This document shows, piece after piece, positions 1-64,000 of a stretch of DNA of 64,000 bases (position 1 is the stretch's first letter; every line of letters begins with the position of its first letter). The position numbers and the translations under genes are program-made. The notes beneath the pieces are model-generated. The model saw only the letters and a list, made by a program, of their open reading frames with translations, was not told where the DNA came from and made no database searches. The stretch spans positions 24,204,981-24,268,980 of the forward strand of contig NC_049985.1 in the NCBI RefSeq assembly GCF_000003815.2, given 5' to 3'. Source of the stretch: Branchiostoma floridae (lineage: Eukaryota; Chordata; Leptocardii; Amphioxiformes; Branchiostomatidae).

Positions 1-2122
1 CCTGGTGTGTGACGTTTGTACTGCAGCGGGAATTACGTTTTTATATATTTTGCCCTGGACATGCTATGGTCTTGTTTTTTGGGGTAGCAGATAGCTGTTA
101 ATGTCAGGAAGAACTGGAGGTGGCTTGGGTCCGTTAGCAGCTGCTCTGTAACTGCAGAGGTGTTTTTGTAAGAATAACTATTTTTGACTTGGCAAACAAA
201 GAAACTTTTCTTAGTAATTTTACAGCTAAGTACACAACCAGCCGCACGTGCAATATATGTCCGTACGTTTTTTTGGGAGGCTACGTACTAGTATTTCTGA
301 AAACGTGCAGGCTGTACAGGGCAGGCGCGTCGCCCGTACTGGCACGTACGGGGGGCGAATCCGCAGCCCGATGGTACACAAAGTTTTGCCTGCACGTAAA
401 GTTCTAAGGCGTGTCTGCGTGCTCCAAAATCCATCGGATTCCCCACTACTAGTTCGTACGGAGGCGGTACTTACCACTTAAGGATCCCAAAAGATTGCCC
501 ACGTTTTGGCACGTAGGCCGCACGTATTTGCACGTACGGCGGGTTGTGCCCTTTTGAACACTGTCGATTAACCCCCACTCCACCCTCGTTCTTTGGGGGC
601 CCAATGGGGAGTCTAACCAGTACCGCAATCTGTTATTACCCATTATATCCCGTAATGTACCGTAGGGTTTTTTTATTTGGGGGGGGGGGGGGGGGGGGGC
701 ATTAACTTGCCAAACAGATGCCATGGGATATATAATGTAGGGTTTTAGCCATGTTAAGGGGTGGATAATTAGCTAATGATAAATGATGGACAGATTGTAT
801 GGTACATTTCAGGCGGGTACCAGCCGAGGACTTCTGTTGCCAAGCTGAATTAGGCCACTTTGGTTTGATTAATATATGGATGATATCTACTCCTGTATCA
901 AATTTTGGCAGTTTAAAAAAAAAAGTTTTAATAAGTTTCCTACAATACCGTGAATCATACAAAGCAGCTGTTACATGAGGAAAACATCTGTGCATTTAAA
1001 AAAAAAATTTAAATTTGCCAAAAACATTATGAAATCTAAGTGGTTAGGAAGGTTGAACGAAAGACTAGATTCTTCATTTTTCTTCCTCCATATCTTGACT
1101 TTGGAATTGACTTAGGCATTCTACAACATTTATGTCTGTTTTCAACATTCTTTTGCAATGTACGCAGCTGCATTGTATGATTTATGGTATGACTGAAAAC
1201 TTTTTGTATAAAAACTGACAAACATTGATGCGTATGCCATCCATTTTATCAAATCAACATGGCCTTACTACATGACCAAATACATAAAAAGTGAAATAAA
1301 TCGTGACAACACATAGAAACACTCTTACTCAATTTGTAGGCAAAAATTTGCCATTCAGCAATTTAATATGATTTTCACATTATCATACCTAAGGAATAAG
1401 TCGAACCTTATTACACATTTCTAACATCATATGTCACATTGCCTATTACCATCAACATACTTGGGAGTGGTGATATAACCTAGCAATTTGCACAGTGGGT
1501 AAGGTATTATTGTGAACAATGAAATAATGTGAATAGTATGTGAGGTAAACCAATAAAAGAAAACAAGAAAATAATGTGAATAATATGTGGGAAAAACCCG
1601 TGACAGAAAACAATTATTATACAACTTCAGTTGTATTAAGTACAAAAAATTCAAACATTGCAACAAAATGTGCGTGAGAAGTACAACAAGTTGATAGTCA
1701 AAATAAAGAACTTCAGCCACTTGGTAACTTGTGTCCATTTCCTATCTATATACAAGTTTTGGTAAAAAAAAACTTTCTGAAAACAAGCATCCAGCTTCCA
1801 CTGATTATCCCTAGATATGAATTTGTTCTAAACAAATTCATAATTGATATTCCTACAATCAGTTTTTACCTCCGTGAAAAGGAGGTATTGTACTTGAAGT
1901 CACTTGCTGGTGTCTTGTTGGTATTGGTCCCAAGTTTTGGTATCAGCATCCAATTGCTTAAGGCACATTTGGGATAGTGACAGGAAGTACAGGTTCAAAG
2001 GTGGCACTGAGTCTAACATTAATCTGCCTACACCACATGGTATGAAGCACTGTCAGTGGTAGTTCAAGAAGTATTCTGTATATTCGTTACGAATGTTCAA
2101 GACTAACGCAAATTGCGTTCAA
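1..2122. other. Downstream flank of OBI1; no gene seen
   Basis: No convincing exon is visible on either strand; the short open frames lack splice logic or recognisable motifs. The part nearest 2122 is probably the OBI1 3' untranslated region, since OBI1 runs on the minus strand and stops at 2123. Positions 240-560 are rich in CGTAC/ACGTAC words and are more GC-rich than their surroundings, suggesting a degraded repeat. Positions 852-930 resemble 30725-30815, another repeat trace. A 21-G homopolymer lies at 679-699. Confidence 0.5.
679..699 (+). repeat. Poly-G homopolymer
   Basis: An uninterrupted run of 21 G residues. Its true length is uncertain because such runs are error-prone in sequencing and assembly. 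Confidence 0.9.
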
Positions 2123-5100
2123 TCACTTCCACTTGGGAGACTTGGTCGGACTTGCCGAGTACGACTCTCTCGCCTTTCTCTTCTTGTAGCTCTCTCCCTC
2201 GCTCTCTCTATCCAGAAGCCCCCTGTACTGATACCTTCCTATGTCAGAGTCTGTACTATCCCTATCTCCACTGCTTGAGCCCTCTCCAAAGCATTCAAAC
2301 ATGGTGGGATGCATGGGTTTCTTGATTTCAGGTACTCGAGATTGTTCTTGAGTCAGCTTACCTCTTGAGAAGGTATGGTCATCTTGGACAGTACTGAAAC
2401 TACTTGAAGAATCCCTGAAGGCCCAAGGATGCGAGTTGGCATTGGCCTTTGTGTGCCTTACAGCATGCTCTGCATCCCAACCTCTATTCCTGGCCACTTT
2501 GTCTTTTGTGTACCTTTCGTCCCCTTCTTCAAACCTTCTGTCAGAGTCTTCAACACCGTTTCTTGTACTACCACAAGCACTATTGCCTTGCCTTGACAAA
2601 CTGGACTGAGATGCATTTCTTCTTGCACTCTTGACATCCAGGTTCTCAGAAATATTTTCACTTCTGCCGACGTTACGAAAGTCTGTGCTTTCAAAAGCCG
2701 GAGCTGAATTTGACCGAGGCATCTTCGGTTTCGATTCAAGATCTGCGTCAGTCTTCTGCCTAGAAGTTTCTTGCGGCACGGGAACATTGAGGTGCTTTGA
2801 TTTTACGCGAGCATCACGTGAAGAGTGCAGCGGAACGGACGGCTCTACAACCGCCTCTCTTCTCTCCCCTACTCTCCTCTCGGCTTGTTTCATCATCAAA
2901 TAAACGTCCTTCATGTTTGGGGTCAAGGTTATGTCAAGGTCAAGCAGGGACTGGTTGGCTGTTGTGGAGGCGACCTCCCTGTCTTCCTCATCCAATCCCT
3001 CCGGATTACCAGTCTGCCATTGGGAGGTCCTCCCATCTCTCACAGTGCTATCCCGAACATCCAAACTGGTAGCGGCATGTGGTTTACTACTAGGGCCAGG
3101 CAGTATGCTAGCTTCCCTACCCTTCTCAACCAAGCTGCTGTAGTTCTTTGGCATCTGTTCAGAAGGAAGACTGTGAGATCTGTTTGCAAGATGTCCAGAT
3201 TTCTCTCTAGCGTCTAGGGACATGTCATACAAATCCAGGTCCGTTTTCTTTCCATCGCTCTCACTTCTGTTCTGTCTCCAACTGTTAGAAGCAGAAGTAG
3301 AAGCTTTGTCTGTCCAGCTACCATTATTTGAGGAGGTCGAAGCGTCCCTAACTTCTTGAGAGGTGTACCTTCTGTGTGTCAGTTCTTTCTCGTTTGCTTC
3401 TCTTGAAGGAAACAGCGACTTCCGCACTTTGTCTCCATCATTTCCCAGGTTCAACTTGCGTCTTGCCTTCCCACTGCTTGTGACAGACCCTTCTGACTGT
3501 CCGGTAGGCGATGAAAATCTTGCCGACCTGTCGTTGCTTACGTAGTTTCCTCCATTTTGATTCACCGCAGAGTTGTTCAAAGATCTGTTGGAGTGATTGT
3601 AACTATGGCCTTCTTCTCCTCTCCTGTTATAAGTGTGTGTATCCGTTCCGTACTGAGAAAGGCCTTCAGACTTTTGCTTAATGGAAAGGTGGCTCAAGTG
3701 GGTTGCTGGGGTCAGTGGGCTTGGTTGTTCTAAGATAAAGCTATCCCCGCCGTCCGGCTGGTTTCCGCTGGCTTTGGGTTGTTCAGATTCAGCCCCTGGC
3801 CAATTCTGATCCGTACGAAGCCAGCTGGGCACCAGCTCATTACTGCCCCCTGGTGGATTCCTCATAAATTGCAGGGTTTGGGAGATGGGGCTGAGCTTGG
3901 GGTCAGGGAGGCAGGTTTTTTCGCTGGAGGAGACAGAGACGTGGTGTTCCTTGGAGTGGTCATGCTTCTCCTGGTTCCATTTTCTTTCTGTTGGACGTTT
4001 TTCTTCACCATCCAACTCGGGAGTTTTGGTCTTTGATCTCTCTCTGGATATTCTGAAAAGACAATTGTAGTAAGTTGTACAGTAATATTACAGATAAATT
4101 ACATGCATAAAAAGAAGAATAACACTAAACGTGTGCTACTAGATGACAAGTGGAGCAAGTTCCAAGTTGATGACAATTTGAAATTGTGAAATTGTTGGAT
4201 CAGAAAATTACCTGCACCAGACAAATTTTACCTGCACCTCTCTGAATTTAGGAAGCATGGATCATACTAAATCAAAATTGACTCTCTAATTTCAACATTA
4301 ACTTAGTTCGAATCCCTCCCACATGGTTTTACTAAAAGCTTTAATGTATCGGAGTGGTGCCCATCACTGTTACTAGGCCTTGGGCCACATAAGTGATGTA
4401 AGCCTGACCACCAGTACAGTATGGGGCTAGGCTAGTCCACATACTCTTTCCCAACAGTGCTGAAGCAGAGAAATTTGTCTGTACCATTTTTCAAGTCTTA
4501 TGGTATGACCCGGCTGTTGTATGAAGCCCCAGTCTTCCAAATTCAAGGCAAATACCCCTAGGTCATTGCACCAGTACTTTTATTTCAAATTCTTACCTTT
4601 GCTCATTCTGTAAGTTGTGGTGTTTCTTGCAGTTCTCCAGCTGAGTTTCCAACTCCTCTGTGTACTTGTCACTCCTTTCCAGAGCTCTCTGTAACTGTGC
4701 ATTTTCCTTTTCGTACTGAGCAACCTTGGCTTCCAGTGTTGCAACGGTGTACCTGCCATACCTGGACAAGACAGATCAGAAAACACATTATTTTCTAGAT
4801 TTAATGTATGCCATGCCAAATTTGATACATATACCCTTCAAGTTGTTACCTGATTATTGCATTGTATTGCTTGTACAGATATGAGTCACATGTGATAGAA
4901 TTTTGCATATTTGTACAGCAATATAGGTACACCGGTATACCAAAGTACCACCGCACAAAGAACCACAGTTCCTACACTGCCGATGCATGATTACAGAACA
5001 AAGCACTTTCACATCAACTTTTGCAGGGACCACAGTTGCTACACAGTCTGTGGTTTTTAATGTTTCGGTCTTATGCTTGCAGGAAAAAGTACTAAAAAAT

Positions 5101-8100
5101 TTGATTCAATTTGATCGATATTTAGAACTTCACAGTCAACACAGCATTATTTTCTCCTCAAATGGCAGATTTATAATCACCTAAATTAGTAATAGAATTG
5201 CTTCATACACTGCAAGTACATGTATGTAGCATACAACAATGTTGCCAACAGGGAAACAACAATTTCTATGTCAAAGATCATGTTTCCCACCTCATATGAT
5301 TTCCTCCCCAAAAAGCAAATAATTCTATGAGATAGCAAAACTCACTTTTGTGGGGTTCTCTTGTTCAATTCCAACCGTAGCTGGTCATTCATTCTGCTCA
5401 GGTCTGAGTTCTTCTCTCGTAGAATGGAGTTTTCCTGAAACATCATTACAATTTTGTCTTAAAAAACATAAAATGTCTTCCAGACCTGTACTAAGTCTTA
5501 TTCTAGCTAAGTCTATGTCTATGAATGTTGTAACTCTTGGTGCATTCTACTAGTATATGAATATGTCACATGCATATGCCAGGCCAACTGAAATAAAAAT
5601 GAATCTGAATTCTGTGTCCTAAACTACACAAATAAATGTGTAGTAAACCAGTAATCCTAATTTCAATCTGATCTACAGCAAGGAGCTTTTATCAGTAGGA
5701 GAGAGTACGGATTAGTTTCCATTGTTCGTATGTTCGTAGCGGGCGACAAAATTTTATTAACACCCACGTGTCAAAAACCCGCATCTGCATACATTTCACC
5801 CACGCAAGCTTTTGTTTTCCCTTTGTTTTGTGGTCATTCATGGTGGGGCGGCCTGGGGATACAAACATTGTGTGTAGCGATCTGATTTTTGCGATTTTGT
5901 CGACGATGTTGAACAGAAGAGTAACTTCGGAATACATACAGCGGCGGCAATATTCTCTCTGACTGAGGGTGAAATTTCAAAGCCATACGGCGACCGGACA
6001 GCGCCGCCGCTCGGGTACGGGCTAAGCCTAAAGGCAAAATTGTCTGAGGCAAAGTCTACGAAAAAAACTGGTAATATTCCTACAATTAATGATGACTGTG
6101 AAAAACCTGACTCAATGATCACAGGAACCAAGTTTTTTTTAAGTATGCAACAGATATATTTCATAAATCGATACAAATACAAAGTTCAAAATTATGCCTG
6201 GAGAACTCAAGACATTATATACGAAAACCCGATCGTAACGAAAACCATGAAAACTATGCTCTCCCGCCTTACCTTCACCTTATTCCAGGCCCGATGTATC
6301 CTCTAAAAACACGGGTGGTTCGACAAAAATGAGCAAGGTTCGACCAACAGTGAACACGCCATTTTACCGAGCACATCATCAACAGTTACGAAAAAATATC
6401 AGCTAAATGAAGAAAAACGTCATATTTTTTTAGTAGCCATCTGAAAATACATGTGAAAATTCATAATTCTATCGCAAGAAAACAGACCTCGATCCGCGAA
6501 AATAGGCCTAAACTGGCCCATGTTTGTTGTACGGCGAAGAGAAACATATCAAACTGTCCGCCATTGTGCGCTCTACCGCAAGATGACGTAGTCACATGCC
6601 TGCCGAGTTTTCCAAATAAGGGAATCGTCGGAAACCTGACCCACTTCGCCTCTTGCCGATCGGGCTTCGGGCTGGCTCGAGGGCTATGACGTAATGGCGT
6701 GGCTCATTAGCATAGAAACCGCGCCAACCGGCGCTACGAACATCAGATCAGACGGGCGCCGCGCAGGGCAGTAAACAAAGCCGGCGCTGCGGGATTTAAG
6801 GGGCCAAACAAAGCCGCACAGCGGGCGGGTAACTTCATACTCTCTCCTCCTGATAAAAGCTCCTTGTCTACAGTAATCAAATGTAAAAGAAACACTTGTG
6901 GCTCATTCTCATTGAAATGTGCCACCAAATGCTGTTACCAGGCAATACCCCTTCTTTCTTCATTTTCCCACTACACCTATAATGTTTCACAAAGGATGGA
7001 CGAAAACATTTCGTATTGGTTGATGGCTTGGAAGAAATTATAGTCCCGGGTGGGACTCCATCCTCTAAAAAATGTCTGTCACCCGAGAAGACATATAAGG
7101 AACTCAAATTGAATAAGTAGCCAAATATGTAACAACTTAAACAAGGCAGAAGAGTCGAGAGAAGACAGAAGAAAAACTTTCCCTGTAACTTTCACTTCAC
7201 GGTAAAGAGGTTTCTGCAAAAAGTGCAAACATAAAACATAAAACGAACAAGACAATAAAATCAGGTTGTGCAGTATACCCTCAGCTTTTCAATCCATTTG
7301 TTCTTTCCCTACCTCTTTCAGTTTTGCCATGTCCCTCACTACAGCCTCGTATGTCGATGTAGCGTCCTGCAGTTTGGACGTAAGCTGCAAGAGTTTGTCC
7401 ACGTCAGAGCCCTTCCCTTTCTGGGTCTTTCCACCGGATGTGCTGGGTTGGTTTGGCACCTGCTGCTTCAACTCTTCATTCTTCCTACTGAGATCTTCAA
7501 CAAGGGACTGGAGTCTTTCTATTTCCCTCTGCAAAAAAAAAAAAGCAAAAAAAATTAGTCTTGGAAACAAGCACCAAGTAAAAGCCCAATGCCATCCAGT
7601 TAAAAAATGCCAGATTTGATACATGGTTAAAAGCCACTGTAAAGGACTATTATAGCAGGCCCCTCCCCAGAGCGTTACTGAACGGCGCAGCGCCGCTCCC
7701 AAAAACTCTCCCGCCACTCCCCCGATTTGTAAATCTAGTGTTTTCTCTTTGTATTTTCGGGGATAACTAGCAAAACCACCCGACTCTGCTCAAATTTGAC
7801 CAAGAAATCGGCAAGCCTTCTCGGGAGATTCACAATAAATCCTTTGTTTTCATTGAAGCTGGCGTGGGGTAGGGTGGCATCTAGCGTGAAAAATCACAGT
7901 CCTTTGTTTATGTCTTCTTGTTATGCTTGTAAACAATAGATGTCGGTGACTTTAGCATACGTCAACCTAATTAAAAACCTGTTTTTCAAGACGAAATCAA
8001 AGGAAAACCGATAGAAAAATAAAGAGCAGACCTGTCAGCACATGGTCAGCGCATTTTTAAGAGCTGAGGACTCCTAAACTGTTACTTGCAGTGATCTCTT

Positions 8101-11100
8101 TCCGACCTTGGTAAAAATCCATTCCTTGCTTTCTTCTTTCATCAAAATTTTGTTTATTTGTCAAAGATAAGCTGCATTTTGGCCGCTAGTAGCTCGTAAA
8201 AATTTGTATTTCTAGCCGAGACCTGGCTTGCCGGCAGCCATTTTTAATGAGGATAATGAATATGCATGAGGTCACATGATGCCATTTCTAAGCTCTGATT
8301 GGTTAGTCCTAGATTCTCTGCCCTCTGATTGGTTTAAAGTAGGATTGCATTATATATTATGTTATTTTTTGCGGGAAGAGTTACCTGCTCAAAATAAACA
8401 TATTTTGGAATGATTTACAAGCAGTTTTGTAGCTGTCTTTGTGACAATATTCATTAAAAATATAGCCTAGACTTTTTTGGTTGTAATTATGCCCTTCCCA
8501 AGGAAGGTGGCTTCTCAGCTATGGGGTTGTGGAAAAATGTACTTTATTTTTATTTTTATTATGCCAATGTGTTTTAATATTGTTGTTTTAATATCATGTC
8601 AAGTTGTATTTCATACATTTTCAATAGATTTGGCTTATAGTTTGCATTGAGAGTATACTTACTTGCAACATATGCATGATGTTCTTTACAGGGGGATTTC
8701 AAATTGTCATTTATCAAAATTTTGTACTTAAGTTAATTGGGCTTGATTTTCTGTTTCTTTTAGTCAGTAAGATTTTACAGCTTTAGTTTCAGGAGAAGAC
8801 ATAAAATTGAAAATTCATTAAGGCAAAGTGCAACTGTTATACAGCTTCTCTAGAGGAGGGGGTGGGGGGAATCACACTCTCCGGACCACTCCCAGCCTGT
8901 GACGCTGCATGTGGCGTTGACCGCCGTAAGCTTCATTTTAACCCAGCACCACTCCCCTAAAAATTTCTGGGGAGAGCCCTGATTATAGAATTAGGTAAGC
9001 AAAGGTATGCGTACAAGTACACATGTACAGTTACCAGTACTTCACTGTGAAGATCGTTTCGGCACAATACTGTATCACGAAGTATTGGTAGTGTACAAAT
9101 TTAGTATTTACACCATGCATATGCTCCTTTGATACTGAAGCCATCCTACACCAAAGACGGAAATTCAGCATTAAATCCCTGCAAACTTAAATACATTTAC
9201 AGTACTATATCATTGATGTATGTATGATACAAAGTGACCAACTGACCTCATACTCATTAAAGATGACATCCAGCCTGGCCTTACGGACCTCCTTAGTTGA
9301 GAAACTGTCCCTGTCACTGGTCTCCTCCCCTCCACTCAGGCCTCCTGTGTATGGTATCAAGCAACAAGACACAAATTCAATCATAAAGTTGAATTGTAAA
9401 TGGCTCAAAAGAAGATGAAAGAGACAGAGACATAGTAAGCGTGTGACTTGTGGTTTGTTTGTACCCTGGGTGCTATACAAATGTGGGATCTGTTGTTTGG
9501 TATTCTATCATTTTTTGTTTATATTTGCTAATGGACAGATGAGGACAATGTGGCACTGTACTCAAGTTGACTTATTTTAACAGCGACACACACAAAGTAC
9601 AGACAAATGGAAAAAAAAATAGTATTTTACCTCCCCGACTGAAGTCAGGTACCCATTTTTACACGTGGGTGAAGTAAGGAAGGTCGTGTATTGCGTGTGT
9701 CGCCTTTCCCAAGGGCACAACGTTAACATCGGGGGCACGGCAGGTATCGAACTCAGGACCTCTAGGCTCTAGGTTCCATGCACAACACTCTTCCAGTTAT
9801 GCCACACACATTTGCCTGTTACTAGCGGTGGGCTGGTATTTTATTTTAAGTTATATCTCTAAGTTAGTAATTAAATCAGTTTTGGGGTTCCCAGAGCATG
9901 TTTTCCTAGACCTTACCGAGGACTCTCTTGCAGGGGTTGTTGACGCTGATCTCCACCCGACATGTGGGACATTGTTGGTTGTGCATGAGCCACACGTCCA
10001 TACACTGCTGACAGAATACATGCTGGTTGGGGCACACCACAGGCTGCTTCACCTGAAATATAACAATTATTCATATCATATCTATAACTTGATTCACACA
10101 TCCTGTGTCATCTCAGACTGTGCTTCTACCTCTTGGTAGAGTTGTAATCACTGACACCACTCTGGACTGCACTTAGTTGGTTTATTCTCAGCATCTCTCT
10201 TTCCACTTTGAGAGGGTATAAAGTCTAAACTCTCTGCCTGGTTCTCTACTACGCATGCAAGTTACCAACTGTGTTAACATGTTACTAGTAGTCTATGCAG
10301 TATGTTAAACATCTGTGTTAGTAGAAGTCATTCTGGATAAGGTTTAAGCTTTAACTTCTGACACAAAAATTGGACTTACTCAAATTTTCGACTGTTCAAC
10401 TCTGGACAGTCCTTGTCAAGGAATAGACAATTTGTCACAGAAGCAAAAGTCTTGATAAAGACCGAACGGTCAACAATTTGGGTAAGTCCAAATTTTGTGT
10501 CGGAAGTTAAAGTTTAACTTGATCCACAATTATCGATATCGATAAGTTACATACTTAGATGTCTCATACCCGAATTCAGCCATGTAAGGCTGCAATAGTA
10601 TGTATGTGTGCACTTATACTAGTAAACCAAGGAGGTTAAAAAACCTTGAATAAACCAGTCATGCATTCATTTACATAACAATGTTGAATAATTAAATTGC
10701 CTCAAAGTCAAAACATCTAGCGCATTGTTGGTGTTGACAGACTAGTCTTACCAGATGGAATAAGATTCAATAAAAGAAAAAAATCTAATGAACTCATTTC
10801 CAAACATTATGCAAGAACAAGTCAATTTCTCTACTAATAAGTGCTGCCAGCTTGCTTTAAGTTCAAGTTTCAACTAATACCATGCGTTGCTGGCCCCCTA
10901 AATTTACTTGTTGCCAGGACGTCCCTCATGCTACATATCTCTATATGTTTTGACAATATGTTTTGACAACTGAACTGTGAACTTCCAATCTTGCCATTCT
11001 CTATCATCACAACATAAAACCTCTCAAATCTATGTAGTAGTAAGTTTTTTAGTAACTAAGCAATGGTTATTTCAACCTCCTTGGTGGTACTAATATAATA

Positions 11101-11747
11101 GTAATACTAGTTACTTGATGACAATTGATGTACCGATTCATCTGAAAATATGTTTTCAAAAGCAGGAATAATTTGTCTTGAGGATCGAGATCACTACGAC
11201 CAAGTACACTCAAAGCAGAGGTTTTCCCCACCAACCTCTGCTTGGAGAGTACGACCAATGAGCTTTTGATGAAAGCGCCTTGAGATCTCAAGGTAGTTTG
11301 CCGACAAATCTTTACTTCTGTAAAGTTTTCAAAATTCGTTATACATTATACTATTTTGCATGTAGTACAATAACGTGGGATATTGCAAACCTGAACCTTA
11401 TACAGATTTCCAATTTGTAAATCGCGACCTCTATTAAAGCTGGTTTACAGTAAACTCAACAAACACCACGCGTGTTGTCTGTGATACAAAATTTGTCACG
11501 GCGTTGTCATTCAAATTTAGCCGCCAACAAAAACAACAACAACCAAAACGTTCCACACTCACGCCATCATTCTGGGCCCTATATCCACGCAGTCGTTGCC
11601 CCAATCGTGCCATTTTCTCACAGAAAACATTAACAAGAATATCCTGTACATTATGCAGTTAAAACTTACCTTTCCGAGGCAAATCTGACAGGAAATAGGA
11701 AGGGTAAAAGCGAAAGTTGCCGTCTGCAGAGCCGAACGGTCCGCCAT
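2123..11747 (-). CDS. OBI1: ORC ubiquitin ligase 1 (RING finger protein 219)
   Basis: Seven coding exons on the minus strand: 11747-11670, 10052-9917, 9344-9247, 7528-7313, 5434-5346, 4761-4597 and 4052-2123. All introns are GT-AG and all phases agree, giving about 903 aa (human protein about 726). The N-terminus holds a C3HC4 RING split over exons 1-2 (C20, C23, C33, H37, C40, C43, C54, C57). Exons 3-6 form a coiled coil of about 170 residues, including a block closely matching the human region after NKRTPQK. The last exon encodes about 640 residues of Ser/Arg/Glu-rich, probably disordered sequence ending SPTKSPKWK, like the human SPSK ending. In vertebrates OBI1 ubiquitylates ORC3 and ORC5 in the nucleus and promotes origin firing. 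The ATG at 11747 fits the human start. The large last exon carries the length difference. Confidence 0.93.
4331..4500 (-). repeat. SINE-like repeat, family 2
   Basis: Reverse-strand match to the interspersed repeat also found near 49482-49730 and 58932-59100. Shared blocks include a GAAAGAGTATG motif followed by a GACTAGCC-like stretch. It lies in the last OBI1 intron. Ends are approximate. Confidence 0.45.
5679..6866. mobile_element. Non-autonomous DNA transposon, CAAGGAGC ends, 7-bp TSD (long copy)
   Basis: A 1188-bp element with about 29-bp terminal inverted repeats starting CAAGGAGCTTTTATCAG (one mismatch between ends), flanked by the perfect 7-bp direct repeat TCTACAG at 5672-5678 and 6867-6873. 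No long open frame, so it encodes no transposase. The GC-rich right part is related to the 295-bp element at 14457-14751. It sits in the OBI1 intron between exons 4 and 5. The superfamily is not assigned: 7-bp duplications do not fit hAT (8 bp) well. Confidence 0.85.
7656..8981. mobile_element. hAT-like non-autonomous DNA transposon
   Basis: The outer ends are imperfect inverted repeats: left CAGGCCCCTCCCCAGA, right (reverse complement) CAGGGCTCTCCCCAGA. Both are flanked by ATTATAG (7649-7655 and 8982-8988), a 7-bp direct repeat that may be a worn 8-bp hAT duplication. The 1326-bp interior has no coding frame. It lies in OBI1 intron 3. Confidence 0.65.
9640..9812 (-). repeat. tRNA-derived SINE, family 1
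   Basis: On the minus strand a tRNA-like head with a B-box-like GAGTTCGATACC is followed by GCCCTTGGGAAAGGC and a tail matching the SINE at 29387-29760. It is inside OBI1 intron 2. Confidence 0.6.
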
Positions 11748-12066
11748 CTTGTACATTATAAATTCATTTTTCCCGTGACCTTGAAATATCCATCCGCAGT
11801 ACCAAATCCTAAATATGTAAATAAAATTCACAAAAATCCTTCAGATGTCCACAAAAATACATGAAAAGCATATAAAAGATATTCTAATTACTCATCGAGG
11901 TGTACTTCTCCTAAAAAGACAACTTAAAGAAGGTGCAAATTGCGTACTACTTTCTTAGTACGTAGAGGTATTGAGTTGACCTCTGGTGCTAATAGTCCAC
12001 AGGTGTCTATCAGAAACTTCTGTACAAAATAAACCGGCAAGTCGTGAAGACTTGGAAAATTCGGAC
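11748..12066. promoter_or_regulatory. Putative bidirectional promoter of OBI1 and SLC10A7
   Basis: Only 319 bp separate the two start codons, which point in opposite directions, so both 5' UTRs and core promoters must overlap here or lie in 5' introns. The OBI1 start codon is embedded in AAGATGGCGGAC on the minus strand, a good match to the YY1 element common near metazoan housekeeping starts. No TATA box is evident at a sensible distance. The shared promoter is inferred from spacing, not shown. Confidence 0.6.
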
Positions 12067-15000
12067 ATGGGGATTGTAGAAAGGATCAAGAAAGAATGGT
12101 TCCTGCTAGGGATTGTATTTGTGATCTCTATGGCAAAAGTGGAGCCGAGTTTTGGCATAAAAGGAGGTGAGTTGAAGTAGAGGTTTTACACGTTGGTAGT
12201 GACACGTTGTCAGGTGGGAGGGGGGCGGTTTAATTTTTCGATATAATTATAAACAACTATGCGTGTTTTGAAATTGTCAATTCGTTTTTGAACTATTTCC
12301 TCTCTTTTTTTTTTCAGGGCCGTTGAAGCCAGAATATACTGTGAAATACTTCGCTGTCTCCTTCATTTTCTTTAACAGTGGCCTGTCCCTCAAGACAGAG
12401 GTGGGTTAACTTAGTTAGATTATGCAGCGTAAAACAGTTGTCCTTGGCATACTTGTAGATGCTCAGACAGACAGACGTCGACATACAAGTCCCTTGAATT
12501 TGAAACAGTTTTGAGCTCTATTAACTGCATTGTACATGATTTCACTTCTTTGTACTTCTTTGTAAATATGATTCAAATTAAGTCTTAGATGCATTCATTG
12601 AAATGGAAAGTTTGTTTGCAAACTGAGATACACTTTGATATAATTTGCATACTCCATGTTAAGTTTAAACTAAAATCATGTAATGGAAAGATATGTGGTA
12701 TGGAAATATATAGTTTGATGTAATCTTCAGCAACTGCTATGCAGAAAGAAAACAGATAAATTCACTGTATCCACTTCAAGGCACTTGGCTCTTTTTGTCT
12801 TTCAACATGGCCGCTAGTAAACTGGTTCACTGGTGCTTCACTGTTTAAAATTTAAAGAGCAACCTCAAAAGGAACGTTCTCAAAGACAGAGAAAAAAATC
12901 CAAACAACTGGTCCACTTAAATGTTTTACAGTCTGTACTGTGTACCTGTACCCACACCTATTTTAAGCTAATTCTAGTGTTTACTGGAGCTTCATGATCA
13001 CTGTATAAATTTCCTACTAACATTACAATGGGTGCTGAAATGAAGTTCTGTCTCTGCCCCCTCAGGACTTGACCAGTGCACTGTTCCAGGTGAAGCTGCA
13101 TGGATTTATCCAGACCTTCACACTTGTGTTCATCCCCTGTCTCATCAGGGTACTCATTAAGGGTCTACAGTACTCACCTATCAACCCATGGCTACTCAAA
13201 GGGTAGGTGTTCATCCCCTGTCTCATCAGGGTACTCATTAAGGGTCTATAGTACTCACCTATCAACCCATGGCTACTCAAAGGGTAGGTGTTCATCCCCT
13301 GTCTCATCAGGGTACTCATTAAGGGTCTACAGTACTCACCTATCAACCCATGGCTACTCAAAGGGTAGGTGTTCATCCCCTGTCTCATCAGGGTACTCAT
13401 TAAGGGTCTACAGTACTCACCTATCAACCCATGGCTACTCAAAGGGTAGGTGTTCATCCCCTGTCTCATCAGGGTACTCATTAAGGGTCTACAGTACTCA
13501 CCTATCAACCCATGGCTACTCAAAGGGTAGGTGTTCATCCCCTGTCTCATCAGTACTCATTAAGGGTCTACAGTACTCACCTATCAACCCATGGTTACTC
13601 AAAGGGTAGGTGTTCATCCCCTGTCTGATCAGGGTACTCATTAAGGGTCTACAGTACTCACCTATCAACCCATGGCTACTCAAAGGGTAGGTGTTCATCC
13701 CCTGTCTCAACAGTACTCATTAAGGGTCTACAGTTCTCACCTATCAACCCATGGCTACTCAAAGGGTAGGTGTTCATCCCCTGTCTCATCAGGGTACTCA
13801 TTAAGGGTCTACAGTACTCACCTATCAACCCATGGCTACTCAAAGGGTAGGTGTTCGTCCCCTGTCTCATCAGGGTACTCATTAAGGGTCTACAGTACTC
13901 ACCTATCAACCCATGGCTACTCAAAGGGTAGGTGTTCATCCCCTGTCTCATCAGGGTACTCATTAAGGGTCTACAGTACTCACCATTTGTTCTTTTCACC
14001 AAACTGAGCTGTATTTTCATCTTATGATGGTCTTTTGGTCTAGAGGTTCATCTTACCATAATTCCAACACTAGGGAGAACTTTGAACAAGTTGCAATCTT
14101 TGAATACAATGCAGTGTTTTAAAACGTTTTATGCTCAAGGAATATTGACTGTAAAAGTTCCAAAGTTAAGCTACTATGTAGTAAGAGAAAAGGCATTACC
14201 CTAACCTCTGTGAGAGTTTGTTGAATATGTACCAAGTATGACTCAACACTGAGATTGGGAGATCAGCTTACTTGGTAATTTTTGTAACAAGCTAATTGAA
14301 GGAACTTCTCTTTGCAGTGAGTTAAGTTGCTAAATACATTCCATGTCTAAGTAGAGGGAATTACTAAGTCTAGCAGGAATTTAGATGCCTGACTTAAAAG
14401 TTAACTATAAGTCAGGAGGGCATACAAACACTGTGTCTGTTTGTCAATTCTCAGACCAAGGAGCTTATATTGAGATATAAGATCCAAATAAGGAAATCGG
14501 CGGAAACTGCCGGCATGCCGATCTCAGCCTCGGGTGATCTTCGGCCAGGCTCGGACGCGTGACGTCACAGTCGGGCTCTTCTGATTGGCGCTCGGGTAAA
14601 AATGGCGCCATGGCCTGAACCCAACATCCGATCAAAGCGGCACCTCCGGAGGGCGTAAACAAAAGGCCGCCACGGGAGTTAGCGGGTCTATACAATACCG
14701 CGCAGCGGGGTATTAAGCCCGTCCAACCTCCTTCTCAATATAAGCTCCTTGCTCAGACCAATATATTGTAAGTATGATGATTGTAAATCTAAAATTTTGC
14801 AGACTGATGGTAGTAGGCTGCATGCCCCCTCCTGTCTCTTCTGCAGTCATCCTCACCAAGGCAGTGGGAGGCAATGAGGTAAGAATTGTTAACTTCTGAA
14901 ACATCAGTCCTCAAGAATCATTGATTTGAACTCTAAAGTCTAAATCTCGTGTCTATAACTGTCAGTATTTTTCAAGTTGAAGAAACATTTGAAAATTCTT

Positions 15001-18000
15001 GGTGAATAATTGTTAAATGCCTTTTGGTTTTTGTATATTACGACATATAAAATCGTTAATGTTATACTGCTGAATGTACTCTTTCTGTATTTTGATTGAT
15101 CAATGATGATCAAACACNNNNNNNNNNNNNNNNNNNNNNNNNNNNNNNNNNNNNNNNNNNNNNNNNNNNNNNNNNNNNNNNNNNNNNNNNNNNNNNNNNN
15201 NNNNNNNNNNNNNNNNNNNNNNNNNNNNNNNNNNNNNNNNNNNNNNNNNNNNNNNNNNNNNNNNNNNNNNNNNNNNNNNNNNNNNNNNNNNNNNNNNNNN
15301 NNNNNNNNNNNNNNNNNNNNNNNNNNNNNNNNNNNNNNNNNNNNNNNNNNNNNNNNNNNNNNNNNNNNNNNNNNNNNNNNNNNNNNNNNNNNNNNNNNNN
15401 NNNNNNNNNNNNNNNNNNNNNNNNNNNNNNNNNNNNNNNNNNNNNNNNNNNNNNNNNNNNNNNNNNNNNNNNNNNNNNNNNNNNNNNNNNNNNNNNNNNN
15501 NNNNNNNNNNNNNNNNNNNNNNNNNNNNNNNNNNNNNNNNNNNNNNNNNNNNNNNNNNNNNNNNNNNNNNNNNNNNNNNNNNNNNNNNNNNNNNNNNNNN
15601 NNNNNNNNNNNNNNNNNNNNNNNNNNNNNNNNNNNNNNNNNNNNNNNNNNNNNNNNNNNNNNNNNNNNNNNNNNNNNNNNNNNNNNNNNNNNNNNNNNNN
15701 NNNNNNNNNNNNNNNNNNNNNNNNNNNNNNNNNNNNNNNNNNNNNNNNNNNNNNNNNNNNNNNNNNNNNNNNNNNNNNNNNNNNNNNNNNNNNNNNNNNN
15801 NNNNNNNNNNNNNNNNNNNNNNNNNNNNNNNNNNNNNNNNNNNNNNNNNNNNNNNNNNNNNNNNNNNNNNNNNNNNNNNNNNNNNNNNNNNNNNNNNNNN
15901 NNNNNNNNNNNNNNNNNNNNNNNNNNNNNNNNNNNNNNNNNNNNNNNNNNNNNNNNNNNNNNNNNNNNNNNNNNNNNNNNNNNNNNNNNNNNNNNNNNNN
16001 NNNNNNNNNNNNNNNNNNNNNNNNNNNNNNNNNNNNNNNNNNNNNNNNNNNNNNNNNNNNNATGATGATTCAAACACAACCGTTAAACAGCTTTACTCGC
16101 CATATAAGATTACAATGAGTCTGAATAGTTGAATATGTGTTGAAGGTACTAAGTACATGTACATGTATTTTGTTTCTGCTTACGACTTACATAAATTTAC
16201 AGGATTTGAAAATTTTATAGGCTTGCTTAATACAACACAATGGTTGTATATTTGAAATTGAATGCAAGTATCATTACTACAAAATGTACTTTCACCATGT
16301 TTGAATACTATTAAGTAATATATAATCATACTAAAAATGATGTATGCATTTCGAGAGTAATCTATATCCGTAGTAGTCTTATATCCTACTGAAAAACACT
16401 AAAAAGTTTGAGCACAAATAATTTCCCTTGTACCCATCTAGCATCCTTCCTATATACTTTGTCTCCTATGAAAAAAGAAACAGTGTTACTGTTTTCCTTC
16501 TATCTACAGGCAGCAGCTATATTCAACTCAGCATTAGGCAGTTTTCTGGTAAGTGTATTAATTTTACAGACTACTTTATGTACATGTGTATGTAAAATTA
16601 GGGGTTCCCCAAGCTGTAGCAAAGCTGTACTGCACTACTATGTACTGTACATCAATACCTAGTGAAAAACATGTCAAGCTTCGTGCTCAGTCTGAGGCTC
16701 GAGCACTTTTTACCTTTAGTTAACAGATTCTATAAAATATTGGTTAGGCCTTCTACTTGCAGAAGGGAAAAATTTTGCATTTTCTTTATCAATTTAACCC
16801 CATCTATATATATATATAATTATATAATTCATGTATAGGTATGGACAGCATGTCTCCACCTGAATTTTGGCTTTGATATACAGTGTATACCAATTCAACA
16901 TCTTAAAGTTTATATTTATTTGCCACATATGAATGGAAATCTAGTCTACTTTTGAACCAAATCATTGTCAACAGTATGAAATTTTGTTGCCGTTGCTATA
17001 TAAACCAGTTCTCGTATAATGTTCGAGGTCAAGGTTTTCCAACTTCAAATGACCGATCCTGGCCTGATTTATCTTAACTCTCATTGTCATTCTCACATTC
17101 TTAAATGCCACATCAGCATATTATTTATTGTTACACCTGTTTGAAACCTCAGCCATTTGGTCAGCATCACTTCCAGTTGGCATTACATGTACTTTGACAT
17201 TGACTTCATTTAGATCCACAACTTTGGATCCACTATCTTGACATTTCTGTTAGTTATTCTTCCAGTGGTCTTGCATCTACTGATTCATGAATACAATGTC
17301 ACATGACAGACAGGTAAACTACAGAACAATCACACTAATGACTAAAGTACAGAAGAGAAAAAATACTGATACATAACCATACTAGAGAAATGAACGAAAA
17401 TGCAAGTTCATGTTTAACTGTCCTGTCATGTGATTGATGAGACATTTGGTAGAAGAAGCATTTCCTTTCAGCATTGAACTTGGTTTTGGCTGTTTGATGG
17501 GTTTATTATTTGCTGCTCGTTGTGTTTGGTTACTGACTGTTCTGTATAACTGGAAGGTGAGTTGGTTGTACAATCATGTTCATGGTACTCCAGTGTACTC
17601 ATTCATCAAGAGAGGTTTTATCCAATCAGATGCAGTAGTGACTTTGGAGTCAGGTTACCACCACACTCGCACAAGGTGTAGGTACAGATGTTCAATCTTC
17701 ACATTTTGCAGGAGGGCTCATGTCTAACTTCCTGCCTGTTGGCTTCTCTGATTGTCTAGATTCTCGCCCAGAACGGTTTATGAATGGAGTTTCATTGCCA
17801 CTTGCACCTTCTTTAGCATCAATTAGTGGAGTATTCTCATTTACATTCTCATCTGTGTTCATTTTTGGATCATCTGCTGATACCTGTGAAGATGTATTTG
17901 GGCTTGTGCTGATGTGGGAATGTTGTTCAGGGTGATTTTGTACTTGGCTATCTGGTGAAGTAGTCAAATTCTGTTCGTGGTCGTCAGCATTAACGGGTCG

Positions 18001-21000
18001 CATTCCTATGCCATTATTTTCTGCATCTGCCTGTACCTGTTGAGGGGGGGTTTGTCCATCAGGACCGTCAATGACATTTGCACCTTGTTTAGTATCCATA
18101 AGAGATCTAGATACATTGAATTTCTCGTTTACAGAATCATTCTGTTTGTTCCCACTGTCGTCATTACTATGACTGCCCTTGTTCAGAGAACCCTTATGCA
18201 TCCTGCCTTTATGTACACTAAGCCCATGCTTGTTCTTGCATCCTTGGCCACATATTTCGCAAGTTACACCATCTTGTTCCTGTTGAGAGGGAGTTTGTCC
18301 AGTAGGACCATCAGTGCCATTTGCACCTTCCTGAGCATCTATTAGAGATGTATTTTCATTTACTTTCTCATCTTGGTCCATTGTTGGATCATCTGCTGAA
18401 ACATGTATTTCGACCTCTGAAGATGCAGCAGGGATTGTGTTGATGGTGGAATGTTGCAATTGTTCAGGGGGATTTTGTACTGGGCTATCAGGGAGAGTAG
18501 TCAGATTTTCTCCATTGTCATCAACAGTATTGATGGGCTGCATTTCTATGTCTGCCTTCTTCAGGCAACCCTTCCAGGTCTGATGTCTCTTAAGCCCTGA
18601 CTCAGTCTGGCATACTTTGCCACATATGCATGTTACCTTCTCCAGACAACCCATCTCGATCTGGTGTGTCTATAACTCTGACTCAGTCTGGCATACTGTG
18701 CCACATACTTTGCATGTTACCTTCTTCAGGCAACCCTTCCAGGTCTGATGTCTCTTAAGCCCTGGCTTAGTCTGGCATACTTTGCCACATATGCAAGTTA
18801 CCTTCTGCAGACAGCCCATCTTGGTCTGGTGTATCTTTAGTCCTGCCTCATTCTTGCATACTTTGCGACATATTTTGCATGTTACACTCACCTGTGTATT
18901 TGGCTGATGTACATTACCTCCAGAATTAGTGCTATCCCTTTTATCTTTATACTTACGTATACACTTAATAAATGAATAGATACCTCCAATAATGGTAACA
19001 AGACTAGCAGGTACACCTGGTACACCAAAGATAATACCGAGCAGCTGCGGAGTGGTAAGGGAGTTGCTGTTTGTCGACTCTGGTTGCTCTGTCTCTGAAT
19101 TTTCCCCATTTGCTTTAAGTTTAAGAGTTGTTAGTGCATCTTTGGTCACAGCAGTATTTCCAGGCAATGTAGGCAATGTTTTTGTAGGTACATGCACCGG
19201 AATGTTGTCAGTAGAGCTGTCTGCAGACCGTGGGTGCTCTCTTTTCAAGTTTTCACCGTTTGCTGTGGTAGCTATAACTTTGACTGCAGCTGTATTAGTA
19301 CCAGTTCCCTGCAGCAGGATCAGTAGTGCAGCAAGAAGAACAGTGTTGACTGTAGTCCTGACCATGGTGTTGTGATGCCTAATTAGGTCTAGTATGAAAG
19401 AGAAAAATGTCATGGTTAAAAAGATCAAGTGTAAGGAAAATGTCACTTATGATTTGTTACTGTTAGAGCAGAGTTACTACATATTATTATATTGTATTAT
19501 TATTTAAACATCATTGTCATTGTCATTATTCAAAGTTTTCAGGTGCAAATTAGGATGTTACTTTGCCTACCGTGAGTTTTCCTGATATGTGTTCAAGATG
19601 TTCTTCTCCCATTTCGTACAACATTGACAATCCTAATGGCTGATAACAAGGCATTTTAAAACTACAATGTCATGTATGTGTACATGTATCGGTACTTTCT
19701 TTGTTTCATACTCTCTTAGCCTTAATCTTTGTCAACTATATATTTGCAGGGTCAAGTGAGCCTTGTACACTTAATTTGTCCATTCTTGCAAGAATATGCA
19801 ATTCAAGACATCTCCTTAAGCAGCACCACCTAGAGCTGTGCTTTGTACATTTAGATTTCATGTAATATGTATGATTGGTCACATGACCCCAATACGAAGC
19901 ACTCTGGTCTCATGCAGGCAATCAGGCCGCCATCTTGCTTTTTGTTGTTGTTCAACCCCTGCATAATAAACTCTTATAGAACAGTCCCATAAAATATACA
20001 TGTAACTTGTAATATAGCGAAAGCCTTTTACAAATTGTAACAATTTTAAAGGCTCTCGCTTATATTGCACTACATGTTGCAGTTCATGCCCGAAGGCTGC
20101 TTGCAAGACTTAGTACATGGTATAAACATAGGAGATTACAAGTGACAAATGAATGAACAGTTATAAACATATTAGTCGCCTTGTCATTGTCAATTACGTC
20201 CATAACCAGCACAGTTTTGACTGTTACTGGTCTGGTATAACCATAAATGTTCACCTTTTCTTTGTTTACAGTCCGGAAAGAGTTAAAGAATGATGTGACG
20301 AAAGTGAAAATGAAACCAGTTTAGCTCAAATAGACTTCATGAACAGAATTATAAAGAGCTGGCTTCAACAGTTACTGGTTATGACAGAGAAGACACTCAC
20401 TGTCTTGTCTACAATAGTCAGTATTAATTCACAGGTTTGTCATACCAAGAAAATTCCCTGAGCTCTTTTTCACTAGTGTTAGTGCAACAAACAGTGGACC
20501 ACGGCTTAACGTCCTGTCTGTTCCCATGTTTTATACAATCGTCATGTAGTCTGTTCTCAATGAACAGACTATAGAAAACATGAAGATCAGTATAGCACTT
20601 ACCTGATATATTATACTGGTTCTGCCTGTCTCAATGTTTTTCCTTAGAATGCGAAGTTGAGTGCACGTCTTCAATGATTTGGGAATTCTGACTCAACACC
20701 TGTCTGTCTGTGGGTGTAGTCTGTTTATGGTTAGAAATGTTGACAGTCAGTCACGGTCACCTGAGTAAGGAATTTGAAACTAGTATGTCTTATTTATGAA
20801 GCTCTATTATGAAATACAATGTCATGTACCATGCAATAACTGCGCAAAACAGAGTCCCAGTCATTTACAAAACTAATAAATATGACTTAGTGTAATGTAA
20901 GATGTAATATACTAGAATCTATGTGAATGTAGATACCTGGCAGCCAAAGGCAGCAGTCACTTCATTGGTTCCGGGTCGGAATTAACTACTAGTATGACAG

Positions 21001-24000
21001 GGGTTCGTGGTACTGGGCATGGTAATATGCTGGATATACATGGTTGTCTCGGACCCTAACTTTTCCTCCCTATTGCTTGGGGATTGTTATAGCTAACTCA
21101 GAGCCTTATATTATGTTTTTTTGAATTTCCAGTAAAGCCTGTGGGTTGTATTATTTTTGTGTGTGGAGGAGTTGGTCGGCAAGCAAGACTGTTTTGTATT
21201 AGTCCGCGGCAATGGTGATGCGTTTTTTTTTATGCCTCACTCGGATGACCAATTAGCAGTGTTTTTGGTCAGGTGTGGCCATATGTACTCATCTTTGTTT
21301 ACAGTGACTGGAAAGAAGCGAGGAAAAGTGAAAGTGAAAATGATTGCTAAAATAACATTAGGCCACACCAATTTAATTTCTTGGTTCACGGATTTTTTCA
21401 TACAAAATATGGAGCGAGAGGGCAAAATAAAAATAAAAGTAAAAATTGTAAAATGGTTGGTGTAAAGGTAAGGGCTAATCCAAAACATAAAGAATAAAAA
21501 GTTTTCAGCTTGAAAAAAGTACAAAAACACTATTATCATATAGCCAGATGGAGTTGGCCAATCAGAGGCCCCCATTTCCCATGGGTTATCAGGCCGTAAC
21601 CTGAAAAGTGGGCGGTTATTAGAATAACCGCCCACTTTTTGGACCGCACCATTATAGAGGGGACAGGACGCTAATACTAGTGTTACGTATTTATCGATTA
21701 TATCTATTAAACAGCGTATTGTACTTTATTTCGAACAATTTATGTTAAACTACAACACAATTAATAGATATAAATGATATTTAAACTGAAAAAGATTAAA
21801 ACAGATTTACAACACCCCCGCCAAAAGTGGTTTGTTCCATTACGTCACCGCAGATCCGCATATCGGACGATTTTATTTTTGCTGGACGCCATCTTTTTTT
21901 TGCATTCGAACCGCAAGTTTGTGAGCTTTTTGTTGGTATTTTCGTCGNNNNNNNNNNNNNNNNNNNNNNNNNNNNNNNNNNNNNNNNNNNNNNNNNNNNN
22001 NNNNNNNNNNNNNNNNNNNNNNNNNNNNNNNNNNNNNNNNNNNNNNNTTTTTAACTTGACTGCCCCTCAGCCTCGATAACCACCTCATAAACCACCTCGT
22101 TCGCTACGCTCACTCGGTGGTTTATTCGGTGGTTATCGCACCTGACCAGGGATTATCTCACCATATACACCTCGGGGCGGGGCATTAACCCTTAATTACT
22201 GTACAGTAACAGCACCTGTTCATTGAAAATTACAAAAGTAGTGTCAGTTTTTATGTTTGTCCCATTCTTCATGAATGAAAAATATAACAGTACTGCAATG
22301 ATAACACCCACATATTAAGGAGCTTATAACATAAAGGCCGATTTGCTACACCAGAAAGTTGGTGAATAGTTTCATTAATGTTGAAAATTTGCTGAGTGGT
22401 AATTTTTATTTTCATTTTTTTTTTCAAAAAATTGGAGCGAGCGAATCCGTGAACCAAGAAATTAAATTGGTGTGGCCTTACATTGTGGATTTGACATATT
22501 TGATACCTGACCATTTCTGTTCCTTCCCATCCAGGGTATATTTGTCACTCCAGTCCTGCTACTGTTGTTTGTAAGTATGACTTAAGTTTATTCATTTGTG
22601 TGCTGTGTACAAGGTTGAAAGAAAAATACCATTAATTTTGTTGATTAATAGGTAAAATTTAATTTCTCTTCCATGTCACCATTGCCTCTTTTCAGATGCC
22701 AGTCCTAGTATTAAAACAAAAAAAAGTCTCCCTCTCTTTACATCTAAAACTGATATCACTGCATTAGTCTCAGAGTCTGTGGAATGAACGTTCGACAAAA
22801 AAATGCATTAAACTGCAAAACATTTCTGGTTTTCAGGACCATGAAAAATTATGTATGGGGAAATGGGGAAAAGCAATTATTAGCCAGATTGACTGTGAAA
22901 TGAAGCAAGTATATGTTGTTAATTGTTTTACAACACCTTCAGGCCCTAATCAGATCCAGTAGATACACAATGATCCAAAGCCTCATCTACTGACTAATGA
23001 AGTATAGGAAGTAACAACAATAACCAGCTGTGGTCATGCACAATTACATTCCTGTAAAGTAAACAATGTTGAAGTGGAACTGATTGTGATGAATAGCATA
23101 ATAGTTATTGTATGAAATTCATATCTAATTGTTTTACAGCCCTATAGTTTCTAATCCATCATTTTGGTTCAGTGTTGAAACTGGACGAGAGATACGTTTA
23201 GCTTCATCAACTACCATGATCATACATGTAATTGCAGTTTAATAGGTGTAATTATGTTTGATATTAGTGCTCATCATACTACTGTTACAGTAGTAAACAC
23301 AGAGTTTGCTTAGTCTCAGTTGCAGCCCCTGCCAGACATCTTTTTTGCAACAACTACATTTTGTACATTTTCAATTTTTCTGATAGCAACAGGGCTTCTG
23401 AGAGGAAACTAGTCAATAAACAAGTTGTCCAATGACATTTAATCTCCACAGCAGAGGTTTGGCCCAGCTGATTAGTGATAAGTTTTATGCATTTTCTTTC
23501 CATGTCAAGGGAACAATAAAGAATGCCTGACAAAACAAATTAAAAAGAAAAACTCTGCTTGAAGAGTAATCATTCTAGTTTATTTGCAAAATCTTGCCCA
23601 ATGCGACATAAAACATAGTACAATATTTGGAAAATAAATTAGTGTAGAGAGCAATTGTGACATTGTGGAGAACTGCAATCTAAGCTTTGGGTTTGAATTC
23701 TAGATCTACAATGTAATATGGAAGCAGTAGAAGACAAAGAGTCCCACTCAGAGAGTAGTATCCACTGATTCTGGTGCCGTCTTCAGTAACAGCAAGTCTT
23801 GATTTTTTCACAGCTTGGTTCCCCTTCAGCTGTTCCGTACAGCACCATATTTGGGCAGCTGACCATGACCGTGGTGGCGCCTCTCATTGTCGGACAAGTC
23901 GTCAGGAGATTCGTGAAAGACTGGTTAGAGAGGAGCAAGCCTCCATTTGGGACCATAAGCAGGTAAAACCTACTGTAGCCTGTAGTGATTAAATCATAAT

Positions 24001-27000
24001 TTGAATATTGTTTACCTGGATGTCTAATCTTGATATATGTTAATTGAATAATCAACTTTGGTCAGGTAAACATTTTTTTCTTAAAATAGTGGGACCAATA
24101 AATGAGATTGGTATGGGCTTATATGCTATGTCAAAAACTAATTATTATGCGCATAATTTCTTCCCAGCTGCACATTGTTGCTGATCATCTACACAACGTT
24201 CTGTGACACCTTCAGTAGTTCAGACATTGAACTGGACCACTTCAGTCTAGTCTCTATTGTTTGTGTAGGTAAGTGCAACAGGTCACATACTATTCTTATG
24301 TCTGCTTTTTTATAACTTTTTGGGCAATTAGAGCAACGTCATTGACTTAGTCATTCCAAAACAAAAATTGAAGCAGATTTGAAATAAAACTGGCAACAGT
24401 GTAATTCCGGACGAAGACTCTAATTTCGGAAAACCTTACTTATTTCAAAATAGATTAACCAGATGAATTAATATTTGTAGGCATGATATATCAAAGGATA
24501 GTGAACATGTAAGTTGCAATTAGATGTCTCCATGAATTCTGGGGATTCTACCAGAATTCTTGCTGAGTCCGAATTCCGCAGACTTTTCTTTGTGGAGACA
24601 TCTAATTGCAACATACATAATTTTATTCACTATCCTTTGATATATCATGCCTACAAATATCAATTCAGCTGTTTAATCTATTTAGAAATTATTAACAAAT
24701 ACTAATAGGTTTTCGTCTAGAATTAAACTGTTGCTGTTGTTGAGTGTTATAGGTAAATTGATGATAAAGTGTCAGATAGTAGTTTCAGGTGCTCATTTTA
24801 TTGTTTTTTCCTCAGTGTTGTTAATACAGGTGTGCTTGCTACTTCTACTTTTCTTCGTGACAAGAAGGTGGGTTCATCTTTTGTTCTTTTCTTTGACAAT
24901 TGATAAACAATAATAAATGTCTTATAAGGAAACTACAAGAAAGCAATGATACGTACATGTGCATTCATTTAGTAGTCTATTTACATGTAGTACAACTGTT
25001 ACAGTTGATTTGGCAACAACACTCTGTAAATAAAGATTATGATGATAGCAGATTTTATGGAAATTCAATAAGTACATATTATTAAATTGTAGCGATGACT
25101 GTGCTTTTTATATGACAGACTGTATATTGTTCTATCCACAGTCCATCTTTTGGCTTCACCCCGTCAGACGTCGTCAGCCTTATGTTCTGTGCAACACACA
25201 AGTCACTAACTCTAGGCAAGTAGTCATTCAATTTGACAAATATTATATAATAATTACACTGAGTGAGTGACTGCAGTAATGACATCATGTACAAATATTA
25301 CATCTGTAATATATACACTATAATGCAAAGGCCCACCAAAATTGGAGGGATATTTTATACAATGCATACAATGTACAAACAGGTGGTCTACTTGTCACTA
25401 CAAGTGGACCACCTCTACACATTAAGGACCACTGGGCCAGTTTCTCAGTGGTCTCTTATGGTAATTTTTAGACACTGTAATGTCACTGACCGCTGTGACA
25501 TTCCTTGCACTGTTTCAACTCTGTCTTAGTATTTAGACTCTACATCTTACACATCCTATACATCTTCTTCATTTGGTAAGACGTTTCCTGCTCCGAGGGC
25601 TTTCCTGAGTCGAACCCAGAACAACGGTCGCGCTTGTTTGTCTTCGGGCCACACGAGGTACGTTTTCCTGGACATGAGCTGGCGCAGGCGGTTGTACCGC
25701 TGCACGACGTGCACCGGTATGTCCTCCAACAAAACCAGAACCAGCACATCCTTTCCTTCCTCGAACAGGCGGTGTTGGGCGATCTTGAACTCCAGCGTGC
25801 ACCAGCCGCTGCGTACGAACCTCTGCGTGAGAAGGCACAGCGTCTTCCTGCTATCCTGGATCGCTTCCACGATGTTTGTCGTGATGTCACGTCCGGCCAG
25901 GAAGTCGCGATCACCGATACACAGTCTGTAGTGCGGCGCTACTTCCTCTAGGTGCGGAATCAGTTCCTGTTGGACCCACCGGATGTCTTCGTTATTGTAC
26001 GACACAAACACGTCGTACTCGTAACGGTTCCTGTACGGAATGGCTTGGTATCCACGCAGCTTTCCCCTCGCGTACTGATACAGATATCGTATGTACGCAT
26101 GATATTTTGTCAGCATGTACGTCAAGGTGGTATACAGAAAGACGAAAGTGGACATGACTATACATGCATAGTATCCAAGGTAGGACTTACAATCTGGGTT
26201 GTAGTCAATAAGGGGAAGGTCTTTCAGGTCTGGGGGAGAGAAACACTTGTAACTATACTCCAAACCAGTATAGGAATCAGACATGATCCTCACTGACGTA
26301 TTATTTCTTGCCCATTCTACAAAATCTAGGAGTTGGCATGTGCAGGAAAACTGATTTCTCGACAGGTCTAATTTGTATAATCGATTCCAGTATATCAGTG
26401 TTTGTGGCCCTATGGATGTGATCAGGTTTTGTCGCATGTTAAGCTGACGCAGAGAATTTACGTTTTGAAACAGTTTTGGTGATATTGCAGTGATGCGATT
26501 GTAACTGAGATCCAGGACTCTTAGGCTGTGTGCATCACGAAACATGCTTGGGTGCAAAGATACCAGGTAGTTCCCTGCTAAGTTCAGAGTGTCCAGTTTC
26601 TTTAAATGCCAGAATGCCTCTTTTTTGATGTCTAGGAACCCATTTTTAGACAGATCTAGCTCCTGTAATAGTGTTAGATTCCAGAAGAGATCAGCCCTAT
26701 AATGATAAGCATATGTTATTCCAGAATCAATCGAATTTGTTACTCTTAAAACTTGCAGATCTGGGATATTTATGCTTCTGCCCCTATCATTGAGAATGTT
26801 GCCACTTCCATCGCGTAAATCAAGAACCCATAGTGAATCCAGGCCTGCGGATAAGATGGCATCAAGTGAAAAGAAAGCATCATTTTCCTTTGTCAAAAAG
26901 ACTTCCAGATTTTGAATATACTTGAAAATACCTTTTTTTGTTGGTTCATAATTAGCCTTGTTAAAGCCTATGTCCAGCTGTATCAAATTACTAAGACCTT

Positions 27001-30000
27001 CAAAATGGTCACTTTCAAAAGAGCGAATTCCACAATTTTGCAATGCCAGAATTTGCAAGAGAGTTAGGTTTCTGAAATGTCCTGGTTGTAGTTGAAAGTT
27101 CAGGTTATTACCCAGATTGAGTACCTCAAGACTTCCTGAAATAGGAATAAATACATTTGGGTCTAATGCTGTTAACTTGTTCCCACTCAGGTGCAGTTCT
27201 TTTAGATTTTCTAAGCCACTAAAAGCACCAATCTCAATGCTAGACATCCAACATTGAGACATCCTGAGTACCTGCAAATTCGTAAGTCTCACAAACAGAT
27301 TTCTGGGCAAATTTTCGATGATGTTAAGATCTAGATTCAATGTCTCGATTGTACGTGGGAGACAATCAAAGAAACCACTGCGATAAATGTACAGTCTCAT
27401 ATAGACCAAGCGCAGAAACTTGACTGTGCCAAAAGTCAACTCACAGGTATAGTCCAAAAACTCCGACATTCCTCTGACTTTAATGTCCGTAAAATCCAGT
27501 TGCTGTACATTCCGTAAAGTGGTCAGTGCGCCTTTCTGTATGTGTGACAAACTGTCTACAGTTGCGGAAAGAGACAGCGCACGCAGAGAACTGTTTGTAA
27601 GTACCTTGAAGTCATTTGCTGAAATGTTTCCTACGAAGTTGCCAAGAATGCTTATCGTTTGTATGTTCGACATACCTCTGAATGTGTCAAGATTGGCTGA
27701 TGTGATGGCGTTTGTTGCAAGGTTGACATCCTGCAGGTTATAGAGCATTCTTAGTGCTTCCGGAATCGCTGTCAGTCTTACTTCGGATAGATCCAGCTTC
27801 GTTAGGGACCTGAGAGGAAGGAAAGCGTCTGGGTGGATGTGAACAAGCGGATTATCGCTAAGGTTCAGTTCCTCCAGTTGTTGTAGGTTTGCAAACGCCT
27901 CTTTTTCCATGGAGGTTATGGCATTGTTGGAAAGTTGGAGTTGCAGGAGGTTGTCCAGCCCGTGGAACGAGTTGTTCGCTAGTTTGGGAATCCTGTTGTG
28001 GCTTAATTCCACCGCCGTTGTTCTCGATGGCATCAGAGGAACATAGTCCAGATTCAGGAAACTACAGTCCACAAAGGTTGCGTTCAAACTCCAACACGGG
28101 AAGGCGTCGTTTCTGATTGCAGAGACTCTGTTCATCCCGGCAAAGTGGCCCAACAGGAAACAAACTAAGAGCCACGGTCTTGACATGTTGCTGGTTCTTT
28201 TCCCACTTCAGGTTGTCCAAGGAATATCTCTTGTCAAACAACAGATTGTAATCTGCTGGTTTTGCCGTCACACTGACAAAGTCCTGTACATGAATTTATA
28301 CAATCCCAAGTGTACTGTATTTGACTATGCTGCTGTCACATGAGTGGGCTCCTTGTAAAATACTTTCAGTTCCTTCAGACTGCCCAATTATGGTGCTATT
28401 ACAGACATGGCATTGTTCCAAGACTGACTCACTTCCTCATCATGTTCGGTTCATTTCCAAAATTTAACCCTTGAGGCAGCAATTTCTACTCCACGTGAAG
28501 ACAGTGTGATGCGTTTCACTTCTGCTTTTTTAATTTGCTTTGTGTTAGACTAGATGTAATCGGACCCTTCGGTTCTTCATGAAAGTGAAACTTCCCTTGA
28601 GGTGAGATGTCACCTCTGAATGAGTCACCTCCTGTTTTCTATGTATTTTTCTCACTTCTTCTGATGGTACTTGAAAGTTTCCTGATCACTTCCTACCACA
28701 TCACTCCTCGCAACAGGCTGCCACTTTTTGCTTGCTGGGACTCAATTAACATTACTTTTCAACAGTTCAAGTTGCTAACATAAGCTCACAAGTCAAATCA
28801 AATTACAATACTAATGCCCCTTCGTTGTTGCTTGGCTAGTGAATGAATTATTTAGCAATTCTTAGTTCATGAGTTTTGACTTTTCATTTATTTCAATGTA
28901 AAAACGGGTAGTACTAATTTCTATGGGTGCCTGTGTTCTATACTGAACTGAACTGAACTGTGTTCTATATGAAACTACATACAGGAAAAATGTTGTATTG
29001 TCATTCATTCTAATTGCTGAGCACCATGCATGTACCCTTCATAGTATTAAAAAAGTTGCCAATGTTAGAGTCTTTGTTTAATATGGCAATTATAAACCAC
29101 AGTTTAACAGTTGCGCATCGCAATAGGCAGTTGAACAGCTTAGCGTATGACCGCACCACTCAAAACCTAGGACTGTGACCCTCTGCTCTCTGCCCTAGTG
29201 CGCGGCTACCAAAAATTACCCTGGCAGTGCTATTTTGTTCATTTATATAAACAAGCTTCCACCAGTTTTGACGCTTGAGATCAGTAGGGCTAGCTAAAGG
29301 GGATTTTTTCACTGCTATAAAAAGTTGTTCATGCCGCCATTTTCTTTTTGGCCCGACACTCTTTTAGGGTACCCACTCACCGACTAAGATCGCGTGGTGC
29401 AATCGGCAGCGCGTTGGGCTCAGGGTCAAGAGGTCCCGAGTTTGAATCCTGCCGTGTCACCGATCTTCTGCCCTTGGGAAAGGCACTTAACACAACTTTC
29501 CCCACTTCACTCAGGTGAAAATGAGTACCTAGCTTCGGCTAGAGATGTCCCTCGGATAGTACGCTAAATGGAGGTACCATGTCTGGAGAGAACCACACCC
29601 CACGCACATTAAAGAACCCACCACACCTTTCGAAAAAAGAGTAGGGGCATGCCCCTTGCTGTGTGCAATGGAGCAAAGCCTTCCGTCTGGAGTTGGTGAT
29701 TCACTTCAAATCTCCCGGATAGAGGCCTGGCAAGCCTCCGTCTCATATCAGCCATACAGTGATTTACAGCCAGACAGGAGACGTGGCAGCAAAAAATAAC
29801 TCAGCTAAACAAGGGTATGCCGCCTCGTAAGGGGCTTTATTACCCAATGCAAGGGGCCAGTTCCTGGCCTAAGCACGTATATATTACATATTATGTCATA
29901 CCTGTGACGCGAAAACGTTCAATACGGGTGTTCCGGACTGGGCCATAACTTCCGTATCGCACAGGTTACAAAGGCGTATCACACGGGCTCCATTCGAATA

Positions 30001-30557
30001 AATCGAACTGTTTCAAGCGTGCCGAGTGCGGCGCCATCGAAAGTTCAAATACCTGATTCGGACGTTGGAACATTACTGTTGCAACACTTTTTGTTCGAGG
30101 GCACCAAATTTGTTGAACTTCTGGCGCATTTCGCATCAAAACATGGGTTTTCTTAGGTCACCAGGGTATGACATAAATAAGATACAACACGGTGTATTCC
30201 GCATCACCCTCGGTCCCAGCCCTCCCACGGGTCGGATCACCCTCCGGCCTTCGGGCGATCCGACCCGCGGTCGGGCTGGCACCTCGGGTGATACGGAATA
30301 CACCGTGTTGTATTCTATATGTATTACATACAGTCACATACTCACTGAATACATGAAAGGGATCATACATGTAACTGTCTATCCCTTGTGTTGCAGGCAT
30401 TCCCATGTTGAAGATAGTGTTTGCTGGTTACGAGCACCTGTCAGTCATCTCCATCCCCCTGCTGGTGTACCACCCCACACAGATCCTGCTAGGGGGGGTA
30501 CTGGTGTCACCCGTCAGGACCTGGATGCTCGCTGCTCAGAAAGTAAAAGTAATGTAA
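12067..30557 (+). CDS. SLC10A7: Solute carrier family 10 member 7 (sodium/bile acid cotransporter 7)
   Basis: Eleven coding exons on the plus strand: 12067-12166, 12318-12400, 13066-13202, 14803-14878, 16510-16548, 22535-22570, 23814-23962, 24168-24268, 24816-24867, 25142-25215 and 30397-30557. Phases agree throughout, giving about 335 aa (human 340). Diagnostic stretches include [75 protein letters not shown] and [16 protein letters not shown]. The protein is a multi-spanning membrane protein of the ER/Golgi and plasma membrane; in vertebrates it influences calcium homeostasis and glycosaminoglycan synthesis, with no proven bile-acid transport. Intron 10 starts with GC (CTAG|GCAAGT). Introns 5 and 10 host antisense genes. 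The 3' end of exon 3 is amplified into intron 3. The C-terminus may vary: the frame stops at 30557, but a splice to 31730 is possible. Confidence 0.95.
13126..13983 (+). repeat. 81-bp exon-derived tandem array at the SLC10A7 exon 3 donor
   Basis: Eleven units begin at 13126, 13207, 13288, 13369, 13450, 13531, 13610, 13691, 13770, 13851 and 13932; the last is cut after about 52 bp. The first unit is the real 3' end of exon 3, including its donor AAAGG|GTAGGT. Units are nearly identical; two (from 13531 and 13691) share a 2-bp loss at CAGGGTAC. Every full unit keeps the donor and a pyrimidine-rich CTCATCAG acceptor-like site, 54 bp (18 codons) apart. In the exon frame each unit would hit TAG directly at the donor if unspliced. 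Confidence 0.97.
14457..14751. mobile_element. MITE with CAAGGAGC ends and 7-bp TSD (short copy)
   Basis: A 295-bp element with a perfect inverted repeat of CAAGGAGCTTATATTGAGA type at both ends, flanked by CTCAGAC (14450-14456 and 14752-14758). Its right half resembles that of the 1188-bp element at 5679-6866, so it looks like an internally deleted relative. It is GC-rich compared with its surroundings and lies in SLC10A7 intron 3. Confidence 0.85.
15118..16061. other. Assembly gap (944 N)
   Basis: Unknown bases inside SLC10A7 intron 4. Exons 4 and 5 on either side join in phase and match the family without missing residues, so no SLC10A7 exon need lie in the gap. Confidence 0.99.
17692..19365 (-). 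CDS. Putative single-pass membrane protein with zinc-finger-like repeats, interrupted by a TAG
   Basis: A single open frame from ATG 19365 to the stop at 17692, broken only by TAG at 18672-18670. Upstream part: 231 aa; downstream: 325 aa in the same frame. Residues 1-27 look like a signal peptide ([11 protein letters not shown]), 28-105 a Thr/Ser-rich stalk with a duplicated ANGEN block, about 107-133 a membrane span, followed by the basic [10 protein letters not shown] stop-transfer. After that come Cys/His repeats of the form C-x1-2-C-x3-C-x5-L-x2-H-x5-C at residues 163-185, 191-212 and 218-240, then two more past the stop. An acidic block ending NENT(S/P)LIDA(Q/K)EGA is duplicated near the C-terminus. 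The TAG replaces the codon after GL/EL that is AAG in sister repeats, so a single A-to-T change explains it. Similar Cys/His knuckles occur in invertebrate retrotransposon proteins. The family is not recognised. It is nested antisense in SLC10A7 intron 5. Confidence 0.6.
20000..20081. repeat. Inverted repeat
   Basis: Two arms related to ACATGTAACTTGTAATATAG and its reverse complement face each other around 20035, with several mismatches. Probably the core of a small foldback element in SLC10A7 intron 5. Confidence 0.5.
21361..22477. mobile_element. PIF/Harbinger-like non-autonomous element (TTA TSD)
   Basis: Ends are inverted repeats of more than 30 bp beginning GGCCACACCAATTTAATTTC, flanked by TTA at 21358-21360 and 22478-22480, the TWA duplication typical of PIF/Harbinger. 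Inside are a perfect 17-bp-arm hairpin (21604-21639), a second hairpin (22074-22138) and a 100-N gap. No transposase is visible, although the gap could hide sequence. A shorter relative lies at 30878-31402. Confidence 0.8.
21948..22047. other. Assembly gap (100 N)
   Basis: Exactly 100 N, the usual placeholder for unknown size. It falls inside the element at 21361-22477 near two hairpins, which may explain the assembly failure. Confidence 0.99.
24392..24735. mobile_element. Foldback element, copy 1
   Basis: Arms of about 140 bp face each other. The inner part is TTGCAATTAGATGTCTCCA on the left and its reverse complement on the right, and the arms extend outwards through AAAGGATAGTGAA and TAGGCATGATATATC. 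The short centre contains AGAATTCT-type words. It sits in SLC10A7 intron 8. Related to copies at 35228-35687 and 40055-40459. Confidence 0.8.
25556..28186 (-). CDS. Toll-like receptor, single-cysteine-cluster (V-type)
   Basis: An intronless 876-aa open frame. Residues 1-23 are a hydrophobic signal peptide. About 20 leucine-rich repeats follow. A single C-terminal cap with [11 protein letters not shown] and two later cysteines precedes the membrane span at about 669-692. The TIR domain starts near residue 722 ([13 protein letters not shown], box 1), has box 2 [13 protein letters not shown], and ends with FWVRLRKAL (box 3). The family detects microbial or danger ligands and signals through TIR adaptors. 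The BB loop has Ala near residue 764 where MyD88-dependent vertebrate TLRs usually have Pro. Neutral about ligand: no orthologue of a specific vertebrate TLR is claimed. The gene lies antisense inside SLC10A7 intron 10, compatible with the retrocopy-like expansion of TLRs known in amphioxus and sea urchin. Confidence 0.96.
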   Translation of the reverse strand: MSRPWLLVCFLLGHFAGMNRVSAIRNDAFPCWSLNATFVDCSFLNLDYVPLMPSRTTAVELSHNRIPKLANNSFHGLDNLLQLQLSNNAITSMEKEAFANLQQLEELNLSDNPLVHIHPDAFLPLRSLTKLDLSEVRLTAIPEALRMLYNLQDVNLATNAITSANLDTFRGMSNIQTISILGNFVGNISANDFKVLTNSSLRALSLSATVDSLSHIQKGALTTLRNVQQLDFTDIKVRGMSEFLDYTCELTFGTVKFLRLVYMRLYIYRSGFFDCLPRTIETLNLDLNIIENLPRNLFVRLTNLQVLRMSQCWMSSIEIGAFSGLENLKELHLSGNKLTALDPNVFIPISGSLEVLNLGNNLNFQLQPGHFRNLTLLQILALQNCGIRSFESDHFEGLSNLIQLDIGFNKANYEPTKKGIFKYIQNLEVFLTKENDAFFSLDAILSAGLDSLWVLDLRDGSGNILNDRGRSINIPDLQVLRVTNSIDSGITYAYHYRADLFWNLTLLQELDLSKNGFLDIKKEAFWHLKKLDTLNLAGNYLVSLHPSMFRDAHSLRVLDLSYNRITAISPKLFQNVNSLRQLNMRQNLITSIGPQTLIYWNRLYKLDLSRNQFSCTCQLLDFVEWARNNTSVRIMSDSYTGLEYSYKCFSPPDLKDLPLIDYNPDCKSYLGYYACIVMSTFVFLYTTLTYMLTKYHAYIRYLYQYARGKLRGYQAIPYRNRYEYDVFVSYNNEDIRWVQQELIPHLEEVAPHYRLCIGDRDFLAGRDITTNIVEAIQDSRKTLCLLTQRFVRSGWCTLEFKIAQHRLFEEGKDVLVLVLLEDIPVHVVQRYNRLRQLMSRKTYLVWPEDKQARPLFWVRLRKALGAGNVLPNEEDV
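29387..29760 (+). repeat. tRNA-derived SINE, family 1
   Basis: A tRNA-like head with an A-box-like TGGTGCAATCGG (29395-29406) and a B-box-like GAGTTTGAATCC (29438-29449), then the body GCCCTTGGGAAAGGCACTTA and a 3' part with AACCACACCCCACGCACATT. It is not called a functional tRNA gene because the head runs directly into a repeated body and lacks a convincing cloverleaf. Related pieces occur at 9640-9812, 39700-39850 and 50340-50395. Confidence 0.8.
30182..30312. repeat. 131-bp near-palindrome
   Basis: Arms of about 58 bp starting ATACAACACGGTGTATTCCG pair across a GC-rich centre; a few mismatches lie within. It is 85 bp upstream of SLC10A7 exon 11, so an RNA copy could form a strong hairpin close to the acceptor. 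Probably the body of a small palindromic MITE. Confidence 0.85.
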
Positions 30558-30877
30558 ATATCCTTCATACACTCTAGGTGAAAAGCTAGTTTGTAAGGTA
30601 CAGATTAGTTACTCTGAAAAGACTGTAATTAGATGGATTAGATGTAATAAGCCATTGTGAATGAATGAATTTTATTGCTCAACACTATCGCACAGGATAC
30701 AATGTACACACCAATGATAATGATAATAACAAGATGATGTTGATTTGATTATATGGATGATATCTGTGACTGCATCAATATTTGACCGTTTAAAAAGAAA
30801 AAGGTTTTCCACAATGCTCTAAATCGTCCTACTAGTAAGTAGCTGCAAAATGAGCAAATACATTGTATGTGCCCTAA

Positions 30878-31402
30878 GGCCACAGCAAGTAAATTTTATG
30901 GATGACATCAGCGCGCGCATAAATTTTCACCTGATTTCAGAAAAAAAAACAAGAATTTTTTCTTCTGCAGGGATGGTCAACATGACGATAAAGTACCAAG
31001 ATGAGCAAATGTATTGTGTTGTATCCTAATAATTGTACTTGTAGTGACACTTGCGAGGTACACAGGACTGTAGTTGTAGAAATGAAACTTATTGGATAGT
31101 TGTAAAAGTGACACCAATATGGAAGTGTGGTTACCAACTTTGTTGGTGATGCCAGTCTACCACACTAGTGTCAATTTTACCACACTAGTACATGTCTTAA
31201 ATACAGGAATGAATGCCTGGTTGACCCTGATACCATGATTTGTCCCTTTAATTCTTTTTACAAGTCATCACAACTTTATGGTGCCTATTTTTCAAAATGT
31301 AGCCATCTTGTTTTTTTCACCCATCTTTTTTTTTTTTCGCCCTATCGCACTATTTTTGCAGTCTGCAGAGGATGTCATCCATAAAATTTACTTGCTGTGG
31401 CC
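30878..31402. mobile_element. PIF/Harbinger-like MITE (TAA TSD)
   Basis: A 525-bp element with inverted ends GGCCACAGCAAGTAAATTTT (more than 30 bp, perfect) flanked by TAA at 30875-30877 and 31403-31405. No coding capacity. It lies in the presumed SLC10A7 3' untranslated region. Confidence 0.85.
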
Positions 31403-31995
31403 TAACGTGAAAAAAAATCAGAAAACATATAATATGGAAAGTAGATGTGAAAGAACAAATAAAATGAAGAATCTGTTAGTTCGGTATACCAAACTGTGTT
31501 TAATCACACATGTATATAATATATATTATGTTCAACCTTCCTGACCACTTAAATCTTATAATGAAGGCAACTTTCCAGTTTGGGCATGCTCCTTTTAATT
31601 GGATTAGATTTTTGTTGTCTGAGAAGAAACCTTGCTAAGATGAATCCCTATGTAATGCAAATCTAAAGCACTTATACATGTATTTGATAGTCATATTTTT
31701 TACCAATAAATGTTGTTGTTTTTTTCCAGCGGAGCGAGCAAATCATCTAACACAAACTCCCATGCTGCCCCAGGAGAGGCAGTATAACATCGCCCCCCCC
31801 CCCCCTACGCCCCCTCAAAGTCTTCTCCGCACTCCTCTCATTAGCCAATAATGGGAAATTTTCTACCACACACGATGGGATGGATACTTTTCAAGAGGAG
31901 TCATCAGGAGAAGTCCATTTTGGCCCATCTGTACCACTTGTAGCCCGTATAGAAGAGCCTGTTAGAGACTGGACTCCTCCAAAGGTGGGGATGCA

Positions 31996-32689
31996 GTAAC
32001 CATGACAACCTGAGCTCAGGAATTATCCGAGGAGACAAGATGTGAAAGTGGTCTGAGGTATCAGGATGGATGTACAAATGTCATGATATAACGCTGCAGA
32101 ATACCTGAATGTTAACAAAACCTACTAGATATATAAGTATTAATTGGGGCCATTATCATCATGATCATGGTAACCTTATCTTATTATAGGGGCAGGTGTG
32201 AGGTCATTACCATGACAACCCCAGATCAGGGTCATTGCCATGGTAACACCAGACAAGGGGTAGGTGGGAAGCCATTACCATGGCAACCCCAGCTCAGGTG
32301 CAGGTGTGAGGTTGTTACCATGGCAACCCCAGTTCAGGAGCAGGTGTGAGGCTGTTGCCATGGCAACACCAGCTCAGAGGTTGTTGCCATAGCATTCCCA
32401 GCTCAGGTGCAGGTGAGAGGCTGTTACCATGGCAACCCCAGCTCAGGTGCAGGTGTGAGGCTGTTACCATGGCAACCCCAGCTCAGGACCAGGTGTGAGG
32501 TTGCTACCATGGTAACCCCAGCTCATGGACACCTGTTAGGCTGTTACCATGGCAACCCAGCTCAGGTGTGAGGTTGTTACCATGGCAACCCAGCTCAGGT
32601 GCAGGTGTGGGGTTGTTGCCATGGCAACACTAGCTCAGAGGCTATTGCCATGGCAACCCCAGCTCAGAGGCAGGTGTTACTATGGCAAC
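31996..32689 (+). repeat. Minisatellite of RFX X-box motifs
   Basis: Irregular tandem units of about 30-40 bp, each a GTTACCATGGCAAC-like palindrome followed by CCCAGCTCAGGTGCAGGTGTG. About 15 motif copies, most between 32206 and 32689. Seven are exact GTTRCCATGGCAAC: starts at 32314, 32354, 32423, 32463, 32543, 32576 and 32615. Others carry one or two changes. GTTRCCATGGCAAC is the symmetrical X-box recognised by RFX transcription factors. Whether it is bound here is unknown. It lies about 1.5 kb beyond the SLC10A7 stop. Confidence 0.9.
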
Positions 32690-35227
32690 ACCAATACTAC
32701 ATGTAGTATGTTAAAATGAACTTGAAATTATTTTCAGGTCCTGGAGATCAGATAGGGAACAATCTTGGAAGGTGAATGGAATTTATGATTTGAGGTGCAA
32801 ATGTTCTATTTTGTCAATCGCAATATTTGTCGTGTTGACTCTATTGTGCAATTATTTCTTTCTTCAATTATTCATGTCTTTTGGTGAATAGGGGGAGAAA
32901 ATTGTTATTAGGAAAATGTTCTCAGTCCTACCCTCTTTATTTCAAGTGACATATCCATTCTTCTGCAATCATTCAACTCTTGATTAATAGTTGGCATTTG
33001 ATGCCTGACTATTTTAATCAATTAACTTATCATGAGTCCAATGACCACTTATTGGCCCATTCACATTTTGCGCTTTGACATTTTTTATGTAAAGTTTTTG
33101 GCTGAAGAAGTCATTCTCTTTTAAATCTTGATAAACCTAAGGCCACAGAATGGGTTGGTCAAAGAAAAAAAAAGTTCTTCCTGAAAACATTACCAGCACC
33201 AAAAAATGTCAATAAGGAACTCATAAGGACTTATAATAAATATATGCACAAATGTGAACTGGGCCTATACATGTACGTCTGAGAGTATATCAAAGCCACA
33301 AGTTGCAATTAGATCCATTTTTATTATCAATGTCAATTTGTTGCATTATAGGATAATGTAATAAGTACATATGAATGTAACAAAGGGTCCAAACTTTGTA
33401 CATCCCTGAAAATACATAATGTAATTCCTGTATCAGGATAAGAAATATTCATTATGATAAGAATAATTAGATGATAGAGGGTGTATAGTCTTTATAATAT
33501 GGTGGTCCAAGAATAAGAGTGGGTAAAGCAAAAGGGAGCTCAGGGGAAATTTAAAATGTACAATTTTATTTATAAGGTGTGTGAAGGATTTGGTCATCCA
33601 CAATAAGACCATCTGTGAAGAATATTATGATTCATAAAATTAATAGAAATGTCAAATTAATCATGTTATTGTTCTTAGGATTCAGGTACAGTATTCCAGT
33701 CAATTTCAAGAATAAAAGGTAGTGGTAAAGACTGACGCATTAGGTTGTTATCCACTAGTATTGTGTCTAGGGCAATAGTTTTGAGAGGTGGTACCTTTTT
33801 TTACATCTGGAGGGAGGAAAGTGCCTTGAGTTCCCAGAAGGCAAAACAATGGTGGCATGTCAGGGAATTCAAACCCAGTACCTCTGAGTTCTGGACCAAA
33901 CACCCTAGTCATAACATCAACATGACGCCATTTTAAGAATAGTAAACTTGCACTTAATATCATAAACAGTTCTGAGTACCGAAATGTTAATTGTATGTAA
34001 ATGTATAGACTAGGATAGAATGATGAGCTGCAGGCAGCTATTGGTAATTTATAGGAACCTTGCACACTGTCATAAAACCAAATTGTACCTCATAGATCTC
34101 CATTAGTGTGTACATTATAGGGCACATTGAGTATCAATGGATTATGACAAAAGTATTTTATGTCTGTGGGTAGCTGATATCTTTGAATTACTTAATGTAT
34201 AATATCTACTATTTTAGTTGAAATTTGAAGAAAAAAAAGGGTGTTGCAAATTATGTATAAGGGACCAGCATTATACATTTAGAAGTGGATCTTCATACTT
34301 GTAGTCATTACAATGTTAATTGGCCAATCTTGTTTGAGAAAAAACTTTTCCTGAATTAGACTGTCAGTCCAGAATTATTGTGTTGCCTGTTAGTGTATGT
34401 TCAAGTATGTAAACTACATGACTTATTGAGATTATTACACATGTGTCAATGGGAATTGTAGCTGTAGAAATTCATTCTAGCAGGTGATAATGCACAAAAA
34501 TACAGTCCAGTGAGAGTAATCCTTTTCTGACTAGCATTTCTTATAGAATATTGATGAATTATAATTAAAACATTCCATTCTATTTAAGTATTACTTTAAT
34601 TTGAAAGATTAGACTTGGATCAATTTTAGTCGGTGGGTTTTACCTCATGTTGCCATAGAATGATGTTATTAAAGAGAACAAAAAACCAATGAAAGTGTTT
34701 GTGTGATTCTTCACCTCCAGTAAGTCTTAATGAGACTTTTGACAAAAATCTGTGCATTGATAGATGGTCCTTCTATATAAATATTATACAATGTAGAATA
34801 TTAACATTATACATGTTGACTATAGTGCACTTTTCCACGATGAAAATCACATGCAAACGTGAATTTGCATGTAGAATCTGTGTGGTTATTGACAGGATCA
34901 TCCTGTCAATTTTCCAAATCAAAGTCTTGATAGTGGTAGAGTGGTCAACTTGCGAGCCTAACAAGTGGAAGCTCCAATCCCAGTCGACAACCAACAAACT
35001 TAAAAGTCTAAAGCATGTAAAGAAACCCATGGGTTTGGCAGGAAAAACTAGTGACACCTAGCAGTTTATAATATTGCAGCACTCTCCCACTGCACTGGTG
35101 CACTATTGCAGCTGTTTAATAGGGGGCGCTGTCCTACCATAATTTCGCACAAGAAGTAGTGCGCTGGATGGTAAATTACCTTTCTTCACATAAAAGATGA
35201 ACCTGTAAATCTAAGAACCAACAAAAT
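32690..35227. other. Intergenic; no gene seen
   Basis: AT-rich sequence with no supported exon. Around 33730-33930 a reversed tRNA-like B box (GGGTTTGAATTCC on the minus strand) marks a SINE fragment. An AGTTGCAATTAGAT word near 33302 matches the inner arm of the foldback family. A tRNA-like stretch also occurs near 34935-34990. Confidence 0.5.
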
Positions 35228-35687
35228 ACATATAACATCGAGCAGATTAAAATGGGACTGAGCAGAGCACTTGTGACTAATGTTTGTAGCCTTTCACAGA
35301 CTACACCAGATCAGATATTTTGTGAAAATCTATATTGAAATGTAATTAATATGTAGAATGCAATTAGATGTCTCCAGGAACAAACAAAGGTTCCCAGAAT
35401 TCTGGCTCAGGTTCCCAGAATTCTGGCTCAGGTTCACAGAATTCTGGCTCAGGTTCACAGAATTCTGCAGAATTCTGGCTCAGGTTCCCAGAATTCTGCA
35501 GAATTTTGGCTCAGGTTCCAGAATTCTCCAGAATTGACTTTGTTCCTGGAGACATCTACATATTAATTACCTTTCAATAGACATTTTCACAAAATATCTG
35601 ATTTATAGGTGTAGTCTGTGAAAGGCTACAAGCATTAGTCCCAAGTGCTTTGCTCAGTCCCATTTTAATCTGCTCGATGTTATATGT
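35228..35687. mobile_element. Foldback element, copy 2
   Basis: Arms of about 145 bp; the outermost ACATATAACATCGAGCAG is mirrored at the right end. The inner arm is GCAATTAGATGTCTCCAGG, as in the other copies. The centre (35389-35545) is a tandem run of CAGAATTCTGGCTCAGGTTC-like units. The outer arm differs from copies 1 and 3. Confidence 0.88.
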
Positions 35688-36211
35688 AATAAAACAGTAT
35701 CCAACCTCACCTGTGGGTTGCCCATGGTTCCACTTAGCTGCAACCATTGCCACTTTTACGCCTGGCAGTAGTAATTACAGGTGACATGACAAAAGATCAT
35801 TTCTGATATCTGGCAAAAATAGATATAAATCACCCTGATATCAATTATGGATGGATCTTTTAGTTATGTACAAGCTTGCATGGAAATCTTTGGAAAAATG
35901 GATTGACATGTACAAAATATGCGCCATCTATCTGTCATTGAGTATAAACCAAAAATATAACATTATTTGGTTGAGTTTTCGGGGACCATTTGTCACATGC
36001 ATCTGGTTGTATCAGAAGATTGCAAGAAACTCAATGCTCAAAATATACCAGCCTGATGAAACTTTTCACAGTCAGCTAACATCTGTCTTTCCTAACAGGC
36101 TATTGCTTCGTAATATGTATATTAGTCCTAGTTGTGTACTAATGTCAAGTTCTTTTATGATAACCACAAAGTGGTCCATGAAACTACATTTTTTATTACT
36201 ACTACAATGTA

Positions 36212-36789
36212 CGAGGGGCATTCAATAAGTAATGCCCCTGACCCACTTTCAGTTGTCTGATCTAGATGAAATTTTGCATGTGTAATGAGTCATATCTCTT
36301 TGGGTTATGTTGCAAAAAACAGCTCTGAACTAATTGTGGTTACTGATTTACTGGTGTTTGAACTGAGTCAGGTGTGAAATGGACCAGGTGTGAAATGGAG
36401 CAAGTTGAGTGTCGCGCAGTGATCCGGTTTTTGTATTTGAAAGGACGCATACCAAAGGGGACTTTTGATGAAATGAAAAAAAGTTATGGTGATGATGCCC
36501 CATCATATGACCTTGTAAAACGCTGGCATCCTGAATTCAAACAAGGCCGGAAGTCTGTGGAAACAGCTCCCAGGCCTGGTCGTCCCTCTTCTGCCATTGA
36601 TGAGGCATCTGTCGGAGGACCAACCTGGGATGTCCTACAAGAACGGTGTCCAGAGCTACATCAAATGATGGGAGAAATGCAAAACTCTGGGTGGTTCCTA
36701 TGAAGAGAAAGACTAATAACTGTGCCAAGTTTAATTAATCTCCTGCTATGGGAAATGGGTCAGGGACATTACTTATTGAATGCCCCTCG
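36212..36789 (+). mobile_element. Internally deleted mariner element
   Basis: A 578-bp element with 34-bp inverted ends beginning CGAGGGGCATTCAATAAGTA (one mismatch) and TA at both sides (36210-36211 and 36790-36791). It carries the N-terminal part of a mariner transposase and has lost the catalytic middle. Confidence 0.92.
36395..36703 (+). pseudogene. Mariner transposase, N-terminal fragment
   Basis: The frame reads from MEQVECRAVIRFLYLKG through a helix-turn-helix region with DDAPSYDLVKRW and the linker RPGRPSSA, typical of the DNA-binding half of mariner transposases (HTH_48 type). It then runs into about 30 unrelated residues and stops. The DD34D catalytic domain is absent, so it cannot transpose by itself. 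Confidence 0.88.
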
Positions 36790-36804
36790 TACAACATATA
36801 TTCA

Positions 36805-37290
36805 AACCTGCATAAGCGGCCACCTTTGCATGGCGACCACCTGGCCATTGCGGTAACTTTTTGTTGGTCCCTTGGATTTTTCCTATTGACCTTAAAGCAT
36901 TAAGAAATAGTCTATAGCGGCCACCTGTCCAACACGGCCACACAATTTCCAGTCCCGTTACAAGTAAGACACAGAAACACTGTATATTGCGGCCATACAT
37001 GCAAGGACTTGGAGTTCCTGACAGGGTCATTTTGGCAAATTTACCAACATTGCGCATGGCAATATCAATCATTTTCGGTAGATTTGACTTTGGCAGGGTC
37101 AGTTGAATTTTGAGACGATAAAGACAATGTTACTTGGTGAGAAAGATCAGTGGGTAACTGAAATCATGTGCATTATTGCACGTGGTCAATTGATGAGCAT
37201 TTTCTCCAGTGTCCACCTGTCTATAGTAGCCACATTTGTCCAGTCCCTTGAGTGGCCGCTAATAGACATGTTTGACTGTATTATGATATT
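36805..37290. repeat. Repeat with recurrent GCGGCCAC words
   Basis: Words such as AAGCGGCCACC, TAGCGGCCACCTGTCC and TATTGCGGCCATAC recur, with CCACCTGTCTATAGTAGCC further on. The pattern suggests an interspersed repeat, but ends and orientation could not be fixed. Confidence 0.35.
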
Positions 37291-39349
37291 ATTCAAAGAT
37301 CTACATGGAAATCTATCTTTCCAAACAGACTATTCTTTAACCTGGCTAATACTTACCAGTCTCAGTTGTGTACTTGTCAAGTTCTTTTTACCCATGACCA
37401 CAAAGTGGACTATGGGTTGTGATACGATATGCCCTTTCCTATATGTTTGTTTGTTTTTTTGGTGCCAATTGTAACCACCATCTTTATTTTCAAGCACTTG
37501 CAGCAGTTGGGTGAGATGACTTTCTTCTTTTGTGTCTCTTTTTTTTTCTTTATTGGCCACATCAATTTTTTCTTCTTTTCAGTGAATTGTTTTTCATGCT
37601 CTTTTTTTTAGCCCAAATTCTCTTTTTTTTTTAACAAGTTTTTGTTTTCAAACCTTTTAAAATGTGGCCGACTTTCTTTTTTCTTCTTTTTCCATCTCAC
37701 CCACAGTTTAATGATCTTCAATACATCTTTATAAATGTACAGAAAGTTTACATTGATGTTGTCAACACTAGACACTTGTAACTTGCCTTGTATACATGCC
37801 TGACTTCAATTATCAAACAAAAAACAACAGACTTCCCTACTTTTAACAAAATATCTACAGAATGACAAATTTTCACTTGCACTTTGTCACATTAACATGC
37901 TACACCAAACGATACTTAGTGTTCATCTACAAAAACATTATAATTGTATTACCACAATTCAGTACAAACATTTTTCCTTAACTTTGTACATTTTAACTGT
38001 AATATAATAGCCACATCAACTTTAGGAGTCAGAGAACTTGGGACACGAAAAAATCAACAATGAGAATGTTAGCACAGAAGTTGGATTGCAGCAAACGATT
38101 TTTGAAACTAACTTGTCCCACGAACAACCTCAATAATTTCGAAGCCTGAATTCCAACAGCTACAATTATCATTTGCAAAAATATATTGTAGCAACACAAT
38201 ACCTGTCTCAATTTTTTGTCAAAGTTTCTACAATGTAGAAAAAACATGACAATGGAAAAGACTGATGCAGCTTCGTTTGGTTTGCAAACATAGAAATTGA
38301 GGGTTCATTTACAATTTACAGAACGTTCCATTTAAAACCTCAAGAATAGGGCAGCTAGCAACATTTTTGCTCCATCTACATGCATTATTTGATTTCCATC
38401 GACATATTCCTATTCATTCTTGACCTAGCCATGTACATGTAGTCATCATAAATGAATTTCTGATTGCCCCTTCTTGAGATTTTCAATGGAACACAAACTC
38501 AAACAATCTCAAACATACATGGTAGAATTACACTCTGATTTTCATCAGCACCAAACTAGAACAAAACATAGTATTACACAAATTTCTTAACAAATTTCAA
38601 CCTAATTTTTTTGCTACTAGTAACCATTAACATGAAAATAGTATACATACAAGTAGTCAAGTGTATTTGTACAAGAGGCAGTGAGTGCTTCTGCTTTGTA
38701 TGTTACATTTGACATGCGTGATATGACATAGCCATAAATACACTTCTTTTGCAAAAACTCCCGAACAAAAAGAAGAAACATGGCCACATACATCAATGAC
38801 GATGTGTAGCAAATTTGCTTTAAGCTAGAAATATAAGACGATGCTTTCCTCTCGTAGCCTGGGTACCATCCGGGAAGTAGTTCACTCCTTTGTTTGCTTT
38901 TGCTATCTGTCTGGAGACATGCACATTCAAACCATTTGGTGGTGATGCCAGTTAACGAGCGAATCAAGGAATAGGTTCTAGAGCGCTCGTTCGATGACAA
39001 CAGGCCCGCGCACAAGCAGACGGAGGTCTTGACCGGTGTTGGAACGCCTGTTCGAACGATCGCTTGAACCAATTCCACAATTCGCTCAAATGTGGGGACC
39101 AATCAGCACCTGCGTCCAAACTTCCAGACGATTCCAGACGTTAAGATGGTCCACGTTCCCAGACGGAAACACAGAGAAGCGACTGTATGTGGTGCATAAT
39201 GAATGTCAGAGCTAGAAGCGACTGTATAGAGTATATAATGAACGTCAGAGAGAACTATTTTCCGGATGGTACCCAGGCTATTCCTCTTGTGAGAAGCACT
39301 TAAAATGTAACAGTAGTGTTTGGAAGATTTGGACCAGGTGCCGTTGGCA
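37291..39349. other. Downstream flank of RBM26
   Basis: No coding exon found. On the minus strand this follows the RBM26 stop (39350), so part is probably 3' untranslated sequence. AATAAA-type hexamers on the minus strand occur near 37478 and 37547, too far for confident assignment. It contains T-rich tracts (37420-37700) and the element at 38857-39278. Confidence 0.4.
38857..39278. mobile_element. MITE with GCCTGGGTACCATCCGG ends, copy 2
   Basis: A 422-bp element; the two ends are inverted (GCCTGGGTACCATCCGG), with TA on both sides compatible with a TA duplication. The interior matches 47133-47510 in reverse orientation through words such as GAGCGCTCGTTCGATGACAA. It starts 72 bp past the RBM26 stop, so it is probably in the RBM26 3' untranslated region. 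Confidence 0.8.
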
Positions 39350-42300
39350 TCACCGTCTCCAGGATCTGGACTCTGATTCGTCCTCATCATCTTCGTCATC
39401 ATCCGGTAGTGGAGCTAGGAGAGCATCCTCTTCATCGTCCTGTAGACAGAAGCAAACAGCTATCAACACATGAAGAAATCTAATCTTTAAGTATACTGTT
39501 ATTGTTTTTGTTGTTATTGGTTGGGCTGACTACTCTCTCTTGGCAGCCAGGGGCTGAATTGCAAGGAGCTTACAATAGGCAGGGCTAAATCGCAAGGTTC
39601 TGGAGCAAGCTGCCATTTGGCACCACTCAGGTGATCTCAATACAACAGTCACAAGTGTCTCTAGCGAACAGCCATTCGGCGCCACTCAGGTGACTTCAAT
39701 ACGACAGTATTTGCCCCAGGTGTGGCCATGGGCCTTTAGGGTTTGAACTACGCACACCGCACCATCACACGTGTGGTGGGTTATTGTTAATGTGCCTGGG
39801 GTGTGGCTCTCCCAAACACGTCACTGGACCTCCATTTGACGTCCTATCTAAACAAAACAAATAGAGAGCCACAAAAGCACCAGTCAGAGTGTACATTGGG
39901 TGACTCCACCACATTGTCACTGACTGGTACTAGAAATAAGCAAAGCAAAAGTAAAAATATAGTGTGTTATTCCATGTAAAAGTTGACTGATCAGATTCAA
40001 ATACAATGATTCAACCTGTAGTTTCCATTGTGATGAAATCAGTAAGAACTAAGAACACCCTCCAGGTTAATTTTGGACTTCTAGATTAATTCCGGACAAA
40101 ACTTAATCATTTGAAAAATGATTAACCAAATGAATTAAGATTTGAAATTATGGTTTAATAAATGGTAATTAATATGTAGATTGCAATTGGATGTCTCCAG
40201 GAACAAAGCCAATTCTGGAGAATTCTGGGACCCTGGGCCAGAATTCTGGCCCAGAGTCAGAATTCTGCAGAATTCTGGGAACCTAAAGCCAGAATTCTGC
40301 AGAAGCATTATTCCTGGAGACATCTAATTGCAATCTACATATTAATTACCTTTTAACAGACCATAGTTACAAATCTTAATTCATTCGGTTAATCGATTTT
40401 CAAATGATTAAGGTTTGTCCGGAATTAATCTGGAAGTCCAAAATTAACCTGGAGGGTGTTTAAGGTAAATAAAAGAGTTCTCACATTCAGGTCGACCTCG
40501 CCTTCGTCATCATGGTCTAAGGTCACTGTCCTGGTTGGAAGGTTCCACGTGATGGTCAAGGTCGTGCCCTTGAAAATGCTCCCTTTGGTGGCAGCCTGGC
40601 ATGCAAGAGTCAAACGTAGTGTCAGTCATGTGCAAAAATTAATGCAAAAATTAATTAAGATAGGTATACAATGTAATGTATTATGTAGTATAGGATATGA
40701 GTTTTTCTGTTTGACATAAGCATAATTGCCACAGATTTTTTGCATATATTTTGTTTATTCCTTGTGTGTACAACTAACATACATGGGCGTGTGTGTGTGT
40801 GTTGTGTGTTTGCACGTGACACTGTGTGTGTATGCGTTTGTGTGTGCGTGTGTGATTGCACATGTGACACTGTGTGTGTGTGTGTGTATGCGTGTATACA
40901 AATGTATGTGTGTGTGTGTGTGTGCATGCGTGTTTGCACATGTGACACTGTGTGTGTGTGCGTGCGTGTATGTGTGTGTGTGCGTGCGTGCGTGTTTGCA
41001 CATGTGACACTGTGTGTGTGTGTTTGAACATGTGTGACACTGTGCATGTGTGTGTGTGTGCGTGTGTTTGCACATGTGACACTGTGTGTGTGTGTATGCG
41101 TGTATATGTGTGTGCGTGCGTGTTTGCACATGTGACACTGTGTGTGTGTGTGTGCGTGTTTGAACATGTGTGACACTGTGCATATGTGTGTGAGTTTGTG
41201 AAGAATATGCAGCTTCTGTGTGAATGTATATTCCTTTTACATTGTACTTACACAAACTTTATTGACTACTCACAATTTCAGCCTCCAACCTAGTCTTGAA
41301 CTCCAGCAGCAAAGTCAAACCTGTCTCATCATACTCCACCTTCTCCACTTCACCAAATTGCTGCAGAAATAAAAACTATCAACCTAAAGGTGTACGGGCA
41401 TGGTTGTGCAAAAGTGTCAATGTATCGAGGTCATCAGGACTAGACATCTATCGTGCAAGGAACTGTCAGGGAAGATGAAAAGGGGTAGACGACAGAAAAG
41501 ATTCAAATATAATATCAGTCCAAGAATTCAAAATGAATGATACTTGGTGAAACATTAAGAACAAAAAACGAAGAAGGGTGGTGAAAACTGATTGTCAAAT
41601 CTTCTGTGATGCCCCACCAGTAAAACAGTTAGACTAAAGTATACATGTAGATGAGATGTTAACTTAGTGTTACTAAGTCCCTAAGTTATACTTATACCTG
41701 GTCCATTCTATTTTATCTGTTACAGTATGTATGATAAACTCAACTTCGACAAGGTGAAGATACTAATGATTCCGAACCGGATTACTTTCTCAGGGGAGTG
41801 AAAGCGGCCATTTACCCACCAACCTTCCCTCAACCGAGACGGGGGCCAATACCAACTGCCAAGCACCTTTGACCCTTTGCTGACGTCACACTTCTGGTCT
41901 GGATGTGTGACTTAGGCTTTGGATCATTTCAACTTGATAAGGATCAGAGGACTGATCGAAAGCTTGTTGGTAAGCCCTTTATTTTGTGTATGGATATATG
42001 GTTTTCAAAATTGTAACATAATGAACTCAACATGTATCCTTACCGAGAGATGAGTGAGAATCTCATCCTTGTCTCCTATCTGGTACCCTGTGATAGCCAG
42101 TTGTTTGGGTCTCCTGTCCAGTACCGCCCCCGCTCGTGTCCGCAGGTACGGCCTCCCCCTGCCCCTACCCCTCACAACGCCCCCTCTTCCCCTCCCTCGC
42201 CCCCTACCCCTGCCTCGACCAGCGTTCAGTAGACCCAGGGACTGTGCCTGAAACGAGAGGAAAGAAGTGACATTTTTCTTTAGATTTCAGATTTTTAAAA

Positions 42301-45300
42301 AGTCCAAATCATTCCCACAACTTAAAGCCGCATTCCACTCCAGAAGTGAGTGTTATTTTCTGATAGATGATTTTTTGGGGGATACAAATTCACTCGACTT
42401 TTTGCAAACTTAGCTCATTTGACTTTTCAACAAAAAAATAATTTTCAAATAAGACATGTACAGATTGAAGAACTTCTAAATCTATATCCTAGTGTGAGAG
42501 GGTAAAGAGACCATACTACAGCAGGGCTCAAAGTTCATTTCTGGGAATACATGCACTCAACCTAAACATTTGCGTGCACAAAAAACTTTTGGGTGCACAA
42601 CATAAAATAAAGTAGAGTAAAGATTTTATCATTTTTTCTGACACTTAGATGTCAAAAACATGTTGTATTATACTAGTGCACAATACACATGTACCCAAAG
42701 GAAAATATTGGCTGCACTAGTCTGGTGCATCCACAATAGAAAATTAACTGCACAGCTCTGATTTTGGGTGCACATGCTTCCAGTATTGTAAATGCAGAAA
42801 TGTTTGTGGTGGTTTTTCGTTAACAGTTTTCGCGGTGGCAACTTCACTGCAAACTCAAAACCACAGTGAAAACTAAATATCCCAGGTACCGCAAAATTAA
42901 ATCCACGCAAACCTAAATGCTTTTACAGTATTTCAGGCCATGTAGAATACAGTAACCCTGACACTTGATATAAAAACCTCCGACAGTGCGAGCAACTTTT
43001 CCTTGTAACTCACCTCTTGCTGTAGTTCTGCTAGTCTCTTCTTGAGCGCCGTGGTGTCCTCTCCGGCCGTCTTGGCGTTGAGAAGGTCCATCTCAGCGTC
43101 CAGCAGCTCTCTCTGAGCCTGCAACATGTGCAGCGGCCGGGAGTCCTGTCAATCAAATATGGCTGGCAAATCTGTGCTCTGGTTAGGGGTGGGAGGGGGG
43201 CACTCTGGGGCAAATCAGTGTCAAAACTTCAGAACAGGTTTGAGGAACGAAATGGTTTGAAGCTGGCATCACACAGTAGGAAAGTGGCTCAAAGGGGACA
43301 TTTTCATAGCACAATTTTTAGGGGTCGACCGATAAGTAACTAAGTGACACTGGGCAGACATATCATATGAATAATAGACAGAATCGAAAGATTGGCAACC
43401 TTTTTGTAATCTTGCAATCAACATCTTTACCCAAAAATCTTTGAGAGTGCGGCAAACAGCAATTTCTCACTCGACAGGCATCTCAGGATCCGATATGATT
43501 TTGGATACGCTCAGACGTTTCAGATAACATCTGTTATTTTTCGTCAGTTACAAGTCAAGAAAGAAAACAGATGTTATCTGAAACGTTCGACCGTTTCCAA
43601 AATCATATCCAGTTTGATTTCTGTGAGTAATTGCTATTTGGCATGATCTTATTACCTGGATGTCTAACCTTCATAGACATATATTTAAGAGTGCGATGCC
43701 AGCATAACAGTATCAAAACTTCAGAATAGAAAAGTGGAAAAAAATTGATTTAGGGAAGAGTGAGTAAGAAAAAAAAAGTCAACAAAAAAAAAAAGACTGG
43801 GAATATGAGAGAAAATTTGAAATTTTGTTCATTATTGGTATACTATTTTACTTTAGGGAAATTTTGAAAAACAGGTGGTTGGACTGGGAGGGTGTCTCAA
43901 ATGGTTCTCATAAAGCTACAGATTCTGATATACAATAATACGTAATGGTTATAACTTCAAAGTAAAGATAGCATAGTGGTAACATTAATCTATAAAAGAA
44001 GAAAGAATCAGGAATTAAACTCAGTATTTGTAATAATCTTAGGTTAAAACTGTGTTCTTTTTAATTACAAGGTCATATCAATAATTGACAAAGATAACAA
44101 TGCGATGCCTAACTGAATAAGGAAACATCCAAACATATCAAACATTGAACATACCTCTTGTCTGGTTTTTGGCTTGGCCGTTGTTGCTGCTTTGGGTGGA
44201 TTGTCTGTTTTTAACTTGGTTATACTCTCCTGTACAGTCTTTAATGTCTGAAAAATAACATTATGACATTACTTTTCTCAACTATATCTGGAAATATGGT
44301 ACATCATCAGATAAATAAAGGGAGTTAGATATATACTAATAAGCAGCGATTAAGTGCGTCAAAAAGTTGCATTGAGCCAACCTCGTAAATACTGGTGCAA
44401 TGGCCTATGGTTATAAGTTACAGTCTTCTTGCATTCGGAAGGTATGTACATGTAGGGGATTTAAATACCAGAAATGGAGCTATGAAAAAGATATTTTGTC
44501 TGCTATATTTGTATCAGGGCTCGAAATACCACCTGCATATACAGGTACATTGTGTAAGTGCCAGGTAAAATTGGAGCTGTGCAGGTATTTCTGATGTCTG
44601 CACCTAACCTGCACTGGTTCATGTACTGGGTTTAATACATAAATATCTTGTAAACTATGTGGATTGTTCTCAGCTGCAATGACTATTACCACCTTTAAAT
44701 TATTAAGAAAAAATGGCAATCATTGGTTCTTGAACAATTTCAGTATGATCCATACTTCCGAGTGGTGCAGGTAAAATTTGTCTGGTGCAGGTAATTTTCA
44801 ATGTTTTACAGGTATGCGGGAAAAAAGTATTTAGAAATTATAGCCCAGCTACAACTGTATAGAGTATAGTTATCATTCCTCACAACACTTACCTTCATGA
44901 TAGCATCCCTCTCCGTAGCTGCCATACCTTTGTTCTTCTCTAATCTTTCTATCAACATCTGTCAAATACAGGAAAGAAGTTTGTTTACTTCACATATATA
45001 GTATTTGTCTTCAAGTTAGCAAAATGTTGCTTTCAAAAGAGTATAAAATGTCATTTATAATATAACATAATGTTTCCAAAGATAGAACTCTTCCTTACAA
45101 CTACATGTGCCCAGATCAAGAGGATAAAAATGTCATTCGAACTGGCCCGCAATAGAACACACTTTTCTATGGTATTTTCTTTTTTTAATATATAAAAAAC
45201 AACATAATTATAAATTCAATCATTTATTATGCAAATTCTAGGCTCAAAAAAGTATCTAATAACCCCAACCCTAAGAAGCCCCAGAGCCCACATCACTAAG

Positions 45301-48300
45301 TCTTGTAACTTCTTACCTTTTGTTGCTGGATTTGCTTTTGTAGCAGCTCCTGTTTCTTTGTCTGTAGATTCATCTTTAACTTCAGCGCCTCCTGGCAGAT
45401 AGAAAAGGAAGTGCAGGTTTTTGCAAAGATTACAGCTTTCATGATGTGACACGACAATTTTATGCTGATATGTGAAACATTGGTCACAATGAAACTATAA
45501 AAAAAGAAAAAAGTCCATGCTAACTAATTAAAGAAACATTCTCTACAGGGCTGACCATATACAATGTAGTTAAAATCCATTTTGCTGGGCCTTAATTGCA
45601 TGGTATGACTATGAGAAGAAAGGAGATTTTTGTGGTAATGTCAATTTCACAGTTGGAACAATTTGTCTAGTACATTAGAAACACATTCACAGAGTCATGA
45701 TTTTGCAGTGGTAAGGTCACTGCCAGTGATACTATCATAAGTTCTTTTTTTAATGGATTTGTTTATTGCATGGACATTTGACCATTTCTAAGTTCTAGGC
45801 AATGAACCCAGTTGGTGGAATTATGGTAGGCGAGAGCAGTGAACACTGGTTTTGAAGGCTTGAAGATTGTAGACAGAAGGGAAACAGTTGTCATCAAGAG
45901 TTCCATAGTTTGTAAGTCTTAGAAAAGAAGCTGTTGTTACAGAGGACTTTGAGACAGGTAATTGAACAGTATACATTTTTGTAAGTTATATAACAATGTG
46001 AGATAAAAGAAACTTTAGTCTTTTGTTGAAAAGCTCTCAGTGAAGTAGTGTGAGACCATTGGAACAACAATGTCCATGAAAGGACCAGTAAAAAGAGATG
46101 GGGCAACAATTTGTCTGTGGGAGAGAGGGTCCAGCTTTCATGCCAAATGATATCCAAAAACTGCACAAATTTTAGGATTAGTGGTTACTGTAGTGTTCAA
46201 ATGACCGTGTACAGTTCCTCACCTTTTTCTTCTCCTCCTGTTTTTTCCTGAGTGCTTCCTGTGCCTCGGCGACCTTCTGTGCTGCTATCTGTGATGCTGA
46301 CGGCTGTTTAGCTGCCTGTGGTGTGTTCACTTTCTTCATGGCTTCTGGGTTGTACACCGTCTTAGACAGGCCCGACGAGGACGCATGGACCTATTGGGAG
46401 AAAAGGAAAAGAAGGAAATTTAACAAAAATAGGAAAATATTACTGTATCAGTGTAAAATGTAACAGTTTTGGAAAGAAGTAGAAGAAAAGAAATATGATT
46501 GATGTTCAAATTTTTAATCTCCCAATGTTTTTTTCATCTCCAAGCGGATGTAAGACTCCAGCTCATGCCAGTGCCTTAGATGCAGAATCTGAGAAAGAGT
46601 TGTATCCTTACATCTGCTTGGAAACTACTATCAAATAAATTATGTAGCATTTGTGGGAAGAGACGTGTAAAAAAAAAAATACTTCACGCTTTTTAAAAAG
46701 TCGTGCAATCTTCTTTGTTGTCATTCCCATAAGTTCACAAAATATGATTTTATCTTCTGTCAGCATATCTATACCCTTTGTTTGCTTTCAAAGTTCATCA
46801 TTTGACAGAGCAAGTTTAACATTTCTTCTAAAAAAGAAACCATATTATTCTAAAACTTGAAGCTTTTTTTCCATGGCTATTTAGTGCTAAACAGCAAGGC
46901 AAAATTGAAAAAACTGACAGCTTAAACTAAGTTAAAGAGAAAAAGCCACAAAGGAATTTTTTTATAGCGAAGAAGGGCAGCACTTATATTGTTAAATAAG
47001 TGTGTACACCAAGCTTGCTCCACTACATTCAATTTGAATAGCACAATTCGATTTTACTGCTGCTTTGTGGACTGTAGATATGCTACTTTAGGGAAGATTG
47101 TGAGGAAAAAAAGGAGAAACTGTGGGCTCCAAGCCTGGGTATTTTCCAGCAAGTAGTTTGTTCCAGTGTTCATTATACACTGCATATATTGCTTCTCTGC
47201 TGTTCCATCTGGAATCCCGTTAATGTCTGGAATCGTCTAAATTTGGACGAGGGCGCTGATTGGTGCCTACACATGAGCAAATTATGGAATGGGTTCAAGC
47301 GATCATTCGAACCGGTGTTCCACACCCGAAACGTCCTCCGTCCACTTGTGGGAGGGCCTGTTGTCATCGAACGAGCGCTCTAGAACCTATTCCTTAATTC
47401 GCTCATTAACTGACGTTAGCACCAAACAGTTTGAATGTGCAGGTCTCCAGACGGATAGCAGAAGCGAACATACATGTAGGAGCGAACTACTATCCGGATG
47501 GTACCCAGGCTAGTGTGCTCCTACTATGACATGCCAAGCTCAATAATTTTTCAACAGAAGCACCTAAAAAACACCCAAACACAGTGGAGGTTTTACCTTT
47601 TCCGACATTGGCCCTGAATTTCCCGTAGCTTTGGCATGCTCGGGGTTTATGTACAGACGGTCCCGGACAGACAACCTGTGTGGACCAGGGTTGTGGTGGG
47701 GTGCCTCACCAGGTGTGGACTACATATACACAACACAAGAAACACAAGACTCACAATCCGACTGATATTCTCATTTGGGGAGGGTGCATGCCAGGGCTCT
47801 AGCCAGCTTGAATTTTTTTTCCGTCAGCCAATTCCCACTGTCGCGAAAACCGCGAAAACACTATTCCAGGAATTAGAGAGACTGAACTGAGACCTTGAAA
47901 AACGGGTTCTAATGAGATTATTGTATGCAAAATGCCGCCGACACATTCATAATAGCAAAACAAACAGTGTGTGGCTTTTACCGCCGTGGACGGCGTCCCC
48001 AAGCCGCCTGTAGCTTCCACCAAGGATTTTTGTCAGTCAAGGTTGACGGATTGGTATCAAAATTTTTCTGTCACACGCAGCAAATTTCCGCCAATTGACG
48101 GGAAAACGGACGCTGGCTAGAGCCCTAGTGCATGCTGAACCAACGTAGCTTTTTCATCCATTCAAGATCAAGGCCTGTCTGACTCTAAAATCTATTTTTT
48201 TATCATCTATAAGTTCACGTAGGACACAGGGTTCTTGCCAGCGCAGTTGAGCATGGGGTTCCCTATATTGTGATTTGCATTCCTATGCTGTGATTTGGGC

Positions 48301-51300
48301 CCCTACACTGTGTTTTAAACAGCGAAGGGGGCTTTTTCTGTTATTGTGTAACAAAGGTAAAAAGACATTGTCTTTGTTTCATTACATTTGGCCCTGAAAT
48401 TATGGGAAACAGTGTTTCTGAAAAATTCAATGCAAAAATGTTTCTCCAATGTCACTAGCTAGAATGTGCTGGTAGTACAAACAATACAAATCTTACCGTC
48501 TCTTTATATTATTTACCTTTAATAATGTCTAACCTTTCTAGATTTTTATGTAAGAAAGTGTGCTCAAATAATGATGCTCTGAACACGAACAGGAACAAAC
48601 AACAGTGCCCCCTACCTGTCCCTGGTGGTGCTGCGCCTGGTCCTTGTTGTGCCAGAAGACCCGGATGAACCTGTTGTTCAGTACAGCGTCGGTGCACTGG
48701 TGGGCCGCTCGCGCCTCTGCATTACTGGAGAAGGTCACCAGGGCGCTCTCAGGGTCACCGTCAAAACACACCTGGAAGCATGGAAATGTTCTTTGTCAAT
48801 CAATCAAGAGCAAGTCAAAGAATGAGTGAGTGTCAGGGAGTGATAGTGGGTCAGTTAGTCAGTAAAGTGAGTGACAGTGAGTGAGTGAGTGAGCAAGAGT
48901 TGTGAGAGTGGGTGAGTGAGTGAGTGAGAGTGAGTGAGGACGGAAGCAAGAGTTGTGAGATAGGGTCAGTGAGTAAGCAAATGTGTGAGCAACAGTTGTG
49001 AGTTAGAGTGGGTCAGTGAGACAGTGAGTGAGTGAGTGAGTGATTGAGCAATACAGATTGTCACACTTGTAGCAAGAAGAAAACCTACAATGTCTATAAT
49101 AATACGTACAGTAACTGTTAATCTGCAAGATATTGGGTACAATGATGAAAAATGGAGCCATCCTAGTGTCTTGCACACTTCAAGTACATTGTCCAGTTAC
49201 AATATGATACCTGCTTTCAGAACCTGGCAAACAAAGTAGTCGGCCATCCCCATAACAAATAACCTACCTGTACATTTGAGACCGTTCCGAACCTCTCGAA
49301 GTAGCCGGAGAGCTTGGAGACAGTGTTCATGTCCCGTGGGACCTTCTTAATCTCCAAGGTGCAGTTGGTGTGCTTCCATCCAAGTCTGTCCCTCACATGG
49401 CCACCTGTAACATCATTGACATTTTTATTAGTAATTAATAACTTTCATTAAAATTCATAATTTTGTACTATGACAATCGGTGCAATGGCCAAGTGGGTAG
49501 AGTGTTTCCTTTGCATTCTGTGGGTCGTGTCAGTTCAGTCCTTGGCCTGGTCATTTACTAAATACTTAAAGAATGGTGCATGCTGCTTTCTCTGCTTAGC
49601 ACTCAGCACTAATGAGAAAGAGTATGGAAGTTAAACACACATCACTACCAGCGGATTAGCCCCCTGCTGTACTGTCCTCCAGAAATGTGTGGCCCAGGGG
49701 CTACAGAAATGGAGATGGGTACAACCCTTAAGTATCTGTTAGGACCCCTAAGATGCACAGGCAACTTTAGAGTTTAGAATCCTTTAGAGTTAGAATCCTT
49801 CGCACATATTTTGGTGCAAAGGGGCAGTGACCATTTCTGTTTCTGAATCAATAGCTACACAAGGCCACTTCAGTAGGCAACTAGGCTTATCACTGGTAGA
49901 AGAATATGTTCAACTCCAATACTCTTTCTCCCAAGTGCCGAGTGCAAAGCAGAGAAAGTGTCACCGTAACCTTTGAATGCCAACAGTCACCAAAACGTCA
50001 GTAAGTGATCATATACTGGTTGCACACAAAGAAGACGTTTTCAACCATTGATTTACCAGCGAGATGAAACTATTCGCGGATGAGCTCACCTTGTTTTACC
50101 GGCGGTCCCGCATAAGGCATCCCCGGCCCGCTGCCTGGCCCCATGGCCTGGTGAAACGTTCTCTTACGGTTCTCTCCGCTGTCAATCACCACACGGGTGT
50201 GGCCGGACGGGGTGTCTGACACCTGGGGTTCAACTATGTCCGTGAAGAGATGGAAATAGCAAAATTTATTACAGTTTATAAGAAATTCAGTTCACGTATG
50301 CATCGATCTAGAGGTTCTATCTAAGAACTCAGAAGTACTGTTTTAGAGGAGGGCCACACCTCAAGCATGTTAAAGAACCCACTACACTACTTCCTTGCGC
50401 CAGTTAACAAACCTAAGTTGTACAAAATGTAGTTACTGAGTGTATAACCTGACAAGTTCACCAGTTTGTTTAAATATGTGAAACAAACTCTTGTCTTTTA
50501 TCCAGAAGTAATTGAATGGCCATTTCATACATGTGCTTTTTCATTTAAACAGTTTTCTTCAAAACATTAAGGTTTCAGGGTTGGCTAAATTGGCATTTTG
50601 ACTTTCCATTGTTTTCTCATTGATGAATGAAGAAAGAATGAAACGGTAACGACTATTAATAGATCGGCATGAAAGAATTCAAAATCTGACTTTTTGGGCC
50701 ATATGGATGACTTCATCAGGTTTTATTGCCCCTGATATTATTTTTTTCTATGAGAAAATACAGCACTTTAATTGGCACATTCCACTGCATTAAAACTATG
50801 ATTTTCATGTGCATAATGATGAAGGCTACAAACTCACGTTTGCGCCAATCGATATCTGCTAATGATCATTCTGTAGTTATTAGAAAATAATGATCATAGT
50901 TTTCATCTAATTGAAAAAAAAAAATTTCCTAAAAGCTACAAAGGCCGGCCATAGGTTGTTAATCCCGTCTGTCTAGGGCACAGTATTGCAAGGTAGAGGC
51001 TTTTACATGTGCCTCCCAAACCCTGGGTTGTGTGAAGAAATTTGGGAAAAGAACCCTTCCAAAGACACAATGTCTTGCTGGGAATCAAACCAGTTATCTC
51101 TCAATCATACGTCAATTAGTGTCTCACCTTTGGGTGTTGTGATGGTAGAGACCATGGGTACAGACACCAGTGCTCGGGTCTGGGTGGGGTTAACGTTCCT
51201 GTTGTTCCCACCTGACCAGTAAGGGGGCCTCTGTGCAACCGGACCGGCATCAAGTCCTGGCAACTCTGGGTTGTAACCGTCCGGATCAAACGGCTCTCCT

Positions 51301-54300
51301 GTAAAAATAAGGGATATCAATAAGATTAGAAGGTAAGCCTAGACACTTGCAACACAATATGAAGAATTTTGGTACTAAAGTTCTAATACACTAGAACGGT
51401 GTACAGGTACAATGTTGAGGAGGTCTTTTTAAAGGGGAACTAAACTCCAGAACAGGCTGTTATTTTCCATAATAAAATAAGTGATTCAGAAGTACAAAAA
51501 ATTCATACTACTTCACAGTATACCCAAGCATTAGTCCTGCAAGCATAGTAGTGACAATGTCATGGTAGTTACCGTTTCTCAATAAACCATAATTACTATG
51601 CATCAAAAAGCATTCAGTATTCTACTAAGGTCCCTGCATGAGTACACTCTAATGGAATTTAAGAAGCAATTTCATCCTATAATAATTTTTTGGGCCGTAA
51701 GAAATACTCGTTTTGTTATGTCTTATAACATACATATGGTATCAACAATTGGCCTTCTTGGTGAGCTTATCATCTCACCAAAAATATTTACACTGAAGGA
51801 ACTCTCTATAAACTATGTATAGTACGGTATAGGAGTATAAGGGTAGGGTATTCTGCAAAAAAGCTATAATTGTTCTTCGTGGCCTTGTATCTACAAACTT
51901 GTGAAATGCTATGGTGAGTAGCAAAATTGTGCAGAATATGTTGTACACAAAGAATAACATTGTATCCTCCTACAACAGTTACACTTACAGTCTGTAGTGC
52001 CACCTTGCTCTATTTGAGGTCCTTCTCCCATTTTTTGTGCAATAACCAAAAATAAAGTATGCACCTGTACTTTAGAAATATAATTCTATAAAGTATGCCA
52101 CTTTGGTAACAACTTGCAGCACTTCTGAATTTTGAAAAGTTCAAAAAGTGCATACTTCATTCCAGAAAATAAAGTTCTCTGTACTATAAGGAGTTCTACT
52201 TGCTTTTTGGTGGCAGGGGTGGAGGTGGCATTCTGATGTCTATGTACATGTAAGTAAAAATAGAATGATATGTTCAATGTACATGTACAGTAGGTCTTCT
52301 TACATGACACTCCACAGAATTTATGCTGTTCCATCAGGAATTTTTGCTGGGTGCTTTTGTTTGTCTGCTTGTTTATTTTTTATTTAACCAGGGTTACATA
52401 TCGCCAATGTAGGCGTTTTCAGCATAATAACATGAATATATACAGTTTTTGGACATACATTTTGTGAAGATTTCTAAAATACACACATTTACTTGCACTA
52501 CAAATATGTGTGCATATTAATTTGTGCAGGGTTGCTCAACAATGTGCTCTTCTATAAGGAGTTCTACTTGCTTTTTGGAGGTGGGGCTGGAGGTGGCATT
52601 CTGATGTCTGAATAAACAAAGTAGAATAATATGTACTTAAATAATATGTTTTAAATCTAAATAATACACTACATCTTATGCAATCTCTTTTTGGAAGACA
52701 CAATTCACATGTAGTTATGGTGGATCGCATATGTAATTACGAATAGTGGCGTAAGCTGGTGGCCTCGTGTATGACAGAGCTTCAGGAATATTAGCCTCAA
52801 GCCAGCGTTCTCACCAGGATTTTTTCACAGCGTAAAAGCACCTTAGTACACCAAAACTAACACATTAAGCAATGCCTCTCCCTGAAAATTTTTAGATTTA
52901 TAAGAATATAACTCTCAGAAACACTATTTCCAATGTTTTCTGGACAGTGAAATAGATCCAATGTTTTTTTTTTCAATTTTGTGACAAAACAACCAAAAAG
53001 TCCTATTTATGTCAAAACACAGCATAGGGGCCTAAATCACAGCCTAGGGGTCCAAATCACAGCATAGGGAATGGAAATCACGGCGTAGGGAACCCCGATG
53101 CCAAAAAGGCCTGGTGGGAACAGTGTGAAAGCGTGACAACTCTGCACGTAAAACAATCCAACACACTAATCTAGAAAGGCATAGATGACCCAGTGTGATT
53201 AGCTATGAACGTGAGTCATGGCAAATTCACATTACACTACTAGCTACCGAAAAAGCATTTCGTGTTAAGCATTATATACTGCAAAATCGACAAAGATGAG
53301 GTAAGAGATGCGAAGTGTGGTTCACTGTTATCAGCTATGGAATTTCTACTTGCGTTTTGTTGGCATGATTGGCATTCTGATCATGTCTGGGAGAATGTGG
53401 AGAAACATAATGTACATTGTTCAAGAGTGTAGTCTGAATTTACCAGACATGCACAAATAACATTCAGCATTCACAAATGCATTTTTGCATTCTGTCAGAC
53501 TTTTCAATTGCCAACAGAAATACTTCCTACAATCTCAATAGGTCTGTTTCTTTTTTCATCATATGGTATTTTGAAACAAGGAAAGATAGGGACAAAAGTA
53601 GTATAGTAGTTGTACGCTGAGTAATATTATTCAGGCGGTGCAAGGTGGTGCAGGTCAGGGGTCACATATAATTTATTCAGGTATAGCAGGTCAGAGGTCA
53701 AATATGATTTATTCAGGCGGCGCAGGTCAGAGGTCATGTTATGACGGCAAAATCTAGATCTGAGCAGGGGTGAAACCAAGGTAATTATGACAACCCCACC
53801 CCACCCCAAATGAACCTCCCCAATCGTGAAAGACATGCCTTTATTTGGCCTGGTTCCAAGTTTCCCGTATGAAATAAAGATGACAATGACCGTTTGCTTT
53901 TTCCGTTCTTTTATTCTGTACTTTCAAAAGTATATATTAGTCAGCGCACACCTAATACTACTGACAAATTAATTTCCTACTCTTTAAAAGTAAATAAAAC
54001 TGTTGCAAAGACCTGGTGCAGCAAATTTTATCAGGCAAGTACAAAAGAGTTGTGGAAGCTACATAATTGCATAAACCGATTGTGAAACTCCAAGCACGAA
54101 CTAAAAGAGCCAACATTTATGCAATCAGCTTCTTAGAAAAATGTTTTCCATAAAAAAGATGTTTCCCCGAAAAGTAAATTTTTGTAATGTTGTATTCATC
54201 TGTACCTGGGGAAATTGCTTTGTAACCTGACTTAGATAAATACCTAACTCAAAGATGTATAAAGACCCTTACCTTGTGCATATCTTGGAGGAGGGGGAGG

Positions 54301-57300
54301 TCCACCCCGGGGTACAGGGGGGCGCTGTGCTGCTGTCCCTGGGGGAGGGGGTGTTCTTCTAGTTGGAGGGGGGCCAGGAGGAGGCCTTGGGGGAGCCAGT
54401 CCACCTTAAACACAAAAACAGTACAAAACTTGTATGATAGCAAACAAAATAGTATATCACGCTACTGGAAGGGGTCGCACTCCTTTTGAAGGGACAATGC
54501 TGTGATCCATTGTTCATTGTAATTGTCAAAAAGAAATGGGGGCTTTTCCCTGGTACAAACAAAGTACCTGTAAATATTGTACATAGCACAATTATCATCA
54601 GTCTTCTCTGTTATGATCAGTTTAATAAGCATAATGTTCATTGAGATAAAGATTATCACTTTCGACTTGATTTCCTTTTTCATAATTATATTTCTACAAC
54701 CAAGTAATGATGCTGAACTCACCTGGTCCAGGGGGTGGAGGTCTGGGTCCCCCCTCTCCAGTAGCTGGAGGGGGTTGTGACATGGGGGGTCTGGGTGGCC
54801 GTGGCCCCCTCGGACCCATTGGAGGTCTTGGGCCCATATTGGGGGGTCCTGTTGGAAAGGTCAAGTCATGTCAGAGCATATACCTAACAACAGAATTCTG
54901 CCTCACTGAAACAAGACCAAAAAAGCATTCTACTTTCCATGATTCCATGTTTTATATTTTCTAAGCATGTGCGGCTTCAAACTAAAAAAATCTCCAAAGT
55001 ACAGTACAAAATGCATTATTATGTCCTCATTTGAACAATATTGACCATTATGGTAAAATCCTAATTGATATCACATTATCAGGCCTACAGTGTCGACTGT
55101 GGCTAAACAGTCCTATATGAGAATGACAGTCTCTGCCACATAGGGCACATCTGTAAACTGCAGACTCAGGTCTGTTGCAGGGTTACCATACAAAATGTAT
55201 GGTAAAAACAAACAAAAAAAGAACAGTAAAAACGAAGACAATCTTTACAGCTATGACAACTGACAAATAAGGTTGTTGCCTGTACCTTGCTGTGGTGGTG
55301 GTGGCCCTCCTCCACTAAACGGGGGAGCCTGAGACATAGGGGGCCTTGGAGGCCCTATAGGTGGCATCCCCTGCTGCTGACCGTTACTGGCTGGCGGGAA
55401 GGCCAGCATACCAGGCAGACTGCTGTCTTCTACCACCACAGGGTCTGGGCCATGGTCGAACGGACACAACTCTCCTCGCATGCAGAACCCTTTTTCTGTG
55501 ACAACAAAAAAAAAACCCAGACAATTCTCAAACTAAACTACTCAAAGGCAGTTTGCAAAAAGGGGAAACTGCAAAAATCTCTCTTAGATTTATATTTCAG
55601 GTTTTAATTAGGAGAGAAGCTGACACAACTGTTGACTGTATGTCAGGGGCTTTAACCTTTGACCTAAACAGATGTGCACTTTGAATTATGAATAATCTTT
55701 TTTATGTAGCTTATTGTGCAAAGTTTAAACATGATTAATTCTTTCATTTAGATGTAATGGCTGGCTTCACATATGGAATCATATGCATATTCCCTAAAAT
55801 TAAATTTTTTTTTTTCGGATCCCACATTCTAAATATTTCCCCTGGTTGTGTAAAACTTTGGAATGTGGAATATTCATGATGTGGAGTAGGGTACTTCAAT
55901 TAAGAAATGGTAATAGCATTCTGCTACTGGTATTATTTATTACCATTTTCTACCATTTATCTACCATGTTTTGTAAATTTCATAAATGGGACAGTGGGCT
56001 GGGAAGAAAGCAATTCACATATCCTTGCAAAGTTATTATAAGTTAAGTATCGTTGGGTGACATGCATGTACGGAACATCACAAAGGACCAACCAGATGTA
56101 CAGCAGTGAAATCTAATAACCCAGTAGACATAACAAAGTCCTTTACCATCATAGTCCCTGCACCTCTGTGGTCGGGGAGGGCCCCCTCTCCCTCGACCTC
56201 CACGGAAACCCCCGCGACCTCTGTCGTTCCCGCGGAAGTTCCCGCGCCCCCCCTGGGACATCCAGGGCTGGTCGTTGGACACCACGGTTATGGTACTGCT
56301 GAGGGAGGGGGTAGTGTACGTGGGGGGTGGGGCCTTCGCTCCGTCGGGTGAGTCACTGGCGGGCGGCTCCCCGGGGGCAGAGCTGGGGTTGTCCTTGTGT
56401 GGTCTTCTGTCAGGAGAGGTGTAGTTTCTTCTCTCTGAAACAACACAAATTTTATCATTACTAAACACAACTCAAACAGAGACTGTAAAATGCAGAAACT
56501 TTTGCGGCGGGTTAATGTTCACGTTTTTTGCATTGGCCGCTTCACCGCAAACTTAAAACCACCACGAACGTTTTTCCATGGCATTAAGAGACTACAGTGT
56601 ATGGTGCTACTGCGAACTCAAAACCACCGCAAAAAATCCTTTTTCCCACCACCCCACGAACTTAAATGCATTTAAAGTACTGATTGCAAGGCTAACGAGA
56701 AATAGTAGGTGTTATATCTTCGTGAAATATAGTTTTCATGAATTTTTTTTCTTTTCCATTTTGGGGGATTTCTCGATTTCTGTCTGTTGTGCATTTTCCT
56801 GCCCGTGTAGCTTTTGACCGGGGCCAAGCCATACTTCCCATCTAAGGGAACAACTTTGGACCCTGGCCAAACCAACTTTCTTATTTTTCAAACCTTCAGT
56901 TATAGAATTTTCCTGCCTACAATATTCAAATCACTGCAGACACACACACCCAAGATAAACAAGAAAACTGAAAAACAATACCTTCATTTTTATGGTGGTA
57001 ATATAGTTATGTTCCACTCATAACATAGTTAAGACTGTACCCTACACTGAGTGGTCCAAATACTTACCCCTGCCGTAGTCACGTCTGTAGTCCCGCTCTC
57101 TGCCTCGCGGTCTGTAGTCGTCCCTTCGTCTTGGTCGGTCATCATCTCCATAACGTTTTCTGTCCCTGCGAAGATAAAGATATATCTCTACAAAACTATA
57201 TTTGCTACATTGTACAGCGATAGACTAAAATATCATATCATCAAAAGAAACATAGTTACCAAGGTTAACACCATGCTATTGAAATAGGCACTTAAAGAAT

Positions 57301-60300
57301 CCTCCTCTTTTGGTTAACAAAGTCCTTTGTACAAAACCACAGAGTTAATACCTCAAAAGCCAACATTTCAGTGATTGTCTGTCACCTTCCTCAGAGCAAT
57401 AATGATATGTTCTACATGGCACTGCAGATAGGTGGCGCTGCTGCACTGTAAAGAAAGTGGTCCCAAATGTGACACTGAGTGAAACAGTAAGTTACCAAAT
57501 CATATCCTACCTTTCTGCCGACCCTGATCTCCCGCGACTTCTGTCGTGTGGACTGCGGCTACGACTGCGTTTTCTTACCCGGCGGAAATCACGTTCATCG
57601 TCATCTGGAACCTAAATGATTGGAAGCAACAGAGTATAAAAATCAGTGTGGTACAGTGTTTCCGCCAGAGGGGCGTCCACCCGTCCATTGACGGTCTCAT
57701 TTCGTTTTGGACGGCTTGAACGCAAACAGAGGCCGTCCTCATAAAAAAATGCGACCCACATTTTGCCGAGAAATCTGTACAAAGTCGATAAATGTAAACC
57801 GCAGTTTTGTGTTTTGTATTGAAGCAAGACGCTTGGGGACGCCGTCCACAGTCAGAAAGCCGCTTACTGTTTGTTTTGCTATTGTTATGATTATTGACAA
57901 ATGTCTGTCGGCCTCCTTTCGCATACGTTAAAACCCGTTTTTCAAGGTCTCAGTTATAAATGCGAATTTTCCCTGCCACATTTCGAAAACTTGGCGGTAG
58001 GTCGATCTCGCTATTACACTACAAACTAATAGTTGTTATTGGGAGAAATAACTTAATAAGAAAACACACTAACTTTGTCTAGATATTAAAAACTTTAGTC
58101 TCTGTTTTCATCATCAATCATCGTAAACAAAACAAAACACGATGATCAGAAACATGTGCCCACCGGGTGCTTGGCACGGGAAATCCAAGACCTCTTTCAA
58201 GTTCGTTATCGGCAACACAGCGGAAAAATAAAGTGTTCACATAAGAGGTGATGGACGTAAAAAAACATCAAGTATAACTTTAGTTCCTTTTTATATGAGT
58301 TTTGAGCCCGCAAAATCTCCGAAAACGACAGAAATTTTCGGGATAAATACGCATCAAAAATGGCGGTCGGTAGTTGTTGTGTATCCTAGCCAATCACAGC
58401 GCTAGTTTCCCGTGACGTCGCTAGCTTTCCCAGATCTCGCGAGAAGTCACCACGTGAGATTGCGGGATTTCGGCCGCCATTACGCTCACTGTCGCCGATA
58501 GACGATGTTTTTCGTCATTTCTGAACGCAAATTTCTCGATCTATGGAAGGTTTTAGATGATTTATAAGTATACTACAACATAAAAGAGAGTATATACAAA
58601 TGCTATTTCTTTTTTGAAAGCCTAAGAACCGTTTCTAGAACTTTTTAAAAGTCGTAGTACCCGTTCGGTGCGGCATACCGGTACGCGGCACAGATCATAA
58701 CACTTCGGCACTGAACTTAATCGGACGTTAGTTGTTTTGTTTTTTCTTGCGACAGTTAATCATTAACTTTAATTTTCGCGATTTTACAATTAAATTTAAT
58801 TTTCGCGGTTTTACAATTAAATTTAATGTTCGCGGTTTTGCAATTAAATTTAATTTAATTTTCGCGGTTTTCGCGCCCCAGGGTGGACGGCCTCCCAGCT
58901 GAGGTCTGGCGGAAACACTGGTGTGGTACATTGCCTTGTATTCAGAGAGTCTGGGCTCAAAGCCTGGTCAGGTCATAGTATACCAAAGACTTTAAAAAAA
59001 GGTACAGCTTAATTGCTTGGGACTCAGCACTTACAAGAAAGAGTATGGGACTAGCCCCTTACTAGAGTGGCTTGTAAAACAGACATAGGCATTGCCCATA
59101 TACACTGAAATGATAGTCATGCAGTAGTAAGAGTTAAAAAATTCTTTGCACTAGTTTTTGGTGTTGTAACAAAGTTTTCACTCTGTTCTATATAGATGGC
59201 TTTACTTTTAAGGTTGATAAATTTAATGCATGTTATATTACACTCTGAAAAGACTTGTCGCACGTAACCTTTGCACATCTGACTGTAAGTGTAAGTGTTC
59301 TTTAAAGCTATCTAAAGCAGATGCCCCTACAGTACTTGGTAGCAATGTGTTCAGTTCTATGATCATTCTAGTGAAAAACAAAAAGGTGAAGCAAACTTAC
59401 ATCTTCAGACTTTCTGTGTGTGATAATAGGCTCTGGTTTCTTCTCCTCAGGTTCAGGGGTAGGAACAGGTACAGTAACAGGTACAGGTGCAGGCTCCGGC
59501 ACGTGGACGGGCAGGTACGTCTTTGTGTTCAGCGCAACAAACAGGCTCTCCACAAAGGTGTTCGTTTCTACAAGTACAACAGAGGAAACAGAACATTAGA
59601 TATCCAAGAAACAAAATGTTTTATAAGAAAAGAGATGAAACATTGACAATGAACAAAAGAAGGAGAAAAAGAATTTACATGTACAATCATGCAAAAATAG
59701 TTAGAGTAAATCCGTTTGATATATGATTGCAGTCCGTAATTCTAGCAACTGGGGGATAGGAAGTACTATATATGACATCGACTTAAGCAGTGACATTATT
59801 CTGGGCCTGACTTAGTGTTCACATAATTGTGAAGATGAAAGCTTAGCCGTTGAATATTGCTTGAGCCAAATTCAGTTACAACTAAATAATTAACAGTATG
59901 TCATATCTACACCTGGAAATTTATGGCATTTTTAAAATCGTTCAGTTGGTAGGCCTAGTCCTCAGGGACAAACCATAAAATTTGAGGGATAATGGAATTG
60001 CTTTATAATGCCAAGGGGAAAAAATGTTGTTTTTCCTGTTTCAGTCCTGAGAAAGATACTATAGGGTCAGTAGGTAAGAATTATCTTTTCTACTTGTAGT
60101 TGTACTTTAACTGTTGAGTGTTGAACAAAGTAAACTGAAATGCAAGAAGACACTTGAATATCCAATTGCAAGTAACACAGTTGATAAGTCTTAAACTAAG
60201 GTTGTATCTTGTACCTTTCTGAAGAAAGACCTCCAGCTGATCCTTGCACAGGGCCTTGAGCTCCTCCTGAGGCTTGTCCTTCTTCACAAGTGCCACCACA

Positions 60301-63220
60301 TACTTGGCCAGGGCCTGGGGGTCTGCATCACAACTGTGGGGGCACAAGAAAAACATTGGTAAGGCACAGTGTTCTAGCTAGCCTGAAATTTTTTTCATTC
60401 CCTGGATTTTAAATGGAAATCAGGGTTTTCCCCGGAATTTTTTAGTATAGTGGAGGGGCTGGCAAAAATAACCCAAACAACGCACTGCACTTTCATGAAA
60501 ATGGGCTCATTTGACAGAGGGTGTCTAATACTACAAGTATAATATATTGTAGTGATTCCTTTGTTGTGAAGTGGCAAAAGGACTATTGTTTTGATCATGC
60601 CCATTCACAAGTTTCTGCAGACAATGCCAACTGGAAAAGTGATGCCATTTGGCACAAAAATCTATCAATTTTCATTCATTTTAGCAAAACTAACCAAGAA
60701 AATAGGGAAGAAACACACTAAATTTCAAAAGTAGTATAGTGGAAATCCCAGGCTAGGACTAGGAGAATAGTGGAGGGCCTCCGTTACTCCATCCTCTGGG
60801 GACGACTTTGCAAATCCTGCGAAGGTGAAGCAGTCCAAAGGGGTCAGAGGCAAGCTCCCCCAAGAAAATTTTGAAATCTAGACCCCCTGAAATGCTATTT
60901 ATTTTATTTTGTGTAAACAAATTTTGCTGGTAGACTCAGCTTGGTATAATGATTTATATATAATAATCAATATCTTTACATGCTGATTTTTGTCCGTCAC
61001 AAAGGACGGAATAGAAACAATTTTTTTTCCGTCTCCTGCATCAAACTTCCCTCAAAGTCAAAGGACGAAGGACGGATGCAGGCTAGGTTTATTGTTTATT
61101 GTTCATTGACTCCTTAAGGTAAACCCTGGTAGGGCATAAGGAAAAGCCACAAACTGAAATAAGACCAGTATCCAACCCTATTACACAGTCAGGGCTTGAT
61201 ATTCTTTTTCAGGGAACAGGTGTAATGGTGTTCCTAACCTAAAACTTAGTAAAAGTTTAGGTACGCAAAGTAGCTAAACCCTTTTTGTCCTTGCACAAAA
61301 GACTATACTTATAGGGCAAACCAAGGAGGTTGAACCTTCAAGTGGCATACCTACATGTACTACTTCTACTAGAATAATCGAAGGTCGAGTTAATGAGGTA
61401 TAATTACATTAATGGACAGACAGACCAGGTCCAAATACAAAGCAGATAGGCAATAGTTTTTTTTCCCTTTCTCACACACAATATACCCTACAGAACAAGG
61501 AAAAACATTATAAATTTTGCAAAAATGTTGCCTTTCTTAGTTTCTAGTTGACTTTCTATTTGCTTGCAATTTGCTTCCCAATTCAACAATCTAGTCTTGA
61601 TTTATTCCAGGTTAGTATAAAATCTTGGGTCATTGTGGAGAACAGAAATCCTTGGAACAGTAATTTTAAGTGCTTGGTTTGGTTGGCAATTGTCCAATTC
61701 CTATAGCCAGGTTTCCACATGATTGGAGATGCAGACTATCTTTTCTATTTAGTGTATACACACGGCTCATTCATTGTGAAATCAATATATCCAATCTATC
61801 ACTATGGTACTTCACTGTGAAATTGAAAATCTCCATCATGTGATAATACTATTATTAGCTGATCAGTACATGTTGTGAATGTTTCTTCTTCTTGCACCAG
61901 ACTTAGAATGACATCTGTGCGTTGACTGCCATACACAGTAACAAATATTCACGGATTGAATATTTATAACAACGTCCATCCAAACCAATACTAATAAAGT
62001 TACTATAAAGAACTGATTGATGCACAGGAATTGATTGATTTTCAGGCATCAATATGGCAAACCTTTTCTTCTGACCTTGTCAACAATGTTATCCTGGTTA
62101 CCATCTGGAAGGATATATAGTAGCTCACTCAGATGTTAATTATAAACTATATACGGTCCCTTCTCTGCTATTCCGTATTGGAACTTGGACATCTCTCACG
62201 CCTGGAATATTTCATTCTCGTTGTCCAAATGTTGCACTAAGGCGCTGATTGGTCCCATCCGGATAGTAGATCGCTCCTATGGGTTTGCATTTGCTGCCCG
62301 AAAGACTTGAAATGGTTAACTGATCTGATGATCACTCGAATCACTCGTTGGATTGGAATGCCTCTAGAACTCATTCCTTAATTCACTCATTAACTGACGT
62401 CACCGCCCAAACGATTTGAATCTACAATTCCCCATATGGGTTAAGCAGAAGGGAACACAATAGCAAACTTAATGTTCAACCTGGATGGTACCCTGGCGAG
62501 TCTAAAAATTACGTTTAACTTGAAAGGAATCGTCCCTACCACTGGCTATAGTATCCTGGGTGCTTATGCTGACTTCTTTTCCATGCATTTATGGTTAGGG
62601 AATTGGTGGCACTTGGCACAATATATTATAAACAGACCTGCAGCCACAGTTTCTTTGAATATCCCTATCACCTGTTTTCTCTTAAATAGTTTTCTTACGT
62701 TTACAATCTAGTCCATGTATTATTTCTCTTGCTTTTTTGCTTTTTCTTTTTTTGCCATTTAATCAAATATGTGCTATCAATTGAACCTCACAACCAATAC
62801 GTACAATTCTCCTGGCTATATTTTCAGACAAGTTTATAGCAGACTATATTTTATATCATAAAAGTCAATAAATTTATGAGATAAAAAGCCTGGAGCTTAA
62901 CACACAAAACAACAATATTCCAAGTTCCTTCTTCTCCATAAATAGTATAATCTTATTCTTTCAATTAATTTTAAAGAGGACTCTATCAAATCGACTTCCT
63001 AGTGCGGAACACAAAACTGCAACGCCTCCCTTCCTTTCAATATGTACACAAAAACGTACACCCAGTACGATCTACTCAAATGGTATTCCCCATTTTCAAA
63101 CGCAGAATAACCTATCCTAACATAAGAGGATGCAATGTTTGGGAACAAATGTTATACTTACATCGGAGAAAGCGTGTTTGCCAGCCAGGTTTTGAAGGCT
63201 TCTACGTTCTCGATCGGCAT
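39350..63220 (-). CDS. RBM26: RNA-binding protein 26/27
   Basis: Twenty-three coding exons, all GT-AG with consistent phases, about 1018 aa (human RBM26 about 1007): 63220-63162, 60333-60215, 59567-59401, 57611-57511, 57165-57068, 56434-56147, 55495-55286, 54848-54723, 54404-54273, 51298-51128, 50233-50090, 49404-49268, 48771-48616, 47719-47597, 46390-46223, 45391-45317, 44958-44893, 44247-44155, 43145-43014, 42247-42044, 41360-41274, 40595-40485, 39439-39350. Domain order is that of RBM26/27: N-terminal PWI-like fold, Arg-rich region, CCCH finger, Pro-rich linker, RRM, coiled coil, RG-rich region, second RRM and acidic tail ending SRSWRR, identical to the human end. In vertebrates RBM26/27 act in the nucleus in the PAXT route feeding polyadenylated RNA to the exosome. 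The start gives [13 protein letters not shown], matching the human MIIENFEALKSWL. It is probably the pro-orthologue of RBM26 and RBM27. Confidence 0.95.
39608..39850 (-). repeat. SINE family 1 fragment with a local duplication
   Basis: Reverse-strand GGAGGTCCAGTGACGTG and CCACACCCCAGGCACATTAA match the 3' part of the SINE at 29387-29760. A block with GGC(A/G)CCACTCAGGTGA is duplicated at about 39615-39650 and 39677-39715. Located in RBM26 intron 22. Confidence 0.5.
40055..40459. mobile_element. Foldback element, copy 3
   Basis: About 150-bp arms from ACACCCTCCAGGTTAATTTT to its mirror at 40459. The inner arm reads TTGCAATTGGATGTCTCCAG. The centre carries AGAATTCTGG-type palindromes. The outer arm is related to copy 1 (TTCCGGAC, GATTAACCA, GAATTAA blocks). 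It lies just inside RBM26 intron 22, ending 25 bp from exon 22. Confidence 0.9.
40786..41190 (+). repeat. Compound TG microsatellite with TTGCACATGTGACACTG units
   Basis: TG/CG dinucleotide tracts are separated by about eight copies of TTGCACATGTGACACTG or a variant (TTGAACATGTGTGACACTG). It fills most of RBM26 intron 21. The open frames across it on both strands are repeat artefacts. Confidence 0.95.
42785..42930. mobile_element. Small MITE, TGTAAATGCAGAAA ends, copy A
   Basis: The left end TATTGTAAATGCAGAAA and the right end AAATGCTTTTACAGTA are imperfect inverted repeats around a body with repeated ACTCAAAACCAC and CGCGG words. Similar elements are at 56483-56680 and, as an end fragment, 9178-9205. 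It lies in RBM26 intron 19. Confidence 0.6.
43014..46390 (-). other. RBM26: RBM26 coiled-coil region (exons 15-19)
   Basis: Residues 678-855. Exon 15 contains [13 protein letters not shown], matching the human LTKTVYNPAALK, then a charged helix ending EEKKK. Exons 16-19 each begin and end on codon boundaries and encode heptad-like Lys/Gln/Glu/Leu-rich sequence, with conserved [10 protein letters not shown] and [12 protein letters not shown]. Confidence 0.92.
43451..43648. repeat. Foldback inverted repeat
   Basis: Arms of roughly 80 bp: the best part, ACGTTTCAGATAACATCTG, recurs in reverse complement, and GATATGATTTTGGA continues on both sides. In RBM26 intron 18. Confidence 0.8.
46540..46625. 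repeat. Short inverted repeat
   Basis: CCAAGCGGATGTAAG near 46541 is mirrored by CTTACATCTGCTTGG near 46608. It is a small hairpin in RBM26 intron 14. Confidence 0.65.
47133..47510. mobile_element. MITE with GCCTGGGTACCATCCGG ends, copy 1
   Basis: About 378 bp. The right end ATCCGGATGGTACCCAGGC is well kept; the left end GCCTGGGTATTTTCC is worn. The interior is the reverse complement of 38857-39278. The open frames across it are not genes. In RBM26 intron 14. Confidence 0.75.
47792..48127. mobile_element. hAT MITE, 8-bp TSD
   Basis: A 336-bp element with inverted ends CAGGGCTCTAGCCAGC (only the first base differs at the other end), flanked by the perfect 8-bp repeat GTGCATGC (47784-47791 and 48128-48135). 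Its interior shares blocks, in opposite orientation, with the 1267-bp hAT element at 57654-58920 (for example GTGGACGGCGTCCCCAAG). In RBM26 intron 13. Confidence 0.9.
48616..49404 (-). other. RBM26: RBM26 first RRM (exons 12-13)
   Basis: Residues 540-636. Exon 12 carries [13 protein letters not shown] (RNP2-like strand) and [14 protein letters not shown]. Exon 13 carries [18 protein letters not shown] (RNP1-like) and [12 protein letters not shown], nearly the human LNNRFIKVYWH. This RRM is among the best conserved parts of the protein. Confidence 0.93.
48823..49044 (+). repeat. GAGT microsatellite-like tract
   Basis: Irregular runs of GAGT/GTGA with interspersed CAGT and CAAGAGTTGTGAGA units, in RBM26 intron 12. 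Confidence 0.85.
49482..49730 (+). repeat. tRNA-like SINE, family 2
   Basis: A tRNA-like head GGTGCAATGGCCAAGTGGGT, a B-box-like stretch ending AGTTCAGTCC, then a body with GAGAAAGAGTATGGAAG and GATTAGCCCCCTGCTG. Matches at 4331-4500 (reverse) and 58932-59100. In RBM26 intron 11. Confidence 0.6.
52200..52239 (-). other. Candidate RBM26 micro-exon A
   Basis: A 40-nt segment preceded by TACATAG and followed by a weak donor (GCAA|GTAGAA). From the phase left by exon 9 it reads Asp-Ile-Arg-Met-Pro-Pro-Pro-Pro and meets TAG at the donor. It closely matches segment B at 52568-52607 and more weakly segment C at 53350-53386. Transcription is unproven. Confidence 0.4.
52568..52607 (-). other. Candidate RBM26 micro-exon B
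   Basis: A 40-nt duplicate of segment A with acceptor TTTATTCAG and the same weak donor. It is Pro-rich in the exon 9 frame, like the neighbouring exons 8 and 9. Confidence 0.4.
52803..53125. mobile_element. Degenerate MITE
   Basis: Imperfect inverted ends: left CAGCGTTCTCACCAGG, right (reverse complement) CACTGTTCCCACCAGG. The interior carries four CACAGCATAGGG-like units about 23 bp apart, which also occur in opposite orientation at 48250-48320. No target-site duplication could be found. Confidence 0.5.
53350..53386 (-). other. Candidate RBM26 micro-exon C
   Basis: A 37-nt relative of A and B, with acceptor TTCTCCCAG and the same GCAA|GTAGAA boundary. Its length differs from A and B by exactly one codon. 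Confidence 0.4.
53652..53736 (+). promoter_or_regulatory. Three tandem DR1 nuclear-receptor-type sites
   Basis: A 36-bp unit repeated three times, each with two hexamers one base apart: AGGTCAgGGGTCA (53652-53664), AGGTCAgAGGTCA (53688-53700) and AGGTCAgAGGTCA (53724-53736). The last two are exact DR1 elements, the class bound by RXR heterodimers, HNF4 and COUP-TF. In RBM26 intron 9. Function is inferred from the motif alone. Confidence 0.6.
55286..57611 (-). other. RBM26: RBM26 Arg-rich region, RGG and CCCH zinc finger (exons 4-7)
   Basis: Exon 4 encodes RSRSRS-type sequence and exon 5 a run of Arg/Asp/Tyr. Exon 6 has [14 protein letters not shown] (matches the human LSSTITVIAP) and a [13 protein letters not shown] tract. 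The CCCH finger spans the exon 6/7 junction with C273-x8-C282-x5-C288-x3-H292, followed by [14 protein letters not shown] as in the human protein. Confidence 0.93.
56483..56680. mobile_element. Small MITE, TGTAAATGCAGAAA ends, copy B
   Basis: Left ACTGTAAAATGCAGAAAC and right AAATGCATTTAAAGTACT, with ACTTAAAACCACCACG and ACTCAAAACCACCGC inside. Same family as 42785-42930. In RBM26 intron 5. Confidence 0.6.
57654..58920. mobile_element. hAT non-autonomous element, 8-bp TSD
   Basis: A 1267-bp element with 16-bp perfect inverted ends CAGTGTTTCCGCCAGA, flanked by the perfect 8-bp repeat GTGTGGTA (57646-57653 and 58921-58928). No transposase frame. Near the right end (58757-58870) AATTTAATTTTCGCGGTTTT-like units are repeated about four times. 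In RBM26 intron 3. Confidence 0.93.
58932..59100 (+). repeat. SINE-like repeat, family 2
   Basis: Shares CTTGGGACTCAGCAC, AAGAAAGAGTATGGGACTAG and GCCCC blocks with 49482-49730. It lies directly beside the hAT target duplication, so the hAT may have inserted near the SINE head. Confidence 0.5.
59401..63220 (-). other. RBM26: RBM26 N-terminal PWI-like domain (exons 1-3)
   Basis: Residues 1-115. [20 protein letters not shown] matches the human CDADPSALAKYVLALVKKDK, followed by [15 protein letters not shown] and [15 protein letters not shown]. Exon 3 then gives a Pro/Val/Glu-rich linker. Intron 1 is 2.8 kb and contains the element at 62091-62498. Confidence 0.93.
62091..62498. mobile_element. 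MITE with GCCTGGGTACCATCCGG ends, copy 3 (worn)
   Basis: Left CCTGGTTACCATCTGG and right CTGGATGGTACCCTGG are degraded versions of the ends at 38857-39278. The interior shares AAGGCGCTGATTGGT and CATTCCTTAATTC with copy 1. In RBM26 intron 1. Confidence 0.65.
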
Positions 63221-63500
63221 GGCGAACAGAAAATGTGTTTTTCGGCAAGATCAAGCTGCTGGGACGATCACCAGACAAGTTCGAACCAACTTCGCCCTAT
63301 ATCCCCGTCTCGCTTTTCCTCTCTGTACGGCTGGTATAAGTCCAACGATTTCCTTCAACATATCAGGAGGAGATCTAGGTAAATTTTGGTGCGTTACTCC
63401 GATGGGAAAGTGTTCAATTTTTCCACTTGGTCATCGACATCGTTCTTCTATCCCACGAGTCACGCATTCAAAATGGCGGAATAGGAAGCTTACATTCTGT
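63221..63500 (-). promoter_or_regulatory. RBM26 5' region with YY1-type site
   Basis: Directly upstream of the RBM26 start codon. AAAATGGCGG at 63470-63479 on the plus strand is a strong YY1 match, a common core-promoter element of metazoan housekeeping genes. The transcription start is not known. Positions 63500-64000 show no supported gene. Confidence 0.45.
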
Positions 63501-64000
63501 CTAGGGGGTGTTACAAATCTATGTTCATCTTTTTCTATCAGACCGTAATAGCAACAACTAGGCCAAAACATCGCAACATTCCATCTCAACTTTGTAAAAA
63601 ATTGCATTTTTTTCAAATTTATGTTTTTCTTGAAAAATATTCTTATGTCATCTTTGTCATCTTTGCCTGACGTTCTGAAATGTAATAGTCCGCCTCTCGT
63701 TCCCGAAGACGAGGTGTCGTTCCCAAGTATACGAAAGCCTGAAGCGACAATAAGAAAATTATGTTTCTTCAGATCATAGTCAAGACTTCCAAATCCGTTC
63801 CCAAATTTTCAAAATTAATTTCCAAGCCGCTACACTCGTTTTCAAACATTCCAGACACATGTTCGCTTGAGTTTGAGAATAGCTCTTGAAGTGTTCAATG
63901 GCAATGAGCTGAGTAAGCGTTTTCCTGTTGTCGCTCTGGGCTTTCGTACAAGCAGGAATGCTGCTGTTTTGACCCCGGGTCACGAGAAATGATGGGTGAA

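What the first reader, a model, noticed from the sequence alone, without database searches (positions are those of the whole stretch)
13126..13983. Tandem array grown from a coding exon end, each unit with acceptor-like and donor sites
The 3' end of SLC10A7 exon 3 plus its donor is copied in 81-bp (27-codon) steps into the intron. Each unit has an acceptor-like CTCATCAG and the real donor GGGTAGGT, 54 bp apart, and this 18-codon segment has the same phase (2 to 2) as exon 3. Skipping from the exon 3 donor to a later unit's acceptor and out of its donor would insert 18 residues in frame, repeating part of a membrane segment. Simple read-through would stop at TAG. The intervals between units are only 27 bp, so splicing out each one is unlikely. 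A splice-competent minisatellite of this kind could give length-variable transporter isoforms.
Basis: partly seen in the sequence, partly recalled or inferred. Interest (0 to 1): 0.72.

Follow-up and report, generated by a model that had tools for sequence, protein, structure and literature searches.

The report
Amphioxus "mirage" repeat in SLC10A7
The end of one transporter-gene exon, with its splice site, has been copied about ten times into the next intron; this is a further case of a repeat type already described in amphioxus, and it most likely leaves the normal transcript unchanged.

Summary
The array is real: 13126-13984, ten full units of 81 bp (two are 79) plus a 53-bp partial, 97% matches. 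Unit 1 is the end of SLC10A7 exon 3 (13066-13202) with its donor; units 2-11 lie in intron 3. Each full unit carries an acceptor-like CAG and GG|GTAGGT 54 bp apart (52 in units 6 and 8). Adjacent units leave 27 nt; the next possible intron is 108 nt.

It is a "mirage", an amphioxus minisatellite that duplicates an exon/intron boundary, reported in Adh3, troponin C, globin and PGBD5 genes and reported not to disturb splicing. In the same genome I found mirages in an Adh gene, two CCT genes and two myosin genes.

Of ten mirage units scored, only this one forms a separate, phase-neutral acceptor-donor cassette. An acceptor this strong is found in about 4% of 81-mers, about 1.4% with phase, so luck suffices. 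Best reading: a young, neutral mirage; exon 3 normally joins exon 4. In-frame 18-residue isoforms are possible on paper but no RNA could be examined.

The parts
13066..13202 (+). SLC10A7 exon 3 (phase 0 to phase 2)
   Evidence: tblastn with recalled human SLC10A7, splice sites read by eye, joined translation
13126..13984 (+). 81-bp tandem array (mirage): 10 full units + 53-bp partial
   Evidence: TRF; unit table
13126..13206 (+). unit 1 = the real exon end and first four bases of intron 3
   Evidence: identical to consensus
13203..14802 (+). intron 3 of SLC10A7, 1600 bp, phase 2, holds units 2-11
13149..13202 (+). 54-bp acceptor-to-donor segment inside exon 3 (prototype of the cassette, phase 2 to 2)
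   Evidence: acceptor 6.14 bits, donor 3.61 bits by a recalled human-type matrix
13311..13364 (+). first intronic cassette reachable by a 108-nt intron (unit 3); in frame, 18 residues
13554..13605 (+). 52-bp segment of unit 6 (2-bp deletion): would shift the frame and stop
13714..13765 (+). 52-bp segment of unit 8 (same deletion)
13932..13984 (+). unit 11, truncated before the donor
14803..14878 (+). SLC10A7 exon 4; its acceptor scores -0.01 bits, second weakest of nine mapped

Best explanation
A recent amphioxus mirage minisatellite. The 3' end of SLC10A7 exon 3 with its donor was tandemly duplicated, and units spread and were kept alike by slippage or unequal exchange inside intron 3 (inferred). 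Copies survive because all lie downstream of a working donor, so they are intronic. The normal mRNA joins 13202 to 14803 (inferred from protein continuity and from what is reported for other mirages). If a later donor were used the reading frame would stop at TAG; occasional cassette inclusion is possible noise.
For: Array spans the exon/intron boundary with all extra copies on the intron side. Same architecture reported as 'mirages' in Adh3, globins, TnC and PGBD5. In this genome arrays touch all four edges of two Adh exons (at one of the four the TRF span holds a single exon base), the acceptor side of the CCT6 exon at L028:3174, the acceptor side of another CCT exon, a donor in one myosin gene and three edges in another. 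Exons 1-8 joined give an uninterrupted SBF-like transporter (Pfam SBF_like 1.6e-59). Substitutions are few (6 over ten full units and the partial), as for young or homogenised repeats.
Against: No RNA, no second haplotype and no other amphioxus species could be examined, so splicing, age and length variation are not shown. The exon-4 acceptor scores lower than each of the 11 unit acceptors, which would favour at least some use of the units.
Confidence: 0.86

Rival explanations
1. Splice-competent array: some transcripts leave from the exon 3 donor, enter a unit at least two steps on (108-nt intron or longer), leave from that unit's donor and add 18 residues (or multiples) in frame; allele length sets the isoform range.
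For: Unit acceptor 6.14 bits in 7 of 11 units, against a mean of 5.62 for nine real acceptors of the gene and -0.01 for the true partner at 14803; unit donor equals the real donor. In-frame product verified on paper for unit 3. Of ten mirage units scored only this one has a separate, phase-neutral cassette.
Against: Published mirages are reported not to disturb splicing. Acceptor-like sites of 6.69 and 6.53 bits lie inside exons 2 and 4 of the same gene. Two of eight reachable units break the frame. A 54-nt exon is short (recalled knowledge). The matrix is recalled, not trained on amphioxus.
Confidence: 0.09
2. Assembly artefact: the copy number or the array itself is wrong in this assembly.
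For: The Adh donor array in this assembly ends beside an N. Runs of N lie at 15118-16061 and 21948-22047.
Against: No N inside the array; five of the ten full units carry differences from the consensus, mostly private; the genome search reported one place.
Confidence: 0.04
3. Early intron gain: the array is on the way to creating a new exon and intron, as in the published globin model.
For: Model in PMC3087553 section 16; each full unit has AG and GT signals.
Against: No fixed derivative seen here; no comparison species available.
Confidence: 0.04

Closest known systems
Mirage minisatellites of amphioxus (Adh3; globins BflGb6, BflGb9; TnC; PGBD5)
   Same: Tandem duplication of an exon/intron boundary, copies on the intron side, splice signals repeated, units of tens of bases to about 160 bp.
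   Different: New gene (SLC10A7); the unit here carries a well-scoring acceptor as well as the donor, 54 bp apart and phase-neutral, which none of the nine other mirage units scored here has. The globin, TnC and PGBD5 arrays themselves were not fetched or scored.
Intron gain by tandem duplication of coding sequence (PMC4974935, search listing only; Cryptococcus repeat expansion, PMC2395259, passages seen)
   Same: Repeat units bearing splice signals inside a gene.
   Different: There new introns are gained with the repeats; here the copies are already inside an intron and no splicing is shown.
Human introns from tandem arrays (Zhuo et al. 2007; seen only as a reference in PMC3087553, not held; content recalled)
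   Same: Splice sites multiplied by tandem repeats, with alternative splicing.
   Different: Transcript evidence exists there (recalled), none here.

Membership tests
amphioxus mirage minisatellite | tandem repeat spans an exon/intron boundary | tested here: met
   unit 1 crosses 13202|13203
amphioxus mirage minisatellite | extra copies lie in the intron, next to the real boundary | tested here: met
   units 2-11 at 13207-13984 in intron 3
amphioxus mirage minisatellite | host is a cephalochordate | tested here: inconclusive
amphioxus mirage minisatellite | regular splicing not disturbed | not testable with these tools
   no RNA data
amphioxus mirage minisatellite | length instability between alleles or in soma | not testable with these tools
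   one place reported in one assembly; two 2-bp deletions among units
alternatively spliced exon array | acceptor and donor on each unit | tested here: met
   9 of 9 full intronic units have both; unit 11 lacks the donor
alternatively spliced exon array | length divisible by three in the units | tested here: not met
   7 of 9 full intronic units 54 bp, 2 of 9 are 52 bp
alternatively spliced exon array | transcripts that contain units | not testable with these tools
   no RNA data

The most novel reading that the evidence does not exclude
The array is a splice-competent minisatellite: non-adjacent 54-nt units are included in a fraction of SLC10A7 mRNAs, giving in-frame 18-residue insertions next to the conserved PPP region whose number depends on the allele, so a mirage acts as a length-variable cassette exon.
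Probability: 0.07. Interest if true: 0.7.

Novelty: new member of a known kind. Interest (0 to 1): 0.3.

Why it matters
The case adds SLC10A7 to the list of mirage-bearing genes, and a small panel suggests that mirages are common in this genome (6 boundary arrays in 4 of 17 CCT and myosin loci). With ten identical donors in a row and acceptors that score above the true one, it is a natural test of how the spliceosome picks the first donor, and of the published idea that mirages seed new exons.

Tried and rejected
27-nt unit-to-unit introns: rejected as too short for a chordate (recalled knowledge; smallest of the seven mapped introns of this gene is 151 bp). Selection on the units: cannot be read, since all ten donors are identical and six substitutions are too few. 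A special affinity of arrays for exon edges: in the 17-locus panel, with the HMM exon matches alone, 4 of 10 merged arrays (period 20 or more, TRF score 100 or more) lie on an exon edge against 3.1 expected from random placement (1829 of 5000 shuffles as high), and 5 of 10 against 3.4 with 15-base slack (966 of 5000). When I add the CCT6 exon, which I had looked at only because it bears an array, the figures are 5 against 3.2 (778 of 5000) and 6 against 3.5 (336 of 5000) (a rerun gave 805 and 334). So the panel does not show that mirages need a special mechanism. L033:6789-6894 was checked as a mirage and rejected: it stops short of the exon; L028:1872-1978 lies 1459 bases or more from the HMM exon matches. 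The splice-site matrix uses frequencies recalled for human genes; none was trained on amphioxus. The Adh 29-bp unit was scored but left out of the ten units. Random 10-kb loci L007-L023 (17) were used only for array density, with the window, the Adh locus L004 and two flanks (19 arrays in 244,645 bases). Globin mirages could not be checked: that search did not complete in any of 12 tries.

Full report
Observation. The sequence at 13126-13984 is an 81-bp tandem array with 10.7 copies and 97% matches. Cut at GTGTTC, it has ten full units and a 53-bp partial. Five of ten full units equal the consensus, among them unit 1, which is the real exon end. Six substitutions and two 2-bp deletions (units 6 and 8) are all the variation. 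The genome search reported one such place (it warns that repeat counts are lower bounds).

Host gene. tblastn with a recalled human SLC10A7 sequence places exons on the + strand from 12067 to 30542; junctions were read by eye. Joining the first eight exons gives 247 residues without a stop, with exon 3 = 13066-13202 and exon 4 from 14803, and Pfam SBF_like at 1.6e-59 and SBF at 1.4e-17. Exon 3 alone (45 residues) matched no Pfam family. An exon expected between 24268 and 25142 was not found.

Splice signals. With a human-type matrix of recalled frequencies, the exon 3 donor scores 3.61 bits (eight real donors: mean 5.05, lowest 1.5). The unit acceptor scores 6.14 in 7 of 11 units and 3.81, 3.93, 4.77 and 6.05 in the other four (nine real acceptors: mean 5.62, lowest -0.79). 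The acceptor of exon 4 scores -0.01, below each unit acceptor. In the window 1.26% of 3654 AG sites reach 6.14, the array's own included, and 256 of 6209 81-mers (both strands, array left out on the + strand) hold such a site; with a one in three chance for phase that is about 1.4%. All copies inherit the site by duplication, so it counts once. Exons 2 and 4 of the same gene hold inner AG sites of 6.69 and 6.53 bits, so such sites are ordinary in this gene's coding sequence.

What splicing could do. Donor to next acceptor is 27 nt, then 108 nt for the unit after; the smallest of the seven mapped introns is 151 bp. From exon 3, units 3-10 are reachable: six of these eight are 54 bp and in frame, two are 52 bp. 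A unit-3 insert gives ...[27 protein letters not shown]..., and a unit-6 insert stops soon. Read-through of exon 3 runs into TAG right after LLKG. None of this shows that any unit is used.

What it is. PMC3087553 (passages, and section 16 whole; [quoted passage not shown] unit lengths 10-72 bp for Adh3 and 150-160 bp for globins; [quoted passage not shown] alleles differ in copy number and somatic instability was seen at Adh3; and a mirage unit might be recruited as an exon. PMC3902484 (passages) adds PGBD5 and says that Adh and TnC mirages do not generate aberrant mRNAs. A search for SLC10A7 with amphioxus found no paper. Of the papers listed by the searches on amphioxus or Branchiostoma with minisatellites or tandem repeats, I opened PMC3087553, PMC3902484, PMC2206037 (passages; tandem repeats in the huntingtin gene, no mention of mirages) and PMC2812944 (outline only), and PMC2395259 in passages; the rest were seen as listings.

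Same kind elsewhere in this genome. The Adh-like gene found with a recalled human ADH5 has arrays at all four edges of two exons: L004 4027-4274 (a weak one, 75% matches), 4370-4458 (its span holds one exon base), 4463-4867 and 5053-5376. For a panel not chosen for repeats I took 7 loci with CCT exons and 10 with myosin-head exons from the coordinate tables, by exon density: 44 of 60 and 49 of 142 matches, 93 in 89.2 kb. One more exon, CCT6, was found because of its array and identified by its match to T-complex protein 1 subunit zeta at 2.7e-11. Boundary arrays: CCT6 L028 2821-3230 (68 bp x 6.0, acceptor side); CCT L029 2999-3417 (acceptor side, reaching about six exon bases); myosin L032 1926-2039 (58 bp x 2.0, donor); myosin L040 320-486 (90 bp x 1.9, donor), 1031-2129 (50 bp x 22, acceptor of the exon that codes GESGAGK), and 2834-2952 (40 bp x 2.9; the TRF span starts after the exon, but by eye its units copy the exon's last bases and donor). 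That is 6 arrays in 4 of 17 loci. Against random placement the excess at edges is not significant, above all without the CCT6 exon, so mirages may simply be what frequent tandem duplication leaves where exons are dense.

How this one differs. Of ten mirage units scored (SLC10A7, three of the four Adh, CCT6, CCT L029, three of L040, L032), two have an acceptor and a donor of 3 bits or more at least 24 nt apart: SLC10A7 (54 nt, phase-neutral, 27-nt gap) and the L040 P-loop array (50 nt, not phase-neutral, no gap, because one AG|GT serves as both). So SLC10A7 is the only separate phase-neutral cassette in this small set. I read that as a coincidence of about one in seventy per unit, met in a genome with many mirages, and as a good place to test whether a mirage can ever become an exon.

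Verdict. Confirmed observation, known kind, new locus. Shown: boundary duplication and its geometry. Inferred: slippage or unequal exchange, youth, neutrality, and use of the first donor. Untested: any cassette splicing, allele variation, age.

Noticed in passing
25559-28207, - strand: Open frame of 883 residues with leucine-rich repeats and a TIR domain (Toll-like receptor kind), nested on the opposite strand in the SLC10A7 intron between the exons at 25142 and 30397.
   Followed up: partly
25205-25235: The SLC10A7 exon from 25142 seems to end with a GC donor (TAG|GCAAGT), inferred from protein continuity with the exon at 30397.
   Followed up: no
L040 1031-2129: A myosin gene carries 22 copies of a 50-bp unit with the acceptor and start of the exon coding the ATP-binding GESGAGK loop; two more boundary arrays lie in the same gene.
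   Followed up: partly
L028 2821-3230: CCT6 exon with about five extra copies of its acceptor and first 55 or so coding bases in the upstream intron.
   Followed up: partly
58762-58871 and L028 1872-1978: A very similar 27-bp AT-rich tandem unit occurs in the window and in the CCT6 locus, so it may be a dispersed tandem family.
   Followed up: no
L004 5053-5400: The Adh donor array ends beside an N, and residues 117-374 of the ADH5 query had no match at the cut-off in the genome search: the assembly may break at the mirage.
   Followed up: no
17695-19446, - strand: Two long open frames with weak C2H2 zinc-finger matches below the Pfam cut-off, with an 81-bp repeat at 18555-18873.
   Followed up: no
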